A stretch of DNA of 64,000 bases. It comes from Microbacterium sulfonylureivorans (lineage in GTDB: Bacteria > Actinomycetota > Actinomycetes > Actinomycetales > Microbacteriaceae). The translations under genes and the position numbers were made by a program. The stretch is from assembly GCF_003999995.1 (NCBI RefSeq), contig NZ_RJAD01000003.1:248001-312000 (forward strand), in the 5' to 3' direction. Position 1 is the stretch's first letter; the number at the start of each line of letters is the position of its first letter. Positions 1 to 64,000 of this stretch are shown in pieces. Under the pieces are notes generated by a model, which ran no database searches, was not told the DNA's origin, and was given only the letters and a program-made list of their open reading frames with translations.

Positions 1-640
1 CGAGCGGGACAGCAGGGAGCTCGACGACGTCGTAGCCCTCCGCCGCCTGCGGAACGTCGTCGGCGGTGAACGACACGTGCACGCCGAGCTCTTCCGAGCC
101 CTCGATGTCGTCGTACCAGAAGATGCCCGGCTCGATCAGCTCTCGTCCCGCGGAGCGCAGTGCCCCGGTCAGGCGCTCGAGGAGCGGGTCGATGACGGGC
201 GAGACGTTCTCGGGGCCGGCGCCCGGTGCGCGTCCCTCGACGGCGTAGACGGTGACGGGCGCGAGCGGGCGGTATTCGATGGGTGCGGACATGGCGTCCA
301 CCTCTCCTTCCAGGATCCGGAGCCGTTCGCCGATGCGGGCGATGCGAGCGGTGTCGGCGGCGACGGATGCCTCGAGCTCGGCGCTGCGGCGAACGAGGAG
401 CGCGAGCAGCGCCTCCCGCTCGTCCTCGGCCTCGAGCACGACCGCGATGTCGTCCAGCCCGCAGCCGAGCTGGCGCAGCTCGACGATGCGCAGCAGGTCG
501 CGAAGCTGGCCGGTCTCGTAGTACCGGTAGCCGCTGCGGTCGTCGACCCGCGCGGGCTGCAGCAGCCCGATCGCGTCGTAGTGCCGCAGCATCCGCACGC
601 TCACGCGCCCGAAGGCGGCGAACTCTCCGATGGTGTACAT
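1..640 (-). CDS. MerR family transcriptional regulator, TipAL/GyrI-like effector domain, cut by window edge
   Basis: The N-terminus reads MYTIGEFAAFGRVSVRMLRH, the typical MerR winged-helix start, followed by YYE and a leucine-rich dimerisation helix. After about residue 110 a GyrI-like small-molecule-binding domain begins and continues to the window edge, so the C-terminus is missing here. Such proteins usually activate promoters with a long spacer after binding a drug or metabolite. The gene points away from the window on the minus strand, and its start lies just downstream of a MerR-type inverted repeat at 657-679, suggesting autoregulation. The next gene upstream, hemA, is on the same strand but is functionally unrelated. 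The effector cannot be read from sequence. Confidence 0.85.
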   Translation of the reverse strand, partial: MYTIGEFAAFGRVSVRMLRHYDAIGLLQPARVDDRSGYRYYETGQLRDLLRIVELRQLGCGLDDIAVVLEAEDEREALLALLVRRSAELEASVAADTARIARIGERLRILEGEVDAMSAPIEYRPLAPVTVYAVEGRAPGAGPENVSPVIDPLLERLTGALRSAGRELIEPGIFWYDDIEGSEELGVHVSFTADDVPQAAEGYDVVELPAVPL

Positions 641-656
641 GGTGGAGACCACGTTC

Positions 657-679
657 GACCCTGACACAGCGTGAGAGTC
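657..679 (-). promoter_or_regulatory. MerR-type operator in the promoter of the MerR gene
   Basis: GACCCTGAC (657-665) and GTGAGAGTC (671-679) form a near-perfect inverted repeat around a 5-nt centre. On the minus strand the repeat follows TTGACT, a good -35 box, and a 19-nt spacer would end next to GAACGT. Long 19-nt spacers containing the dyad are the family hallmark of MerR-controlled promoters. The regulator starts at 640, directly downstream. Confidence 0.55.
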
Positions 680-694
680 AAGCGGAAGGGCGGA

Positions 695-1942
695 TCAGGC
701 GGACGCCGACCAGACCTGGCCCTCGGCCGTGCCCTGGTCGTCGACGGTCAGCCCGTGAAGCGTCTCGAGCGCGGCGGTCACCTCGTCGAGGCGACCGTCG
801 ACGGCGAGTTCGCGGATGCGCACCGACGGGCGGTGAAGCAGTACGCCCGCGAGGTGACGCAGCGCCGCCTCCGTCTCGTCGCCGGCGCCGCGGGCGCGAG
901 CGCGGGCGATCTCCTGCTCGACGACGCCGAGCACCTCGGTGCGCAGGGCCGTGATGGCGGGTCCGGCTTCGCGATCGGCGGTGAACTCGGCCGCCGCGTC
1001 GCCGACGATGCTGCGGGCGTCGGCGTGCGCGCTGAACTCCTCGAGCGGAGCGTGCAGGCGGATCGTCTCGAGGTCGAGCAGCTCGACCCCGTCGACTCGG
1101 CCGACGGCGGGGTCCACGTTGCGGGGCAGCCCCAGGTCGATGACGAGCACGCGGTGCCCCGACGTGAACGCGTCGGCGTGGACGACGGCGTCGGCGGTAC
1201 AGGTGATCACGACGTCGGCGTGGGCCGCGGCATCCGCGAAGTCCGCCGCGGGCTGGAGGCCGTGCTTCGCGGCGAACGCCGCCGCGCGACCGGAGGGAGA
1301 GAAGACCCCGATGTCGACGGCGCCCCGGGCGCGGACCGCCTCGACCGTGCGGGAGGCGTAGCGCCCGGTGCCGACGACCAGCACGCGGGCGGCCGACCAG
1401 TCGGCGACGCGGCTCGAGGCGAGCTCGAGGGCGAACCGCACGAGCGAGCGATGAGAGCCGCCGAGTCCGGTGCGGTTGCGGATGCCACGGCTGGTGTGGG
1501 TGGCCTTCTGGAAGAGGCGCTCGAGCTCGCCGCTCGTCGTGCCCTCGATACGGGCGGAGTCGAGCGCGCGACGCACCTGGCCGGAGATCTCGTCCTCGCC
1601 GACGACGACGGACTCGAGTCCGCTTGTCACGGCGAAGAGGTGGGCTGCGGCATCCGCTCCGGAGTGCACGGTCACCGACGCGCGGAGGCTGTCGACCGGG
1701 ATGTCGGATGCCTCGGCCATCGCCTCGACCACGGACTCGACCGCGACGGCCTCGCCCCCGGTGAGCGGCTCGTCGATGTCGAGGTAGGCCTCGAAACGGT
1801 TGCACGTGGCGAGCACGACGGCTCCGGCCACGAACAGCTCATCGTCGACCAGGGCGCGCGTCGCCGACGGAGCGCCTACGGAGAGGCGCTCCAGAACGTC
1901 GAGGCTCGCGTTCCGATGGTTCGCGGTGAGACAGAGAAGCAC
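695..1942 (-). CDS. hemA: Glutamyl-tRNA reductase
   Basis: This enzyme reduces Glu-tRNA(Glu) to glutamate-1-semialdehyde with NADPH, the first step of C5-pathway tetrapyrrole synthesis in the cytoplasm. The N-terminal LLCLTANHRN matches the family start, and ATCNRFE carries the catalytic cysteine that forms the thioester. A Rossmann-type NADPH domain follows (VLVVGTGRYASRTV), then a helical dimerisation domain. I chose the GTG at 1942 (MLLCLTANHR) because family members begin there and because a TAACAT box lies 7 nt upstream, suggesting a leaderless mRNA. An ATG at 1984 in frame would add 14 residues. It is divergent from hemE; the product is used by HemL at the other end of the operon. Confidence 0.93.
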   Translation of the reverse strand: MLLCLTANHRNASLDVLERLSVGAPSATRALVDDELFVAGAVVLATCNRFEAYLDIDEPLTGGEAVAVESVVEAMAEASDIPVDSLRASVTVHSGADAAAHLFAVTSGLESVVVGEDEISGQVRRALDSARIEGTTSGELERLFQKATHTSRGIRNRTGLGGSHRSLVRFALELASSRVADWSAARVLVVGTGRYASRTVEAVRARGAVDIGVFSPSGRAAAFAAKHGLQPAADFADAAAHADVVITCTADAVVHADAFTSGHRVLVIDLGLPRNVDPAVGRVDGVELLDLETIRLHAPLEEFSAHADARSIVGDAAAEFTADREAGPAITALRTEVLGVVEQEIARARARGAGDETEAALRHLAGVLLHRPSVRIRELAVDGRLDEVTAALETLHGLTVDDQGTAEGQVWSASA

Positions 1943-1959
1943 GACTCTAATGTTAACGT
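1943..1959. promoter_or_regulatory. Overlapping divergent -10 boxes for hemA and hemE (both apparently leaderless)
   Basis: On the plus strand TAATGT (1948-1953) lies 6 nt before the hemE GTG at 1960. On the minus strand TAACAT (1955-1950) lies 7 nt before the hemA GTG at 1942. The two boxes overlap, so polymerase binding for one gene should block the other. No good -35 hexamer is visible for either, and each would sit inside the opposite coding region. Confidence 0.45.
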
Positions 1960-3018
1960 GTGCCGCTGCCGAGCTCTCACCCATCCGTCGTCCACCGCAA
2001 TGACCCGCCCGCGCTGATCCGCGCGTATCGCGGCGACAGGCCCGAGACGACCCCGGTGTGGTTCATGCGACAGGCCGGGCGATCCCTGCCCGAGTACCGC
2101 GAGCTGCGCGTGGGCACGGACATGCTCGACGCCTGCCTGAACCCCGAGCTCGCGAGCGAGATCACGCTGCAGCCCGTGCGCCGGCACGGCGTCGATGCCG
2201 GGATCTTCTTCAGCGACATCGTCATCCCGGTCAAGCTCGCGGGCGTCGATGTGCGCATCGTGGCGGGGCGTGGGCCCGTCCTCGAGCGCCCGGTGCGATC
2301 CGCAGCCGACGTGGCCGCGCTCCCGCCGCTCGACCCCGCGGCGCTCGACCCGATCCGCGAGGCGGTCGCCCTCACCGTGGCCGGGCTCGGCCGGACTCCG
2401 CTGATCGGGTTCGCCGGCGCGCCGTACACGCTCGCCTCGTACCTCGTGGAGGGCGGTCCGTCGAAGGAGCAGCTGCGCACCCGTGCGCTCATGCACTCCG
2501 ACCCGGAGACCTGGGCGGCGCTGCTGTCGTGGTGCGCCGAGATCACCGGTGCGTTCCTCGAGGCACAGCTCCAGGCCGGCGCGTCCGCGGGGCAGCTGTT
2601 CGACTCGTGGGCGGGATCGCTGAGCCTCGCCGACTACACCGCCCACGTCGCTCCGCATTCCGCCCGCGCGCTCGAGCGCGCGAAGGCGCTCGGCGTCCCG
2701 CTGGTGCATTTCGGCGTCGGCACGGGCGAGCTCCTCGCCGCGATGCACGGCATCGGCGTCGACGTCATGGGAGTGGACTGGCGCCTCCCGCTCGACGAGG
2801 CGTCGCGCCGTCTCGGCGCCGGGGTGCCGCTCCAGGGCAACATCGATCCCGCGCTGCTGGCGGCGCCGTGGCCCGTGCTCGAGGCCCACATCGTCGACGT
2901 GCTCGAACGCGGGCGCAGCGCCCGCGCGCACGTCGTCAACCTCGGCCACGGCGTTCCGCCCGAGACCGACCCGACCGTACTCACGCGCATCGTGGAGTTC
3001 GTCCACGCCCATGGCTGA
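1960..3018 (+). CDS. hemE: Uroporphyrinogen decarboxylase
   Basis: It removes four acetate carboxyls from uroporphyrinogen III to give coproporphyrinogen III. The family signature [11 protein letters not shown] is near the N-terminus, and the active-site region [11 protein letters not shown] and the GNIDPALL segment are present. At 352 residues it has normal length. The GTG at 1960 is preferred because the TAATGT box ends 6 nt upstream; there is no convincing Shine-Dalgarno sequence. The stop overlaps the ATG of hemY by 8 bp, so translation is coupled. It is the first gene of the hemE-hemY-hemQ-hemC-hemB-hemL operon. Confidence 0.95.
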
Positions 3019-4219
3019 CTTCTCCGTCGTCGGCGGCGGGGTCGCGGGACTCGTGGTGGCCCGGCGGCTCGCACTCTCCGGTGCGGATGTCGTGGTGTAC
3101 GAGGCATCCGATCGCCTCGGCGGCACGGTCGCGCGACACGAGGTCGCGGGCATCGGGCTGGATGCCGGGGCGGAGAGCTTCGCCGTGCGCGGCGGCGCCG
3201 TGGCGGCTCTCCTCGCCGAGCTCGGTCTGGCCGCGGACGTCGTCGAGCCGCGGCCCGGCCCGGCGTGGCTGCAGCCCATGGCCGGACCGGCGGTGCCCCT
3301 GCCGGCGACGGCGCTGCTCGGCATCCCGGCCGATCTGCTCGCGGACGACGTGGCGCGCGTGGTCGGAGCGGATGCGGCGCGGCGCGCGGCCGAGCTCGAC
3401 GCCCGCCCGATCTCGCCGCTCGCCGGCGATGCGAGGCTCGGACCCCTCGTGCGAGACCGCCACGGCGACGCCGTGCTCGAGCGGCTCGTCGCCCCGGTCG
3501 TCCACGGCGTGCACTCGATGCACCCCGACGACCTGCCCGTCGAGCGTGCCCATCCCGGCCTGCCGACGGCCCTCGTCGAAGCGGGCTCGCTCTCGGGCGC
3601 GGTGTCGCGCCTGCGTGCCGCTGCTCCCCCGGGGTCGGCGGTCGCCGGCATCCGCGGCGGGATCAACCGGATCGTCCCCGTCCTCGCCGCCGACCTCGAA
3701 CGCCACGGCGGCGAGGTGCGCCTCGGCACCCGCGTCGATGATCCCGACGCCCTCGACGGGGTCGTGGTGATCGCCGCCCCCGGCGTCGCCTCCGCCGCCG
3801 GGCCGGGACGCCGCATCGACCTCGTGACGCTGGTCGTCGAGCAGGACCGATTGGATGCCGCACCCCGCGGCAGCGGGCTGCTCGTCGCCGCGGGCGCTCC
3901 GGTCGCCGCACGAGCCCTCACCCATGCCACCGCGAAGTGGGAGTGGCTGCGCGACGTCGCGGGCGGGATGCACGTGCTCCGCCTGTCGTACGACGTGGTG
4001 CCTGCCGACCCCGTCGGCACGGGGCGCGCCGACGCGGCGGCGCTCCTCGGGGTTCCGCTGCCGGTGGTCGTGGATGCGGCACACGTGACGTGGACCCGTC
4101 CCCCCGCCGAGGCCCCGTCCGGCGCGATCATCGTCGGCGAGACGGTCGCCGGGTCGGGCCTCGCGGGGATCGTCGCGCATGCCGAGCGCACCGCCGCCGG
4201 ACTGCTCGCCGGTCGGTGA
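3011..4219 (+). CDS. hemY: Coproporphyrinogen/protoporphyrinogen III oxidase, FAD-dependent
   Basis: The N-terminus [19 protein letters not shown] is a classic FAD-binding Rossmann motif, followed by the E-SDRLGGTV segment of the HemG/HemY-type flavin oxidases. A C-terminal [13 protein letters not shown] closes the FAD site. In Gram-positive bacteria this enzyme (CgoX) oxidises coproporphyrinogen III to coproporphyrin III, and the presence of hemQ next door supports that pathway here. The start overlaps the end of hemE. At 402 residues it is short for the family (about 450-470), with the middle substrate domain compact but uninterrupted. Confidence 0.9.
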
Positions 4220-4379
4220 CCGGGGCCGCGGCGCGCCGCCGCGGCACACGCTGAGGAGACACGCCGCGCACCCCTGCCTCTCGACCGGTGCACGTCGGTG
4301 TGCCTCCTGAGTCTGTGCCGGCCACCTCCGGCCATCCCTCCGGGCGGCCCGTCGGCGCAGGGGTGGAAGAATGGAGGCC

Positions 4380-5069
4380 ATGAGCGAAACCTCGGCTGTC
4401 CCCGTGTCCGAGAGCGAGACGCTCGGCTACACCCTGTGGGCGGTGTTCCGCCGCGATCCGCATCGTCCTGCGCCCGCCGGCGACCTCGCGGCCGCGGTGG
4501 CGGAGGTCGAGGCATCAGGTGTCACAGTCCGCGGGTTCTACGACGTGTCGGGTCTGCGCGCCGATGCCGACCTCATGGTCTGGCTCCACGGCACGGGAGT
4601 CGCGCCCGAGGCGCTGCAGGCCGGCCTGCGGACGCTCCGTCGCGCCGAACCCCTCGCGTCGCTCGCGCCGGTGTGGAACGCCATGGGCGTGCATCGCGAC
4701 GCGGAGTTCACCGCCAGCCACCTCCCCGCGTTCATGCGAGGCAAGGACCCCGAGGCGTGGCTCACCGTCTACCCGTTCGTGCGCTCGTACGACTGGTACA
4801 TCCTGCCCGACGACGAGCGTCGTCAGATGCTCGCCGACCACGGTCGCAAGGGCGCGGAGTACCGCCAGGTGCTCGCGAACACCGTCGCGTCGTTCGCGCT
4901 CGGCGACTACGAGTGGATCCTCGCGCTCGAGGCTCCCGAGCTCGTCGACCTCGTCGACCTGATGCGGCACCTCCGCCAGACCGAGGCGCGACGCCACGTG
5001 CGCGAGGAGGTGCCGTTCTTCACCGGACGCCGCATCGCGCTCGATGAGATCGCCGAGGTGCTGGCGTGA
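4380..5069 (+). CDS. hemQ: Coproheme decarboxylase (HemQ/ChdC)
   Basis: It belongs to the chlorite-dismutase-like fold family and converts coproheme III to heme b using peroxide. The diagnostic stretch [12 protein letters not shown] followed by [12 protein letters not shown] is present and includes the reactive tyrosine and the heme-ligand neighbourhood. The ATG at 4380 (MSETSAVPV) is chosen because AAGAAT lies 7 nt upstream, as at other leaderless starts here; an ATG at 4371 in frame is the alternative. The stop overlaps the hemC GTG. Presence of hemQ shows that heme is made through the coproporphyrin-dependent branch. No ferrochelatase gene is seen in the window. Confidence 0.93.
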
Positions 5070-5977
5070 CCACTCTCCGCATCGGCACGCGCGGCAGCGC
5101 GCTCGCCCTCACCCAGACCGGCATGGTCGCCGACGACCTGTCCGACGCGACCGGCGTCAAGACCGAGCTGGTCACCATCACGACCGACGGCGACCGCTCG
5201 AACGAGCCGCTGTCGCGTGCGGGCGGCGGGGGCCTGTTCACGGGCGCGCTCCGAGATGCGCTCGTCGAGGGACGCTGCGACGTCATCGTCCACTCGCTGA
5301 AGGATCTGCCCACGGCCCCGCACGAACAGCTCGTCGTCGCCGCGATCCCCGCGCGCGAAGACCCGCGCGATGCCCTGTGCGCGCGCGACGACCTCACGCT
5401 GGAGACGCTGCCGGAAGGCGCCCGCGTCGGCACCGGCTCGCCCCGACGCATGGCGCAGCTGCGCGCGAAGCGCCCCGACCTCGTGGTCGTCGACATCCGC
5501 GGCAACGTCGACACGCGTCTCGGACGCGTCGCTCCGGGCGACCTGGATGCCGTCGTCCTCGCTGCCGCCGGACTCCGTCGCCTCGGCCGCACCGACGTCG
5601 TCACCGAGTACCTCGACGCCGATCGCTGGCCGACGGCACCGGGTCAGGGCGCACTCGCGATCGAGGTGCGCCGCGGCGACGAAGACCTCGTCTCGCGACT
5701 GGACCACGCCGAGACGCGGGCAGCGGTCGAGGCCGAGCGCGAGGTGCTGGCCATTCTCGAGGCCGGCTGTTCCGCCCCGCTCGGAGCCCGGGCCGTCGTC
5801 GACGCCGGGCTGCTCCTCCTCTCGGCGAGCGTCTACAGCCTCGACGGCACGACCGTCCTCACCTCCTCGCACGCCACGACATGGCCAGACGCCGACGCGT
5901 CGAGCGATGTCGCGGCGGCCGTCGCGCGCGAGCTGCTCGACGCCGGCGCCGCCGGACTGACGGGAGCACGCCCGTGA
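5066..5977 (+). CDS. hemC: Porphobilinogen deaminase (hydroxymethylbilane synthase)
   Basis: It joins four porphobilinogens into hydroxymethylbilane. The N-terminal [12 protein letters not shown], the phosphate-binding HSLKDLPT, the active-site [11 protein letters not shown] and the dipyrromethane-cofactor cysteine in [10 protein letters not shown] are all present. Length (303 residues) is normal. The GTG start overlaps the hemQ stop in a GTGA arrangement, and the hemB start overlaps the hemC stop the same way. A hemD gene, often found next to hemC, is not present between hemC and hemB. Confidence 0.96.
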
Positions 5978-6960
5978 ACGCCTCCCCCTTCGCCCATCCG
6001 CGCAGACCGCGCCGCCTCCGCGCCACTCCCGCGATGCGTCGTCTCGTCTCCGAGAACCGCCTGCATCCCGCCGACCTGATCCTCCCGATGTTCGTGCGCG
6101 AGGGCGCCGGCGCCCCAGTGCCGATCTCGTCGATGCCGGGCGTCGTGCAGCACACGACGGAGTCGCTCAAGGGCGCACTGGCGGATGCCGCGACCGCTGG
6201 CATCGGGGGCGTCATGCTGTTCGGCGTGCCCGAGCACAAGGACGCGGTGGGGTCCGGCGCGACCGATCCCGACGGGATCCTCAACGTCGCCACCCGCATC
6301 GCCGTGGCCGAGGCCGGCGACGCCCTGGTGGTGCAGACGGACCTGTGCCTCGACGAGTTCACCGACCACGGCCACTGCGGCGTGCTCGACGCGAGCGGCC
6401 GAGTCGACAACGACGCCTCGCTCGTGCGGTACCGCGACATGGCGATCGCACAGGCCGAGGCCGGCTCCCACCTGCTCGGGCTGAGCGGCATGATGGACGG
6501 TCAGGTCGCCGAGGTGCGCGATGCGCTCGACGGCGCCGGCTTCGCCGACACGCCGATCCTCGGCTACGCGGCGAAGTACGCCTCCGCGTTCTACGGCCCG
6601 TTCCGCGAGGCCGTGCAGTCCTCGCTGGAGGGCGATCGGCGCACGTACCAGCTCGACCCCGCGAACCGCCGCGAGGGCGCCCGCGAGATCGACCTCGACG
6701 TCGCCGAGGGCGCCGACATCGTGATGGTCAAGCCCGCGATGAGCTATCTCGACGTTCTGGCGGACGCCGCGGCATCCAGCCCCGTCCCGGTGTGGGCGTA
6801 CCAGGTGTCGGGCGAGTACGCGATGATCGAGGCTGCCGCCGCGCACGGGTGGATCGACCGCCGCCGCGCGATCGAGGAGTCGGTGCTCGGCGTCCGCCGC
6901 GCCGGCGCCGATGCCGTGCTCACCTATTGGGCCGTGGAACTGGCGGGATGGATCCGATGA
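5974..6960 (+). CDS. hemB: Delta-aminolevulinic acid dehydratase (porphobilinogen synthase)
   Basis: It condenses two 5-aminolevulinates to porphobilinogen. The start [20 protein letters not shown] and [10 protein letters not shown] match the family, and the Schiff-base lysines lie in [15 protein letters not shown] and [10 protein letters not shown]. The metal-binding cysteine cluster is reduced: [14 protein letters not shown] keeps two cysteines, with variation typical of Mg-dependent types. I set the start at the GTG overlapping the hemC stop; upstream in-frame sequence belongs to another frame of hemC. The 328-residue product is full length. Confidence 0.95.
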
Positions 6961-8279
6961 CGACGCACACCACGAACGAGGACGAGTTCGTCCGCGCCCG
7001 CGCGGCCATGCCCGGCGGGGTCAACTCCCCCGTGCGCGCCTTCGGCTCGGTCGGCGCGACGCCTCGGTTCTTCGTGTCGGCCTCCGGCCCGCGCGTCACC
7101 GACGTCGAGGGGCGCGAGTACGTCGATCTCGTCGGCTCGTGGGGTCCCGCGATCCTGGGGCACGCGCATCCGGCCGTGGTGAAAGCGGTGCAGGATGCCG
7201 CGGCCCACGGCCTCGGCTTCGGGGCGTCGACCCCCGGCGAGACCGAGCTGGCCGAGCTCATCGAGGCCCGGGTGACGCGCGACGGCGCCCGCCCGATCGA
7301 GCGCGTCCGCCTGGTGTCGACCGGCACCGAGGCCACGATGACCGCGATCCGCCTCGCGCGCGGCGCAACCGGCCGCGACCTGATCGTGAAGTTCGCCGGG
7401 CACTACCACGGACACTCCGACGGACTGCTCGCCGAAGCGGGCTCGGGCGTGGCGACGCTGGCGATGCCGGGCTCGGCGGGCGTCCCCGCGCCGATCGCCG
7501 CGCAGACGCTCGTGATCGCCTACAACGACCTCGACGCGGTCCGTGAGGTGTTCGCGGCCCGTGGCGACGACATCGCCGCGATCATCGTCGAGGCCGCCCC
7601 GGCCAACATGGGCATCGTCCCTCCGGCGCACGGCTTCAACGCCGCGATCGCCGACATCGCGCACGCGCACGGCGCGCTGCTGATCCTCGACGAGGTGCTC
7701 ACCGGCTTCCGCGTCGGCACGGCCGGCTGGTACGGCATCGATCCGGTCCCCTTCTCCCCCGACCTCATCACCTTCGGCAAGGTCGTCGGCGGCGGGCTGC
7801 CGCTCGCGGCGCTCGGCGGGTCGGCGGCGCTCATGGAGCTCCTCGCGCCGCTCGGCCCGGTGTATCAGGCCGGAACGCTGAGCGGCAATCCGCTCACCGT
7901 CGCGGCGGGCCGCGCGACCCTCGATCACCTCGATGCCGACGCCTACGCCCGCATCGACCGTGCCGCTGCGCAGATCGCGGATGCCGCGGCATCCGCCCTC
8001 TCCGATGCCGGTGTGACGCACGTCGTGCAGCGCTCGGGCAACCTCTTCTCGATCCAGTTCTCCGGCACCGCGCCGCACGACTACGACACGGTCAAGGCTC
8101 AGGAGGCGTTCCGGTACCCGCCGTTCTTCCGCGCGATGCTCGACCAGGGCGTCTCGCTGCCGCCGTCGGTGTTCGAGGCGTGGTTCGTCTCGGCCGCGCA
8201 CGACGACGTGGCGGTGTCGCAGATCGTCGAGGCGCTCCCCGCTGCCGCCCGCGCCGCAGCGGAGGCCTCGCCGGCCTGA
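6957..8279 (+). CDS. hemL: Glutamate-1-semialdehyde 2,1-aminomutase
   Basis: This PLP enzyme isomerises glutamate-1-semialdehyde to 5-aminolevulinate, using the product of Hem[13 protein letters not shown] near the start is the family signature; [13 protein letters not shown] and [14 protein letters not shown] contain the PLP aspartate and the Schiff-base lysine. The ATG overlaps the hemB stop (ATGA). It is the last gene of the heme operon; 440 residues is full length. Confidence 0.96.
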
Positions 8280-8304
8280 GCACAGGGCGGTAGTGTGACC
8301 GGCC

Positions 8305-8940
8305 ATGGGCCGCCGCATCACCGCCACGACCGCCGCTCTCGCGGCGATCCTCGTCGCCCTCGCTTCGGCGGGCTGCGCGCCGGCCGCGACGCGCGCGGAG
8401 ACAGCGACGCCGACGCCGACCAGCGACGCGATCGTCCACACGATCGCGTCGCAGGTCGACGAGGAGCTTCGGGACGAGCTGCTCCAGCTCCTCGAGGAGG
8501 ATCAGGCGGAGCGGCTCGAGGGCGCGGACTTCGGCGGCGACGCCCTGCGCACGGCACGCCTGGCGGAGATCCTCGCCGAGCACGGCTGGCCCTCGTACTC
8601 GCTCGTCGGCGAGGAGGCGGAGGATGCCGCGTGGGCGATCGCGCAGCACTCCGATCAGGACCTCGCGCTGCAGCAGGTCGCCCTGGACTACCTGACGGCC
8701 GCGGTCGCGGCGGACGACGCATCGCCGGGGAATCTCGCCTACCTGACCGATCGCGTGGCCGTGAACGCCGGCGAACCTCAGACGTACGGCACGCAGATCG
8801 CCTGCGGCGACGACGGACCCGCACCTGTCACGCCGATCGCCGACGAGGAGTCGGTCGACGAGCGGAGAGCGGATGCCGGTCTCCCCCCGCTCGCCGACTA
8901 CTACGCCGAGATGGACGCGATCTGCGCCGAGGAGTTCTGA
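8305..8940 (+). CDS. Putative lipoprotein of unknown function
   Basis: The first 25 residues are a lipoprotein signal peptide ending in LASAGC, with the cysteine as lipidation site, followed by a Thr/Pro linker (TATPTPTS). The remainder is acidic and largely helical by inspection (DEELRDELLQLLEEDQ), with further cysteines near residue 171 and 207 that could pair. I do not recognise a family. TAGTGT lies 8 nt before the ATG, fitting a leaderless transcript separate from hemL. A strong terminator follows at 8956-8986. Confidence 0.7.
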   Translation: MGRRITATTAALAAILVALASAGCAPAATRAETATPTPTSDAIVHTIASQVDEELRDELLQLLEEDQAERLEGADFGGDALRTARLAEILAEHGWPSYSLVGEEAEDAAWAIAQHSDQDLALQQVALDYLTAAVAADDASPGNLAYLTDRVAVNAGEPQTYGTQIACGDDGPAPVTPIADEESVDERRADAGLPPLADYYAEMDAICAEEF

Positions 8941-8955
8941 GCGCCACGCGAACGA

Positions 8956-8986
8956 AGAAAGACCCCCGACGAGCGGGGGTCTTTCT
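8956..8986. terminator. Hairpin terminator between lipoprotein gene and tRNA-Ala
   Basis: AGAAAGACCCCC (8956-8967) and GGGGGTCTTTCT (8975-8986) form a perfect 12-bp stem around a 7-nt loop. The A- and T-rich arm ends let it serve both the plus-strand lipoprotein gene and the minus-strand tRNA. Confidence 0.8.
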
Positions 8987-8992
8987 CTGTGG

Positions 8993-9068
8993 TGGTGGAC
9001 CTGAGGGGAATCGAACCCCTGACCTCCTCGATGCGAACGAGGCGCGCTACCAACTGCGCTACAGGCCC
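8993..9068 (-). tRNA. tRNA-Ala (anticodon CGC), CCA encoded
   Basis: The minus strand folds as a full cloverleaf: acceptor GGGCCTG with CAGGTCC, D-stem GCGC, anticodon stem CCTCG with CGAGG around loop TTCGCAT, and T-arm AGGGG-TTCGATT-CCCCT. The third acceptor pair is G-T, the G3-U70 identity element of alanine tRNAs. The 3' CCA is encoded. Confidence 0.95.
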
Positions 9069-9157
9069 GTGAACCTCCGTTAGATTATCACGCTCCACGG
9101 ACCGGCTCGAACCGGCGCCGGGCGCTGGGACCGGCTCCGGCGGGAGAGGATGGGAGC

Positions 9158-10363
9158 ATGAGTTCTCCCGTGCCCGCACGTGTGTCCGCCGTTCGGAATG
9201 CCCGCCTCGGGACGGGCGGCGCAGACGCCGCACTCCACGATCTGCACATCGACGAGACGGGACTGATCGCCTCCGTCTCGCCCGCGTCCGGGGCGCCGAT
9301 CCAACCTGGCGAAGTCGACGCCGGCGGCCTGCTCGTCCTTCCCGGACTCGTCAACGCCCACGCGCACATCGACAAGTCGTGGATCGGCCACCCGTGGCGG
9401 TCGTACGGCGGCGAGGGCGGCACCGACGGGCGCATCCGCCATGAGCGGGCGCGGCGCGACGAGCTGGGCATCCCGAGTCTCGACATCACCCGGCGTGTGC
9501 TCGCCGAGTTCGTGCGATACGGGACCACCGCGCTCCGCACGCACGTCGACGTCGATCTCGGACTGGGTCTGCGCGGCATCGAGATCGTGCGCGAGGCCGT
9601 CGCCGAGTACGACGGGGCCATCCGCGCCGAGATCGTCGCCTTCCCCCAGGACGGCGTCCTGCGGCGACCCGGAGTGCTCGATCTGCTGCGCGCCGCCGCC
9701 GAGTCGGGCGTCGAGCACGTCGGCGGCCTCGACCCGGCGAGCATCGACCGCGACCCCGTCGGCCAGCTCGACGCGATCTTCGCGATCGCGGCCGACACCG
9801 GCGCCGGGATCGACATCCACCTGCACGACCCGAGCGAGCTCGGGGCGTTCCAGTTCGACCTCATCCTCGACCGCACCGAGGCGCTCGGGCTGATCGGCCG
9901 GGTCAACGTCGCCCACGGCTTCGCGATCGCACAAGTCGACGCCGTGCGCAGGCGCGACCTCCTGCAGCGGATGTCGGAGCTGGACGTCTCCCTGACCACG
10001 GTCGCTCCGCTCCGCCTCCCTCAGCTGCCCCTGCATGAACTCGATGAGGCGGGCGTGCGCTTCGGCTTCGGCACCGACGGCATCCGCGACCTGTGGAGCC
10101 CTTACGGCACGGGCGACCTGCTCGGCATCGCCTGGCAGTACGCCCGCTCGTCGAGCCTCGTGCGCGACGAGGACCTGCGTCGCGTCGTCGACCTCGCGAC
10201 GACGGCCGCCGCGCCGTTCGCAGGGCTCGCGAAGAACACGCTCGGTGTCGGCGACCGCGCCGATCTCGTGCTGCTCGACGCCGAGAACGCGATGGACGCC
10301 CTCGTGCGCACTCCCCCGCGCACGGTCGTCGTCGGCGGCGGCCGGCTGCTCCACCAGGCCTGA
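9158..10363 (+). CDS. Cytosine-deaminase-like amidohydrolase
   Basis: A metal-dependent TIM-barrel hydrolase of the CodA/TRZ group. NAHAHIDKSW gives the first metal ligands, LRTHVDVD and IDIHLHD supply further histidines, NVAHGF another, and FGTDGIRDLWSPYG the catalytic aspartate; the last motif resembles bacterial cytosine deaminases. The C-terminal ADLVLLDAEN is the usual small beta-sandwich. It is monocistronic, between tRNA-Ala and a convergent gene. The true substrate (cytosine, isocytosine, a triazine or another cyclic amide) cannot be settled from motifs. Confidence 0.8.
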   Translation: MSSPVPARVSAVRNARLGTGGADAALHDLHIDETGLIASVSPASGAPIQPGEVDAGGLLVLPGLVNAHAHIDKSWIGHPWRSYGGEGGTDGRIRHERARRDELGIPSLDITRRVLAEFVRYGTTALRTHVDVDLGLGLRGIEIVREAVAEYDGAIRAEIVAFPQDGVLRRPGVLDLLRAAAESGVEHVGGLDPASIDRDPVGQLDAIFAIAADTGAGIDIHLHDPSELGAFQFDLILDRTEALGLIGRVNVAHGFAIAQVDAVRRRDLLQRMSELDVSLTTVAPLRLPQLPLHELDEAGVRFGFGTDGIRDLWSPYGTGDLLGIAWQYARSSSLVRDEDLRRVVDLATTAAAPFAGLAKNTLGVGDRADLVLLDAENAMDALVRTPPRTVVVGGGRLLHQA

Positions 10364-10391
10364 CGCCGCCCGCGGGCGCAGCGTCGGCGGG

Positions 10392-11363
10392 CTACTGACC
10401 CGACGCGCGGCGTGCGAGAAGATCGCGCACGTGCGCCTCGATCTCTGCGTCGTCCACGTAGCCCATGCGCGAGAAGTCGGTGCCGGTGCGGGCCACACGC
10501 GCCGTGTCGATCGACGGCGGGCGCTGGGCGTCGATGCGCTCCCGCATCGCCTCTTCGCGCGCGGCCTGGCGCAGCGCCTCGCGCGCGGCCTCCGCCTCGA
10601 GCACGGCGGATGCCCGGGAGCCGGCGGATGCCGTGAGCGGCTTCGGCAGCTCACGCGGCGCCCACTCGCGGACCTCCGGGTCGAGCTCGACGTCCTGAAG
10701 GTGCGCGGGCGCGCGGGTGACGACGTCCGTGGTCCGCGCCGCGGCACGCGCGCCGACGCGGGACATGCGCTGCAGCAGCAGCCCGGCCGCGCCCGCCACC
10801 GCGACGCCTGTCCACAGCAGCAGCTGTGAACCGCCCATCGCCGTCTCCACCCCGCCCCACACGGCCAGGCCGACAGCGACGAAGGCCACGATCGTGGACG
10901 ACAGCCGCAGCCGTCGCCGGGCGCGGGCCTGGCGGGAGGCGGGCTGAGCACGGACGGCGGTCAGCTCGGCGCGGGCCGCGGCCTCGGCGACCGCGCGCTC
11001 GAGGCGGGCCTGCTCGAGATCGACGCGGGCGGATGCCTCGGCGGCGGCGCGCTCGGTGCGGGCGCGCTCGAGGTCGGCCTTCGCGAGTTCGAGGGCGGCG
11101 GATTCGCGCTCGGCGAGCGCCTGACGGGCGAGTCGCTGCTGCGCCATCGCCGTGCGCGCGTTGAGTTCGAGCCGCACCTCCTGCGGCGTCTCACTCGTCT
11201 CCGCGAGGATGCGCAGTGCCTGGTTGAGCCGTACCGCATTGCGCTCGGCGGCGTCGAACTGGCGTCGGCTCTGCCACGTGGGCAGGAGGTAGACGAGCCA
11301 CAGGAGCACGGCGACGAGAACGATGACGCCCCCGCCCAACACCTGCCCGCCCATGTCGTCCAC
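10392..11363 (-). CDS. Membrane protein with long cytoplasmic coiled coil, unknown function
   Basis: One transmembrane helix lies near the N-terminus (GGGVIVLVAVLLWLVYLLP), followed by an Ala/Glu/Arg-rich coiled coil of about 110 residues with repeated AxAELERAR-type heptads. Two more hydrophobic helices follow (STIVAFVAVGLAVWGGV and LLLWTGVAVAGAAGLLL), then a charged tail ending MGYVDDAEIEAHVRDLLARR. I recognise no enzyme motif. It follows the GNAT gene on the same strand and may form an operon with galU and that gene. Similar membrane coiled-coil proteins are common beside galU-region genes in Microbacteriaceae, which is recollection rather than something shown here. Confidence 0.65.
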   Translation of the reverse strand: MDDMGGQVLGGGVIVLVAVLLWLVYLLPTWQSRRQFDAAERNAVRLNQALRILAETSETPQEVRLELNARTAMAQQRLARQALAERESAALELAKADLERARTERAAAEASARVDLEQARLERAVAEAAARAELTAVRAQPASRQARARRRLRLSSTIVAFVAVGLAVWGGVETAMGGSQLLLWTGVAVAGAAGLLLQRMSRVGARAAARTTDVVTRAPAHLQDVELDPEVREWAPRELPKPLTASAGSRASAVLEAEAAREALRQAAREEAMRERIDAQRPPSIDTARVARTGTDFSRMGYVDDAEIEAHVRDLLARRASGQ

Positions 11364-11411
11364 GGTATGCGACGCGGATGCTTCGGCCGGGGCATCCCGT
11401 CGCGTGTCGCT

Positions 11412-12041
11412 CTATGCGTGCAGGCGATCCGCCGGCGGCACCGTGGCCGCGTCGTGCGGTGCGCGGCCCTCGACCCACCGCTGGAGCACACCCTCGGGCA
11501 CCTCGTCACGCACGAGGGCGAACGCGTAGTGGTCGCGCCAGTCGCCGTCGATGTGGATGTAGCGCCGGCGCAGGCCCTCGTAGCGGAACCCGAGCTTCTC
11601 GACGACGCGGAGGCTCGCGCGGTTCTCTGGCCGGATGCAGATCTCCATGCGGTGCAGATGCAGCTCGGTGAAGCAGACGTCGGTGGCCATCGCCACCGCG
11701 GTCGGGGTGATGCCGCGGCCCGCGAACCGCTTGCTCACCCAGTAGCCGATGGTCGCCGACGCGAGCGAACCGCGCGCGATGCCCCACACGTTCAGCTGCC
11801 CGGCGACGGTGCCCTCATGTTCCATGACGAAGGGCACCCCGGCGCCGTCGCGGTACTGCTGCAGCAGCCGGCGGACGCCGAGCCGCATGTCGAACGACAC
11901 CGGGCCGTCCGGGCTCGTCGCCTCCCAGGGCCGCAGCCAGTCGCGGTTGGACAGCAGCTCGGTCTGCAGCAGCCGGGCGTCGCGCTGTCGCACGAGCCGG
12001 ATCGACACCGGGCCGTGCCTGCGGGGAGCCGTCAGGTCCAC
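11412..12041 (-). CDS. GNAT N-acetyltransferase, RimJ-like
   Basis: The sequence has the ordinary GNAT layout: SIRLVRQRDARLL at the start, GQLNVWGI on beta 4, the acetyl-CoA loop region KRFAGRGITPTAVA, then CIRPENRASLRVVEKLGFRYEG, which is characteristic of RimJ/RimL-type acetyltransferases of N-termini or small molecules. It lies 23 bp downstream of galU on the same strand and is probably cotranscribed. The substrate is unknown. Confidence 0.85.
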   Translation of the reverse strand: MDLTAPRRHGPVSIRLVRQRDARLLQTELLSNRDWLRPWEATSPDGPVSFDMRLGVRRLLQQYRDGAGVPFVMEHEGTVAGQLNVWGIARGSLASATIGYWVSKRFAGRGITPTAVAMATDVCFTELHLHRMEICIRPENRASLRVVEKLGFRYEGLRRRYIHIDGDWRDHYAFALVRDEVPEGVLQRWVEGRAPHDAATVPPADRLHA

Positions 12042-12064
12042 ATGACCCCCTCGTACGGGCGGCG

Positions 12065-12952
12065 TCAGAGGCTCGCCGCGAACTCCTTGAACCAGGGTCG
12101 CAGCTCGGGGCCGAGATCGTCACGATCTGCGGCGAGCTGCACGATGGCCTTGATGTAGTCCACCCTATCGCCGGTGTCGTAACGGCGACCGCCGAAAACG
12201 ACCCCGTACACACCGGGGCCGTCGGGATCGGCCGCGAGCTCCTGGAGCGCATCCGTGAGCTGGATCTCGCCGCCCTTGCCGGGCTCGGTGCGCTCGAGGA
12301 TCTCGAACACCTCCGAGGTGAGCACGTAGCGGCCGATGATCGCGAGGTTGGACGGGGCGTCCTCCGGCTTGGGCTTCTCCACGAGGCCCGTGACCTTGAC
12401 GAGGCCGTCGGTGTCGGTCGGCTCGACGGCGGCGGCGCCGTACATGTGGATGTGCTCGGGGTCGACCTCCATGAGGGCGATGATGGTGGCACCCGTGCGC
12501 TCGTGCTCGGCGATCATCGTCGTGAGCAGCGGGTCGCGCTCGTCGATGAGGTCGTCGCCGAGCATGACGGCGAACGACGAGTCGCCCACGTGCGCCTTGG
12601 CGCGCAGGACCGCGTGGCCGAGACCCTTGGGCTCGCCCTGGCGGACGAAGTGGATGTCGGCGAGATCGCTCGACTCGAGCACCCGGTGCAGGCGATCGAC
12701 GTCGCCCTTGTCCTTCAGCTTCTCCTCCAGCTCGGGCACGGAGTCGAAGTGGTTCGAGATCGCGTTCTTGTTGCGTCCGATGATGACGAGGATGTCGTCG
12801 ATGCCCGCCTGTGCGGCCTCCTCTACGACGTACTGGATCGCCGGCTTGTCGACGACCGGGAGCATCTCCTTGGGCATCGCCTTCGTTGCGGGGAGGAAGC
12901 GCGTGCCGAGTCCGGCAGCGGGGATGACCGCCTTGATGGAAGTGTGAGGCAT
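12065..12952 (-). CDS. galU: UTP-glucose-1-phosphate uridylyltransferase
   Basis: It makes UDP-glucose from UTP and glucose-1-phosphate for wall polymers and glycans. The nucleotide-binding signature AAGLGTRFLPATKAMPKEM, the VDKPAIQYVVEEA block and GLVEKPKPEDAPS are present; the length of 295 residues is normal. I chose the second ATG (MPHTSIKAV) because TAGAAT ends 7 nt upstream, another leaderless arrangement; the ATG at 12961 would add three residues. It is divergent from the 5-FTHF cyclo-ligase gene. Confidence 0.94.
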   Translation of the reverse strand: MPHTSIKAVIPAAGLGTRFLPATKAMPKEMLPVVDKPAIQYVVEEAAQAGIDDILVIIGRNKNAISNHFDSVPELEEKLKDKGDVDRLHRVLESSDLADIHFVRQGEPKGLGHAVLRAKAHVGDSSFAVMLGDDLIDERDPLLTTMIAEHERTGATIIALMEVDPEHIHMYGAAAVEPTDTDGLVKVTGLVEKPKPEDAPSNLAIIGRYVLTSEVFEILERTEPGKGGEIQLTDALQELAADPDGPGVYGVVFGGRRYDTGDRVDYIKAIVQLAADRDDLGPELRPWFKEFAASL

Positions 12953-13042
12953 GCCTTGCATTCTATGGGCCGCATGTCACGGGTTTCCGCATGGGAGCGG
13001 CCCGGACGCCGTCTCGCACGGGCGGCGCCTAGAATCGAGGGC

Positions 13043-13639
13043 ATGTCCGACGCGATCGCCGACGCGAAACGCGCGCTCCGTGCAGAACTGAGAGAGCGGC
13101 GACAGCTGCTGACCCCTCATGCCCGCGAGGCTGCGGCCGCCGGCATCCGCGCGCAGCTCGACGCGCTGGTCGACAGGCTGGGCGCCACGTCGATGTCGTG
13201 CTTCCTCTCGACGACGACCGAGCCGGGCACCCGCGAGTTCGTCGCAGCGGCGGTGGAGCGCGGCATCCGCGTGCTCCTGCCGGTCACCCGCGCCGACGGG
13301 CTGCTCGACTGGTCGGTCGCCACGCCCGACCTCGACATCGCCGAGGGGATGTTCGGGCTCCCCGAGCCCGTCGGCGAGCTGCTCGGCCCGATCGCCGTCA
13401 ACGACGTCGACCTGCTCGTCATCCCGGCCGCCGCCGTCGACCGCCGCGGCATGCGGCTCGGATGGGGCCGCGGCTACTTCGACAAGACCATCGGCTCGAT
13501 GGACCGGTGCCCGCCGGTCTACGCGGTCGTCTTCGACACGGAGGTCGTCGACGAGGTGCCGAGCGACGTGCACGACCAGCCGGTGACGGGCGTCGTCACC
13601 CCCACGCAGACCATCGTCCTCGCGCCCGTCCGGCGCTGA
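13043..13639 (+). CDS. 5-formyltetrahydrofolate cyclo-ligase
   Basis: It converts 5-formyl-THF to 5,10-methenyl-THF with ATP. The family motif appears as RLGWGRGYFDKTIG, and KRALRAELRERRQ at the N-terminus carries the ATP-phosphate-contacting basic residues. The product is 198 residues, normal. The ATG at 13043 is preceded by TAGAAT at 13030-13035 with a 7-nt gap, the same arrangement as divergent galU. An upstream open extension is in the galU antisense frame and is not coding. fmdB follows 15 bp later. Confidence 0.92.
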   Translation: MSDAIADAKRALRAELRERRQLLTPHAREAAAAGIRAQLDALVDRLGATSMSCFLSTTTEPGTREFVAAAVERGIRVLLPVTRADGLLDWSVATPDLDIAEGMFGLPEPVGELLGPIAVNDVDLLVIPAAAVDRRGMRLGWGRGYFDKTIGSMDRCPPVYAVVFDTEVVDEVPSDVHDQPVTGVVTPTQTIVLAPVRR

Positions 13640-13654
13640 ACGTCCGAGAGAGAC

Positions 13655-13969
13655 ATGCCCACCTACGCCTACGCCTGCAAGCAGTGCGGTCACCGCTTCG
13701 ACGCGGTCCAGTCCTTCGCCGACCCCACGCTCACCGAGTGCCCCGAGTGCGGCGGCGCGCTCCGCAAGGAGTACGGATCGATCGGCGTGACGTTCAACGG
13801 TTCGGGCTTCTACCGCACCGATTCCCGTGCGGGCGAGAAGAAGTCGACGGATGCCTCCTCCTCCGCGTCGTCGACCTCCTCCTCGTCGAGCTCGGGTGGC
13901 GACTCATCGTCATCTTCGACATCATCGAAGACCGAGGCGAAGACCTCGCCCGCCTCGACCGGGTCGTGA
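13655..13969 (+). CDS. FmdB family zinc-ribbon regulatory protein
   Basis: A single zinc ribbon at the N-terminus (YACKQCGHRFD ... CPECGG) with two CxxC pairs is followed by a disordered Ser-rich tail of about 45 residues. FmdB-like proteins are small putative regulators found in nearly all actinobacteria, usually beside the cyclo-ligase and mscL as here. No DNA-binding partner is evident. The ATG has a GAGAGAG ribosome-binding stretch just upstream. Confidence 0.85.
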   Translation: MPTYAYACKQCGHRFDAVQSFADPTLTECPECGGALRKEYGSIGVTFNGSGFYRTDSRAGEKKSTDASSSASSTSSSSSSGGDSSSSSTSSKTEAKTSPASTGS

Positions 13970-14003
13970 CCGGCGGAAGCCGGAGACAAGTGAGGAGCAT
14001 CAC

Positions 14004-14426
14004 GTGATCAAGGGCTTCAAGGAATTCATCCTCCGCGGGAACGTCATCGATCTGGCTGTCGCGGTGGTCATCGGCGCGGCGTTCACGGCGGTCGTCACGG
14101 CGATCGTGGACAGCATCATCACGCCCTTCATCGCTCTCTTCTGGAAGCCCGATGAGAACGGCGAGCTCGGGATCACCGTGCAGGGCCTGTGGGGCCCGGT
14201 CAACTTCCCGATCAACGACCTCATCAACGCGATCATCGCGTTTCTCGCCGTCGCGATCGTGGTCTACTTCGTCTTCGTCTTCCCGATGAACAAGCTCAAG
14301 GAGCGCGCCGCGGCGAAGGCCGGCCTCACGGAGGCCGACGAAGAGCCGAAGCTCCCCACTGAGCAGGAGCTGCTCGTGCAGATCCGCGACCTGCTCGCCG
14401 CGCAGCCGCCGGCCACCAAGGTCTGA
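14004..14426 (+). CDS. mscL: Large-conductance mechanosensitive channel
   Basis: MscL is a homopentameric membrane pore that opens under osmotic downshock. FKEFILRGNVIDLAVAVVIG is the conserved amphipathic helix plus TM1, IVDSIITPFIALF completes TM1, and AIIAFLAVAIVVYFVFVFPMN is TM2, followed by the charged C-terminal bundle. The GTG at 14004 is chosen because TGAGGAG lies 7 nt upstream and family members begin MIKGFKEF. The preceding in-frame sequence is a shadow of fmdB. Confidence 0.95.
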   Translation: MIKGFKEFILRGNVIDLAVAVVIGAAFTAVVTAIVDSIITPFIALFWKPDENGELGITVQGLWGPVNFPINDLINAIIAFLAVAIVVYFVFVFPMNKLKERAAAKAGLTEADEEPKLPTEQELLVQIRDLLAAQPPATKV

Positions 14427-14436
14427 CGAGCTCGCC

Positions 14437-14640
14437 TCAGTAGTGCGGCGGGACGTCGCGGCGGAGCTGTTCGTCGTTGGGCCCCGCCGACTTTCCGGAT
14501 GCCGCGCCCTCTGCGGGCTCGGCATCCGCCGTCCGCTCGTCGGCCGGGACCGGCTCGGCGGTGGTTCCGGGCGCGGGGGTGAGCTTCGCGCGCCGCGACC
14601 CGGGGACCCGCTCGATCCGCTGACGCCTACTCGACGACAT
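14437..14640 (-). CDS. Small hydrophilic protein of unknown function
   Basis: A 67-residue basic-then-acidic protein without cysteines or hydrophobic segments, ending GPNDEQLRRDVPPHY. It starts 14 bp inside the end of the large helicase gene on the same strand, so it is translationally coupled to it. The N-terminus is rich in Arg/Ser, the middle in Ala/Pro/Glu, suggesting disorder. The ordered C-terminal tail is the likely conserved part. Function unknown. Confidence 0.6.
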   Translation of the reverse strand: MSSSRRQRIERVPGSRRAKLTPAPGTTAEPVPADERTADAEPAEGAASGKSAGPNDEQLRRDVPPHY

Positions 14641-17600
14641 CGATCGGCTGCGTGTCGGTCTCGACGCGCGGGGCCTCGGGTGGGACGCCGAGCATCGCGG
14701 CGATGCGCTGGGCGACGCCCGCGGGGTCGCTGTACAGGTCGAACGAGTGCACGCGCACGTAGTGCCACCCGAGCCTGCGGAGGATCTGGGGGCGCAGGCG
14801 GAGCGACTCCCGCAGCGACTCGCCGATCGTCTCGGGGTCGCTCTCGACCACGACCGCCTTGCCGTCGTACTGAGCGACGAGCGGGAGCAGCCCGCGGTAG
14901 TGCACGTCGACCGACAGGCCGAGACGACGCAGCTCGCGCGCGAGCGCCAGGGTGAGCGGATCGGCGAGGTCTTCGAGGCGGGCTTCGCGCGCCTTCGCGG
15001 CGATCCCGCCGAGGATGGCCATGAGCGTCGCCGCCCCGTGCTCGAGCCGTCCGTCGTCGAACGCGGACGGCCGGATGGACGACACGATCACCATCGACCG
15101 GCGGGCGCGGGTCATCCCCACCGTGAGCAGCCGCTCGCCGTCGGGGGTCGAGAGGTCGCCGAAGTCGCTCAGCACCCGGCCGTGCTTGGTCAGGCCGAAT
15201 CCGAGCGAGAAGATCACGCGGTCGCGGCTCTCGGCGACGGACTCCTCGAGCGTCAGCACGGCGAAGGGCTCGGCGGTGTCGCGCGACACGAAGTCCGCGA
15301 CATCCGATCTGCCGGCGAAGGCCGCCTCCACCGCCGCGCGGATGCGTTCCGCATGCCGGGTGCTGGCCGTCACGACCATGAGCGACTCGGTGCCGCGGTT
15401 GACGGCGTGCTCGACGACGAGCGTCACGACGCGCGCGACCTCGGCATCGGGGCTCTCGACCGCGCCGGTCACCGGATCGGGCGCACCTGTGCCGCCTTCG
15501 ACGTAGTCGACACCGAGGCTGCCGCGGCCGAGGTACGACCCCGCCCACGGCAGCGAGACGAGCTCGCCGCCGTAGAACGCGTCGTTGACGAGCTCGGCGA
15601 GGTCCTCGCCGCCTGCGCGGTAGCTGCGCGTGAGGGTCTCGACCGGAAGAAGCTCGGCGAGCCGCTCGAACACGCTCGTCGGGTCGAAGGGCTCGGCCGG
15701 CTCGTCGTCGTCGCCCGGCACGCCCGCGGCCACGCGGAACGGCGTCGGCTTCTGTGTCACGGGATCGCCGAAGACGACGATCTGGCGGCCGCGCCGCAGC
15801 GCGGGCGCGGCCTCGGCGAGGCAGAGGGCCGCGGCATCCGCGAGGATCACGACGTCGAACTCGGGCGACGCCGGGATGTCGGGCACGTCGTAGGGCGACG
15901 AAAGCCACACCGGCGCCACGGTGCGCGTCAGGGCCGGGGCGACGACGGCGAGGTCGGTCGGCGTCACCGCGCCGTTCTTCAGCGCGAGCTTGAGTGCGCC
16001 CGCCTCGGCGGGGTGGTCGACGATGCCGATGCGCCACTGGGTCGCGAGCTGGGCGGCGAGCAGGGGTCCGGATGCCGCGGCATGCGCCTCGTCGACGAGC
16101 CGGAAGTCGCGTTCCAGGCGGTCGACCACAGCGGTGTTGGCGCCCAGGACGGCGCGGTCGGTTCGCAGCAGGAGCTCGAGCGCCGACTGCCACCACGCGT
16201 ACTCCAGCTCGTCCGCGACCTCCGCCTCGGGCACGTGGCGGACGGAGAGCTCCGCGAGCAGCGGCTCGAGGCCGAGACCGGCGAGCTCGGTGCGCAGCGT
16301 CGCGCGCTCCTTGAGGTTGTCGAACACGTCGGAGTCGGCCGCCAGCCCCGCGAGCGTCCGCACGAGCTGCTTCACCGGGAGCGTCGCGAGGCGGTCGGGA
16401 CCGGTGCGTCCGAGGATCGCGTCGACCTCGCCGAGCTCGGCATCCACCCGTGCCCACGCCACATGGACGTCGCTCAGTCCGAGCGGCACCTCGGGCGTGA
16501 CACCGGCGTCGACGCAGCGCTGCCACTCGGTGCGCTGCTGCTGGATGCGCACGAGCGCCTCGTACATGTCGGGAACGTGCACGCCGGGACGGACGTACTC
16601 GCGCGACAGCCTGCGGAGACGGCGCCGATTCGGCCCGCTCATGTTCGGCGCGTCGCGGCGGGGCGCGTGCGCCTGGATGAGCTCTCCGAGCGGACGCTCG
16701 AACACCGTGAGGCTGAACCGGTCCAGCGAGTCGCGGATCCCCTGCAGCAGGCGCAGGTACGCGCCGAGCTCGGCGATCGTGTGGAACGGCCGCATCCGGG
16801 TCTGGGCGATGAGCTCGTACCCGCGCTCGAGCAGGCTCGGGATGTCGCTGCGGTGCAGCTTGCCGGCGAGGGCGTGCGCGGCACGGGCCTGCTCGGTGGT
16901 GGAGAACGACACGCCGTACCAGGGCGAGTCGTCGGGTCCGAAGCGGAATTCGCCCAGTCGCGCGGCGGCCGACAGCTTCGCCGCCGCGTCGGCGCGACCG
17001 CCGGCGAGGCGCTCCAGGGTGGCCCCGTCGAATCGGGCGGCGGTCGAGGGCGCGGGCTGCCGCGCCGACAGCGTGGCGAGCGAGCGGAGGATGTCGAGCA
17101 CCGAGACGCCGAGCGACGGATGCTGCGCCGTCACGGCTCCCCGGTAGTCGCGGAGCACTCCGCGCAGGCGGACGAGCGCGTCGTCGATGTCGGCGATCTT
17201 CGGCTGCTCGGCCTTCTCGTTGCGGCCGATCGCGCGGATCAGGTCGCGCTGCAGACGGCGAGGCGACACGGCGAGCCCGGGCAGGCCGATGCCCGCGAGC
17301 CGGTGCCGGATGCCGTCGATCGTCGAGCTGCGCGCGCTCACCACGAGCACCCGCTTGCCGTCGCGGACGAGGGCGCCGACCGCGTTGATGATCGTCTGGG
17401 TGCCGCCGGTGCCCGGAAGCGTGTGGACGGCGAGCGACTGCCCGGCGGTGATGCGCGCGAGCACGCGCTCCTGCTCGGAGTCGGCGTCGAGCAGGAGCAT
17501 GTCGGCCGCGGGCGGGCGCTCGTCGGGACTCGCGGGCTCGATGACCTCGCGACCCGCGGTGAGGGTCTCGCGGTCGGCGGGATGACCGGCGAGCGCGTTG

Positions 17601-18421
17601 AGCACCGGGTGGTCGAGGTCGGCGGCGTCGCGCGCCATCGCACCCCCGACATCGGCGAAGCTCGACACCAGGAGGCGCGGCTTGACCGTGTACGACTCGA
17701 TCCACGACGTCAGGGCGCGCAGGTGGTCGATCACCGGCTGCGGCTTGAACACCCCGCCCTCGTGTGCGAGCGCCGCCAGGCCCGCACCGTCGAGCTCGAT
17801 GCTGAAGTGCGTGCGCATCGCCCGGACCAGTTCGGGGTTGACCACGAACGAGCCGTGGAGCTTGAGCTCGAAGTCCGCGTGGTGGCGGCGGATCGCGAGG
17901 GGGCGCAGCAGGACGGGCGCCGAGCAGTCCATGCCGCCGATCCGCCAGGTGGCCAGTCCGACGGCGAGGTGCACGGGCTCGAGCCCGCGCGTGGTGCGCA
18001 GCTCGAGGTTCTTCGCGGTGATGCGCTCGGCGGCGAGACGGGCGTTGCGCAGAGCGACCTCGTCGCGGAAGAGATTCGACAGCAGTGTCGACCGCCCGGT
18101 GATGAACTGCGGGAGGCTGCCCGGATGCGCCTTCGTGATCTCGATCGACGCATCGGATGCGTCGGTGAAATGCAGCAGGGTGGAGCGGCCGCCGAGGTCG
18201 GCCGACTGCAGCCGCAGCCGTTCGCGCTCGGGGTCGGCGATGTGCGCCACCACGACGTCGGGCTCGGCGAGGCCGAGATCGCCCGGCGTCACGACGCTCC
18301 CGGGCACGGCGTCTTCTGCGCCGGCCACGACGCTGCCTTCTGCTCGCCACACACGAGCCACACTAAGCGCCCGTGTCCGGATGCCTCTTGCAGCGAGGCC
18401 GAGTTTCGCGGTATTGGACAC
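14627..18421 (-). CDS. Large SF1-type helicase/ATPase with C-terminal REase-like (MTES_1575-type) domain
   Basis: A 1264-residue cytoplasmic protein. A degenerate P-loop, LPGTGGTQT, follows a DUF4011-like N-terminal region (residues about 1-330); the usual lysine is absent from it. SF1-type motifs follow: VVILADAAAL as the Walker B region, LTRSYRAGGEDLAELVN, and SEKE-like VGMTRARRSMVIV as motif VI. The last 100 residues (SVDVHYRGLLPL ... AVVVESDPET ... LRRLGWHYVRVHSFDLYSDP) match the restriction-endonuclease-fold tail typical of these proteins. Such helicases are conserved in Microbacteriaceae; a role in DNA repair or plasmid control is suspected but unproven. Loss of the Walker A lysine may mean weak or no ATP hydrolysis. 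Confidence 0.75.
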   Translation of the reverse strand: MSNTAKLGLAARGIRTRALSVARVWRAEGSVVAGAEDAVPGSVVTPGDLGLAEPDVVVAHIADPERERLRLQSADLGGRSTLLHFTDASDASIEITKAHPGSLPQFITGRSTLLSNLFRDEVALRNARLAAERITAKNLELRTTRGLEPVHLAVGLATWRIGGMDCSAPVLLRPLAIRRHHADFELKLHGSFVVNPELVRAMRTHFSIELDGAGLAALAHEGGVFKPQPVIDHLRALTSWIESYTVKPRLLVSSFADVGGAMARDAADLDHPVLNALAGHPADRETLTAGREVIEPASPDERPPAADMLLLDADSEQERVLARITAGQSLAVHTLPGTGGTQTIINAVGALVRDGKRVLVVSARSSTIDGIRHRLAGIGLPGLAVSPRRLQRDLIRAIGRNEKAEQPKIADIDDALVRLRGVLRDYRGAVTAQHPSLGVSVLDILRSLATLSARQPAPSTAARFDGATLERLAGGRADAAAKLSAAARLGEFRFGPDDSPWYGVSFSTTEQARAAHALAGKLHRSDIPSLLERGYELIAQTRMRPFHTIAELGAYLRLLQGIRDSLDRFSLTVFERPLGELIQAHAPRRDAPNMSGPNRRRLRRLSREYVRPGVHVPDMYEALVRIQQQRTEWQRCVDAGVTPEVPLGLSDVHVAWARVDAELGEVDAILGRTGPDRLATLPVKQLVRTLAGLAADSDVFDNLKERATLRTELAGLGLEPLLAELSVRHVPEAEVADELEYAWWQSALELLLRTDRAVLGANTAVVDRLERDFRLVDEAHAAASGPLLAAQLATQWRIGIVDHPAEAGALKLALKNGAVTPTDLAVVAPALTRTVAPVWLSSPYDVPDIPASPEFDVVILADAAALCLAEAAPALRRGRQIVVFGDPVTQKPTPFRVAAGVPGDDDEPAEPFDPTSVFERLAELLPVETLTRSYRAGGEDLAELVNDAFYGGELVSLPWAGSYLGRGSLGVDYVEGGTGAPDPVTGAVESPDAEVARVVTLVVEHAVNRGTESLMVVTASTRHAERIRAAVEAAFAGRSDVADFVSRDTAEPFAVLTLEESVAESRDRVIFSLGFGLTKHGRVLSDFGDLSTPDGERLLTVGMTRARRSMVIVSSIRPSAFDDGRLEHGAATLMAILGGIAAKAREARLEDLADPLTLALARELRRLGLSVDVHYRGLLPLVAQYDGKAVVVESDPETIGESLRESLRLRPQILRRLGWHYVRVHSFDLYSDPAGVAQRIAAMLGVPPEAPRVETDTQPIDVVE

Positions 18422-18524
18422 GCCGAGTGATCAGCGCTTCCTCCCCACCCCGGTCGCCTCCCCCACCATGCACAGCCGGACGGCCTCGGCGACTCGTCGC
18501 GAGCCGTCGCGCCAGGATGGTCCC

Positions 18525-19046
18525 ATGACCGTTCAGGACCCGCCCCGCTTCCGCGTCCATCCGTCGCCCGTGGGCGACATCCTGATCGTCACGACCGACG
18601 ACGGCATCGTGACGCTGCATCCGTTCGAGGGCCCACTCGGGGCCGAGCTCGAGCGGGTGGCGATCGCCCTGCGCATCATGCCGGTGCCTGACGATTCGGA
18701 TGCCGCGGCCGACGCCGCCCGTCAGCTCGACGAGTACTTCGACGGCGACCGCCGCGGGTTCGACCTCGCCCTGGACTGGCGGCTCGTGCGCGGCTTCACC
18801 CGCGCCGCGCTCGAGGCGGTGTGCGACATCCCCTACGGCGAGACGGCGGGCTACGGCGAAGTGGCGATCGCGGCCGGCAGCCCGCGCGCAGCGCGCGCCG
18901 TGGGAACGGCGTGCGCGACCACTCCGTTCTCGATCGTCGTGCCGGTGCACCGCGTCGTGCGCGCCGACGGCTCGCTGGGCGAGTACGGCGGCCGCCCCGA
19001 CATCAAGCAGTACCTCATCGACCTCGAACGGCCCGTGGGCGTGTAG
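18525..19046 (+). CDS. Ogt/alkyltransferase-like protein lacking the acceptor cysteine
   Basis: The fold is that of methylated-DNA-protein cysteine methyltransferase: an N-terminal domain (residues 1-85), then the DNA-binding domain with IPYGETAGYGEVA and the arginine finger in RAVGTAC. The active-site motif, normally PCHRV, reads PVHRV, so residue 141 is valine (codon GTG) in place of the alkyl-accepting cysteine. The protein therefore cannot be a classical alkyltransferase. Known cysteine-less ATL proteins (PWHR or PAHR forms) bind O6-alkylguanine and recruit nucleotide excision repair; that role is a fair inference. CAGGAT lies 6 nt before the ATG. Confidence 0.8.
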   Translation: MTVQDPPRFRVHPSPVGDILIVTTDDGIVTLHPFEGPLGAELERVAIALRIMPVPDDSDAAADAARQLDEYFDGDRRGFDLALDWRLVRGFTRAALEAVCDIPYGETAGYGEVAIAAGSPRAARAVGTACATTPFSIVVPVHRVVRADGSLGEYGGRPDIKQYLIDLERPVGV

Positions 19047-19060
19047 GCCGCCCGCGCGCA

Positions 19061-19095
19061 GCGCGACCCGGGCGGTCCATCCGCCCGGGTCGCGC
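19061..19095. terminator. Bidirectional hairpin between ogt-like gene and actP
   Basis: GCGCGACCCGGGCGG (19061-19075) and its perfect complement (19081-19095) form a 15-bp stem around TCCAT. It sits between convergent genes. No T-tract is present, as is common in GC-rich actinobacteria. Confidence 0.7.
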
Positions 19096-19108
19096 ATCCT
19101 CATCGCCG

Positions 19109-20728
19109 CTAGTGATGGGTCGCCTTCTCGGCACCGAAGCCGGTGAGCGAGCGCACCTCCATCTCTGCGGCCTTGCGCCGGTCCTCCGCCTTCGTCGAAG
19201 TCACCGAGCCCAGCCAGCCGAGGAAGAAGCCCAGCGGGATCGAGACGATCCCCGGATTGTTGAGCGGCCAGATCGCCGTGCCGACCTTGAACACGCTCGT
19301 CTCCGTGCCCCAGAACACCGGCGACAGGAAGATGAGGATCACGGCCGCCGCGAGCCCGCCGTACATGCTCCACACCGCGCCGCGCGTGGTGAACCTGCGC
19401 CAGAACAGCGAGTAGAGGATGGTCGGGAGGTTCGCCGATGCCGCCACCGCGAACGCGAGCGCGACGAGGAATGCGACGTTCTGTCCCTGCACGCCGATGC
19501 CTCCGACGATCGCCACGAGGCCGATCACCACCACCGTACGACGGGCGACCTTGACCTCGCCGTCCGGCGGGACGTTCCCCTTCTTCACGACGTTCGCGTA
19601 GATGTCGTGGGCGAACGAGGCCGCCGCGGTGATCGTCAGTCCGGCGACGACCGCGAGGATCGTCGCGAACGCGACCGCGGAGATGAACCCGAGCAGGATG
19701 GGCCCGCCGAGATGCAGCGCCAGGAGCGGCGCAGCGGAGTTCACGCCGCCGGGCGCGGCCTTGATCTCCTCCGGCCCCACCAGCGCGGCGGCGCCGTAGC
19801 CCAGCACGAGGGTGAGGAGGTAGAAGATGCCGATCAGCCAGATCGCCCACACCACCGAACGTCGCGCCTCCTTCGCCGTCGGCACCGTGTAGAAGCGCAT
19901 CAGCACGTGAGGAAGGCCCGCTGTGCCGAGCACGAGCGCGATCGCCAGCGAGATGAAGTCCCACGGGTTGGCGCCGTACTGCAGCCCCGGCCCGAGGATC
20001 GCGTCCTGCGGGTCGGTCGTCGATGCCGCCACCGCGCTCTCGAGCAGGGTGTTGAAGTTGAACCCGTTGAGGGCGAGCACCCAGACCGTCATGACCAGCG
20101 CGCCGCCGATGAGGAGGAACGCCTTGACGATCTGAACCCAGGTCGTGCCCTTCATGCCGCCGATGAGCACGTAGACGATCATGAGCACGCCCACCACGGC
20201 GACGACGATCGACTGGCCGAGCGTCTCCTTGATGCCGAGCAGCAGCGACACGAGGCCCCCGGCGCCCGCCATCTGCGCGAGCAGGTAGAAGAAGCACACC
20301 GCGAGGGTCGTGATCGCGGCCGCCATCCGCACCGGGCCCTGCTTGAGGCGGAACGACAGCACGTCGGCCATCGTGAACTTGCCGGTGTTGCGCATGAGCT
20401 CGGCGACGAGCAGCAGCGCGACGAGCCAGGCGACGAGGAATCCGATCGAGTACAGGAAGCCGTCGTAGCCGTTGATCGCGATCGCCCCGCAGATGCCGAG
20501 GAACGAGGCGGCCGACAGGTAGTCGCCGGAGATGGCGAACCCGTTCTGCGGACCGGTGAACGACCGGCCGGCGGCGTAGTAGTCGGCGGCGGTCTTGTTG
20601 TTGCGGCTCGCGCGGATGACGATGAACAGCGTCACCGCGACGAACGCCCCGAAGATCGAGATGTTCAGGATGGGGTTGTTCTCGACCGTCTCGACGGCCG
20701 CCTGGACTGCTCCGAAGAAGTCGTTCAT
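19109..20728 (-). CDS. actP: Cation/acetate symporter (sodium:solute symporter family)
   Basis: A 539-residue integral membrane protein with about 13 hydrophobic helices. AADYYAAGRSFTGPQNGFAISGDYLSAASFLG is the ActP-type signature around TM2, followed by GYDGFLYSIGFLVAWL. It should import acetate or short carboxylates with Na+ or H+. The ATG overlaps the stop of the DUF485 partner gene (ATGA), the usual actinobacterial pairing. The divergent GAF-LuxR regulator at 21217 is the probable controller. Confidence 0.9.
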   Translation of the reverse strand: MNDFFGAVQAAVETVENNPILNISIFGAFVAVTLFIVIRASRNNKTAADYYAAGRSFTGPQNGFAISGDYLSAASFLGICGAIAINGYDGFLYSIGFLVAWLVALLLVAELMRNTGKFTMADVLSFRLKQGPVRMAAAITTLAVCFFYLLAQMAGAGGLVSLLLGIKETLGQSIVVAVVGVLMIVYVLIGGMKGTTWVQIVKAFLLIGGALVMTVWVLALNGFNFNTLLESAVAASTTDPQDAILGPGLQYGANPWDFISLAIALVLGTAGLPHVLMRFYTVPTAKEARRSVVWAIWLIGIFYLLTLVLGYGAAALVGPEEIKAAPGGVNSAAPLLALHLGGPILLGFISAVAFATILAVVAGLTITAAASFAHDIYANVVKKGNVPPDGEVKVARRTVVVIGLVAIVGGIGVQGQNVAFLVALAFAVAASANLPTILYSLFWRRFTTRGAVWSMYGGLAAAVILIFLSPVFWGTETSVFKVGTAIWPLNNPGIVSIPLGFFLGWLGSVTSTKAEDRRKAAEMEVRSLTGFGAEKATHH

Positions 20729-21078
20729 GACGCGGTCTCCTCTCGCGCCTCGAGCTCGTCGCGGATCTCTTCGGCGATGGGATCGAGGGTGCGGTTGGCG
20801 TACCAGACGTAGGTCATCGTGATCGCGAACGTCGTGACGAACTGGCCGAGCCCGAAGAGCAGCCCGAGGGTGACGTCACCCCACACGCGCTGCGCCATGA
20901 GCTCCGGCGCGAACGACGAGAGCAGGACGTATGCGAAGTACCAGACGAGGAACGCGATCGCCATCGGGAACACGAACCCGCGCTGGCGGCGCTTGAGCTC
21001 GGTGAACCGGGGCGACTCCTCGACTTCGATGTAGTCGATTCCGCCGGGTGGGGCGGTGTCGATCCGAGGATCGGACAT
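20725..21078 (-). CDS. DUF485 membrane protein, partner of acetate permease
   Basis: A 117-residue protein with two transmembrane helices (FVFPMAIAFLVWYFAYVLLSS and VTLGLLFGLGQFVTTFAITM), the DUF485/YjcH layout always encoded just upstream of actP-type symporters. The start ATG at 21078 has AAGGAGG 4 nt upstream. It probably assists folding or activity of the symporter, though this is not established. A longer open frame extends far upstream but overlaps the divergent regulator and is not real. Confidence 0.85.
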   Translation of the reverse strand: MSDPRIDTAPPGGIDYIEVEESPRFTELKRRQRGFVFPMAIAFLVWYFAYVLLSSFAPELMAQRVWGDVTLGLLFGLGQFVTTFAITMTYVWYANRTLDPIAEEIRDELEAREETAS

Positions 21079-21216
21079 GTGGCCTCCTTGCCTCATGAAC
21101 AGGCGCGTCATCGCGCCGGGGGGGTTCCGGGCCGAGGACTCGCGATCGACCCTGGTGGTATGGTCGACGCTACGAAACGCGGCGACGACGCCGTCACCCC
21201 CGGAAGTAGGTAGTGC

Positions 21217-22092
21217 GTGGGCGGCCAATCCGGCAGCGACCAGCTGCCCGGCAGCGAGAGCGAAGCGCAGGTTCTGGCACGCGCGGTGTCCGACCTCGCC
21301 CGCCGCACGCGCTTCCCGGTCGCCTTCGGCGGCCTCGAGCAGGGCGATGCGATCCACGTCACCTCCATCGTCGGCGCGCGCACCCGCAGCCTCGAAGGAC
21401 TCGTGGTGCAGGCATCCCGGGGCCTCGGCGGCCGCGCGCTCGTCGAGAAGCGCCCCCGCCTCGCCCTGGACTACCGCTCGGCGCGGAGCATCACGCACGA
21501 CTACGACCGCGCTGTGCTCGGCGAGGGCATCTCGACGCTGTTCGCGGTGCCGGTGCTCGTCGGCAGTCGCGCCCGCGGCGTCATCTACTGCGGCTCGTGG
21601 GCCGCGGCTCCCGTCGGCGACGTGGTCGCCCGACCCGCGTTCGCGGTGGCCGACGAGCTGTCGAGCGAGCTGCGCATCCGCGAAGAGGTGCGTCGGCGAC
21701 TGGCTCTCGCGCCCACGCCGGCCGAGGCATCCGCTCTCGCGCCCGCGGCGCGCGAGGAGCTGCGCGAGACGTACGCCGAACTGCGCAGCATCGCGGCAGT
21801 GGTCGAAGACCCCGCGCTCCGCGACCGGCTGGCGCGGCTGGAGCAGCGGCTCGCGGCGTTGTCGCACGCCGAGAAGGAACCGCCGCTCGATCTCGACGTG
21901 CGGCTCTCCCCTCGCGAGATCGACGTTCTCGCGTGCGCCGCGCTGGGTTCGACGAATGCCGAGATCGCGAAGACGCTCTCCCTGCGCGAAGGCACCGTCA
22001 AGTCGTACCTGCAATCCGCGATGGCGAAATTGGATGCCTCGACCCGCCACGCGGCGGTGGCGAGGGCGCGTCGCGCCGGCCTCCTCCCCTGA
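21217..22092 (+). CDS. GAF-domain LuxR-type transcriptional regulator
   Basis: Residues about 20-160 form a GAF-like sensor (ALARAVSDLARRT ... VPVLVGSRARGVIYCGSW). The C-terminus is a LuxR/NarL helix-turn-helix: LSPREIDVLACAALGSTNAEIAKTLSLREGTVKSYL. No receiver domain is present, so the signal is probably a small ligand bound by GAF. It is divergent from the DUF485-actP operon, and homologues in this position are usually thought to regulate it; that is inference from position. Start is GTG at 21217, with no strong ribosome-binding site. Confidence 0.8.
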   Translation: MGGQSGSDQLPGSESEAQVLARAVSDLARRTRFPVAFGGLEQGDAIHVTSIVGARTRSLEGLVVQASRGLGGRALVEKRPRLALDYRSARSITHDYDRAVLGEGISTLFAVPVLVGSRARGVIYCGSWAAAPVGDVVARPAFAVADELSSELRIREEVRRRLALAPTPAEASALAPAAREELRETYAELRSIAAVVEDPALRDRLARLEQRLAALSHAEKEPPLDLDVRLSPREIDVLACAALGSTNAEIAKTLSLREGTVKSYLQSAMAKLDASTRHAAVARARRAGLLP

Positions 22093-22150
22093 GTCGACGC
22101 CGTTCCGGCGCGCACGGCGGATCATCGGGAGACGTCCGCGCCCTGCCGAC

Positions 22151-22274
22151 AATTCCCTGAGGCGCGCGAATGCGCATTCGCTCGAAAAGGGAGCGGCGAA
22201 CGCGGAATTCTCGATGCGACGCGCGCCGGGAATTGAATTGTCGCTGCCCCGGAATGCCGAATTCGGTGCAATTC
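22151..22274. promoter_or_regulatory. AATT-rich region with palindrome upstream of lsr2
   Basis: The 200-bp gap before lsr2 holds a perfect 16-bp palindrome, GCGAATGCGCATTCGC (22166-22181), and six AATT cores (22151, 22206, 22231, 22236, 22260, 22270), which stands out in GC-rich surroundings. Lsr2 proteins bind the minor groove of AT-rich DNA, so autoregulation is plausible. TATCGT lies 7 nt before the lsr2 ATG as a candidate -10 box. Confidence 0.45.
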
Positions 22275-22291
22275 GGCGTATCGTCGTGCGC

Positions 22292-22648
22292 ATGGCCCGC
22301 AGAATCGTGCATCAGCTCGTCGACGACCTCGACGGCACCATCCTCGAAGTCGGCGAAGGCGAGACGGTCCTGTTCTCGCTCGACGGAGTCGCCTACGAGA
22401 TCGACCTCACCGACGTCAACGCCGCGGCGCTCCGCGACGCCCTCGCCCCGTTCGTCGCGGCCGGGCGCAGCGTCTCGTCGTCGTCGCGATCGGGTGGCGG
22501 CGGCTCGGCGGCCGCCCGCAAGCGCCGTCGCTCCGGTCAGCAGGACTTCAGCGCGGTGCGCGAGTGGGCGAAGGCGAACGGCCACCAGGTGTCGGAGCGG
22601 GGCCGGGTTCCGGCATCCGTTCTCGAGGCCTACGAGGCGGCGCACTGA
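22292..22648 (+). CDS. lsr2: Lsr2-type nucleoid-associated protein
   Basis: Lsr2 bridges AT-rich DNA and silences foreign genes in actinobacteria, the functional analogue of H-NS. The N-terminal dimerisation domain (QLVDDLDGTILEVGEGETVLFSLDGVAYEIDLT) and the C-terminal DNA-binding helix pair (AVREWAKANGHQVSERGRVPASVLEAYEA) flank a Ser/Gly/Arg linker. The RGR minor-groove hook is present inside SERGRVP. 118 residues is normal. The start MARRIVHQL fits the family exactly. It is convergent with pntB. Confidence 0.93.
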   Translation: MARRIVHQLVDDLDGTILEVGEGETVLFSLDGVAYEIDLTDVNAAALRDALAPFVAAGRSVSSSSRSGGGGSAAARKRRRSGQQDFSAVREWAKANGHQVSERGRVPASVLEAYEAAH

Positions 22649-22669
22649 CGCACGCCGCCCCGCCGGCGG

Positions 22670-24049
22670 TCACGCGGTCGTCTTGACGGCCCCGAGCACC
22701 TTCGTGAGCGTGTGCTTGGCGTCGCCGAGCACGATCGACACCTTCGGGTCGAAGAACAGCTCGTTCTCGATGCCCGCGAACCCGGGGTTCAGGGAGCGCT
22801 TGAGGAAGACGACCTGCTGCGCGTCGGCGACCGTGAGGATCGGCATCCCGTAGATCGGCGACCCGGGCGAGGTCTTCGCGGCCGGGTTGACGACGTCGTT
22901 GGCGCCGACGACGAGCACCAGGTCGGTCGTCTTGAACCGCGGGTTGACCTCGTCCATCTCGATGAGCGCGTCGTACGGCACATTGGCCTCGGCGAGCAGC
23001 ACGTTCATGTGCCCGGGCATGCGACCGGCGACCGGATGGATGCCGAACACGACGTCGACGCCGCGATCGCGCAGCACCTCGGCGAGCTCGGCCGCAGCGT
23101 GGTGCGCCCCGGCGACCGCGAGCCCGTAGCCGGGCACGATCACGACGCGCTGCGCGTAGTCGAGGAGGATGGCGACGTCGTCGGCGTCCATCGTGCGGAC
23201 GGGGCGATCGCTCGCCCCTCCCCCGGTGACGCCGGCCACATGTGCCCGGAACGCGCCGAAGACGATGCCGGTGACGGTGCGGCCCATGGCCTTCGCCATG
23301 GCCATCGTCAGGATCGTGCCGCTCGCGCCGACGAGCGTGCCCGCGATGAGCAGCAGGACGTTGGCGAGGACGAGACCGGATGCCGCGACCGCGAGTCCGG
23401 TGAAGGCGTTGAGCAGCGAGATCACGATGGGCACGTCGGCCCCGCCGATCGGGAGCACGAGCAGCACGCCCAGCACGAGGCCGATCCCGACGAGCGCGAA
23501 CGCGTAGACCGCGTCGCCGGTGAGAACGAGCGCGACGCCCGCGGCGATCGCCGCCACCACGAGCAGCACCATGAGCGCGCGGAGGCCGGGGAACGTGACC
23601 GCCTTCGAGGTGAGGATGCCTTGGAGCTTGCCGAAGGTGACGAACGAGCCGGTGAGCGAGACGCCGCCGATGAGGACCGTGAACGCGACGACGCCGAGGG
23701 TCCACGGGCTGTCGCTGTGCCCCACCTCGACGAGGGCGACGAGGGCGGCCGCGCCGCCGCCGACGCCGTTGAACGCGGCGATGAGCTGCGGCATCTGCGT
23801 CATCTGCACGCGACGCGCGGCGGGCACGGCGATGACCGCGCCCACCACGACGGCGGCGATGATCCACACGATGTTGTCGAGGTCGACGCTGAGGCAGTAG
23901 GCCAGCACGGCGATCGCCGCTCCGGCGGCGCCGAGCAGGTTCGCGCGCCGAGCCGTACGGGGATTGCCGAGCCCTTTGAGGGCGAGGATGAACAGCACCG
24001 CGGCGACGATGTAGCAGACGGTGACGACCTCGGGAGGGAGCAGCTTCAC
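22670..24049 (-). CDS. pntB: NAD(P) transhydrogenase subunit beta
   Basis: The proton-translocating transhydrogenase reduces NADP+ with NADH using proton motive force. This subunit has about nine transmembrane helices followed by the NADPH-binding domain dIII, with VIVPGYGLAVAGAHHAAAELA, VHPVAGRMPGHMNVLLAEA and GANDVVNPAAK as the standard motifs. Length of 459 residues is normal. The start overlaps the end of pntA2 by 4 bp. Confidence 0.95.
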   Translation of the reverse strand: MKLLPPEVVTVCYIVAAVLFILALKGLGNPRTARRANLLGAAGAAIAVLAYCLSVDLDNIVWIIAAVVVGAVIAVPAARRVQMTQMPQLIAAFNGVGGGAAALVALVEVGHSDSPWTLGVVAFTVLIGGVSLTGSFVTFGKLQGILTSKAVTFPGLRALMVLLVVAAIAAGVALVLTGDAVYAFALVGIGLVLGVLLVLPIGGADVPIVISLLNAFTGLAVAASGLVLANVLLLIAGTLVGASGTILTMAMAKAMGRTVTGIVFGAFRAHVAGVTGGGASDRPVRTMDADDVAILLDYAQRVVIVPGYGLAVAGAHHAAAELAEVLRDRGVDVVFGIHPVAGRMPGHMNVLLAEANVPYDALIEMDEVNPRFKTTDLVLVVGANDVVNPAAKTSPGSPIYGMPILTVADAQQVVFLKRSLNPGFAGIENELFFDPKVSIVLGDAKHTLTKVLGAVKTTA

Positions 24050-24345
24050 GAGGCCACCTCCGCGCGGCGGGGCTTGGCGGAGAACATCACGAGCATCCGG
24101 TCGGTGACGACGAAGCCGCCGACGACGTTGATCGTGGCGAGCAGCACGGCGACGATCGACAGCGTCAGGGCGAGCGGGTCCTCGGCCTGACCGGCGACCA
24201 TGATGGCGCCGAGCAGGATGATGCCGTGGATCGCGTTCGCCTCGCTCATGAGCGGGGTGTGCAGCGTGCTCGAGACCTTCGAGACGACCTCGAAGCCGAG
24301 GAACACGGCGAGGATCGTGATCGTGAGCAGGGCGAAGCCGTCCAT
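24046..24345 (-). CDS. pntA2: NAD(P) transhydrogenase subunit alpha 2 (membrane part)
   Basis: A 99-residue membrane protein with three hydrophobic helices, carrying FEVVSKVSSTLHTPLMSEANAIHGI, the conserved segment of the split alpha subunit. In many actinobacteria the alpha subunit is split into a soluble and a membrane polypeptide, as here. The ATG shares one base with the stop of the upstream gene. Confidence 0.93.
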   Translation of the reverse strand: MDGFALLTITILAVFLGFEVVSKVSSTLHTPLMSEANAIHGIILLGAIMVAGQAEDPLALTLSIVAVLLATINVVGGFVVTDRMLVMFSAKPRRAEVAS

Positions 24346-25496
24346 CAGGCGCTCACCTCCTGCCCGAGCGCGGAGGCCACGCGTTCGTTCACGAGCCGGC
24401 CATCGTGGGTGATGGCGCTTCCCGCCACGAGCTCGTCGTCGAAGTCGAGCACGGTCTCCCCTTCCTTCAGCAGCAGCGCGGCGAAGTTCGCGCAGTTCAT
24501 GGCGTAGAGCTTGGAGGCGTCTGGGGCGAGATCGGATGGGAGGTCGCGCGCGCCGATGAGGGTGACGGCGCCGCCCGCGACCTCGACCCGGAGCTGCTCC
24601 CCCGCGACCGAGCCCTCGATGTTCCCGCCCGACTCGGCGGCCAGGTCGACGAGCACCGAGCCCGGCTTCATGCCGGCGACCATGGCGGCCGTGACGAGCC
24701 GCGGGGCGGCGCGGCCCGGCACGGCCGCGGTCGTGATGACGATGTCGGCGGCCGCGATGTGCGGGGCGAGCAGCTCCTGCTGCCGCCGCGCCCGGTCTTC
24801 GGCGAGCTCCTTCGCGTAGCCGCCGGCCGCATCGGCGGTGCCGAGATCGAGGTCGATGAACGTGCCGCCGACCGACCGCACCTCGTCGGCGGACGCCGCG
24901 CGCACGTCGTTCGCCGACACCACCGCGCCGAGCCGCTTGGCCGTGGCGATGGCCGACAGCCCCGCGACACCCGCGCCGAGCACCAGCACGCGTGCCGGAG
25001 CGAGCGTGCCCGCGGCGGTCATCGTCATGCCGAACATGCGCCCGAAGGCGTCGGCGGCGAGGGTCACGAGGCGATAGCCCGAGAGCAGCGACTGCGACGA
25101 CAGGACGTCCATCGACTGCGCCCGCGAGATGCGCGGCAGGAGGTCGAGTGCGAACGCCGTCACCCCGCGGCTCTGGGCCGCCACCACTCCCGCCGCGTTC
25201 TGGAACGGGTCGAGCATCCCGATCGTGATGGTTCCCGCGGGGAGCGCGTCGAACCCGGGGGCAGACAGCGGTCGGACATGGAACAGGATGCCGCCGCCCA
25301 CGGCCGTGCCGCGCTCGACGATGCTCGCGCCGGCGTCGCGGTACGCGGCATCCGGGATCAGCGAAGCCTCACCCGCCCCCGCCTCGATCTCGACGCTCGC
25401 GCCGGCGGCGACGAGCTTCCTGACGCTCTCGGGCGAAGCGGCGACGCGCTTCTCTCCTGGCGCGCGTTCGGCGCGCACGCGGACGGTGACCGGCAC
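24345..25496 (-). CDS. pntA: NAD(P) transhydrogenase subunit alpha 1 (NAD-binding part)
   Basis: The soluble dI subunit binds NADH. ERAPGEKRVAASPESV is the family start, and ARVLVLGAGVAGLSAIATAKRLGA the Rossmann motif. I place the start at the GTG at 25496 (MPVTVRVRAER), with GAGGG just upstream; the longer in-frame extension is basic low-complexity sequence not seen in this family. The 383-residue product is normal. First gene of pntA-pntA2-pntB. Confidence 0.92.
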   Translation of the reverse strand: MPVTVRVRAERAPGEKRVAASPESVRKLVAAGASVEIEAGAGEASLIPDAAYRDAGASIVERGTAVGGGILFHVRPLSAPGFDALPAGTITIGMLDPFQNAAGVVAAQSRGVTAFALDLLPRISRAQSMDVLSSQSLLSGYRLVTLAADAFGRMFGMTMTAAGTLAPARVLVLGAGVAGLSAIATAKRLGAVVSANDVRAASADEVRSVGGTFIDLDLGTADAAGGYAKELAEDRARRQQELLAPHIAAADIVITTAAVPGRAAPRLVTAAMVAGMKPGSVLVDLAAESGGNIEGSVAGEQLRVEVAGGAVTLIGARDLPSDLAPDASKLYAMNCANFAALLLKEGETVLDFDDELVAGSAITHDGRLVNERVASALGQEVSA

Positions 25497-25764
25497 GGAT
25501 CCCTCACTCCTCCGCGACGACGGCGTCGCGGCACTGTGGGAATCGTAACGAGGGGATGCCCCGCCCCGGCGAGGTGGAGACGCAATCGTTGTGGACGCCG
25601 GCCCGAAACCGGTGCGGTGCCTCCGCGGCCGGCGCCGCTTTGTCAACCCCTGCAGCCGATCGGCGGGCGGCGGCGTATCGTTCGAATCTCGCGCAGGGTT
25701 CAGGGGGGCGCGTCGATATCAGTCTCCGCAGCGCGGAGAACCATCATGCAGAACCGACACGCTC

Positions 25765-26103
25765 ATGAAGACACTGACGAATCGCGCAGGAACCTATTCG
25801 ACGGGCGACGAGATCGCCGACGCGGTCATGGACTACAGCGGCGCACTCGCCGAGGAGCGACGCACCGAGGTCGTCGACATCCCCTTCGTCGCCACCTCCG
25901 GCGTGATCCGCCGTGTGCAGATCCTGATCGGCTGGCGGGTCGAGGTCAACTCGGTCCATCACGGCGGGAGCCCCCGAGAGCTCGTCGATGAGGAGCTGTC
26001 GGGGATGCTGCGGCGCAAGGCGGAGGCCGTGCGGAGTCCCTCCGGCGATACGCCGTTCACCGACGACGACATCGCGCGGTTCTTCGGCGCCAGCGACTAC
26101 TGA
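25765..26103 (+). CDS. Conserved-looking small protein of unknown function
   Basis: A 112-residue soluble protein beginning MKTLTNRAGTYSTGDEIADAV and ending with an acidic helix and DDIARFFGASDY. The middle has alternating hydrophobic positions (FVATSGVIRRVQILIGWRVEV) compatible with a beta hairpin. No cysteines, signal or known motif. It stands alone between the transhydrogenase promoter and the HesB-like gene. A start further upstream is open but has no ribosome-binding site. Function unknown. Confidence 0.55.
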   Translation: MKTLTNRAGTYSTGDEIADAVMDYSGALAEERRTEVVDIPFVATSGVIRRVQILIGWRVEVNSVHHGGSPRELVDEELSGMLRRKAEAVRSPSGDTPFTDDDIARFFGASDY

Positions 26104-26247
26104 GCCCTGTGGGGGCGTACGCGGATGCTGCGGCATCCGCTCTGCCCGTTCGTGGGAATCCCCTCCGAATGCCTCTCTCGCCTTGAGATGCGCTCGGATT
26201 CTCGGAATCGTGGCCCGTCCGCAGTCCGCTACGGAAGGAAGAACATC

Positions 26248-26529
26248 ATGCTCACGATGACCCAGACCGCCGCAGAGGCCGTCAAGCAGATCGTCGCGCG
26301 GGTTCCGCAGGCCGAAGACGGAGGCGTGCGCATCCGCGACACGGGAAGCGACACCGGGTTCGAACTCAGCGTCGCGCCCGATCCGCTGCCGCTCGACACT
26401 GTCGTCGTCACCGACGGCGCGCGCGTGTTCCTCGACGAAGGCGCCGCGAGCGCCCTCGACGACCGCGTGCTCGACGCGGAACTCGCTCAGGACGGCTCCG
26501 TGCGCTTCGCGCTCGGCACGCAGGCCTGA
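26248..26529 (+). CDS. HesB/A-type carrier-like protein without cysteines
   Basis: A 93-residue protein with the length and strand pattern of iron-sulfur A-type carriers (MTQTAAEAVKQIVARV ... GGVRIRDTGSDTGFELSVAP ... VFLDEGAASALDDRVLDAEL). The three cysteines that bind iron or clusters in true A-type proteins are all absent; the sequence contains no cysteine. It may therefore have lost cluster chemistry. GGAAGGAAG lies about 7 nt before the ATG, one of the clearest Shine-Dalgarno sites in this part. Confidence 0.65.
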   Translation: MLTMTQTAAEAVKQIVARVPQAEDGGVRIRDTGSDTGFELSVAPDPLPLDTVVVTDGARVFLDEGAASALDDRVLDAELAQDGSVRFALGTQA

Positions 26530-26540
26530 CCTTCGGTCCA

Positions 26541-26574
26541 CGACGGCCCCGGTGCTCCGGCATCGGGGCCGTCG
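26541..26574. terminator. Hairpin between HesB-like gene and GH114-like gene
   Basis: A 15-bp stem including one G-T pair surrounds the loop TCCG (arms 26541-26555 and 26560-26574, core GACGGCCCCG). It lies between two convergent genes and can end both. Confidence 0.7.
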
Positions 26575-26591
26575 CCCGTTCGGAGGGCGGG

Positions 26592-27401
26592 TCAGGGGCA
26601 GAGTGCGAAGACGTAGTCGGCGTCGCCGGGGAGCGCGAGCTGCCGGTCGCGCAGCACGATCGACGGCGGAGTGTCGCTCTCCCGGCAGACGGCGTCGAAG
26701 TCGAGGTCGGGATGGTCGGCGTACTCGATCGCGATGACGTTCACGCCGTAGACCTCGGTGTAGAGCTCGCACTCGTCGTACGCCGCGCACTCCTCCGCGA
26801 CGGCGAAGTCGAACCCGGCGTCTTCGTGCAGCGCGGCGGAGTGCTCGGCGGCGTTCTTCTGGGCCGCCGCGAGGCCGTTCTCGTGCGCCACGTCGACGAA
26901 GGCCTCGGCGAGGGCCAGGTTGTCCTCGATTCCGAGCGCCCCGTCGGTGCGGGCATACGTGTCGAGGTTGTCGAACTCGACGGCATCGAAGCCGGCGTCG
27001 GCGCAGCCGCGGATCCACGGCTCGACCACCTCGACGATCGCGGCACGGCTCTCCGGCGTCGACGTGTCGAGCAGCGCCTCGTCGGGCCAGAACGGATCGA
27101 ACACGGGTTCGCCGGCGAAGTCATGGAGCAGGGTGTCGTCGGGCCACAGGCCGAGCTCGCCCGGCTGGGTCTGGAAGCCGTTGACGTAGCAGATCGAGTA
27201 GACGTCGGGAGCCGGGGGCTGCGTTCGGTCGCGCGCCACGATCTCGACTCCGGGCGGCGGCGGGTACGACCCGCCGAGCTGATAGTCCGGCCCCGCTCCG
27301 GCGGGCGGCAGGACGATCTGAGACGCGGCGCTGCACGCCACCAAGGTCGACGCCGCGACGAGAACGGCGATGAGGGATGCCGCGGCCCGCTGTGGCGTCA
27401 C
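26592..27401 (-). CDS. Secreted GH114-like endo alpha-1,4 polygalactosaminidase family lipoprotein
   Basis: The signal peptide ends in STLVAC, a lipobox. The mature part follows the TIM-barrel family GH114 pattern: YSICYVNGFQTQ, WIRGCADAGFDAVEFDNLDTY with the conserved acidic pair of the barrel, LAAAQKNAAEH, and FDFAVAEECAAYDEC. Family members hydrolyse galactosaminogalactan-type polymers; substrate here is unproven. Start is set at GTG 27401, with TAGCGT ending 7 nt upstream, and gives a clean signal peptide; the longer frame runs into tRNA-Arg. 269 residues. Confidence 0.75.
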   Translation of the reverse strand: MTPQRAAASLIAVLVAASTLVACSAASQIVLPPAGAGPDYQLGGSYPPPPGVEIVARDRTQPPAPDVYSICYVNGFQTQPGELGLWPDDTLLHDFAGEPVFDPFWPDEALLDTSTPESRAAIVEVVEPWIRGCADAGFDAVEFDNLDTYARTDGALGIEDNLALAEAFVDVAHENGLAAAQKNAAEHSAALHEDAGFDFAVAEECAAYDECELYTEVYGVNVIAIEYADHPDLDFDAVCRESDTPPSIVLRDRQLALPGDADYVFALCP

Positions 27402-27466
27402 GGGTGCGACGCTACCCCGGTCGGCCGACGGACGGGCCGAGGACGACCGGTAGACTCGGGGGGCCA

Positions 27467-27538
27467 GCCTCTGTAGCTCAATGGAAGAGCAGTTCCGTCC
27501 TAAGGAAACGGTTGGGGGTTCGAGTCCCTCCAGGGGCA
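27467..27538 (+). tRNA. tRNA-Arg (anticodon CCT), integration target
   Basis: Acceptor GCCTCTG pairs with CAGGGGC, D-arm GCTC/GAGC, anticodon loop GTCCTAA gives CCT, and T-arm GGGGG-TTCGAGT-CCCTC. The first pair of the anticodon stem is G-A mismatched. CCA is not encoded. TAGACT at 27451 is a fair -10 box. A tyrosine integrase begins 199 bp downstream, so the tRNA 3' end is the likely attL. Confidence 0.93.
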
Positions 27539-27568
27539 CTTTGTTAAGTTGGGCCTGATCAGGGGTTT

Positions 27569-27589
27569 ATCTGTGGTCTGACCACAGAT
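27569..27589 (+). terminator. Hairpin with T-tract after tRNA-Arg
   Basis: ATCTGTGGT and ACCACAGAT form a perfect 9-bp stem around CTG, followed by TTTT. It fits a terminator for tRNA-Arg, although the dyad could also be an integrase or excisionase site since it lies in the attL region. Confidence 0.55.
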
Positions 27590-27599
27590 TTTCCGATTC

Positions 27600-27621
27600 T
27601 TGCCCGCTTTTTGCCCGTTTT
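27600..27621. repeat. Tandem repeats beside the integrase end
   Basis: TTGCCCGCTTT is followed immediately by TTGCCCGTTTT, two 11-bp units differing at one base. Short direct repeats at this place, between tRNA core site and integrase gene, are typical of integrase arm-type binding sites; this is positional inference. Confidence 0.4.
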
Positions 27622-27736
27622 CTCTTTCGAGAAGCGCCCTTCATCGGCCTTCCTTCGGCGCCCGCGGACGCCAAAAAGCTACATTCTTGAGAATTGGCGG
27701 ATGCTCGCTTCACTGAGCAATCTGCTCAATCGAGGC

Positions 27737-28867
27737 TCACATCAAGCCGTTGGCGCTCCCGGGCGCGCCGACCGGCTCCGGCGCGGCCGTCATCGCGGCA
27801 TTGAGACTGGACGCCACCGCGTCGAGATCGTCCTCGAACAGGTCCGCGTAGGTGTCCAGCGTCATGGCGGCCGACGCGTGGCCGAGCATCCGCTGCACCG
27901 CCTTCACGTTCGCGCCGGAGCTGATAGCGAGTGACGCCGCTGTGTGCCGGAGGTCGTGCGGGGTGAGACGCGGGATAGACGGGTCCACGACCTGTGCACG
28001 GCGCACCGAGTTGGCAAACCAGCCCACCGCCCCGGAGTTGCGCATGTGGTGCTCCCCGTCACCGAACAGCAGCCCCTCGGGTCCTTTGCCGGCGCAGGCC
28101 GCGGCGATGAGCGGATCGAGCCCCGCGGGATAGGGAACCGAGCGCTTCTCGTGCGTCTTCGGGGTGCCGACGATGATCTCGTACTGGATCATGACGGCGT
28201 TCTCCTCGATGTTGAGCCGGCGTCGCTGCCGGTTGACCGCGCGCACTCGCAGCGCCGTCGCCTCTCCCCACCGAAGACCCGTGTACGCGAGGACCAGCAC
28301 GAGGGTCGGATGCGGTGAGCACGCGGCCAGCGTGCTTACCTGCTCATGCGAGAGGTAGACGCGGCGCTTGCCCGGACCGTGGCGCGGAAGGTTGCGTACG
28401 CGGCGGGCCGGATTGTTGGCCAGCCGTCGATCGTCGATCGCGACGTCGAGGATGCCCGCCAGGATCCCGAGCGCGCGAAGGACGACGCTGCGCGATCGGC
28501 GGGACGCCAGATCGGCTACCCACTCCTGCACCTCCGACCGGCGGATGGACGCGATCTCGCGATGGGCCCATACCGGCTCCACGTGCTTGCGCCACGAGTG
28601 CTCGAGCGCGGCGTACGACGAGGGCTTGAGCATCGGCGGGCGCCTAGACCGGAGGAAGGCCTCGGCGAACGCGGAGACCGGGGCCTTCGACAGCGCCGGA
28701 TCGATGTAGTCGCCCTGCGCCTTGGACACCGTGACGGTGGAGAGGAACAGCTTCGCATCACGCATCGTCGTGAAGCCGCGCTTCTCGGTCTCGGTGCGAT
28801 CCGGCTTGCGGTAGCGCACCCGGTAGCGGCGGCCTTTCGCCGACTCGTATGGAGTGATCGTGCCCAT
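27737..28867 (-). CDS. int: Tyrosine recombinase (phage-type integrase)
   Basis: A 376-residue integrase. The N-terminal arm-binding domain (KGRRYRVRYRKPDRTETEKRGF) and SAM-like core-binding domain precede the catalytic domain with Arg199 (YTGLRWGEA), His304 and Arg307 (TPHDLRHTAA), His330 (LGHASAAM) and nucleophile Tyr340 (LDTYADL), all intact. It should integrate and excise the element at tRNA-Arg. No excisionase gene was recognised nearby. Confidence 0.95.
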   Translation of the reverse strand: MGTITPYESAKGRRYRVRYRKPDRTETEKRGFTTMRDAKLFLSTVTVSKAQGDYIDPALSKAPVSAFAEAFLRSRRPPMLKPSSYAALEHSWRKHVEPVWAHREIASIRRSEVQEWVADLASRRSRSVVLRALGILAGILDVAIDDRRLANNPARRVRNLPRHGPGKRRVYLSHEQVSTLAACSPHPTLVLVLAYTGLRWGEATALRVRAVNRQRRRLNIEENAVMIQYEIIVGTPKTHEKRSVPYPAGLDPLIAAACAGKGPEGLLFGDGEHHMRNSGAVGWFANSVRRAQVVDPSIPRLTPHDLRHTAASLAISSGANVKAVQRMLGHASAAMTLDTYADLFEDDLDAVASSLNAAMTAAPEPVGAPGSANGLM

Positions 28868-29547
28868 CTCGACCTCACTGGTTTCCGGCCTACTTGGTCA
28901 GTATCGGCCCAGTGTCGGACACCGAAACGACCCCGTCAACGGCTCCAGAGCGGGATGCAGGGCGTTGTGCAAGAAGGTCGCGATCTGTCGTCGGTAGGGA
29001 CGGGATCGCCTCGCTTCGACGCCGAGAGTGTAGCGATCGGGCACGGCTCCGATCCCGGCTTTCCTGACTAGTGCTCCTCCAGGCTTGAGCGTGCTGTCGA
29101 GTGCCGCCTCCTCCGACCACGTGATGGTAGCGGTCGTTGACGGCTTCGTTCCCTCCGCTCGCTATTTGCAGACTTCGCTCTCCGCTGCGCTCCGATCTGC
29201 GCTTAGCAACCGCTCGCACCGGGCACTGCGCCACCCCCGCCCGCATGATCGCTGATTGTCGGAGCCACGGCGACGATTGACGTGAGCTCCCATGCAATAT
29301 GAAGGCGCTAGCGGTCTCCGCGGTCCTGCTTCAGCCGGTCGAGGCGACCCGTAGCCGCTGGTGGCCGGGCCTACTAGAGGCAGCTACCGAACCTGTGCGA
29401 GGCGACGCTTGCAAACGCGAACTCCGGCCGGACCGCGTTCACCATCGGTCGCCAAGCAGAACCCGAAGCGCCGACGTCATCGCGCCGCCCCGCGGAGTTG
29501 CGGCTTCCCTGTCGCACACCACTGGACCGCATGGACCCTGCTGAAGT
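28868..29547. other. Stretch without a recognisable gene
   Basis: About 680 bp between the integrase and the small-peptide unit. Open frames here are short, use poor codons and lack ribosome-binding sites. I see no tRNA, no long repeat and no domain remnant. It may hold the integrase promoter (near 28,870-28,960) and transfer-related DNA. Confidence 0.5.
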
Positions 29548-29582
29548 TGAGGGGGAGAGCGCCGAAGACGCTCTCCCCCTCA
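29548..29582 (-). terminator. Strong hairpin after the 23-residue peptide gene
   Basis: TGAGGGGGAGAGCG (29548-29561) pairs perfectly with 29569-29582 around a 7-nt loop. On the minus strand it follows the peptide stop by one base. No T-tract is seen. Confidence 0.6.
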
Positions 29583-29583
29583 C

Positions 29584-29655
29584 CTACAAGGGCTCGATTG
29601 TGATCTCGAGCCCGGCTACAGTGATACGGATGGTAAGGCGGAATCCGCGGCCCAT
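29584..29655 (-). CDS. 23-residue peptide gene between hairpins
   Basis: The minus strand reads MGRGFRLTIRITVAGLEITI then EPL and a stop, preceded by AAAGGAG at a 6-nt spacing from the ATG, one of the best Shine-Dalgarno matches in the element. The peptide has a basic start and alternating hydrophobic positions that suggest one beta hairpin. A 14-bp hairpin lies upstream (29679-29713) and another directly after the stop. An 8-bp dyad lies inside the coding part (29590-29597 with 29606-29613). Function unknown; it could be a small regulatory or toxic peptide. Confidence 0.45.
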   Translation of the reverse strand: MGRGFRLTIRITVAGLEITIEPL

Positions 29656-29678
29656 GAGTTGCTCCTTTCGTTCTTCCT

Positions 29679-29713
29679 GATGCCCCTCTGTCCTGATCCG
29701 ACAGAGGGGCATC
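29679..29713 (-). terminator. Perfect 14-bp hairpin upstream of the small peptide gene
   Basis: GATGCCCCTCTGTC (29679-29692) pairs with GACAGAGGGGCATC (29700-29713) around a 7-nt loop. On the minus strand it lies 16 nt before the ribosome-binding site of the peptide, so it is either a terminator for something upstream or a leader structure. Confidence 0.5.
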
Positions 29714-29967
29714 GCTCGTTGTGTATTCCCACTGTGGCCGGGGCGCCGAAAAGACGCAACGCAGCGAGGGGTACATTCCTAGCGGAGCCGAAGCTCGTTT
29801 GCCGCGGCGTGACAAGTACCATCTTGGCGGGCATAGATTACTGTCGTAGCGACAGTGGGGGGCCGGTCCTAGCGGAGTGATATAGAAGAGCATGGATGCC
29901 GAGGATCCCAGTGGACCCCGGGACTCCATGTCACTCCGCTACAAGCGACATGAGTTTGGAGGTCACG

Positions 29968-30693
29968 ATGGCGTCTGCAGATGCGGTGGCTGCGATGAAG
30001 GCCGCCGTAGCGCGATCCAAGCGCGCGTCGACTGTGCAGTTTCCAGTCGAGTTCGTTCGGTCTGTGGACGACGACCCTCCGATGCTGGCCCAGCTCATGG
30101 CGGGTGGCCAGGGTGGAAGTGTCCGCCTGAAGCTGTACCTCACGCTTGCGATGCAGGCGACTCGACCGCCACGGAACGTGACCCCTCGAACCTCGGCTGG
30201 GTATGCACGACTTCTGGACCTCCCAGACGGTCCGGGGAGTCGACGCGTAAACGAGGCCCTGAAATGGCTCACGGCGCGGCAACTCATCGCGCGCAAGGAC
30301 CGGCCTGGGAAGCCAGCACAGATTGCGCTCCTTCAACCGGACGGATCTGGGGAGGAGTGGACAACGACGGGGGGATCGCGATGGGTCACACTCCCGATCC
30401 AGCTCTGGGACGACGGGTGGATATTCTCGCTGTCCGGCCGGGCGTTGGCCGTCTACGTCGCGCTCCGCGAACTGCTCGGCGGCAACAAGCACCCGGATGG
30501 GCAGGTCATGGACGGATTCCGCAAGCGCCAGTACGGGATGTCGGACGACACTTGGACCCGAGCGACCAAGGAGCTCGTCGAGCTCGGGCTGTTGGCGATC
30601 ACAGTCGAACCATGGGGCGACGACGAGCGAGTGCGACGCGTGCGGCGAAGATACCTGTTGCTTGAGTTGTCATCGTTGGCCATCCGGAATTAG
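29968..30693 (+). CDS. Winged-helix protein of mobile-element type
   Basis: 241 residues, soluble. Two wing-helix-like modules can be seen: VRLKLYLTLAMQATRPP ... ARLLDLPDGPGSRRVNEALKWLTARQLIARKD, and ALAVYVALRELLGG ... QYGMSDDTWTRATKELVELGLLAI. This layout resembles replication- or plasmid-control proteins found in actinobacterial integrative elements, but I do not recognise a named family. The ATG at 29968 has GGAGG 5 nt upstream, which decides it over earlier in-frame ATGs. CCTAGCGGAG occurs twice upstream (29778 and 29867), possible control sites. Confidence 0.6.
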   Translation: MASADAVAAMKAAVARSKRASTVQFPVEFVRSVDDDPPMLAQLMAGGQGGSVRLKLYLTLAMQATRPPRNVTPRTSAGYARLLDLPDGPGSRRVNEALKWLTARQLIARKDRPGKPAQIALLQPDGSGEEWTTTGGSRWVTLPIQLWDDGWIFSLSGRALAVYVALRELLGGNKHPDGQVMDGFRKRQYGMSDDTWTRATKELVELGLLAITVEPWGDDERVRRVRRRYLLLELSSLAIRN

Positions 30694-30895
30694 GACTCTT
30701 GGAGCCCCGGCCGATGGGCCATGACAATTCATCTCCCGGGTGGATGCGAGCGCGTGGCCTCGGCCCGCTTCCTGTGCACGAACAGCCCCGCAAGGATGGC
30801 TCGCGATCACGCCGAACAGGCGATGTCTGACATCCCCCATACATTGGCGTCTACGACACGTCGTGGACTCACGGCTGGCGGGTGCGCGAGCAGGT

Positions 30896-30908
30896 AAGCT
30901 GCTTACGA
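30896..30908. promoter_or_regulatory. Palindrome upstream of the methylase operon
   Basis: GTAAGC-T-GCTTAC is a perfect dyad 72-84 bp before the methylase start. TAAGCT within it can serve as a -10 box. It may be an operator for the restriction-like operon, which needs controlled timing. Confidence 0.35.
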
Positions 30909-30979
30909 GACGACGGCTGGCGATCCGAAGGTGATCGCAACCCGACGATCCGCGCTGTTGATTTGATTTGGAGAGCGCC

Positions 30980-32050
30980 TTGGGCTTGAACTTCACGATG
31001 GGCGAGCTGTTCTCCGGACCGGGTGGGATGGCTGCTGGTGCGCATCTTGCAGCTTCGCGACTGGGGGTTGATCTTCGCCACGGCTGGGCCAATGACTATG
31101 ACCCGGCCACGTGCCGTACGTATCTCGCCAACATCCGCGGGGCTACGCCAGAGACAGTTCGATGCGAAGACGTGCGGAATCTTGACGTTAAGGCCCTCCG
31201 GCGGATCGACGGCTTCGCATTCGGCTTCCCCTGCAATGACTACAGCGTCGTCGGTGAGAACCTAGGCCTCAACGGAGAGTTCGGACCTCTGTATCGGTAC
31301 GGGATCGATGTGCTGGATCACCACCAGCCAGAGTGGTTCGTTGCCGAGAACGTCACTGGGCTAAGAAGCTCGAATGGCGGCAACGACTTTGAGCAGATTC
31401 TGGACGCAATGTCTGCTGCCGGGCCTGGGTACACGCTGACACCTCACCTGTATCGATTCGAGGAGTATGGCGTTCCGCAAAGGCGCCACCGCATCATCAT
31501 CGTCGGGGTTCGAGATGACCTTAGGGTCGAGTTCCGGGTGCCTGCGCCGTCGCATCCGACCGCCGACACATGGGAAACAGCGTCAAGCGCACTTGCTGGC
31601 ATCCCCAGTTGGGCAAAGAACCAGGAGCGCACGCGGCAATCCCCCCGCGTCGTGGAAAGGCTCTCCTACATTGAGCCCGGTCAGAACGCATTCAACGCTG
31701 ACATCCCTGAAGATCTGCGGCTCAACATCAAAGGCGTGACACTAAGTCACATCTATCGGCGACTGCACCCGAACCAACCCGCCTACACAATGACGGGATC
31801 GGGCGGAGGTGGCACGCACGGCTACCACTGGGAGGAACCGCGCGCGCTAACAAATCGCGAGCGGGCTCGGTTGCAGACTTTTCCCGACGACTTCGAGTTC
31901 AAGGGGACGAAGGAGAGCGTGCGCAAGCAGGTCGGAATGGCAGTTCCCGTTCTCGGAGCCCAGCGGATCTTCGAAGCGCTGTTCAAATCATTCAGCGGAA
32001 CGCCGTACGCGAGCATCGAATCAAACCTGCAGTCGCGACTGCTCGCCTGA
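30980..32050 (+). CDS. DNA (cytosine-5) methyltransferase
   Basis: It transfers methyl from S-adenosylmethionine to cytosine C5 in DNA. Motif I is MGELFSGPGGMAAGAHLAA, motif IV FGFPCNDYSVVGE with the catalytic cysteine at residue 85, motif VI ENVTGL, motif VIII PQRRHRIIIVGVR and motif X near RARLQTFPDDFEF. The target-recognition region between VIII and X is about 100 residues. The start is probably TTG 30980, with GGAGAG upstream; TTG 30968 is open in frame. It leads the operon with MORC, Z1, nuclease, AIPR and Vsr genes, so it should protect host DNA. Confidence 0.92.
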   Translation: MGLNFTMGELFSGPGGMAAGAHLAASRLGVDLRHGWANDYDPATCRTYLANIRGATPETVRCEDVRNLDVKALRRIDGFAFGFPCNDYSVVGENLGLNGEFGPLYRYGIDVLDHHQPEWFVAENVTGLRSSNGGNDFEQILDAMSAAGPGYTLTPHLYRFEEYGVPQRRHRIIIVGVRDDLRVEFRVPAPSHPTADTWETASSALAGIPSWAKNQERTRQSPRVVERLSYIEPGQNAFNADIPEDLRLNIKGVTLSHIYRRLHPNQPAYTMTGSGGGGTHGYHWEEPRALTNRERARLQTFPDDFEFKGTKESVRKQVGMAVPVLGAQRIFEALFKSFSGTPYASIESNLQSRLLA

Positions 32051-32099
32051 GATAGTGGAGTCGGCCACTTCGAGCACTTCTTCAGAGACGTAGGGCGCA

Positions 32100-33551
32100 T
32101 TGCACGACGAAATTCTTGTCCCTGGTGTGGAGCTGCTCGAGTCTATGCGCTCTGTCGGCTACTCGTTCGACGCGGCAGTGGCCGACATCGTCGACAACAG
32201 CATCGCTGCCGGCGCGCGGAAGATTCAAATCGTCGCGGACTCAATCGACGCCAGCTACATCGCGTTTCTCGACGATGGCGACGGGATGACCAGCGACAAA
32301 GCTCGCGAGGCTCTAAAGCTCGCCGGAACCAGCAGAGTCGAACGAACCACGACCGATCTCGGGCGATTCGGCCTCGGACTCAAGACGGCGTCGCTGTCTC
32401 AATGCCGTCGACTCAGCGTCGTGACAGTGCGGGACGGAGTCAGAAGCGCTCTGCAGTGGGACATCGATCATGTCCGTCAGACCGGGAGCTGGTCTATCCG
32501 TGTGCTTGACGATCAGGATCTAGCCGTCATACCTCAAGCCGATCGCCTCAGCGTTGACGAGAACGGGACGCTGGTCGTCTGGCAGGCCCTCGACTATCTC
32601 CTCGCCGGCGCGGGGGATCCGGCGCTTGAGATTTCCGAGCGGCTCCAGCATCTTCGCCATCACCTAGGACTCGTCTTCCAGCGGTTCCTTGAAGGAAGAG
32701 ACTCGGTACGCATCGAGGTGAACGGCGTGGTGGTTGCACCAGTCGACCCATTCCTGGAGGGCAACTCGAAGACCCAGGCCGGGCCCAGGGAAACTGTCGT
32801 CATTGACGGGCACACGGTTGTGGTGGACCCGTTCACCCTGCCGCATCCTTCCGCTCTGAGCTCCCGTGACCGAAAGCGCAGCGATTTGGGCCCGAGCATG
32901 AGGGACCACCAGGGCTTTTACGTGTACCGCAACAAGCGCCTCATCAGTCACGGAGGCTGGTTCGGGCTATCTAAGCTCGACGAACTCACTAAGCAGTCGA
33001 GGGTAAGGGTAGAGATACCGCCAGAGCTCGATAGTCAGTGGCAGCTCGACATAAAGAAGTCCCGCGTTGAACCCCCACAGGCTTTCCGCAGCCGGTTCCG
33101 TCAGATCATCGAGCACGTCACAGGCGGGAGCAAGAGACTGCATCGATTCCGTGGGCGCGCTACCAGCACACCGCACGCCGTGTATCTCTGGCAGGCGATC
33201 GAAGAACGCGGCGGTTACCGATACGCGATCAATCGCGAACATCCAATGATCGCGGGGCTCCAGACACAGTTACCGCCTGAAAAACGCCGGCTGCTTGAGC
33301 AGACCCTCGACGACCTCGCGACCTACTTCCCGGCGCCCGACCTCTATGTGCGAATGGCAGATAGCCAGCCACGAATCGAGATCCAGTTCGCCGAGGCCGA
33401 ACTGCGCGAGAGACTGCGCGCGATTAGGGACGCTGGAGGAGCACTCGCCGACCCGGTCGCCCTCGTGCCAGCGCTCCGCAGAGTCGAGCCATTCAACAAC
33501 GTGGAGGATCTGCAGTCACTCGTGGCTGAGGTCTGGGAGGAGAACAGATGA
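32100..33551 (+). CDS. MORC/GHKL-type ATPase of a restriction-like system
   Basis: The first 180 residues form a GHKL ATPase domain: ADIVDNSIAAGA (N box, Asp32-Asn33), FLDDGDGM (58-63) and LGRFGLGLKTASL (88-99). The rest contains an S5-like region with FYVYRNKRLI and a helical tail. Iyer, Abhiman and Aravind (2008) described MutL/MORC-like ATPases in operons with cytosine methylases, Z1 and nucleases, which is exactly this context. It likely acts as an ATP-driven clamp. Start is TTG 32100. Its stop overlaps the next ATG. Confidence 0.85.
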   Translation: MHDEILVPGVELLESMRSVGYSFDAAVADIVDNSIAAGARKIQIVADSIDASYIAFLDDGDGMTSDKAREALKLAGTSRVERTTTDLGRFGLGLKTASLSQCRRLSVVTVRDGVRSALQWDIDHVRQTGSWSIRVLDDQDLAVIPQADRLSVDENGTLVVWQALDYLLAGAGDPALEISERLQHLRHHLGLVFQRFLEGRDSVRIEVNGVVVAPVDPFLEGNSKTQAGPRETVVIDGHTVVVDPFTLPHPSALSSRDRKRSDLGPSMRDHQGFYVYRNKRLISHGGWFGLSKLDELTKQSRVRVEIPPELDSQWQLDIKKSRVEPPQAFRSRFRQIIEHVTGGSKRLHRFRGRATSTPHAVYLWQAIEERGGYRYAINREHPMIAGLQTQLPPEKRRLLEQTLDDLATYFPAPDLYVRMADSQPRIEIQFAEAELRERLRAIRDAGGALADPVALVPALRRVEPFNNVEDLQSLVAEVWEENR

Positions 33552-36316
33552 GCGTGCAACTGAGCGCCGAGGCCGAGACACTGCTGATGACACTCAACGC
33601 GATGCTACGGAAGGACGAGGCGCTCGATCTCACCGCCCTCAAGAACGCCGCGGAGGGCGTGCGTCCATTCGTGGCAGCCGGTATCGACGACGACGAGTTC
33701 CACACGGTCATCGCGCGGGCGGTCGAGATGAACGCGATCGTGCTGCGGGTCGGCGATGCGATTGTCGACCCGAACACCTACGATCCTTGGCTCGAGCAGC
33801 GTCGTCCCAACACTGAGGTCAGGCGATCCAGCGCGTATCAGGAGCTCCTCCTGTCCCGTGGCTGGGCGGGAAACGTTGTCGAGACGCTCGACGAGCAGAC
33901 CGACCTAATTGTCGATCTTGTGGGCGACCCGCAGAAGCCCGCGCCCTGGCGCAGACGCGGACTCGCCATCGGCGAGGTCCAGTCTGGCAAGACCAGCAGC
34001 TACATCGGAGTCCTCGCCAAGGCGATCGACTACGGATACAAGATCATCGTCGTCATCGGGGGTCACACCGAGGACCTGAGACGGCAGACGCAGGCCCGCT
34101 TGGACTCGGACCTGACAGGAGTGGACTCGGCCTACCTAGCCGACAACATCATCGTCGAAACAGACGTTGCCCGCATCGGCATCGGGCGGGTGGATCAGAC
34201 ACTCTCCTCCAGCGTGAACGTGCTGACTACGACTCGGTCGGACTTCTCAGCGCACAGCAAGCGGGCCGGCAATGTCGCGCTCGGCGGCGAAACCCCGACT
34301 ATCTTCGTCATCAAAAAGAACGCAAAGGTGATGCAGAACCTCGCCACATATCTGCGCGCCCATATCCCGAACTGGGCGAATCAACCGCCGCTGATTGTCA
34401 TTGACGACGAGGCCGATTGGGCATCGATCAATGTGAACTCACGCGACGACGTCTCCGCGGTGAACCAGGCGATACGTGACATCCTCGCGGCCTCAAATCG
34501 CAACAGCTATCTGGGCATCACCGCAACCCCGTTTGCGAACGTCTTCATAGATGACGAAGTGGAGGAGGACATCTTTCCCCGCGACTACATACTCGCGCTC
34601 GAGAGTCCCTCCAATTACCAAGGCGTTGGCAAGTACTTCTCCGACGCCAGCCATCCTGCGCTGGTCAGCGATGTTGCTGACACGCTTACAGCGATCCCGT
34701 ACTCGCACAAGCGAACGCTTCAGGTGAGTGAGCTCCCGGACAGCATCCGTCGGGCGATAGCGACGTTCTTCGTCGGAACCGCGATTAGGCGAGAGCGTGA
34801 TGGACAGCCGAAGGCGGCGTCAATGCTGATCAACGTCAGTCGGTTCAATGATGTGCAGTCACGAGTCGCCGAGCTCGTCGGCCGCTTTGTCGATGAACTG
34901 GTATCTACGGTGTTGAGCGACTTCGGCATCCCCGAAGGCGCCCGCGGACGAAACGAGCGCAGCGAGCTGCTTCACGCGGCTCATGCGCAACACTTCGACG
35001 GCTCGGACGTGAACTGGCTGACAGTGCGCCGGCAGCTTCTATCGTTCGCCGATGAGTTCCAGGTGCAGCTCATCAATTCGCAGACGAAGGCGGAGCGAGA
35101 GAAGCACACCCGGGAAACACCGAAGAGCGTGCGAGACGCCGAGTCGCTGTTGCCCACGATCTACGTGGGTGGCGACGTGCTCGCCCGAGGGCTCACTATT
35201 GAAGGTCTCCAGGTCAGCTACTACTCACGGCGCGCTGCCGCGGCCGACACCCTCCTCCAGATGGGGCGTTGGTTCGGCTACCGGCCGGGATACGAGGACC
35301 TTGTCCGTCTCTGGATTGACGACGATACCGCTGAGCTGTTCCGCTGGACAGCTGACATTTCTGCCGAGCTTCGCGAGTCTCTGTCAGAGATGAAGGGCCT
35401 TGGACTTACGCCGGCACAGTTCGGACTCAAGATCCGAAGGCACCCTGAGGGTTTCCAGATAGCTGCCGCACGAAAGATGCGTGACGCGGTCGATCACGAC
35501 GGAGTCATCTCCATTAACGGACGAGTGTTCGAGTCGACGACGCTGTCCTGGCTGCCGGAGGACCGGAGCCGCAACTTGGAAGCACTCCGCACGTTGCTCA
35601 GCGTCCTAGGGCCGGCCGGCCGCACCCAGGGCAAGAGAAGCGTGGGCGATCCGTTCTGGCAGGGTGTGGACCGCCGCGTCGTTGCCGAGTTCCTGAGCTC
35701 ATTCCGGAGCTACGTTGATGAGCCTTACTTCGGGGGTAGTGCCAGAGGACGGGGAATGATCGTTCAGAACCTGGCGGAGATCAAGAATGGCGACAGTTGG
35801 GACATCGCCCTCATCTCTGGATCCGGAGGAGAAGTTCGATCCGAAGGCATCCCGATTGGCCACAGTGCGAGCGTCCGCAATCAGCTCAAGGTCTACACGA
35901 CTGCAGGATCCGGTCCATCTGTGGAATTTCCCAATCGACGCGTCGCTGCCGGTCAGGACCTGGTCTCTGTAATCCCTCGTGACAACAGGATTCTGTCCGA
36001 TGACGGGCAGCCGATCCTGAGAGGTGATCGCGCCGTCGCTCGAGAGTCGCTGACTCGACCAACGATGCTTCTGTACACCGTTGTCGCGAACACGGATCAT
36101 GAAGAGCCTCTGCCTGAGGGCCTCGTCCGAATCGAGCTGGACAACCCGCTCATCGCCGTGGTCGTGGCCACTCCCAAGCTCACCGTCGAGGAGGAGTACG
36201 ACGAGCTCATCAATGGGCGCGGCGTGCGGTGGAAAGTCAATCGCGTCTATGCACGACGCCAGCTCGGCATGTCAATGAGCCTCGACGATGATGCAGACGA
36301 AGATGAGGACGCCTAG
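33548..36316 (+). CDS. Z1-domain superfamily II ATPase
   Basis: 922 residues. A P-loop, GEVQSGKTSS (142-151), and Walker B, LIVIDDEADWAS, are followed by the Z1 signature VGGDVLARGLTIEGL and TLLQMGRWFGYRPGYEDLVRLW, the helicase C-terminal equivalent. Z1 proteins occur with MORC ATPases and PD-(D/E)XK nucleases in methylase-linked systems and are presumed to move on or remodel DNA. The ATG overlaps the MORC stop; the acidic C-terminus ends one base from the next ATG. Confidence 0.88.
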   Translation: MSVQLSAEAETLLMTLNAMLRKDEALDLTALKNAAEGVRPFVAAGIDDDEFHTVIARAVEMNAIVLRVGDAIVDPNTYDPWLEQRRPNTEVRRSSAYQELLLSRGWAGNVVETLDEQTDLIVDLVGDPQKPAPWRRRGLAIGEVQSGKTSSYIGVLAKAIDYGYKIIVVIGGHTEDLRRQTQARLDSDLTGVDSAYLADNIIVETDVARIGIGRVDQTLSSSVNVLTTTRSDFSAHSKRAGNVALGGETPTIFVIKKNAKVMQNLATYLRAHIPNWANQPPLIVIDDEADWASINVNSRDDVSAVNQAIRDILAASNRNSYLGITATPFANVFIDDEVEEDIFPRDYILALESPSNYQGVGKYFSDASHPALVSDVADTLTAIPYSHKRTLQVSELPDSIRRAIATFFVGTAIRRERDGQPKAASMLINVSRFNDVQSRVAELVGRFVDELVSTVLSDFGIPEGARGRNERSELLHAAHAQHFDGSDVNWLTVRRQLLSFADEFQVQLINSQTKAEREKHTRETPKSVRDAESLLPTIYVGGDVLARGLTIEGLQVSYYSRRAAAADTLLQMGRWFGYRPGYEDLVRLWIDDDTAELFRWTADISAELRESLSEMKGLGLTPAQFGLKIRRHPEGFQIAAARKMRDAVDHDGVISINGRVFESTTLSWLPEDRSRNLEALRTLLSVLGPAGRTQGKRSVGDPFWQGVDRRVVAEFLSSFRSYVDEPYFGGSARGRGMIVQNLAEIKNGDSWDIALISGSGGEVRSEGIPIGHSASVRNQLKVYTTAGSGPSVEFPNRRVAAGQDLVSVIPRDNRILSDDGQPILRGDRAVARESLTRPTMLLYTVVANTDHEEPLPEGLVRIELDNPLIAVVVATPKLTVEEEYDELINGRGVRWKVNRVYARRQLGMSMSLDDDADEDEDA

Positions 36317-37267
36317 ATGGATGCGCGCATCGCAGAAGTGCTAACCAAGCAGAGCCTCCAGTTGCTTCCCATCGCCCACCCGGTGCTTACCGTGTACGCG
36401 CAGAACGTGGATGGCCGCCCAGCGATCGTTGTTGACGTACAAGGCACGGTCGACCGATACATCGCAGGGTCTAAGGGCGTCGCGATTGTCGTCGATGGTT
36501 CGGGCGACGACCAGACGTATGTGCGATTTGAGTCAGTAGCGTCCGGACGGACCCCGATGTTCGAGGCATTGATCGATTCCCTGCTCGAGTCGACGCTCGA
36601 TGCGAAGGATCCGGCAACGGCACTCGACGTCATGGTGGACACGTTCGACGAGTTCAAAGCAATGCTGGCGAGCGACCACGGGCAACTCAGCGAGTCCTCG
36701 GTTCGAGGCCTGTTCGCAGAGCTGGTGCTCCTTCGCGACCTCCGCGACGCCGGGTTTGACCCAGCCACCGCACTGGCCGCCTGGCATGGGCCTTACCGGG
36801 CCGCGAAAGACTTCGTCCTCCCGGACGAGAAATGTGTCGAAGTGAAGTCGATCCGACGCCAGAATCACAGATTGCAGATCTCAAACATCGATCAGCTAGA
36901 CCCGCGCGGCGAGGATCTTCGACTTGCGGTTCTGGAGCTAGACCGCCGCGTGGACGGCGAGGGGACCTCACTTGAGTCGCTAATAAACGAGCTAGAGGTG
37001 TGGGTCAGCGTAGATCCGCAGGCGAAGGGCTTCTTCGCTCAAGCGCTTGCGGCCGTCGGGATTGACTTGTCGGACCCCTATTACCGCCAGTGGCGCTTCG
37101 ATATCGGCTCGTGGCATTGGTACGCCATCCTCGAAGACTTCCCCCGTGTACGGGCCGCATTCGTTCCCCCGCCGATAACACGCGTCCGCTACGCGATCGA
37201 CATCGATCAGTGCCAGCAGTTCGCGACCGTGCCGTTCTGGACACCTGACACCAGCATTGAGGACTAG
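36317..37267 (+). CDS. PD-(D/E)XK nuclease-like protein
   Basis: 316 residues. FAELVLLRDL supplies the helix acid (Glu135), and AKDFVLPDEKCVEVKSI gives Asp165 and the E-V-K triad at 175-177, the minimal nuclease core. It starts immediately after the Z1 stop. In related systems this family is named the PD-(D/E)XK motif protein, and is the likely cutting subunit. No DNA-recognition domain is evident, so specificity would come from partner proteins. Confidence 0.8.
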   Translation: MDARIAEVLTKQSLQLLPIAHPVLTVYAQNVDGRPAIVVDVQGTVDRYIAGSKGVAIVVDGSGDDQTYVRFESVASGRTPMFEALIDSLLESTLDAKDPATALDVMVDTFDEFKAMLASDHGQLSESSVRGLFAELVLLRDLRDAGFDPATALAAWHGPYRAAKDFVLPDEKCVEVKSIRRQNHRLQISNIDQLDPRGEDLRLAVLELDRRVDGEGTSLESLINELEVWVSVDPQAKGFFAQALAAVGIDLSDPYYRQWRFDIGSWHWYAILEDFPRVRAAFVPPPITRVRYAIDIDQCQQFATVPFWTPDTSIED

Positions 37268-37272
37268 CGATC

Positions 37273-39360
37273 TTGTCAGATTTCTATGAAGAGTTCTCGA
37301 ACGCGATCACCCTGCGGGCGCATGGGAATGCGGGCTTCCAGCTCACGGCCTTCGGCGAGGAAGTCGCGGACCGACTGGAGGAGGCCGAGGTAGCTCTCGA
37401 TCTCACGGTCATCGCACTTCAGTGCACGGGCCGCAATCGCCGCAAGCTCCGTTTGCTCGGCTATGCCGAGGACGCCGCGGACAGCTCGCTGATCGTTCTC
37501 TGTTCAGCTTTCTATGGCGCGCGGGGTAACACCCTGACGAAGACGGAGGCGGAGGCGACATTCGCGTCCGCACGTGCTTTCATCGAGCAGTCGGTTGATG
37601 GCCACCTCATCGACGCACTCGAGATCAGTTCTGCCGAAGCGGAGCACGCCCGGTATTTTCGGGAGCTCCTCTCCCGTGAGCACCGGAATTCTCTCAATCG
37701 GGTAGAGCGATTCAAGTTCATCCTTGCCACCGATGGAGTCGTGAGCGAGCGCCTGCGGTCGATTCAGAGCGACGAGGTTTGCGGTCGCCCGACCTCCTAC
37801 TCCATCTGGGATCTCCGTCGCTTCGAGGAGCTCGCAGGATCGGAGTCAGGACAGGACGAGTTCGAGGTGGATCTGACGAAGTGGCTCCCCGATGGGCTGC
37901 CCTGCCTCGTCGGCTCGGAGAGCGATTCACGCGCGAAGTCCTACCTTGCCGTCCTGCCCGGCCAGCTGCTGGCCGACGTGTATGCCGAGTATGGCAGCCA
38001 GCTGCTCGAGTCGAACGTGCGCACCTTCTTGAGCGCGCGAGGAAAGGTCAATCGCGGGATCCAAGGGACTCTCTCGAATCAGCCGGACATGTTTCTGGCC
38101 TATAACAACGGTCTCACGACGACAGCCACTGGTGTCGACCTGGTCGACGGTCCTGGGGGTACACGGATACGTAGCCTTCATAACTGGCAGATCGTGAATG
38201 GCGGGCAGACGACCGCGTCGCTGGCTCATTTCATGCGCGGGGCCGGACGCAAAGTTGACGATGTGTACGTAGCGATGAAGCTCGTGACCGTCGAACCCGA
38301 GACCGCCTCCGAGATGGTCGCGTCGATCTCGCGATTTGCCAACAGCCAGAATGCTGTCAGTGAGGCCGACCTCTTTTCGAATAGCCCCTTCCACATTCGT
38401 CTCGAGCAGATCAGTCGACGGATCTTGGCGCCCGCGCAGGAAGGTCAGGTCTTCCAAACGAAGTGGTTCTACGAGCGTGCGCGCGGTCAATGGGAGAACC
38501 AACGAAATGCCGGAACGCCCGCCGAGGTGAAGCGGTTTGAATCGGAGTTTCCGAAGAAGCAGCGGCTCACGAAGACGGACTGGGCGAAGTTCGCATTCAG
38601 CTGGTCGCAAAGACCGCACGAGGTCAGCAAGGGTGCGCAGAGTAATTTCATGTCGTATGCGAAAGTGGCATCGGAGTTGTGGGAGAGGGATCCGGATCAG
38701 GTCGGCGACGCGTATTTTCGCATCGGTGTCGGCAAAGCGATCATGTACAGCGATGTTCGCGAGGCGGTACTCGAGTCTGACTGGTACGAGACTGGGTATC
38801 TTGCGAACATCGTCACGTATGCGATGTCCCGGTTCGCGTTTGAGCTGTCGATTCGATTCCCCGACCAGAAGTACGACTTTGAATCTGTATGGCGTCGACA
38901 GAGTCTTTCGGCAGCGAGTCGGGAGGCCTTGACCGAGGTCGCGCATCAGATGCAGCTTGTCTTGACTGCGGACGACAGGCCCCAAGCCAACGTCACCCAG
39001 TGGGCGAAGCAGTCGGCAGCGTGGGAGTCCGCGAAGAAGTTTCGCATTGAGCTTCCGGACAATGTCAAGCAGGATCTGCTGGGAGCGGCGGAGGAGCGCA
39101 GTCGCCTGACTGATGCGAAGCGCGAACGACAGATCGACTCGGGCTTTGAGGCCCTCTCGCGGGTGATAGCAGTGAAGCAGGCGACCTGGGAGCTGGTGGT
39201 GGCCGAGGGGACACGGGCCGGCGTCCTCAGCCCGACCGACGCGGCGCTGGTGCAGCTCGTGATGAAGAAGGCGATGCCGACCGATCGGCAGGCTCTCCGC
39301 CTAGCGCGCATCCTTGATCGGTGCTCGCAAGAGGGCCTGATACCGGACTCCGCCTACTGA
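37273..39360 (+). CDS. AIPR family protein (abortive-infection phage resistance type)
   Basis: 695 residues. The conserved AIPR core is VRTFLSARGKVNRGIQGTL ... MFLAYNNGLTTTATGV ... LHNWQIVNGGQTTASL, found in phage-resistance proteins such as lactococcal AbiA-linked AIPR. A long helical C-terminal half follows. The biochemical activity is unknown. It begins at TTG 37273, 5 bp after the nuclease gene, with GAGGA about 10 nt upstream. Its place in the methylase operon suggests a role in restricting invading DNA. Confidence 0.85.
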   Translation: MSDFYEEFSNAITLRAHGNAGFQLTAFGEEVADRLEEAEVALDLTVIALQCTGRNRRKLRLLGYAEDAADSSLIVLCSAFYGARGNTLTKTEAEATFASARAFIEQSVDGHLIDALEISSAEAEHARYFRELLSREHRNSLNRVERFKFILATDGVVSERLRSIQSDEVCGRPTSYSIWDLRRFEELAGSESGQDEFEVDLTKWLPDGLPCLVGSESDSRAKSYLAVLPGQLLADVYAEYGSQLLESNVRTFLSARGKVNRGIQGTLSNQPDMFLAYNNGLTTTATGVDLVDGPGGTRIRSLHNWQIVNGGQTTASLAHFMRGAGRKVDDVYVAMKLVTVEPETASEMVASISRFANSQNAVSEADLFSNSPFHIRLEQISRRILAPAQEGQVFQTKWFYERARGQWENQRNAGTPAEVKRFESEFPKKQRLTKTDWAKFAFSWSQRPHEVSKGAQSNFMSYAKVASELWERDPDQVGDAYFRIGVGKAIMYSDVREAVLESDWYETGYLANIVTYAMSRFAFELSIRFPDQKYDFESVWRRQSLSAASREALTEVAHQMQLVLTADDRPQANVTQWAKQSAAWESAKKFRIELPDNVKQDLLGAAEERSRLTDAKRERQIDSGFEALSRVIAVKQATWELVVAEGTRAGVLSPTDAALVQLVMKKAMPTDRQALRLARILDRCSQEGLIPDSAY

Positions 39361-39432
39361 GAGGTCATGACGACATCGCAGACGCTTGTCCCGGCCAGGC
39401 CTCGCAGAACAGCGGTGGACTAATTTAGTTGG

Positions 39433-39927
39433 ATGGTCGAGTCCTGGGCGTCGAGCGAGGGAGCCCGGCGAACCATGCTCGCTAATCGACGACGAGACAC
39501 GAAGCCGGAACTGCGGGTGCGGAGACTCCTCCACGCGGCGGGGTTGCGGTATACGGTCGACGCGCCGCCTGCACCACCCTTGCGCGCTCGCGCCGACATC
39601 GTGTTCTCTCGCCGACGGATCGCCGTCTTCATCGATGGTTGTTTCTGGCATGGGTGTCCAACCCACGGAGTCCAACCGAAGTCGAATGAGACTTATTGGC
39701 GGCCAAAACTTGCGCGCAATCGCGAACGGGACACGCAAGTCACCAGTGATCTGAAGGCCCGCGGATGGACCGTCTTGCGCTTCTGGGAGCATGAGGACCC
39801 CCGAGCCGTCGCACAAACAGTTGTTGCAGCCTGGCTCGGGTGGGACTCCGCCTACGGCAATACGTCCTCGCCGAAGGCGGACACAAAGTACTTGACCAGT
39901 TCCGCCGCCGATCCGAAATCGAACTGA
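39433..39927 (+). CDS. vsr: Very short patch repair endonuclease
   Basis: Vsr nicks 5' of T in T:G mismatches that arise when 5-methylcytosine deaminates. The family motifs RRDTKPELRVRRLLHAAGLRYT, ADIVFSRRRIAVFIDGCFWHGCP, NRERD and FWEHE are all present, including zinc-binding cysteines and histidines. It matches the C5 methylase at the head of the operon. The last 25 residues (AYGNTSSPKADTK onward) are unlike other Vsr proteins and lie antisense to the small gene at 39852-40097. Confidence 0.93.
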   Translation: MVESWASSEGARRTMLANRRRDTKPELRVRRLLHAAGLRYTVDAPPAPPLRARADIVFSRRRIAVFIDGCFWHGCPTHGVQPKSNETYWRPKLARNRERDTQVTSDLKARGWTVLRFWEHEDPRAVAQTVVAAWLGWDSAYGNTSSPKADTKYLTSSAADPKSN

Positions 39928-40097
39928 ATGACCTGGCTCTGCTTCTGCACAGTCTTGCGGCTGTCAGAGCCCCACGTACTCACATGTACCAGCGGACGGC
40001 CCCCGTCGTCGTGGAGTATCTGAACGTACGCTTCGACGCTAGTCGGATGCGCGTGGACGTTCTGATGTCCTTGAACCAGCTTGCTGATGATCGCCAT
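39852..40097 (-). CDS. Small conserved protein, often annotated near methionyl-tRNA formyltransferase by error
   Basis: 81 residues: MAIISKLVQGHQNVHAHPT at the start, then VHVSTWGSDSRKTVQKQSQVIQFDFGSAAELVKYF. I recall a widespread small family with the pattern 'I-KLV-GH-TVH ... LDTYGS--R ... KSQSIQFD', commonly carried in defence islands; its function is unknown. GGGAG lies 4 nt before the ATG. It runs against vsr, overlapping its 3' end by 76 bp on the opposite strand. Confidence 0.6.
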   Translation of the reverse strand: MAIISKLVQGHQNVHAHPTSVEAYVQILHDDGGRPLVHVSTWGSDSRKTVQKQSQVIQFDFGSAAELVKYFVSAFGEDVLP

Positions 40098-40243
40098 TGC
40101 ACTCCCGGGGAAGTCGTCGTTGACGGCGAGCCTATCGTCGGTGAAGTGACGCCCGGAGTGAGTCTCGGCAGCCCTCCTCATCGCGGCTTCAGGATACGCC
40201 CGGCCACGACGAGATTGCCTGGTTCAAGAGTCGGCCGGCGGAT

Positions 40244-40290
40244 CTCTTGTCAGCCTCCGACGACCCGCGAAACCCGCCTTCCGACAAGAG
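40244..40290. other. Inverted repeat upstream of relaxase, candidate oriT
   Basis: CTCTTGTC (40244-40251) and GACAAGAG (40283-40290) form an 8-bp inverted repeat with a 31-nt gap. The 315-bp stretch 40098-40412 has no gene and lies directly before the relaxase gene, where origins of transfer usually lie. The nick site cannot be told from sequence alone. Confidence 0.3.
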
Positions 40291-40412
40291 CCAAGACTCG
40301 ATGCACGCAGGCACCCTGGGTGGGCGACGCCGTTGAGAACCACTTCGCTACAAGTACCTGCAACGCGAAAAAATCCCTGGATAGCGGGCTGAAACGGCCC
40401 TAGCCTGGCGTC

Positions 40413-43154
40413 ATGCGGGGCGGTCTCGAGCGTTGGAAGAGGGGCGTCGAATCACACGGGGTCCGACAGGCGATGTCGTACGCGCTCGAGGGCACCTGCG
40501 ACGCACACCTGCGACACACCACCGGCACCGGAGCAGTCGAGGCATACAGCGCAGCATCCCATTCGGCTGTCTCGCGGTTCATCGTCGACAACGGCGTCAT
40601 CACGTCCGACGAGCTCACAGCGGGCGGTCTTCGTGTCTGGCTCACCGGACACGACCCAGTCACGGGGGAAGAGCGCGGCCATCAGCGGCTGAGCCCCGAC
40701 GCCGACCTACTGCTCGACGGCACGCTCAACCACCCGAAGTCATACAGCATCGCCGCACTGCTGCATCCCGAACTTGCCGCCGAGTTCGAAGCGCTCCAGG
40801 ACCGTCTGCGTGATCGGATCCTGCTCACCTGGCAGACCGAGCTCAATGCGCGGCGCGGGCACGGCGGCCTCATCCGCGAGGAGATCACGCGCATCGAAGT
40901 CGTCGAGCTGCAGCATCGCCGCTCGCGTGCGCTCGACCCGCACATCCACCGCCACCTCTGGCTGAACATCAAGGTGCGCGGCGCGGATGGCAAGTGGTCG
41001 AACGTCGACTCGCGCGTCGCGATGAAACTGCACACCGTCGTCAACGCCGAGGGCGACCTCGCCGCCCGCACTGATCCGGCGTGGGTTGCCGCGCTCGCGC
41101 GCCACGGATACACGCTCGATGACGCGGGAGAGGTCGCCGAACTCGCCGGCGCCGTCCGTCCGCTCTCGCGTCGGTCGGCGCAGATCGAGGCCAACCGCGC
41201 GCACATGATCGCGGAGTGGTCGACGGCGCACGCGGGTTCGGCGCCGAGCGTCGAGGTGCTGCAGCAGATCGACCGCCGTGCGTGGGCGGTGTCACGGCCG
41301 AACAAGCCGGCCGATCTCGACGAGCTGTCGTGGGAGGCGAAAGTCCGAGGCGAGATCGCGGCGATCGATGCCAGCCTGGTCGCCGAGCGAGCACCCGTCG
41401 ACGTCAACGCGACAGACATCGACTCCCTTGATCTCGATCTCCTCGCCGGGATGGCTATCGTCGACGCCGACGAACGGTCCACGTCATCCGGTGGACGGTT
41501 CAGTGCCTTCGACATCCGGGCCGGCGCAACGCGCGCGCTCTCCCGCGCGGGCATCGTCGCGCAACGTGCCCGGCTCGATGGCGTCATCGACGAGATCGCG
41601 GGACGCGCTGCAACCGCCGTCGTCGGGCTTATTGCAGAACACGCTCCCGCGCACGTCAAGGCGTTCATGGCGACCGAGACGATGCGCGCGAGGGTGCGCC
41701 TCGCAGGTCGCCTCGACGCACTCGCCAATCCCGGACGATCCCTCCTACCCGCTGAGCTGCATCGACATGCGTCGAACGAGGATGTGTCGATTCTGGATGC
41801 TTCGCAGAACGTTGCGGCGTGCGCCATCGCAGGAACGGGTGGGCTCGTGACGGTGACCGGTCCCGCAGGCGCGGGGAAGACCACGATGCTGCGTGCCGCA
41901 TTCCACGCCCTCACCGCGCAGCGACGACGGATGTTGGTGGTCGCTCCAACGCGCAAGGCGGCCTCGGTTGCGGCTCAAGAGATCGGGACCTCGGCATCCA
42001 GCATCCATGCATTGCTCTTCGATCATGGCTATCGGTGGAACACGGACGAAGCCGGCGCGAAGGTATGGGCACGACTTGCCTGCGGCGATACCGACCCGAC
42101 GGTAGGTGCTAAGTACAGCGGTCCTGCCAACTGGGTGCTATGTGCCGGCGACCGGATCGTCGTCGACGAAGCCGGCATGGTCGACCTTCACACCGCGAAC
42201 GCGCTCACCGAACTCGCGCTCGAACTGCGGGTCGGTCTCGCGTTTGTCGGCGACGCGCATCAGGCGTTGCCTGTCGGGCACGCCGGGGCGATGGCATCCG
42301 CGATCCGGCACGCCAACGCATCCGTCGAGCTGGACACCGTGCACCGGTTTCGCGACCCCGAGTACGCGGCACTCACGCTGCGACTGCGCAACGCGGGCGA
42401 TCGGGAGCACGCGCTTGAGGTCGCCGGCGAGTTGGCAGAGTGCGGTCACCTCGAGCGGGTCGATCATCACGACACGGCGCGCGAGCGGATGATCGACGCC
42501 TACTTTGACTGGCACGCGCGCGGCAAGCGGGTGACGCTCGTGTCGGGGACCAACGCGGAAGCGGATGCCATCAACGACGCCATCCAGCAGCGCCGAGTTG
42601 ATCAGGGCGAGCTCGATTCGAGTCTCGTCGCGTGGGGGATGCAGGAGCAGCGGATCCTCGTTGGCGACACGGTGCAGACCCGCCGCAATGATCGGCTCAC
42701 CGGCGTCGAGAACCGCGCACAGTGGATCGTGCGTGGCATCTACGACGACTTCATGTCGCTCGTTTCCATCTGCGACAGCGGTGAGGCGCGTCACATTCCC
42801 CTCGAGTATGCGCGCGAACACCTGCAGCTCGCCTACGCGTCGACCGTGCACGGGGTCCAGGGCGACACAGCCGACGCGTCGGTCGTCGGGCCGGATGTGG
42901 ATGCCGCGGGGCTCTATGTCGGCCTCACCCGAGGCCGGATCCACAATGTCGCCATCGTCGTGGCGCGGACGGATGGCGTGGCTCGGGAGCGAATTGCCGA
43001 GTCGATGCAACGCGGCATGCCTGAGGTGACGATTCAGGATGCTGTGCGTGCGGCCAAGGCAGAGATGCGCCGTGCCGCGCGGGACCGAGAGGCGGAGATG
43101 TGGAGGGCGCCGGGGGGCGGGCCGGCGAGCCCTGGGCGTGGGATGGGGTTGTAG
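40413..43154 (+). CDS. MobF-type relaxase-helicase (TraA/TrwC-like)
   Basis: 913 residues. The N-terminal relaxase half has the MobF metal-binding motif HRRSRALDPHIHRHLWLNI. The C-terminal half is an SF1 RecD-like helicase with Walker A GPAGAGKTTML, Walker B RIVVDEAGMVDL, and STVHGVQGDTADASVV near motif VI. It would nick and unwind the element for transfer. The N-terminus is shorter than in TrwC, and the catalytic tyrosine may be Tyr23 in MSYALEG. TAGCCT lies 6 nt before the ATG. No coupling protein or secretion genes are seen nearby. Confidence 0.85.
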   Translation: MRGGLERWKRGVESHGVRQAMSYALEGTCDAHLRHTTGTGAVEAYSAASHSAVSRFIVDNGVITSDELTAGGLRVWLTGHDPVTGEERGHQRLSPDADLLLDGTLNHPKSYSIAALLHPELAAEFEALQDRLRDRILLTWQTELNARRGHGGLIREEITRIEVVELQHRRSRALDPHIHRHLWLNIKVRGADGKWSNVDSRVAMKLHTVVNAEGDLAARTDPAWVAALARHGYTLDDAGEVAELAGAVRPLSRRSAQIEANRAHMIAEWSTAHAGSAPSVEVLQQIDRRAWAVSRPNKPADLDELSWEAKVRGEIAAIDASLVAERAPVDVNATDIDSLDLDLLAGMAIVDADERSTSSGGRFSAFDIRAGATRALSRAGIVAQRARLDGVIDEIAGRAATAVVGLIAEHAPAHVKAFMATETMRARVRLAGRLDALANPGRSLLPAELHRHASNEDVSILDASQNVAACAIAGTGGLVTVTGPAGAGKTTMLRAAFHALTAQRRRMLVVAPTRKAASVAAQEIGTSASSIHALLFDHGYRWNTDEAGAKVWARLACGDTDPTVGAKYSGPANWVLCAGDRIVVDEAGMVDLHTANALTELALELRVGLAFVGDAHQALPVGHAGAMASAIRHANASVELDTVHRFRDPEYAALTLRLRNAGDREHALEVAGELAECGHLERVDHHDTARERMIDAYFDWHARGKRVTLVSGTNAEADAINDAIQQRRVDQGELDSSLVAWGMQEQRILVGDTVQTRRNDRLTGVENRAQWIVRGIYDDFMSLVSICDSGEARHIPLEYAREHLQLAYASTVHGVQGDTADASVVGPDVDAAGLYVGLTRGRIHNVAIVVARTDGVARERIAESMQRGMPEVTIQDAVRAAKAEMRRAARDREAEMWRAPGGGPASPGRGMGL

Positions 43155-43184
43155 CGAGTTTCACTTAGCGCCGCTTCGCCCGTA

Positions 43185-43667
43185 TCACTCAGGCGCGGAG
43201 ACCCGTTCGGCGAGTCCTCGCAGCACAACGAGTTCCTCAGGGGTGAGCCGGTCGACAAACCGGCGCCGCACCGACGCCAGGTGCGTCGCGGTCGCCGCGC
43301 GAAGCGCTGCATAGCCGCTCTCGGTCAATTCCAGGACGACACTTCTGCCGTCGCTGTCATCGGCATGTCGGTCGACAAGACCGCGCGCCTGCATGCGGGA
43401 GATCTGACGAGAGAGGCGACTTCGTGACCACTCCATCTTCGCGGCCATGTCTCGCAGGCCCCATCGATGCTCTTCACGATCGACGAGCGTGCTGAGCACC
43501 TCGTAATCCGGCATCGACAGGCCCGTCGGAGCAAGGTCGTGAGCGGTCCGCTCCGTGACGGCGGTCATCATCCGGCGAAACGCGCGCCAGGACCGCTCTT
43601 CATCCTCGGAGAGCCAGCGACGAGTTCCGCGTTCGTGCGGGAACGGAGCCGGGAGTTTCGTTGACAT
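43185..43667 (-). CDS. MarR family transcriptional regulator
   Basis: 160 residues with the MarR winged helix: LSMPDYEVLSTLVDREEHRWGLRDMAAKMEWSRSRLSRQISRMQARGLV then DRHADDSDGRSVVLELTESGY as the wing. Its start codon at 43667-43665 overlaps the -35 box of the divergent reductase gene, so binding there would control both. The ligand is unknown. Confidence 0.88.
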   Translation of the reverse strand: MSTKLPAPFPHERGTRRWLSEDEERSWRAFRRMMTAVTERTAHDLAPTGLSMPDYEVLSTLVDREEHRWGLRDMAAKMEWSRSRLSRQISRMQARGLVDRHADDSDGRSVVLELTESGYAALRAATATHLASVRRRFVDRLTPEELVVLRGLAERVSAPE

Positions 43668-43709
43668 GGCAACGATCCTACCGTATGGTCGATTTCATGT
43701 ACATGGAAA
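43661..43709 (+). promoter_or_regulatory. Near-consensus promoter and dyad for the reductase-GNAT gene
   Basis: TTGACA (43661-43666), a 17-nt spacer and TATGGT (43684-43689) form the best sigma-70-like promoter in the window. The ATG at 43697 lies 7 nt after the -10 box, so the mRNA is probably leaderless. ATGTACAT (43697-43704) is a perfect palindrome inside TTTCATGTACATGGAAA, a plausible MarR operator. Confidence 0.7.
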
Positions 43710-44785
43710 CGAAAAAGACTCGCCTGCTGATGATCGTCGCGAGCACGCGGCCGGGGCGTAAGGGCGGCGCTGTCGCGGACTGGTTCCTCGAGGCAACGCG
43801 GGTGCGCGCGGAGGAGCTGGGAGTCAGCCTCACCGTTGCCGACCTCGCCGAGATCAACCTGCCGTTCCTCGATGAGCCTGACGAGCCGGCGACGGGCCGG
43901 TACATTCACGCCCACACGCGCCGTTGGAGCAAGCTCGTCGACGGTGCCGACGCCTTCGTCGTGTGCATCCCGGAGTACAACCACTCTCTGCCGGCGACCC
44001 TCAAGAACGCGATGGACGCGCTGTCGCAGGAATGGCGGGCCAAGCCGATCGCGTTCGTGAGCTACGGCAACACCTCGGCCGGAACCCGAGCCGCCCTCGC
44101 GGCGAAGAGCGTGGCGACCACCCTGGGCATGGTGCCGATCACCTCGACCGTCGCCATCCGGCTGAGCGACGCCTTCGTGGGCGAGGAACTCGTCGCCGAC
44201 GCCCGCCGCGATGCTGCCGCCAGGCACGTGATAGACCAGCTGCATCGGTACGCCGCAGCACTCGCGCCGCTCCGCCGAGCGGATGAGCTCCCGATCGAGG
44301 AGCCGGGACTGCACGGCCTCACCCTCAGTCGTGCGGACGAGCGGGATGCCTCCGAGCTCCTCGTGCTGCAGCGCGCCTGCTGGGTCGCCGAAGCGATCGC
44401 AAACGACACTCTCGACATCCACGCACTTCATGAGCCCCTCGAGACCATCGTCAGGGGCATTCGTGAGTACACGACCTGGGTTGTTCGCGACGGGGCCCGG
44501 CTCGTCGGCTCGGCGCGCGCTCGTGCAGTCGGTGACGCGTGGCAGATCGGACGCCTGATGGTGGCGCCAGACCTCCGGGGCCGAGGGCTCGGACGCTTCC
44601 TCCTGGAGTGGGTCGAACGGAACGCGCCCGATGAGGCGCGTCGATTCGAGCTCTCGACGGGCGCGCGAAGCTCGCGGAACCTGCTGACCTATACGCGGGC
44701 GGGCTACGAGGTGCAGGCGACGTCACACGGCGCTACGCACCTCGCGAAACGAGCAGGCGCGATGCAGTCTGTCGTGGCTGCCTAG
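43697..44785 (+). CDS. NAD(P)H-dependent FMN reductase fused to GNAT acetyltransferase
   Basis: The N-terminal half (to about residue 190) is a flavodoxin-like FMN reductase: LLMIVASTRPGRKGGAVADW for phosphate binding and VVCIPEYNHSLPATLKNAMDAL as the quinone-reductase motif. The C-terminal half from about residue 205 is a GNAT domain (LTLSRADERDASELLVLQRACW ... RLMVAPDLRGRGLGRFLLEW). The fusion is continuous without a stop. The MarR neighbour suggests induction by quinones, disulfides or similar stress. I use ATG 43697 because of the promoter spacing. Confidence 0.85.
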   Translation: MYMETKKTRLLMIVASTRPGRKGGAVADWFLEATRVRAEELGVSLTVADLAEINLPFLDEPDEPATGRYIHAHTRRWSKLVDGADAFVVCIPEYNHSLPATLKNAMDALSQEWRAKPIAFVSYGNTSAGTRAALAAKSVATTLGMVPITSTVAIRLSDAFVGEELVADARRDAAARHVIDQLHRYAAALAPLRRADELPIEEPGLHGLTLSRADERDASELLVLQRACWVAEAIANDTLDIHALHEPLETIVRGIREYTTWVVRDGARLVGSARARAVGDAWQIGRLMVAPDLRGRGLGRFLLEWVERNAPDEARRFELSTGARSSRNLLTYTRAGYEVQATSHGATHLAKRAGAMQSVVAA

Positions 44786-44919
44786 CGGCCATCGGCGCCG
44801 ATCGCCGCCCATCCCCTCGTATGGGTGCTCGTCTGGCGAACCCTCCCCCAATGCTGCCCCTCTCCGGGCCGCCGGGACGGGCCGCAATGTGGGGCTCGGC
44901 ACCGAGCGAACTCGCTCGG

Positions 44920-45639
44920 TCATGCTCTCCTGAACAGGTCCGCCTGGAATCGGTACGCGTCTCCGCGGTACTTGTTCACCCCGAGCAGCACGGGCACGCC
45001 CTCAGCGGTGTAGGCGACCTCCTCGCCGATGAGGATCGCGGCGCCAACGGCGGTCTTGAGCAGTTTGGCGAGCGGGGCATCCGCTGTCGCTGCGGTGACG
45101 CTGTAGGCGCTGCGGTAGATCGTGACCCCGCACAGCTCGCGCAGCGTTTCGTAGAGGGATGCATCATCGAGGACGGCGGTGGCGAGTTCGGGAGCGCGCT
45201 GTTCGGGAACGACGACGACGTCGAAGCAGACCGGCGTGCCGTCCATGCCGCGCAAGCGGTTGATCTGGATCACCGGTGACGCGGGGGCGATGCGGAGACG
45301 CTCAGCCTCGTCGAGCGTCGCGGTCCGGACCTCCTGATTCAAGACGCGGGCCGTGGGGTGCAAGCCGCGGGCACGAGCCATCTCGGTGAACGACTGCAGC
45401 GTACTGGGTGGCTCGCCGAGCACATTCGCCGGCACGAACCACCCGCGCTGCGCCGACCGGATGAGCCGGCCCTCGTTCTCGAGGGCGGAGAGTGCCGCGC
45501 GGAGCGTGACCCGGCTGATGCCGAGCCGTTCGGCAAGCTCTCGTTCGCCCGGGAGGCGAGCGCCTGACACGAACACTCCAACGTCCAACTCGTGGGTCAG
45601 CTGGTCGTACGCCTGGGAGGCCGCGGTCGAGAGGCTCAT
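44920..45639 (-). CDS. GntR family regulator (HutC/UTRA type)
   Basis: 239 residues. The N-terminal GntR helix-turn-helix is LPGERELAERLGISRVTLRAALSALENEGRLIR, and the UTRA ligand domain covers residues about 90-235 (VIQINRLRGMDGTPVCFDVVVVPE). Members sense phosphorylated sugars. It is divergent from the sugar transport operon and should repress it; candidate operators lie at 45667-45712. Confidence 0.9.
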   Translation of the reverse strand: MSLSTAASQAYDQLTHELDVGVFVSGARLPGERELAERLGISRVTLRAALSALENEGRLIRSAQRGWFVPANVLGEPPSTLQSFTEMARARGLHPTARVLNQEVRTATLDEAERLRIAPASPVIQINRLRGMDGTPVCFDVVVVPEQRAPELATAVLDDASLYETLRELCGVTIYRSAYSVTAATADAPLAKLLKTAVGAAILIGEEVAYTAEGVPVLLGVNKYRGDAYRFQADLFRRA

Positions 45640-45666
45640 GGTGTGTCAGACCGTACCACATTGCCA

Positions 45667-45712
45667 AACTGGTCGACCAATGCGACCTAGTTCAATCAAC
45701 TGGACTAACTGG
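45667..45712. promoter_or_regulatory. GntR-type operator cluster
   Basis: TGGTCGACCA (45670-45679) is a perfect palindrome similar to the ACTGGT-type sites of HutC/DasR regulators. AACTGG occurs three times, at 45667, 45698 and 45707. All lie between the regulator and the operon it would control. Confidence 0.55.
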
Positions 45713-45812
45713 TTCTCAGGTGTTAGCGTGCAGGAGGCGGTCCCCCGGCCGCCCAGGCGAATGGACGCAGCCGGCTCGGCCGGCGGCAGCTCACGAACAC
45801 GATGGAGTGAAA

Positions 45813-47153
45813 ATGAACGTGAAGAAGGCGCGCGTTGCTGCAGTTGCGGCTACCGGTGCTCTTGCGATGGTGGCGATAACGGCATGCGCTCCTGGGGGCG
45901 TTGCCGCCGGCCCCGTCGAGCCCACCACGGTGTCGGACGATGTGGCGGCCGCCGGGGATGTGACTCTCAAGCTGTCGGACTTCTGGAGCGCGGCCGAGGA
46001 GGAGTGGATCGTCTCGCTGATCGACCAGTTCGAGACGAAGTACCCGAACGTCACGATCGAGCGCACCCGCGAGGACTGGGGCCAGCTGACCAGCACGCTC
46101 AACCTCCAGATGCAGGATGCCGGGGGTCCCGACATCGCGACCGCCAACAACGGCTGGTCGTCGCTGGGCACGCTCGCCAAGGGCAACCTCGTGCTCAATC
46201 TCGACGCCTACGCCGAGCTGTATGGCTGGAACGAGACTGTGCCGACCACGATTGCGCGCCAGAACAAGTTCACCACCGATTTCAAGACGATCGGAGAAGG
46301 GTCTTGGTTCGGCACGCCCCAGGCTCGGGCATCGCTGATCGGCGTGTACTACAACGCCGATCTGCTCGACCAGCTCGGAATCGACGTGCCGGAGACCCTC
46401 GACGAGCTTGAGACGGCAGCCGCCGCAGTGAAGGCAGCCGGCGAGGTGCCCTTCAGCTACAGCGGCCTCGACGGCAACACCGCCGCGCTGCTCGGCCTGC
46501 AGGCGATCTACGGAACCGAAGGCGACATCAACGACTTCGTCTACGGCGACCCCGATGTGACCGCGGCCGACACGGGACTGACGGATGCTGCGACCACTCT
46601 GCAGGAGTGGAGCACCAAGGGCTGGCTCACCCCGAACTTCGAGGGCATCGACTACCAGACCTCGCTCGCCGATTACCTCGACGGCAAGGGCGTCTTCCGC
46701 TTCGACTACACCGGGTCGCTCGGCCTGAGCGGGGATCAGCTGAACCAGTTCGGCTACATCCAGCTGCCCCAGGCCGCCGGCGACACCACCGTCGGCGTGG
46801 GTGCCGCTCCCGGCGCCATGGTGATCTCGGCCAAGTACGAGCATCCCGATGTCGCTGCGGCGTTCCTCGACTTCCTGATGTCGGAGGAGGCGAGCCAGAC
46901 GGCCGCAGACCTGGGCCTCGTGCCGGCGCTTCACGAGGTCGAGACTCCCGATGTGCGTAGCCAGCAGGGTGAGGCTGCCGCCACCGCGACGCTCGACGCC
47001 GATGACGGCTACGTTCCCTACTTCGACTGGGCGAGCCCGACCATGCTCGACGTGCTGAGCCAGAACACGCAGCTGCTCCTGGCCGGCCGGACCACTCCTG
47101 CCGACTTCTCCACTGCGGTCGACGCCGACCGCGACGCCTTCCTGGCAGGCTGA
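45813..47153 (+). CDS. ABC transporter sugar-binding lipoprotein
   Basis: 446 residues. The signal peptide ends in AITAC, a lipobox. The mature protein has the type-1 extracellular solute-binding pattern: LKLSDFWSAAEEEWIVSLIDQFETKYPNV, and GVYYNADLLDQLGIDVPETLDEL. GGAGTG lies 5 nt before the ATG. It delivers an oligosaccharide or glycoside to the two permeases that follow. No ATPase gene is in the operon, so a shared MsiK-type ATPase is likely. Confidence 0.92.
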   Translation: MNVKKARVAAVAATGALAMVAITACAPGGVAAGPVEPTTVSDDVAAAGDVTLKLSDFWSAAEEEWIVSLIDQFETKYPNVTIERTREDWGQLTSTLNLQMQDAGGPDIATANNGWSSLGTLAKGNLVLNLDAYAELYGWNETVPTTIARQNKFTTDFKTIGEGSWFGTPQARASLIGVYYNADLLDQLGIDVPETLDELETAAAAVKAAGEVPFSYSGLDGNTAALLGLQAIYGTEGDINDFVYGDPDVTAADTGLTDAATTLQEWSTKGWLTPNFEGIDYQTSLADYLDGKGVFRFDYTGSLGLSGDQLNQFGYIQLPQAAGDTTVGVGAAPGAMVISAKYEHPDVAAAFLDFLMSEEASQTAADLGLVPALHEVETPDVRSQQGEAAATATLDADDGYVPYFDWASPTMLDVLSQNTQLLLAGRTTPADFSTAVDADRDAFLAG

Positions 47154-47161
47154 GAGACCCC

Positions 47162-48133
47162 GTGAGCATCACGCAAGCCGGAGCCGCCGTCTCCCTGGAG
47201 ACAGATGACGGCGGCTCCGCGGCCACGGGGGCGATCATCACCCGGTACCGCAAGGGGCGCACGTCGCACGCGCGGCGCCGGGCGCGCATGGCCGGCCTGC
47301 TCTTCGCGGCGCCGGGACTGCTGATCTACGGCGTCGTCGTTCTGTGGCCGCTCGTCCAGTCGCTGCAGTACTCGTTCTACGAGTGGGACGGGATCACCGC
47401 CGCGGTCTGGGTGGGCTTCGACAACTACCTGAGCTTCTTCACCGACCCGGTGCTTCGCTCGACGCTCGGCAACGTGCTGGTGCTGATCGTCTTCTTCGCG
47501 GTGTTGCCCATCGCTCTCGGGCTGCTGTCCGCCGCACTGATCACGGCCGGCAAGCGGCCCGGCATGGCGATCTACCGGTGGATCTTCTTCCTCCCGCAGG
47601 TGCTCACGAGCGTCGTGATCGCACTGCTCTTCAAGCGGATGTATGCCCCCGAAGGTCCCATCAACGAGGCTCTGCGAGCGGTCGGGCTCGACGCTCTGAC
47701 CAAGAACTGGCTCGGCGACTTCACCTGGGCTCTGCCGGCCGTCGGGCTCATCGGCACCTGGGTGACGTTCGGCTTCTGCATGGTGCTGTTCATCGCCGGC
47801 GCGTCGTCGATCGCACCCGAACTGTACGAGGCCGCGCGGATGGATGGGGCCGGTCCCGTCCGCGAGTTCTTCGCCGTGACGCTCCCCGGCCTGCGCGGCC
47901 AGATCGCCGTCGCGCTCACGCTCACGATCACCGCCGCCCTGCGCGCGTTCGACTTGATCTGGATCACGACGCGCGGCGGGCCCGGAACCTCGACCCTCAC
48001 CCCGGCGGTCGCCCTGTACAAGGCCGCCTTCGTCAACCCCGACGTCGGTCAGGCAGCGGCGATCGGCGTGGTCATGGCCATTCTGTGCCTCGTCATCGCC
48101 GTCGTCATCACCCGAGTCTCGGAAAAGGAGTGA
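47162..48133 (+). CDS. ABC transporter sugar permease (MalF type)
   Basis: 323 residues with six or more transmembrane helices after a charged N-terminal leader. ELYEAARMDGAGPVREFFAVTLPGL is the EAA loop that contacts the ATPase. GTG start follows the binding-protein gene by 8 bp. It pairs with the next permease. Confidence 0.93.
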   Translation: MSITQAGAAVSLETDDGGSAATGAIITRYRKGRTSHARRRARMAGLLFAAPGLLIYGVVVLWPLVQSLQYSFYEWDGITAAVWVGFDNYLSFFTDPVLRSTLGNVLVLIVFFAVLPIALGLLSAALITAGKRPGMAIYRWIFFLPQVLTSVVIALLFKRMYAPEGPINEALRAVGLDALTKNWLGDFTWALPAVGLIGTWVTFGFCMVLFIAGASSIAPELYEAARMDGAGPVREFFAVTLPGLRGQIAVALTLTITAALRAFDLIWITTRGGPGTSTLTPAVALYKAAFVNPDVGQAAAIGVVMAILCLVIAVVITRVSEKE

Positions 48134-48135
48134 AC

Positions 48136-48942
48136 ATGTCCTTGCGCTCCGAGAAGCTCTGGAACTACGTCATCCTCACGGTCATGGCACTGATCGTGGT
48201 GTGGCCGGTCGGAACATTCATCGCCGCCGCACTCAGCCCCGACCGTGCCGGCCGCCCGTCGGCCGACCTGCAGTGGGGCAACTTCGTCACCGCGTGGACG
48301 AACGCCGAGTTCTCCCGCTCCATGACGGTGTCGCTGACGATAACCGTGGTCGTCGTGCTCGTGGGAACCGTGCTTGCCCTCCTCGGCGGATACGCGTTCG
48401 GCGTACTCGGCGTCGTCGGAGACAGGGTGCTGTTCCCGGTGATCCTGGTCGGCATGATGATCTCGCTCGAGGCCATCATCGTGCCCCTGTATTACCAGTT
48501 CCGCACGCTCGGCCTCACCGACACCCTGCTCGGCGTCATCCTGATCCACATCGGGATGGGCGTGCCGTTCGGCGTGTTCTGGATGCGGGCCGCCTTCCGT
48601 GCCCTTCCGCGAGGAATCTTCGAGTCCGCCGAGATGGACGGCGCAGGACCCATGCGGATGCTGTGGTCGATCGCGGTGCCGAACCTCATGCCGGCGGTCT
48701 ACACATTCATCCTGCTCAGCTTCATGTGGACATGGAACGACTACTTCCTGTCCCTCGTGTTCCTCCACGGCGACAACCAGACCGCGACCGTCGCGCTGGG
48801 CGTCTTCCAGGGGAAGTTCGTGACCCAGATCAACCTGATGGCTGCCGGTGGCCTCATCGTCGCTGCGCCCGTGCTGATCCTCTACGTGATCTTCCAGCGG
48901 AAGTTCATCTCGGGGATGCTCGCAGGCGCGATCAAGGAATGA
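48136..48942 (+). CDS. ABC transporter sugar permease (MalG type)
   Basis: 268 residues, six transmembrane helices. The EAA loop reads FESAEMDGAGPMRMLWSIAVPNL, and MWTWNDYFLSLVF is typical of the MalG group. AAAAGGAG lies 6 nt upstream of the ATG at 48136. The stop overlaps the following ATG. Confidence 0.93.
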   Translation: MSLRSEKLWNYVILTVMALIVVWPVGTFIAAALSPDRAGRPSADLQWGNFVTAWTNAEFSRSMTVSLTITVVVVLVGTVLALLGGYAFGVLGVVGDRVLFPVILVGMMISLEAIIVPLYYQFRTLGLTDTLLGVILIHIGMGVPFGVFWMRAAFRALPRGIFESAEMDGAGPMRMLWSIAVPNLMPAVYTFILLSFMWTWNDYFLSLVFLHGDNQTATVALGVFQGKFVTQINLMAAGGLIVAAPVLILYVIFQRKFISGMLAGAIKE

Positions 48943-49775
48943 CCGCCACTCCCCCGGTCGTCGAAACTCAACCCAAAGGCAATACCTTGCAACTGACCCC
49001 CGAGATCCTGCCCGACCGCGATGCGATCGGCACTGCCGTGGCCGACGGCATCCTGCACCGCATGGCGGCGAAGGGTGACATGCCCTTCCTTCTGGGATGC
49101 CCCAGCGGCCGCACTGCGGTGCCGGTGTACGACGCCCTCGCCCGACACGCTGCGGCCGGCGCCGACCTATCACGCCTGGTCATCGTGATGATGGATGACT
49201 ATGTGACGAAGGACGACGAGGGCGTGTTCCGAATCGTCGACCCCGCCGCGCCGTACTCGTGCCTCGGATTCGCGCAGCGCGACATCCTCGCGCCGATCGC
49301 GGCCGCCGCCGAGCAAGCGGGGACGACCCCTCCCGCACAGATCTGGACCGCCGATCCGGCCGATCCGGAGGCATACGATGCCCGGATCGCCGCGGCCGGC
49401 GGCATCGACCTCTTCCTGCTCGCCTCCGGCGACAGCGACGGTCACGTGGCCTTCAACCAGCCCGGCACGCCGCGCGATGCGAAGACCCACATCGTGGAGC
49501 TCGGCGAGGCGACCCGCCGCGACAACATGAACACGTTCCCCGACTTCACCGACCTCGCGATGGTGCCACGGCATGGCGTGACAGTCGGCGTCGACACGAT
49601 CGCGGGACAGTCGGCCGAAGTCGTGATGATGCTGTGCGGCGACCACAAGCAGGACGCATATCGTCGTCTCACGGCTGCGACGGAGTACGACCCGGCGTGG
49701 CCCGCCACCATCGTCACCGAGTGCCGACAGCCGACCTTCCTGGCCGATCGCGCCGCGGCGGCCGTGCGGGTCTGA
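48939..49775 (+). CDS. NagB/glucosamine-6-phosphate deaminase-like sugar isomerase
   Basis: 278 residues of the NagB/6-phosphogluconolactonase fold. VIVMMDDYV corresponds to the NagB active-site aspartate block, and SDGHVAFNQPG to DGHIAFNEP. The glutamate that follows the asparagine in E. coli NagB is glutamine here, so the reaction may differ from standard GlcN-6-P deamination. It overlaps the MalG-type permease gene (ATGA) and precedes the GH3 enzyme, so it acts on the sugar phosphate released downstream of GH3/GH4 and the kinase. Confidence 0.78.
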   Translation: MTATPPVVETQPKGNTLQLTPEILPDRDAIGTAVADGILHRMAAKGDMPFLLGCPSGRTAVPVYDALARHAAAGADLSRLVIVMMDDYVTKDDEGVFRIVDPAAPYSCLGFAQRDILAPIAAAAEQAGTTPPAQIWTADPADPEAYDARIAAAGGIDLFLLASGDSDGHVAFNQPGTPRDAKTHIVELGEATRRDNMNTFPDFTDLAMVPRHGVTVGVDTIAGQSAEVVMMLCGDHKQDAYRRLTAATEYDPAWPATIVTECRQPTFLADRAAAAVRV

Positions 49776-49840
49776 CCACGCACGGACGGATGACACCCGC
49801 GACCCGGCCGATCGCCACCCCGAACCTCAGAAAGCACCCC

Positions 49841-52198
49841 ATGACGCCTCCCCTATTCGATGTCGACACCGTCCTCGCCGAGCTCACGATCGAGGAGAAG
49901 GCCTCTCTTCTCTCCGGACTCGACGATTGGTACACCCAACCGCTCGACCGGCCGGGGCTGCCGGATCCCGTGCCGTCGATCGAGGTCGGCGACGGCCCGC
50001 ACGGGCTGCGCAAGGAGACCGGGGTCGACATGGTGTGGGTGCCCGCGACAGCGTTCCCCACGGCATCCGCGATGGGGGCAAGCTGGGATCGCGATCTGAT
50101 GCGTCGCGTCGGCGTGGCGATCGGCGAGGAAGCCCGCGCCCAGGGTGTGCAGGTCGTCCTCGGACCGGGCGTGAACATGAAGCGATCGCCGCTGTGCGGC
50201 CGCAACTTCGAGTACTTCTCCGAGGACCCGATGCACTCCGGTGAGATCGGGGCCGCATACGTGCAGGGCGTGCAGTCGGCGGGTGTCGGGACGTCGCTGA
50301 AGCACTTCGCCGCCAACAATCAGGAGATCGAGCGCACCCGGATCTCGGTGATCGCCGACGAGCGCACCCTCCGCGAGACGTACCTCGCGGCCTTCGAACG
50401 GGTGGTGCGCATCGCCGAGCCGTGGACGGTCATGTGCTCCTACAACCGGCTGCACGGTGTGCACGCTTCGCAGAACCGGTGGCTGCTCACCGAGGTGCTG
50501 CGCGACGAGTGGGGCTTCCAGGGAGCGGTCGTGTCGGACTGGAACGCGGTGCACGATCGCGTCGCCGCGCTGAAGGCGGGCCTCGACCTCGAGATGCCGG
50601 GAACCGCCGGTCGCACCGACGCAGAGATCGTCGCGGCCGTCCAGGCGGGAGAGCTCGACGAGTCGGTCGTCGACGACGCCGCGCGCAGGGTGCTGACGCT
50701 CGTCACCCGCGCCTACCCCGGCGCGGACCTCGTCGACGGTCCGGTCATGGACCTCGGGCACTCCGCGGGTGATCGGCTCAGTGCCGAGCAGCTCGCGCTG
50801 CTGCGCGCCGACGACCATCACGCACTCGCCAGAGAGGCGGCTTCGGCCTGCCTCACGCTGCTGCGGAACGAACGTGTCGGCGGCTCCCCCGCACTGCCGC
50901 TGGCGGAGGACGGGGTCGGCCGGATCGCGGTCATCGGTGCGTTCGCCGAGCACGCCCGTATTCAGGGCGGTGGGTCGTCGGGCGTCGACCCGACCCGCAT
51001 CGACGCACCGCTCGACGCGATCCGTGAGATTGCCGGCGACCGCGTCGCGTATGCGCCCGGGTACGTCTACCTGCCGAAGAACGCCTATCAGGACGACAAC
51101 CTCGCCACCCTGGCCGCCCACGGGGTCGAGTTCGTCGAGGATCGACCCAAGGTCGCCCGTCGTTCAGCCACGCTCGCCAAGGAGCTGCAGCTCGCCGAGG
51201 CCGTGCAGCGAGCGACACGCAACGGGCTCTCGCCCGAAGCGGTGCGACTGCAGGACGAAGCCGTCGCCGCAGCCGAGGGCGCGGAGACGATCGTCGTGTT
51301 CGCCGGGCTGCCGCTGGCCTTCGAGCAGGAGGCGAACGACCGGGACACCCTTGCGCTTCCGGCCGACCAGGTGGCGCTGCTCGCCCGCCTCACCGAGGTG
51401 CGCGAACAGACCGGTGCCCGCCTTGTCGTCGTCCTGTCCAACGGCTCGCCGGTCACGATGGATCCCTGGCACGATCGCGTGGACGCCGTGCTGGAGGCGT
51501 GGCTCGGCGGCCAGGCTGTCGGCGGCGCTGTCGCCGACGCGCTCTTCGGCCGGGTGAACCCGAGCGGCAAGATCGCAGAGACCTTCCCGCTCGCCGTCGA
51601 GGACACCCCGGGACAGCCCAACTGGATCGGCGAGCGCGGCACGGTGCTCTATGGCGAGGGCGTGTTCATCGGCTACCGCTGGTACGACGCGCTGCACCGC
51701 GAGGTGCTGTACCCGTTCGGCCACGGACTGTCCTACACCTCCTTCGGGTACTCCGACCTCTCGGTCGACGTCGTCGACGCGTCGGCAGCGGATGTTGTCG
51801 TCACCTGCACGGTGACCAACGAGGGTCAGCACGCCGGAGACGAGATCGTGCAGCTCTACGTCGGCGACCCGGATGCCGAGGTGCACCGCCCGCTGCGCGA
51901 GCTTCGGGGCTTCGAGAAGAAGCGGCTGGGGCCGGGCGAGTCGGTGCGAGTCGAGTTCCGCCTTGAGAACCGCGACTTCGCCTATTGGGATTCGGCTGCC
52001 GAGCGACCCGACGGTCGGCAGGGCGTCTGGCGGCGCGAGGGCGGATCCTTCCGCATCGACGTCGGAGCATCGTCGCGTGACATCCGCCTCTCAGCGCCGA
52101 TCGATCTCCCCGACGACCCGTCGCTCCCGGCACTGATCCCCGACGCCGCGCTCATGGGTGAGAACACCTCACGTTTCGTACAGGGGCACGCCGGATGA
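49841..52198 (+). CDS. GH3 family beta-glycosidase
   Basis: 785 residues. The GH3 N-terminal barrel carries KHFAANNQE and the nucleophile region GAVVSDWNAVHDR; the second domain and a C-terminal fibronectin-III-like domain (EIVQLYVGDPDAEVHRPLRELRGF) follow. No signal peptide, so it cleaves imported glycosides in the cytoplasm. The start is ATG 49841, 65 bp after the NagB-like gene. Sugar specificity (glucose, xylose, GlcNAc) cannot be read reliably. Confidence 0.93.
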   Translation: MTPPLFDVDTVLAELTIEEKASLLSGLDDWYTQPLDRPGLPDPVPSIEVGDGPHGLRKETGVDMVWVPATAFPTASAMGASWDRDLMRRVGVAIGEEARAQGVQVVLGPGVNMKRSPLCGRNFEYFSEDPMHSGEIGAAYVQGVQSAGVGTSLKHFAANNQEIERTRISVIADERTLRETYLAAFERVVRIAEPWTVMCSYNRLHGVHASQNRWLLTEVLRDEWGFQGAVVSDWNAVHDRVAALKAGLDLEMPGTAGRTDAEIVAAVQAGELDESVVDDAARRVLTLVTRAYPGADLVDGPVMDLGHSAGDRLSAEQLALLRADDHHALAREAASACLTLLRNERVGGSPALPLAEDGVGRIAVIGAFAEHARIQGGGSSGVDPTRIDAPLDAIREIAGDRVAYAPGYVYLPKNAYQDDNLATLAAHGVEFVEDRPKVARRSATLAKELQLAEAVQRATRNGLSPEAVRLQDEAVAAAEGAETIVVFAGLPLAFEQEANDRDTLALPADQVALLARLTEVREQTGARLVVVLSNGSPVTMDPWHDRVDAVLEAWLGGQAVGGAVADALFGRVNPSGKIAETFPLAVEDTPGQPNWIGERGTVLYGEGVFIGYRWYDALHREVLYPFGHGLSYTSFGYSDLSVDVVDASAADVVVTCTVTNEGQHAGDEIVQLYVGDPDAEVHRPLRELRGFEKKRLGPGESVRVEFRLENRDFAYWDSAAERPDGRQGVWRREGGSFRIDVGASSRDIRLSAPIDLPDDPSLPALIPDAALMGENTSRFVQGHAG

Positions 52199-53172
52199 CG
52201 GCGGATGCTGCGGTCCCGGGCACCGCATCCATCTCCTATGTCGTCGGAATCGACGTCGGCGGCACGAAGACACGACTGATGCGCGCGCCGATCGACGGCG
52301 AAGCCATGGAAGACATCGTGGTGTCTTCATCGTCCTGGCGTGGCCCGCTGGGTGATTTCGAAGCGGATGCCGCGGGCCTGTCACGGCTTCTGTCCGACCA
52401 CTTCGGCTCTGACCTCGCGCGGTCTGCGGTAGCTGTCGGGACGCACGGGTGCGAGAACACGGCGCAGTGCCGCGAGCTCGAGTCGGCGCTCCGGCGCCAT
52501 CTGATCGGGCCTGTCTGCGTCGTGAACGACTCAGAACTCATCGCGCCGGCGATGGGTGCGGAGCGCGCCATAGGCATGGTCGTGGGTACCGGTTCGATCG
52601 CCACCGCGCGCGACCAGCGCGACGAACTCGTGACCGCCGGCGGATGGGGATGGATCCTCGGTGACGAGGGAAGTGCACCCGCACTCGTCCGGGAGGCGAC
52701 CCGCGCGGTGCTCAGCCACCTCGACGACGGCCACCCGATCGACCCGCTCGGGCAGCGACTCATGGCCGCATTCGGCGCGAGCGACGGCGACGAACTGGCG
52801 CTCGCCCTCACGCAGGCGACATCGCCCGACGACTGGGGACGCCACGCGCCGGAAGTCTTCGCCGCCGCCGAGGACGAGGGCTCGTCCCTCGCCACCCGCG
52901 TGATCTCCGACGCAGGAGTCGAGCTCGCTCGGCTCGTCGATCGACTCCTTGACCGCGGCATCCGTGCCGACGCAGTCGTCGCCGGCGGCTCGGTGATCGA
53001 GAATCAGCCGCTCCTGCAGCAAGCGCTCCGCCATGAACTGGCGCGCACCCACCCCGACGTCGCACTCACGATCCTCGACCAGCCCCCGGTGGTGGGCGCG
53101 CTCAGGCTCGCCCGCAGGATCGTCGACGTCGACCACCAACACACCCACCAGAACGGAAAGTCGAGCACATGA
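52195..53172 (+). CDS. BadF/BadG-type sugar kinase, N-acetylglucosamine-kinase-like
   Basis: 325 residues of the ASKHA fold. VVGIDVGGTKTRLM is the phosphate 1 loop, VVNDSELIAPA the catalytic aspartate region and GMVVGTGSIATAR the phosphate 2 loop. It overlaps the GH3 stop and the GH4 start by 4 bp each. It likely phosphorylates the sugar released by the glycosidases, using ATP, and its family includes eukaryotic-type GlcNAc kinase. Confidence 0.85.
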   Translation: MTADAAVPGTASISYVVGIDVGGTKTRLMRAPIDGEAMEDIVVSSSSWRGPLGDFEADAAGLSRLLSDHFGSDLARSAVAVGTHGCENTAQCRELESALRRHLIGPVCVVNDSELIAPAMGAERAIGMVVGTGSIATARDQRDELVTAGGWGWILGDEGSAPALVREATRAVLSHLDDGHPIDPLGQRLMAAFGASDGDELALALTQATSPDDWGRHAPEVFAAAEDEGSSLATRVISDAGVELARLVDRLLDRGIRADAVVAGGSVIENQPLLQQALRHELARTHPDVALTILDQPPVVGALRLARRIVDVDHQHTHQNGKSST

Positions 53173-54518
53173 GAGTCACCCTGATCGGAGCCGGCAGCCG
53201 CGAGTTCGCGGGCAAGATGGTCCGCGACCTTCTGCTGAGCCAGCCCATCGCCGAGAAAGGCCTCGAGATCGTCCTGATGGACATCGCCGCGGAACCCCTC
53301 GCAGAGGTGGAGGCGTACACACGTCACCTCGTCGGGCGACTTGGCCACACGGCATCCGTCTCGTCGACGACGGATCTGGATGCCGCCGTCGCGGGCACCG
53401 ACTTCGTGATCACCGCGATCGAGCGGGACCGCTACCGCTACTGGTCGCAGGATTTCACGGTGCCGCGGAAGTACGGGTTCAAGCAGGTGTACGGAGAGAA
53501 CGGCGGACCCGGCGGACTCTTCCACGCGCTGCGGCAGTTCGGTCCGCTCCTGGAGATCGCACGGGCGATCGAGCGGCTCGCGCCCGATGCGCTCTTCCTC
53601 AACTTCTCCAACCCCGAGCACAAGGTGTGCGAGGCGATCTCGCGACTCACGTCGGTGAAGGTCGTCGGCCTCTGCCATGGCTACTTCTACGGCGTGCGCC
53701 AGATCTCCGCGCTGCTCGACATCCCCGCCGACCGTCTCGAGCTGCCCGCAGCGGGTATCAACCACTTCACGTGGTTCCAGGCTATTCGAGACAAGGAGAC
53801 GGGCGAGGACCTGTACCCGCGCCTGCGGGAACTCGAACACGAGGCGAACTGGGTCTCGGATTGGCACGAGATCGGGCTGTCCCGCATCCTGTTCCGCCGC
53901 TTCGGTCTGTGGCCGTCGCCGAGCGCCAACCATCTCGGCGAGTACATCTCATGGGCCGACGACTACGTGCCGACGCAGCTGCAGTACTTCCACGACCCCG
54001 CCGACGGGTCGCCGTGGCGCGAAGGCGCCGAGACGCCGGAGTGGTACTACGAGATCCGCTTCGCCGACACCGACCGGCCGTTCCGCGCCCCGAACCCTGC
54101 GGCCTCGCTCGAGGCGTCGCTGGAGGACCGCCCCGTTGAGTCGTCGGAGGAGCTCGCGATCCCGATCATCGAGTGGGTCGCGTGCGGCGTGGAGCGTGAC
54201 CTTCCCGCTGTGAACATCCCCAACCGGGGCGCGATCCCCGGACTTCCCGACGACATGGTCGTCGAAGTGCCGGCCAGAGTCGAGAACGGCGCGCTCGTCC
54301 CCGCGCAGATGGAACCGCTGCCCACGGGTGTCCTCGCGATGGTGCAGCTGCAGGGAGCGATCCACAAGCTGCTGGTCGAGGCATACGTCGAGCAGTCCAA
54401 GGCCAAGCTGCTGCAAGCGATCCTGCTCGACCCCATCGTCGACAACCACAACCGCGCGGTCGCGATGCTCGACGAGTTCCTCGCGCTGCAGGGCGACGTG
54501 TTGCCGCCCCTGCGCTGA
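53169..54518 (+). CDS. GH4 family NAD-dependent glycosidase
   Basis: 449 residues. MRVTLIGAGSREFAGKMV is the NAD-binding start, followed by NFSNPEHKVCEAI and the metal-site CHG and GINHFTWF motifs. GH4 enzymes use NAD+ and Mn2+ with oxidation at C3 and often act on phosphorylated or alpha-linked glycosides. Last gene of the operon; no hairpin terminator is evident within 30 bp. Confidence 0.92.
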   Translation: MRVTLIGAGSREFAGKMVRDLLLSQPIAEKGLEIVLMDIAAEPLAEVEAYTRHLVGRLGHTASVSSTTDLDAAVAGTDFVITAIERDRYRYWSQDFTVPRKYGFKQVYGENGGPGGLFHALRQFGPLLEIARAIERLAPDALFLNFSNPEHKVCEAISRLTSVKVVGLCHGYFYGVRQISALLDIPADRLELPAAGINHFTWFQAIRDKETGEDLYPRLRELEHEANWVSDWHEIGLSRILFRRFGLWPSPSANHLGEYISWADDYVPTQLQYFHDPADGSPWREGAETPEWYYEIRFADTDRPFRAPNPAASLEASLEDRPVESSEELAIPIIEWVACGVERDLPAVNIPNRGAIPGLPDDMVVEVPARVENGALVPAQMEPLPTGVLAMVQLQGAIHKLLVEAYVEQSKAKLLQAILLDPIVDNHNRAVAMLDEFLALQGDVLPPLR

Positions 54519-55064
54519 ACCCATCGGGCCCTCTGTTGGGGGGCACGGACGGTCGTGTAGCCCGCGGCTAACACCAGAGTTCGGTACCGACGCTGGGCCG
54601 GACGCGGTCGACGACACATCCGGCCCGGCGCATCTCCGCCCGGCATTCGGCGCGGGCGAGCTGGAAGGCGGGAAGGGCCCGTCGATCTTCCAGCCTGGCG
54701 CCGACCCGAAGGGCGGCATCTGTGGCGTCCCGCGAGCGCGATCTACAGCGGGCGACCCGCACTCCTGTACCCGCTTGGCCGGATCGGACGGCACCTGGTC
54801 GCCGATGCCATCCACCGGGCGGTTCGAGACGTGTGAGCGGGCTAAGCGTATACCCGCGAATATGTGGGTGTCGTGGACGGACCAGCAGCATTCTCTGCAT
54901 TCCGACCGGGCCCCCGGACACGTCGAAAGCGGAGCGACGTGAGGCAGCGCCAAGAGCGCGCAGAGCAACACGGGAGGCAGCCCGAGGCGGGTCTCCGAGT
55001 ATCCCCGCCCTTTCCGAGGGTGCGCAAGCCCGTTCAGTCCGTGAGCCTGAGAGCCGAAATGGGC
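54519..55064. other. Gap of 546 bp without a supported gene
   Basis: Open frames on both strands here are Arg/Pro/Ala-rich and lack ribosome-binding sites. A minus-strand stretch ending near 54,570 has a somewhat protein-like helical run (RALPAFQLARAECRAEMRRA) but no start or family match, so it is at best a remnant. This gap marks the change from the GC-rich sugar operon to the less GC-rich cluster to the right. Confidence 0.5.
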
Positions 55065-57227
55065 TCAGTTCGGTGTGAGTCCAAGAATGCGGTCGACAAC
55101 CTCGCCTATGCGGTCTAGTCGCCCCGGCACAGCTGCCAGCCACAGTGGTCGAGCAGTCGCGCGATCCTCGTCTGTCGCCTTCAGGTATCGCTCGCAGATC
55201 ATTAGTAAAGACTCCAGCTGCTCTTCGAGCTCACCATGGTCGTTCGTGTTTCTGCCGATTACCCTGGCCTCACGTAGTGCTTCAATCAACTGTCCGATAC
55301 CGAAGACCGGAACGGGGTCGCCGTCCGCGGGGGCTTTCTCGGTGGGAGCCCAATCGGACAGAGCAACAGACCATGCCTGCTGCGCTTTCTTGGCGTCACC
55401 AACTCCGTAGAGCGGCATGATCAATTCCAAGAGTCGGATTGGCTTGTCGGCTCGGCGGTCGAGATCTGGAATCTGCACGCGAGGTGTGCCGCGCCCAAAG
55501 GCTGGGTGGGCGGTGATTGTTGTAATCGATCCCGCATCGTAATGCTTGCCTCGCGCGACGAGGTCATCGATGAGCCGGGCTTGTAAGTGTGCGAGCTCGC
55601 CAACATTTATCGGCCACCAGTGCGGCATCTCTTGCTTCCGGAAGTATGCGGTGACATGCACGAGCCCTGCGCGAACCTGGAACTGGACGAGAACGAACGC
55701 GGGAAATAGGCGCTTCTCGCCCGAGAAGTCCGCGGACGGCTCGACAAGAATGGCGACGGCGCGGCTGGTGTCCGCGTCGTCCGCGAGCGCGCGCGCCGCC
55801 TCCTTGAGCTGATTAGTATGACCAGTTTGCAAATCGGGGTCGATCGATCCGTACGCGGTAATTCTCTGCCCATGGTTGAAGCTGGCTCCGCGGCCAGCCC
55901 GAGGCGACTGCCACCACCCAATTGTCCGATCGAACCAGGCCTGCGGGTCCGATTCTGTTGATGGCAAATCTGGGTAGAGCGGAGGAATACTGAGGGCGCT
56001 CTTGCCGTCAATGACAACGCACACCAGCGGAAGGGCAGCGGCGTTGTGCGGAGTCGGGAGTGAAACGATCCTCTCGTGCACGTCTTGGGCAGTCGCGCCC
56101 ACTATGCGTCCGCGCTCCGCGTCGTCGTTTAGGAACCACTTCGCGGTTGGGAGAACTCCGATGTCTATCGTGCCCCCCGGGCCCACGGGCTTGATATCGA
56201 CGATGGTCACGCCAGCCGTCCGAGGTGCCACGGGCGCGATCGTCAGAAGTCGTGCGACAGGCGAGCCTTGGTTGTCGACTTGCCCCGCGCTAGGGGCGCT
56301 TACGACCAGCATGCGTTGCTCGGCCTCGACCGATGTGAGGCCGCGGTGCGACAATGTGAAGGGCCGAGAGACGTGCTTATGACCGTGCAACGCGATGTCT
56401 ATCCGCTGCATGGCAAGCCAGTCGAGTGTCTCGCCGAGGTTCAGGATCGACTCGTATGGCTTGATCTCGGGAACCGTACCCACCGGCATGAGCTGATGGT
56501 GCATCACGGCGATCCTCAATGGCGCCCCGAGCGCTGTCGATGCGGATTCAAGCGCCTGGGCAGCATGCCGGAGTTGGTGTTGCCCTAGCCAAGCAATATC
56601 GACCTCTCCTCGTTCCGCCCAGGCTCTGAGCAGTTCTGTGACAGCTGGGTTTCCTGCATTCTGCAATTGGTCGAAGCGCGACTCGAGAGCGGTTTCGATG
56701 GGTAGGTCCGTCTGACATAGATCCGCCGAGTTGATGGCGACGATGATGTATGACTCATCCACTGCCGTCAGCGTTGTGGTCTGCGCAGCAGTTCCATCCG
56801 TCTGTTCTAGTGGATCGATGCCTTCGAGCAGCGGCGTGATGTAGCCGTGCTCGCGAAGCTGAACAAAGTCCTCATAGCGCTCGGGAGATGATGGCGGCGC
56901 TCCGCGGAGCACGTCGTGGTTCCCTGGGACCACAACGACCCTCTCGGGCGGGACTACGTCAGGGACCAGCGGCGCGAGGATCTCCGGCAGGCGAACGAAA
57001 CCCTTCGGATCATCGCGGTCAACGATGTCGCCGGAGATGACGATGCAATCCAGCCCGAGTTCATCCTCAATGACGGCACGAGCCAGCGCCTCGAGCGTCG
57101 AGCGCATGCGGTCCCCTGCCGACGCCTGGGCCGAGGCTGGGACAGCCTTCTGTTTGTTGTCGGCAATCAGTTCGTCTTCGCGATCACCGTGGAGGTGAAG
57201 GTCGGAGAGATGCAGGATGCGAGCCAC
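55065..57227 (-). CDS. Metallophosphoesterase fused to a thymidylate-synthase-like domain
   Basis: 720 residues. Residues 1-300 are a calcineurin-like phosphoesterase with all metal motifs: LSDLHLHG (Asp9, His11), SGDIVD (Asp67), PGNHD (102-105), MHHQ (242) and LHGHKH (281-285). A linker region follows. Residues about 425-590 resemble thymidylate synthase: FPAFVLVQFQV, AYFRKQEMPHWWPINVGELAHLQ and ITTITAHPAFG line up with the PCH-QF, YQRS-D, P-N and DAH segments. The catalytic cysteine position is Ala510, so this TS unit cannot use normal chemistry. Start is GTG 57227, with CATGAT 6 nt upstream. It is divergent from the TS-Nmad1 gene. Confidence 0.65.
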   Translation of the reverse strand: MARILHLSDLHLHGDREDELIADNKQKAVPASAQASAGDRMRSTLEALARAVIEDELGLDCIVISGDIVDRDDPKGFVRLPEILAPLVPDVVPPERVVVVPGNHDVLRGAPPSSPERYEDFVQLREHGYITPLLEGIDPLEQTDGTAAQTTTLTAVDESYIIVAINSADLCQTDLPIETALESRFDQLQNAGNPAVTELLRAWAERGEVDIAWLGQHQLRHAAQALESASTALGAPLRIAVMHHQLMPVGTVPEIKPYESILNLGETLDWLAMQRIDIALHGHKHVSRPFTLSHRGLTSVEAEQRMLVVSAPSAGQVDNQGSPVARLLTIAPVAPRTAGVTIVDIKPVGPGGTIDIGVLPTAKWFLNDDAERGRIVGATAQDVHERIVSLPTPHNAAALPLVCVVIDGKSALSIPPLYPDLPSTESDPQAWFDRTIGWWQSPRAGRGASFNHGQRITAYGSIDPDLQTGHTNQLKEAARALADDADTSRAVAILVEPSADFSGEKRLFPAFVLVQFQVRAGLVHVTAYFRKQEMPHWWPINVGELAHLQARLIDDLVARGKHYDAGSITTITAHPAFGRGTPRVQIPDLDRRADKPIRLLELIMPLYGVGDAKKAQQAWSVALSDWAPTEKAPADGDPVPVFGIGQLIEALREARVIGRNTNDHGELEEQLESLLMICERYLKATDEDRATARPLWLAAVPGRLDRIGEVVDRILGLTPN

Positions 57228-57363
57228 GTCCCCATCATGGCCGGTTGGCAACGATTCCAGCTGTCCGGTCGGGGGCGAGTTTGTATTGCCGCGGGGCGCA
57301 ACCGGCCGTCCCCCGGATCGCCACCTACACTTCATGTGTGGCTGAGCAGGCGGCGGATGCGCC

Positions 57364-58869
57364 ATGAGTTCGCACCGCAATCAAGCGACCGCGTTCGTTG
57401 ACTTGCTGGAGCGCGTGATGCGACGTGGAGAACGAACGACGGTTCGGGGCTACGAGACGCGCGAGCTACGTCATGTGGGGGTCCAAATTGAGCGGCCGCT
57501 TGAGAGGTATGTTCCGGTACCGTCGCGGCGTGGCGATGTATTCGCAAGCATCGCCGAGACAGTGTGGGTTCTGGCGGGCCGTAACGATGTCGACTTCCTC
57601 AGCGAGTACTTGCCTCGGGCAGGAGAGTTCTCGGACGACGGGCGCACCTGGCGTGCCGGCTACGGGCCGCGCCTTCGCAACTGGAATGGAATTGACCAGC
57701 TCGCGGAGGTCGTCGCGATCCTGTCGGAGGAGTCAACATCGCGCCGCGGGTCGATTGTCCTCTTTGATCCCGCCGAGGACTTTCAAGTCAGCAAGGACAT
57801 TCCGTGCACGAACTGGCTGAATGTGTCGATACGTCATGGCCGCCTCGACATCGATGTCGCTGTGCGCAGCAACGACCTGTTCTGGGGGTTTTCCGGCATC
57901 AACGTCTTCGAGTGGAGCGTGATGCAGGAAATGCTTGCGTTCTGGTTGGATTCGGACGTTGGAGGTCTGGCCTTCTGGATCTCATCGCTGCATGTGTACG
58001 AGAGACATTACGCCCGTGCTCTCGAGATCATGCGCGGGGCACAGCCGATCGCACTCGGCGTACGAACACCCGCACAACGGAACTTCGCCACGCCGTTCTC
58101 CGAGCTAGAGGGCACGTTCTCGGATTGGTTTGCCATTGAAGGCATGATACGGGCCGGCGGGATTCCTGCAGCCGAGATTCGAGCATTCAAGGATCCGCTG
58201 CTGCGCGACTTCCTGTGGATGCTCGCCGCTCGGAAGGAGCAGCAACGAGTCGACGCTGATGCCGCCCAGGCGTGGCTCGACGAAATAACTGATCCGGAGC
58301 TGGTGAGGGCGGCACGCGAGTTCTTTGAACGTAGACCGGGCGGTGGCGCCGTGCATCGAGCGTCTGCGGAGGGCGAGATCCTGAAGCTCGAAATAGCTGA
58401 GTTGCATCGCGCCAAGACTTCAACCTACGGCGATAGCTGGAAGCGACACGGAGAGGTCGGATCCATACTCCCGAACATCGATCGCAAGATCGACCGGCTA
58501 CGGAATTTCGATCGCATCGCACCAGAGGACGCTGAGTCCGCGTCCGACACCGCTGTTGATCTGTTCGTGTATGCCCTGAAGTACCGGACATTTCTCGCCG
58601 AGCAACAGGGCCTCGGCCTGCCACACGGCGTGTCCAGATGGAGCGACGGCGTGGAGGGCTTCGAGTACTTGCTGAATGAGTACGATTCGTTCGGACCGCG
58701 GGAGTCTTCAGATCGAGCGGTTTCGGACGTGATGGCGGCGGGAGCGGCTGTACGGACCGCTGTCACGAAGCAGCTACCTATCGCAGATCGGGTTCGACTT
58801 GCCGAGGATCTCGCCGCGAGCGCGTGGGACCTGGTCGTCGTCCTGCTCACTAGGAGATCGTCGACATGA
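57364..58869 (+). CDS. Thymidylate-synthase-like enzyme fused to an Nmad1-like domain
   Basis: 501 residues. Residues 1-290 have a complete TS active site: Cys148 in DIPCTNW, RSND at 168-171, Asn180 in GFSGINVFEW, and His210/Tyr212 in SSLHVYERHY. Asn at 180 fits a uracil rather than cytosine base. Residues about 370-460 (STYGDSWKRHGEVGSILPNIDRKIDRL ... SDTAVDLFVYALKY) resemble nucleotide-modification-associated domain 1 (DUF1599). It probably makes dTMP or 5-hydroxymethyl-dUMP from dUMP. The stop overlaps the next ATG. Codons are less GC-biased than in the sugar operon. Confidence 0.72.
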   Translation: MSSHRNQATAFVDLLERVMRRGERTTVRGYETRELRHVGVQIERPLERYVPVPSRRGDVFASIAETVWVLAGRNDVDFLSEYLPRAGEFSDDGRTWRAGYGPRLRNWNGIDQLAEVVAILSEESTSRRGSIVLFDPAEDFQVSKDIPCTNWLNVSIRHGRLDIDVAVRSNDLFWGFSGINVFEWSVMQEMLAFWLDSDVGGLAFWISSLHVYERHYARALEIMRGAQPIALGVRTPAQRNFATPFSELEGTFSDWFAIEGMIRAGGIPAAEIRAFKDPLLRDFLWMLAARKEQQRVDADAAQAWLDEITDPELVRAAREFFERRPGGGAVHRASAEGEILKLEIAELHRAKTSTYGDSWKRHGEVGSILPNIDRKIDRLRNFDRIAPEDAESASDTAVDLFVYALKYRTFLAEQQGLGLPHGVSRWSDGVEGFEYLLNEYDSFGPRESSDRAVSDVMAAGAAVRTAVTKQLPIADRVRLAEDLAASAWDLVVVLLTRRSST

Positions 58870-59855
58870 ATCCGCAAACCGCTCCCGCCACGCGGGAGGC
58901 CGTCCACGACATTTTTTGGCGCTTCGCAGCGGAGCGACAGTCGATATTCGAACGACGGTGGCGTGGCGAATCGGCCCCCTGGACCGAGGATACTATTCTC
59001 GCGCGATTCAAGTTCTGCAATGTGTACCGCGCGTCTGACCGGGTGAGCCAGTTTCTGATTCGAGAAGTGTGTTACCAGCGCGAACAGCCTGCAGCAGACG
59101 ATCTCGCGTTCCAAATAGTCGCGATGCGGACCTTCAGCCGGATCGAATCCTGGAATTCATTATCCGAACGACTCGGCCACGCGCCCTTGCTGCGAGACCT
59201 GGCCAGCGGCGCTCTCGAGGACGCCCTGACTGACATGCGCGACGCCGGAGAGCGCCTGTATACGGGCGCATTTATTCTGTGCGCGACTGATGCATATGGG
59301 CGAAAGATCAAGCATCTCAATCACGTCGAACTCTTCAAGCATATGTTCCTGGACGATGATTTGGCGTCCCGCATATCCGAGGCATCAAGCCTTGAGGAGG
59401 TGTACCTCGCTCTGCATGCATTCCCCTTGATGGGTGACTTCATGTCGTATCAGATCGCAATCGACCTCAACTACTCGCCTTTAATCGATTTCTCTGAGAA
59501 TGATTTCACGGTGCCAGGTCCAGGAGCGGTTCGCGGTCTACGCAAACTGTTCACTGACTTCGGCGACTACTCTCCCTCCGGCCTCATCAATTGGCTAGTG
59601 GAGCGCCAGCACGAAGAGTTCGCGGCGCGCAATCTGCGGTTCGAGGGGCTGTGGGGGCGATCGCTGCACGCAATCGATGTTCAGAATCTGTTGTGCGAAA
59701 CGGACAAGTACTGCCGGGAAGCGCTACCGGAACTCGCAAGCTCGCGGACTCGTATCAAGTCGAAATTCGAGCCCACACCCACGCCAATCGACTACTTCTT
59801 TCCGCCAAAGTGGGGTCTCGAGACCGCGACGGCTCGGGCACTGGTGTCCGCGTAG
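58866..59855 (+). CDS. 5-hmdU DNA kinase helical-domain-like protein
   Basis: 329 residues, all helical by inspection. FKFCNVYRASDRVSQFLIREV (48-68) and LNHVELFKHMF, FPLMGDFMSYQIAIDLNYS and SENDFTVPGPGAVRGL match the helical domain described with 5-hydroxymethyl-dU DNA kinases and the glutamyl/putrescinyl-thymine pyrophosphorylases (Iyer and colleagues 2013, base hypermodification). No P-loop is present. It overlaps the TS-Nmad1 gene by 4 bp, so the two likely act in one pathway on modified thymine or its nucleotide. Confidence 0.5.
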   Translation: MNPQTAPATREAVHDIFWRFAAERQSIFERRWRGESAPWTEDTILARFKFCNVYRASDRVSQFLIREVCYQREQPAADDLAFQIVAMRTFSRIESWNSLSERLGHAPLLRDLASGALEDALTDMRDAGERLYTGAFILCATDAYGRKIKHLNHVELFKHMFLDDDLASRISEASSLEEVYLALHAFPLMGDFMSYQIAIDLNYSPLIDFSENDFTVPGPGAVRGLRKLFTDFGDYSPSGLINWLVERQHEEFAARNLRFEGLWGRSLHAIDVQNLLCETDKYCREALPELASSRTRIKSKFEPTPTPIDYFFPPKWGLETATARALVSA

Positions 59856-59864
59856 GCCCCGCGA

Positions 59865-59900
59865 GGCCCGCGCAGCGGCCCCCGCGGGGCCCGCGCAGCG
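59865..59900. repeat. Two 13-bp direct repeats and hairpin after the kinase-like gene
   Basis: GGCCCGCGCAGCG occurs at 59865-59877 and 59888-59900. Between them GGCCCC-CGC-GGGGCC forms a 6-bp hairpin. The unit may end transcription of the two-gene TS-Nmad1 operon. Confidence 0.4.
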
Positions 59901-59930
59901 CCGGATCTGCATGATTGATTCGCCATCTGC

Positions 59931-59977
59931 TTGAAAATCGAGCACCACAAGAGTAGTCTGTGAGGAAATCGATCACA
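59931..59977 (+). promoter_or_regulatory. Promoter and dyad for the carrier-protein operon
   Basis: TTGAAA (59931-59936), a 17-nt spacer and TAGTCT (59954-59959) form a good promoter. TGTGA-N9-TCACA (59959-59977) is an inverted repeat over the expected transcription start, a natural operator for the XRE repressor encoded in the operon. GGGGG lies 7 nt before the ATG. Confidence 0.6.
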
Positions 59978-59996
59978 TACCCCTGGGGGCGATCAA

Positions 59997-60284
59997 ATGG
60001 ACCTGTACGATCCGGCTGCTGTACGCGAGCATCTAGTGAGGATGATCGCTGAAGTCGAGGGCGTCGACGCGGATGAGGTGTACGAGGCGATCGCCGCTGC
60101 CGGCGAAGACGGCGACTTCCAGCTTCGAAGCAAGATCGCGGAGTCAGTGATCGCTGGTCTGGAGGAGGTGTTCGGCGTCACGCTCCCCGCGCCGGCTGAC
60201 CTCCCGCGGGAAGAGTTCGCAACCGTCAACGCGCTCCTGGAACTCATCGTTCGCGAGCTAAATCAAGCTTCAGGAGCCGCGTAG
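59997..60284 (+). CDS. Acyl/aminoacyl carrier protein
   Basis: 95 residues, acidic, with the carrier-protein helix pattern: VREHLVRMIAEVEGVDADEVYEAI, then LRSKIAESVIAGLEEVFGV and TVNALLELIVREL. Ser45 in LRSK lines up with the phosphopantetheine serine of DSL-type motifs. The normal Asp before it is Arg. A phosphopantetheinyl transferase is encoded two genes later, which supports a true carrier. It is not the fatty-acid ACP, since no fatty-acid genes are near. First gene of the operon with its own promoter. Confidence 0.7.
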   Translation: MDLYDPAAVREHLVRMIAEVEGVDADEVYEAIAAAGEDGDFQLRSKIAESVIAGLEEVFGVTLPAPADLPREEFATVNALLELIVRELNQASGAA

Positions 60285-61174
60285 TGGCGACCGTCGTGTG
60301 GGGCTCCGACATCGGGGATGCATGGTTGAACGCATACGAGCAACTGTTGCCGAGAGGAGAAGTGCACAATCTCACGGTCAACATCGCGAGTCCCCTCGAG
60401 GAGGACCTCGGAGTGCGCCGCGTGATTGAGCGCAAGCTGCTGGACTTCGAGACGGCCGGCGGAAAAGACCACCGCAACCCTCAAAGCATGGATACTGTCG
60501 CGAGCACAATCTTTCCCGTCGCCCTCTATCGGCCGGGACCGGGGGCGGCGGAGCGACTCTTCCGCAATGTAGCGCGTGCAGAGAGCCTACGTGCGCACAG
60601 TCGTCGCAAGGGGTGGGGCACCTATATTGGCCGCCTAACGAACTATCCGTCGCCAGCCGGCGCCCGGGTGAATCAACTCGAGCTCGCGATCGATCGATTG
60701 TCCGCGCGCGACAAAGCCTGGTCTGACCTGTACGAACTCCCAATCGGCGCTCCCGGGGAGCCTTACGCTCCTGACTCCGCCGGAGTCAGCTTGGGTACGC
60801 ACGCCGACATGGCGTACGACGCCCGCACGATCGGGAACCCTTGCCTTGCGCACATAAGCCTGACAAGGCTCAACGGCGTTGTGCACATGGTTGCCCTCTA
60901 TCGGCGACACCATTACGTAGCTCGTGCGTACGGCAACTTCCTCGGGCTCGGGCGCCTGTTGAACTTTCTCGCCGCCGAGTCTGGTCTAGAGCCGGGGGAA
61001 CTTACGGTCGTAACGGGGCACGCCCTCGCGGAGACATCTAAGCGACACGCGATCTATGGCGAAGCACGGCAGGCAGCCCGTGAGGTGGTACCTATTGAAG
61101 TCGGCGCCCGTCCGCTCGGCGCCTCTGTCGACGATCTGGAGCTCCCCAGAGGAGGCGGCGGTGGTGGTCGCTGA
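60284..61174 (+). CDS. Divergent thymidylate-synthase-like protein
   Basis: 296 residues. IGNPCLAHISLTRLNGVVHMVALYRRHHYV and FLGLGRLLNFLAAESGLEPGELTVVTGHA follow the TS core, with Cys187 at the nucleophile position and His246 near the DAH motif. The asparagine that reads the base is replaced (GLGRLLN), so the substrate probably differs from dUMP. It shares one base with the carrier-protein gene (TAGTG). The location between a carrier protein and its transferase suggests the TS-like enzyme acts on, or with, the carried group. Confidence 0.6.
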   Translation: MATVVWGSDIGDAWLNAYEQLLPRGEVHNLTVNIASPLEEDLGVRRVIERKLLDFETAGGKDHRNPQSMDTVASTIFPVALYRPGPGAAERLFRNVARAESLRAHSRRKGWGTYIGRLTNYPSPAGARVNQLELAIDRLSARDKAWSDLYELPIGAPGEPYAPDSAGVSLGTHADMAYDARTIGNPCLAHISLTRLNGVVHMVALYRRHHYVARAYGNFLGLGRLLNFLAAESGLEPGELTVVTGHALAETSKRHAIYGEARQAAREVVPIEVGARPLGASVDDLELPRGGGGGGR

Positions 61175-61619
61175 CTTCGCCCAACGGGTTGGCGCGATGC
61201 TGCAGGGCGTGCGCGGCCCGATGACAAATGGCTTGCGGCTTGGCATCGATGTCGCTGCGGTGGACTACTTTGCTCACCTGATGGAGCGGCCGGCGGGACA
61301 GAGATTCCTACTGACCCGCTTCACCGAGGTGGAACGGACCTACATCACTAGCGATCCGGCGAGGATCGCGGTTCGGTGGGCGGCCAAGGAAGCTGTCTCG
61401 AAGGCGATCGGAACCGGATTTCGTGGCATTCGACCGATCGACATTCAAATCAACAGAACTCCGGAAGGCCAGCCTTTGGTCGAAAGGGGGACCAGCGAGG
61501 ACTGGCCACTCTCGGCACACCAGTGGGACTGGTCGATAACGATGAGCGAAGACGACGGCGCGGCAGTGGCGATCGCCTTGGCAATCCCGAAGGGGGAAGC
61601 GGATGACTTCGGAGAATGA
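61161..61619 (+). CDS. AcpS-type 4'-phosphopantetheinyl transferase
   Basis: 152 residues. LRLGIDVAAVDYF gives the Mg-binding aspartate (Asp30), FTEVERTYI the second (Glu58), and VRWAAKEAVSKAIG the conserved AcpS motif; QINRTPEGQPLV completes the fold. It should load phosphopantetheine on Ser45 of the neighbouring carrier. I choose GTG 61161 because AGAGGAGG lies 5 nt upstream; an ATG at 61056 would overlap the TS-like gene by over 100 bp. It overlaps that gene by 14 bp. Confidence 0.82.
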   Translation: MVVADFAQRVGAMLQGVRGPMTNGLRLGIDVAAVDYFAHLMERPAGQRFLLTRFTEVERTYITSDPARIAVRWAAKEAVSKAIGTGFRGIRPIDIQINRTPEGQPLVERGTSEDWPLSAHQWDWSITMSEDDGAAVAIALAIPKGEADDFGE

Positions 61620-61977
61620 CCTCGAGTCCATAAGCGACGATGCCCGCAAACTCGCCGAGAACATCAGGCAGGAGCGAGCCTACGCCGGTCTCAGTCAAGA
61701 CCAAGTTGCGCGCGTGTTAGGAATCACGCGGGCCGCTGTGAGCGCGCTTGAAACCGGACGTCGGCGCGTGTCAGGTGTCGAGCTGAAGCACCTCGCCAAA
61801 CTGTTCGGGACTAGCGCAGATCGGTTGATGGGCGCAGAGGCTCCGCGGGACGCAACGGCTGATGCGCTCTTCAGGACCACGCGGGAGTTGAGCAATGAGG
61901 ATCGTGAGCAGGTACTCAGATTTGCGGAGTTTCTTCGGCATGCGGGCGCCGCCCCCGACGTCGGCAAGTCGGGCTAG
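61603..61977 (+). CDS. XRE family transcriptional regulator
   Basis: 124 residues. A lambda-repressor-like helix-turn-helix lies at residues 13-70: LAENIRQERAYAGLSQDQVARVLGITRAAVSALETGRRRV. The rest is an acidic helical tail. It overlaps the transferase gene by 17 bp and is followed by an ImmA/IrrE peptidase 8 bp later, the standard repressor-antirepressor pairing in which the peptidase cleaves the repressor. It may bind the dyad at 59959-59977. Confidence 0.88.
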   Translation: MTSENDLESISDDARKLAENIRQERAYAGLSQDQVARVLGITRAAVSALETGRRRVSGVELKHLAKLFGTSADRLMGAEAPRDATADALFRTTRELSNEDREQVLRFAEFLRHAGAAPDVGKSG

Positions 61978-61985
61978 GTACCAAC

Positions 61986-63014
61986 GTGGCGTCTTTCGCT
62001 GAATCGAGCCGAGCGCGATCGCGCGCAAGCATGGAAGCGGCTCGACTGCACGCCCGCCTCGGCACGGACATGTCCATACCAATTGATGTCTTCGAGGTGG
62101 TCCGTGAGCTTGGCGTATGGCTCTCGGCGCGTGACCTCTCTTCGACGCTCTTCGGGTTCTACCTCTCCGATGGCGGCACATTCGGGATCTGCCTCAATGA
62201 TCGGCATCCGGAGCCCCTCCAACGTCTGACGTGCGCGCACGAGCTAGGGCACCACATGCTCGGCCATCAGTCAGCGCTGGACCTCGAACGGCACATTAGT
62301 GGCGGAGGCGACACCTCACTCGCTGAGGTGGAGGCACAGGCATTTGCATCGGCGTTTCTGATGCCGCCCGGCCTCGTGAATCGGAAAATGAGAACGCTTG
62401 ACCTAAACGGGCGATCCGGCCTCACGGATCTCGACCTCTATCGTCTCGCACGCACGATGGACACGAGCTTTTCAGCAACCGTGTGGCGGCTAGTGGACCT
62501 GGAAATATTGACCCCGGCGGCTGCGAAGGAGCTGGCGCGAAAAGGGCCCTCAAAGGCCAAGGCCATTCTCATTCAGCCGTTCGCTGCTCCAGGGCGCGGC
62601 GAAGTGGTGGAGGTGGATGCCGAGCGCCAAGACCTGGCGCTGTGCCGCGTCGGTGACCACGTAATGGTGGACCTCCCCAATCACGGGGATTCGGGCTACA
62701 TCTGGGTCGCGGACGGTCAGCTCCCGGGGTCGTTCCCGCCGGGGCTGGTCTGGGATGGAGCGGGTACCCTGGCACAAGCTGCGCAACCACTTGTCGCCCG
62801 GCACGCCCCCGAATCGGGTGGCGGAAGCCGGCTGCACTTTCAGTTCGAGGCTCCAGGGCCGGCGGAGGTATCGATGCAGCTGATACGCCCGTGGGAGGCA
62901 TCGCCCAGACCCGCGGCTGAGCTTCCGCTTAATGTAGTGGTCCAACCCGAGCATCAAGTCGTCGGTATGGATGCGGCCCAAATCGGTGCCTACGCGCGAC
63001 GGGTGGGTAGCTGA
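61986..63014 (+). CDS. ImmA/IrrE metallopeptidase fused to chagasin-like protease inhibitor
   Basis: 342 residues. The N-terminal ImmA/IrrE zinc peptidase has HELGHH (85-90) and Glu117 in EAQAFASAFLMP as third ligand. Residues about 221-320 resemble chagasin (inhibitor family I42): VGDHVMVDL, NHGDSGYIW (232-240) for the NPTTG loop, a Gly/Ser-rich loop, and RPWE (301-304), the three inhibitory loops. The next gene is a papain-like peptidase, the natural target of chagasins. Start is GTG 61986. I infer a sensor-inhibitor that controls both the XRE repressor and the peptidase. Confidence 0.75.
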   Translation: MASFAESSRARSRASMEAARLHARLGTDMSIPIDVFEVVRELGVWLSARDLSSTLFGFYLSDGGTFGICLNDRHPEPLQRLTCAHELGHHMLGHQSALDLERHISGGGDTSLAEVEAQAFASAFLMPPGLVNRKMRTLDLNGRSGLTDLDLYRLARTMDTSFSATVWRLVDLEILTPAAAKELARKGPSKAKAILIQPFAAPGRGEVVEVDAERQDLALCRVGDHVMVDLPNHGDSGYIWVADGQLPGSFPPGLVWDGAGTLAQAAQPLVARHAPESGGGSRLHFQFEAPGPAEVSMQLIRPWEASPRPAAELPLNVVVQPEHQVVGMDAAQIGAYARRVGS

Positions 63015-63686
63015 GTGCTCAGATGGGTGTTCGATGGGCGATCGGATAGCCGCCCGGTGGATGACCAAGGGATGCGGTCCATTTGTCTCGCCGTATCAGC
63101 CACGTTCGTTCACGATCTCGCACGCGACGATCTCATGAGTGCCGAGTACCTTCATTGGGATTCCGAACGGTACGGTGGTCGCGGACATCCTCGGTCGGTG
63201 GCGAAGTCCCTAGCGACTACCGGCCAGCCGCCCTCGGCACAATGGCCGATGGACGCGGCGATCGACGACACCGACTCGGCGTACGCACCGTCGAGCCTAG
63301 TGATCGGTCCGTTTCGCAGGGCGGTGACGGAGACCTACTTCGACCTCGATCTAGCGATCGATAAGGTCGCGGGCGGAACGCCCGTCGTGATGTGCCTCCT
63401 CACCTCCCCGGAGTTCTACGATCCCGACGTCTCAGTCATAACGACGTGGACCGGCCCAATTGCTGGGCACGCTGTCGTGGCGATCGGTCTCGCGATATAC
63501 GACGGGCCGCCGATCCCGGGCGGACCCGAACCAGGTGCCAGATTCCTGTGCCTACGCAATAGCTGGGGCGCGGACTGGGGCAGGGCTGGTCATGTCTTGA
63601 TGAGCGAAGTAGTCGCGCGTCAGTGCACCCAAGTAGCCCTCGATATCGCCCCGCTCGATCCTGATGCAAGATCCATTCGTGCTTAG
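63015..63686 (+). CDS. Papain-like (C1A) cysteine peptidase
   Basis: 223 residues. DDQGMRSICLAVSATF holds Gln18 (oxyanion) and the nucleophile Cys24; GPIAGHAVVAIGLAIYD carries His152; CLRNSWGADWGRAGHVLM carries Asn182. All catalytic residues are therefore present. No signal peptide or prodomain, so it acts inside the cell, unlike most papain-type enzymes. GTG start directly follows the stop of the chagasin-fusion gene without a gap. A free active protease would be toxic, fitting the inhibitor encoded before it. Confidence 0.78.
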   Translation: MLRWVFDGRSDSRPVDDQGMRSICLAVSATFVHDLARDDLMSAEYLHWDSERYGGRGHPRSVAKSLATTGQPPSAQWPMDAAIDDTDSAYAPSSLVIGPFRRAVTETYFDLDLAIDKVAGGTPVVMCLLTSPEFYDPDVSVITTWTGPIAGHAVVAIGLAIYDGPPIPGGPEPGARFLCLRNSWGADWGRAGHVLMSEVVARQCTQVALDIAPLDPDARSIRA

Positions 63687-64000
63687 GAAGCGACTGAGGT
63701 TATACCGATTCAATTGCTGCAGGCGATCTTGCCTAGGCAACCGGACAAGATCTCGCCCTCTCAGGAGCGAATGGGCTGGGCCCCCAGCTTGAGTCGGCGG
63801 CGACGCTAGAGATCGAGCTGCCTGCCCGCCCGGGACTCACCCGTTCTCGGGCATTGAGTGCGGAAGCGCATGCCATTTCGACCGCTGGCGATGAGCCCAC
63901 TGTTGATCGAGCCGACCGCCCCGCGCCAAGGACCTACTACTAGCTTCGGGCGGCGTCCCGCTGAGAGACCGGTCGCTATTCTTCTCGTTGCCCTGCTTCA
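63687..64000. other. Window end without a supported gene
   Basis: Open frames in the last 314 bp are short and without ribosome-binding sites. No tRNA fragment or integrase site is seen, so the end of the cluster or element is not reached here. Confidence 0.5.

Follow-up and report, generated by a model that had tools for sequence, protein, structure and literature searches.

What does a carrier protein do among proteins that resemble thymidylate synthase (TS)? The question is raised by a locus in a window of 64,000 nucleotides, i.e., positions 248,001 to 312,000 of contig NZ_RJAD01000003.1 from Microbacterium sulfonylureivorans, where three TS-fold proteins, a PF18723 (HMUDK_hel) protein, an ACP-type carrier protein and an extra AcpS-type transferase are encoded together (all coordinates are those of the window). 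This combination had been noticed between 55065 and 61619 in an original prediction made from the DNA letters, and our analysis confirmed it. The prediction had read the locus as a hypermodification system with a carrier. Pyrimidine chemistry with a carrier is a sound inference, because in several phyla the same operon encodes both a carrier and a TS-fold protein. The name of one protein and the boundaries of the system had to be changed: genes for an XRE regulator, an ImmA/IrrE-chagasin protein and a papain-like peptidase at 61603-63686 are included as well. Sequence, structure prediction and co-occurrence define an operon of ACP, the TS-fold protein TS3, in some cases AcpS, XRE, ImmA-chagasin and papain-like peptidase with an adjoining nucleotide-handling unit. 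The latter consists in the window of a hydroxymethylase-like TS and the PF18723 protein, and at other loci usually of MazG_C with uracil-DNA glycosylase or PF18723; in the window a divergent phosphoesterase-TS fusion stands next to it. At this locus the GC content is 0.617, compared with 0.718 for window positions 1-27000. We read this cluster of ACP, TS look-alikes and protease switch, sparse in bacteria and one archaeon, as a probable inducible anti-phage or anti-plasmid weapon.

The TS of the nucleotide-handling unit (57364..58869, + strand; PF00303 4.7e-23) has the TS fold with canonical active-site motifs, i.e., the Cys, R166, D169, N177, SRR and HxY. MilA was its best solved match (4.5e-28), and identity with phage SPO1-type deoxyuridylate hydroxymethyltransferases was about 32%. 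The protein resembles dUMP/CMP hydroxymethylases, with a putative hydroxymethyl rather than methyl product. Its C-terminal domain (about 58354-58869), formerly called Nmad1, had no Pfam match; in loci L001, L008, L013, L014, L017 and L023, domains of this type are not encoded within a TS or MazG_C gene. The PF18723 gene (58866..59855, + strand; 1.2e-93) and the TS gene share 4 nt. PF18723 was the sole domain found in its product and a motif search showed no P-loop ([AG]xxxxGK[ST]), so that the earlier name 5-hmdU kinase was dropped. Relatives of this protein occur in 471 of 50,697 phage records, among them Salmonella, Pseudomonas and Serratia phages, and one is annotated as alpha-glutamyl/putrescinyl thymine pyrophosphorylase.

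On the opposite strand, 55065..57227 encodes the fusion protein MPE-TS, in which residues 1-368 form a metallophosphoesterase and residues from about 368 to 620 a TS-fold domain; the open reading frame reaches 57380, with a probable GTG start at 57227. The catalytic cysteine of an active TS is replaced by A or S in 43/43 sequences, all of which still keep the Arg and Asn. The phosphoesterase part resembles Rv0805 and SMPDL3A. Five of six plasmid MPE-TS genes adjoin UDG-MazG_C. Among 296 genomes of the class, the full-length protein was found in its own genome only, and other matches were partial. MPE-TS occurs in 2 of the 25 strong loci described below, plus the window and L050, and is absent from the other 23 within the stretches fetched; it is hence unsupported as an obligatory part of the system.

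The carrier-protein operon is preceded by an intergenic stretch (59856..59996, + strand), the presumed promoter/operator. An operator search upstream of ACP yielded scattered palindromes at some loci, none of them convincing or common to loci. By its sequence, the product of 59997..60284 (+ strand) is a real carrier protein: it matches the PDB profile of ACP (5.5e-8), and the putative 4'-phosphopantetheine serine, Ser45 in an RSK motif (codon 60129-60131), stands in ACP context in 31/31 aligned rows. Phosphopantetheinylation and loading are putative. The candidate enzyme for the former is the AcpS-type phosphopantetheinyl transferase (61056..61619, + strand; PF01648 5e-13, residues 62-172), which may begin at a more internal start near 61221. 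The host has another AcpS elsewhere in its genome, and 19/25 strong loci are devoid of the gene within the stretches fetched. A Ser motif without the preceding Asp or with a following Lys was found in 6/11 loci with their own transferase vs 1/25 without (Fisher p 0.0014, or 0.004 if L001 and L017 are counted as one; the test was chosen after seeing the data). The one exception, L037, has a Ser motif without Asp and no transferase on its contig. The original prediction placed an acyl or aminoacyl group on the carrier; such a load would be hypothetical, and in the annotated loci we noticed no adenylation or other carrier-loading enzyme.

TS3 (60284..61174, + strand) can be placed in the thymidylate synthase superfamily by its predicted fold and its catalytic residues. 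The catalytic-type Cys187 (codon 60842-60844) is kept together with Tyr114 and Asn218, and the Cys and the equivalents of TS Tyr94 and Asn177 are invariant in 53/53 TS3 sequences, or 20/20 among diverse members. A TS3 sequence profile gave no significant match in the PDB, and the TS fold thus rests on the predicted model; the original prediction of a TS fold for the proteins at 55065 and 60284 was borne out by structure prediction. TS3 appears to differ from TS at sugar- and folate-contact positions, with an alignment secure only near the Cys-Asn segment; global hhalign with ThyA was poor, and only this segment was gap-free, as judged by eye. In the alignment of 53 sequences, mapped by eye on ThyA, positions 248, 250 and 210 vary, i.e., TS3 lacks the H207/Y209 sugar contacts and the D169 of a functional thymidylate synthase, and basic Arg/Lys214 replaces TS G173 on the same mapping. 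No Arg pair was found at the likely positions of the R126/R127 phosphate contacts, where the alignment is insecure. In contrast, the equivalent of R166 is kept in 51/53 sequences, which counts against a reading of lost contacts. The host genome has its own ThyA apart from TS3. MilA and AfhB, pyrimidine hydroxylases of TS fold, are the nearest solved structures to the TS-fold proteins of the window; relative to them, TS3 is altered at folate- and sugar-contact positions and the MPE-TS domain is without the Cys.

The remaining genes of the operon would form a protease switch. They encode an XRE regulator (61603..61977, + strand; HTH_3 7.2e-12, capH 1.2e-13), an ImmA/IrrE (M78) metallopeptidase with a C-terminal chagasin (I42) domain (61986..63014, + strand; M78 2e-11, I42 2.1e-6, capP 4.8e-19) and a papain-like C1 peptidase (63015..63686, + strand; PF00112 4.5e-6) whose Gln18-Cys24-His152-Asn182 is invariant in 8/8 aligned sequences. 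The link between chagasin and papain has exceptions, i.e., L001 has I42 (3.8e-12) and no C1 gene was found there, and L023 and L029 carry C1 without the GYxW motif. The XRE and ImmA/IrrE pair is common to this system, to the CBASS regulators CapH/CapP and to ImmR/ImmA, in which the ImmA-type protease cuts the XRE repressor. What sets the present pair apart is that ImmA often bears a chagasin inhibitor domain and has a papain-like peptidase as its neighbour, and we noticed no CBASS gene.

With TS3 as bait we found the core ACP-XRE-ImmA(M78)-TS3 in 25/25 strong loci, comprising 8 genomes, 15 plasmids and 2 viral contigs from Actinomycetota, Pseudomonadota, Cyanobacteriota and one haloarchaeon. 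The gene set hence co-occurs in distant genomes, as the original prediction required. Two of the 25 ACPs, L037 and L086 (6e-3), are weak matches, and the ACP model was trained on proteins of the same 15 plasmid loci, the remaining 10 loci being independent of training; moreover, several loci among the 25 are relatives of one another and hence not independent. The count leaves out the weak or partial TS3 matches L032, L033, L048 and L087, where the core is absent, and the plasmid records H8, H12, H14 and H15, of which the last three share match span and identity with H13. Also left out are four loci from the C1 query, i.e., L049 and L050, where the core is present and TS3 is split over two frames, and L051 and L052, which have no core. 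The core is compact: among annotated plasmid loci, ACP and XRE were separated by at most 2 nt in 17/17, and 52/61 core gaps were at most 10 nt. The system is rare and patchy, with one occurrence in 396 genomes of the order. The L037 copy, on a viral contig adjoining phage portal and capsid genes, and the many plasmid copies would also fit a role serving the element.

Exactly one of PF18723 (14 loci) or uracil-DNA glycosylase (9 loci) is carried by 23/25 strong loci, and both never occur together. A MazG_C protein is present in 22/25, core, glycosylase and MazG_C are found together at 8/11 loci without PF18723, and a dCTP deaminase adjoins the core in 4/25. A separate set of 25 loci, found through PF18723 and standing outside the TS3-based count, had the TS3 core in 8. 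Two modules, i.e., TS or MazG_C with PF18723/UDG, sometimes with MPE-TS, and ACP-XRE-M78-TS3, are also found apart.

The setting of these genes points to conflict because of the CapH/CapP-like pair, of Shedu, caspase-family and CHAT genes in the neighbourhood of core loci (a plain observation with no background control), and of PF18723 units accompanied by ThsB_TIR, Nmad2 and SLOG genes in L020, a locus without TS3, or by an Mrr-type endonuclease in L007. Together with the XRE/ImmA-chagasin/papain switch and the MazG_C and glycosylase partners, it makes an inducible role of the defence type likelier than housekeeping hypermodification. PADLOC returned capH/capP for the regulators, no model match for TS, PF18723, ACP, TS3, AcpS and C1, and weak matches only for MPE-TS (1.4e-6, 7.6e-4). 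Against the DS9_1 model, MPE-TS with its SMPDL3A-like fold also reached 1e-25, well short of that model's cut-off; the metallophosphatase systems DS-8/DS-9 pair the phosphatase with NACHT or HAD phosphatase (PMC13092281), whereas here it is fused to a Cys-less TS domain. In the same paper, defence by TS, 5-hydroxymethyluracil-kinase and metallophosphatase domains, found with DefensePredictor, was validated in E. coli MG1655 (Science 2026, PMC13092281), and a figure legend lists NMAD and dNMP kinase beside TS/5-hydroxymethyluracil kinase. These systems share TS and 5-hydroxymethyluracil-kinase domains with the gene families of the window, but the terms 'acyl carrier' and 'ImmA' are absent from the main text (PMC13092281), and the present cluster has both. 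Outside supplements and bioRxiv, and partly among the top matches listed, a literature search brought up no study that connects these genes to a carrier protein.

We therefore favour, at somewhat below an even chance, an inducible conflict system, probably anti-phage or anti-plasmid, that acts on pyrimidine nucleotides or bases with its own carrier protein; chemistry and biological role of the cluster are inferred. By analogy, XRE would silence the operon until infection or DNA damage lets the ImmA-type protease cut it, and the chagasin domain on that protease would keep the papain-like peptidase in check for as long as the protease lasts. AcpS would load phosphopantetheine onto ACP, and the TS or MazG_C unit would provide a pyrimidine of dUMP or 5-hydroxymethyl-dUMP type. 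The TS3 cysteine may then activate C5 of the pyrimidine, with the partner group coming from the ACP arm instead of folate; Arg/Lys214 in place of TS Gly173 could hold the phosphate of this arm. In DNA, the base would be the target of a glycosylase-type partner; the phosphoesterase might sense the pyrimidine via its Cys-less TS domain and clear or cut the nucleotide. The outcome would be poisoned or damaged pyrimidines in the cell or the invader. We know of no defence assay for a carrier-containing system, which counts against this reading. More tentatively still, TS3 might represent a new class of TS-fold enzyme with folate swapped for a phosphopantetheine carrier protein, building a new 5-substituted pyrimidine as weapon or signal in bacteria and archaea, and released by a two-protease switch whose ImmA-type protease bears the inhibitor of its papain-like partner. 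If true, a TS fold working with a carrier protein would mean a new type of pyrimidine chemistry in an immune-type system, with a modified base or messenger of a new kind still to be discovered, and the relay of XRE, ImmA-chagasin and papain would join the known ways of silencing dangerous prokaryotic systems. The core is small, with four genes, and its conservation reaches from actinobacteria to a haloarchaeon; single conserved residues, the ACP serine and the TS3 cysteine, make the idea directly testable.

DNA hypermodification by the cluster is possible, and an inducible form benefiting the element is a weaker but serious competitor. Here, 5-substituted deoxyuridine in plasmid or prophage DNA would evade host restriction and the carrier would deliver the substituent, an anti-restriction version of the original idea. 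The dUMP hydroxymethylase-like TS and the phage relatives of PF18723 recall phage thymine hypermodification, presumably of the SPO1, ViI, M6, SP-15 / PhiW-14 type; 11/20 TS3 plasmid records are predicted conjugative, and L037 stands beside phage structural genes. However, single-sequence tblastn of TS3 against 50,697 phage records (E up to 0.01, by which distant copies could be missed) gave no match. TS3 is therefore not common among the hypermodification genes recorded in phages, and such a part for it was dropped. The window moreover adds ACP, AcpS and a protease switch, and its PF18723 protein is without the P-loop motif. Going by their families, glycosylase and MazG_C would take bases or nucleotides away rather than put them in, and constant self-marking is poorly compatible with protease-controlled silence.

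A signalling role, in which TS3, ACP and partners make or sense a modified pyrimidine second messenger that the Cys-less-TS phosphoesterase degrades and TIR/SLOG-type effectors in related islands respond to, appears improbable. It would draw on the likeness of the phosphoesterase to Rv0805 and to SMPDL3A, described as a cGAMP phosphodiesterase (PMC13092281), on the Arg and Asn retained in the Cys-less domain and on the PF18723 unit of L020. However, no nucleotidyl cyclase was noticed in annotated core loci, and the TIR/SLOG genes tested belong to that locus without TS3.

Still less probable is a nucleoside-antibiotic or metabolite pathway leading to a secreted pyrimidine compound. Carrier and transferase are typical of such pathways, and the closest solved relative of the hydroxymethylase, MilA, is an enzyme of mildiomycin biosynthesis. 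However, we noticed neither an exporter nor an adenylation or ketosynthase set in the core, and plasmids from bacteria and a haloarchaeon carry the same protease-regulator cassette. A TylF-like methyltransferase could be confirmed in L001 alone, relatives being present in nine further PF18723 loci. A chance neighbourhood, with the carrier and TS-like genes riding independently on a genomic island, would fit the low GC and the separate occurrence of the two modules but is very improbable, and for the core, as distinct from MPE-TS, it is refuted by co-occurrence, with gene overlaps, in 25/25 strong loci from several phyla.

The locus comprises nine genes between positions 55065 and 63686, named here by their lowest coordinate. 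A metallophosphoesterase fused to a thymidylate synthase (TS)-like domain (MPE-TS; 55065, minus strand), with its nearest relative in M. invictum (84%), is divergent from a TS with a C-terminal domain (57364), whose gene overlaps that of a PF18723 protein (58866) by 4 nt. After a 141-nt gap follow a carrier protein (ACP, 59997), the TS-fold protein TS3 (60284), an AcpS-type transferase (61056), an XRE protein (61603), a chagasin-bearing ImmA/IrrE peptidase (M78, 61986) and, last, a papain-like peptidase (C1, 63015). The stretch has a GC content of 0.617 compared with 0.718 for window positions 1–27000.

We surveyed gene co-occurrence with TS3 as bait. Matches, own genome included, numbered six among 396 genomes of the phylum and eight among 394 of the class, one being common to both sets; among 396 genomes of the order only its own was found. 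Plasmids yielded 20 records among 72,556, of which 16 were examined, viral contigs two loci, and phage records none among 50,697. ACP, XRE and M78 were all present at 25 of 25 strong TS3 loci (window excluded: L029–L031, L036–L047, L053–L057, L082–L086), a count that includes L086 with a weak ACP (6e-3) and M78 in two pieces, and the viral contig L037 with an ACP spotted by eye (Pfam PP-binding 0.046). The search models were built from a set including the 15 plasmid loci, where ACP was marked by position (in four, L038, L039, L044 and L057, it is also annotated as acyl carrier protein); the remaining 10, absent from this training set, serve as a test. Four weak or partial TS3 matches (L032, L033, L048, L087) lacked the core. 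The original prediction had proposed a hypermodification pathway, to be sought as the same gene set in other genomes; of that set, ACP and TS3 were found to recur, together with XRE and M78. We are almost certain that this core is a real functional unit.

The strong loci carried either PF18723 (14/25) or uracil-DNA glycosylase (UDG, 9/25; the proteins tested scored just under the Pfam family cut-off), never both; the two with neither were L037, which has a DUF1643 gene, and L086, where TS3 lies near the contig end. MazG_C was present in 22, C1 in 12 including all nine UDG loci, AcpS in six, dCTP deaminase in four and MPE-TS in two. In a wider group of PF18723 loci, a TylF-like methyltransferase lies just upstream of the PF18723 gene in L001 (8692–9699; Pfam-confirmed) and at nine others, there as relatives by clustering. 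In L037 (5742–13456), the core copy adjoins lambda-type portal and capsid genes.

ACP and XRE were at most 2 nt apart in 17/17 annotated plasmid loci, where 52 of 61 core gaps were ≤10 nt. The window order ACP–TS3–AcpS–XRE–M78–C1 was seen again in L086 and, up to M78, in L001 and L017. Three further loci (L058–L060) encode MPE-TS without the core, in two of them divergent from a MazG_C–UDG pair; we therefore regard MPE-TS as part of a separable module.

In TS3, the Cys and the equivalents of Tyr94 and Asn177 were invariant (53/53 each), R166 was retained in 51/53, and the G173 position was occupied by Arg in 51 and by Lys in two, with variation at the D169, H207 and Y209 positions; equivalences were mapped by eye onto ThyA in E. 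coli numbering. The invariance of Cys, Tyr and Asn extended to a set of 20 diverse members, in four of which (L022, L025, L044, L053) the R166 position was altered. The 57364 TS retained canonical motifs, and its relatives include MilA and SPO1-type dUMP hydroxymethylases. MPE-TS has Ala or Ser at the Cys position (43/43), together with invariant Asp, Asn and His in the phosphoesterase part, which we take to be the expected metal ligands. From these residue patterns, the 57364 TS looks like an ordinary hydroxymethylase and TS3 like an altered enzyme, while the Cys-less domain in MPE-TS would be suited to binding.

The predicted carrier protein held up: its Ser was present in 31/31 rows and its profile matched solved ACPs, aminoacyl carrier proteins among them, at 5.5e-8. 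An unusual Ser motif (no preceding Asp, or Lys after) occurred in 6/11 loci with their own transferase compared with 1/25 without (L037); Fisher's test, picked after the data were seen and applied to related loci, gave p = 0.0014, and counting L001 and its near-twin L017 once raised this to 0.004. We read this association as probable carrier–transferase co-evolution. The host genome encodes another AcpS elsewhere.

XRE and M78 resemble CapH and CapP. The chagasin domain of M78 was found mostly where the papain-like gene comes next: its GYxW motif occurred in 13/15 loci with C1 compared with 1/16 without, and among five further loci in L086 (with C1) and not in L082–L085 (without). Pfam I42 (E up to 0.1) matched 7/7 tested with C1 and 0/4 without, L001 being a clear exception. 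The papain Gln-Cys-His-Asn residues were invariant in 8/8 C1 peptidases. The presence of an inhibitor domain on one protease, with its likely target adjacent, suggests that M78-chagasin and C1 may form a protease relay. On a small Priestia plasmid without the core (L052, 7899–9093), a papain-like peptidase is followed by a free-standing chagasin-type inhibitor.

Neighbours of plasmid core copies include Shedu, caspase-family and CHAT genes, and a SIR2 gene adjoins a core-less MPE-TS/MazG_C/UDG module, both raw observations without background control. PF18723 units without TS3 lie with ThsB_TIR, Nmad2 and SLOG genes (L020) or near an Mrr-type endonuclease (L007). Defence that centres on nucleotides and employs TS-type and kinase-type proteins already has precedents. 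The domains that DefensePredictor newly validated in E. coli MG1655 defence include thymidylate synthase, 5-hydroxymethyluracil kinase and metallophosphatase; it also predicts systems with aGPT-Pplase, MazG, MazG-C, NMAD and UDG domains, in a list whose text does not make evident which share a system (PMC13092281). The term 'acyl carrier' is absent from that main text (PMC13092281). We consider the core likely to be a conflict system. It could work through carrier-dependent pyrimidine chemistry, a tentative proposal, and in a bold, less probable reading TS3 would have swapped folate for the carrier protein. If its chemistry were shown, a carrier-protein core would be categorically new.

Two Rhizobium ruizarguesonis plasmids encode TS3 over two overlapping frames (L049, 8612–9473; L050, 8599–9400), by decay, sequencing error or frameshift. 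Elsewhere in the window, an Mza-type defence system (30968–39360) consists of a cytosine-5 DNA methyltransferase and, after it, homologues of MzaB, MzaC, MzaD and MzaE; it lies downstream of both a tyrosine integrase (27737–28867, minus strand) and a tRNA-Arg (27467). A TrwC-type relaxase with an AAA helicase domain (40413–43154) suggests a mobilisable integrated element.
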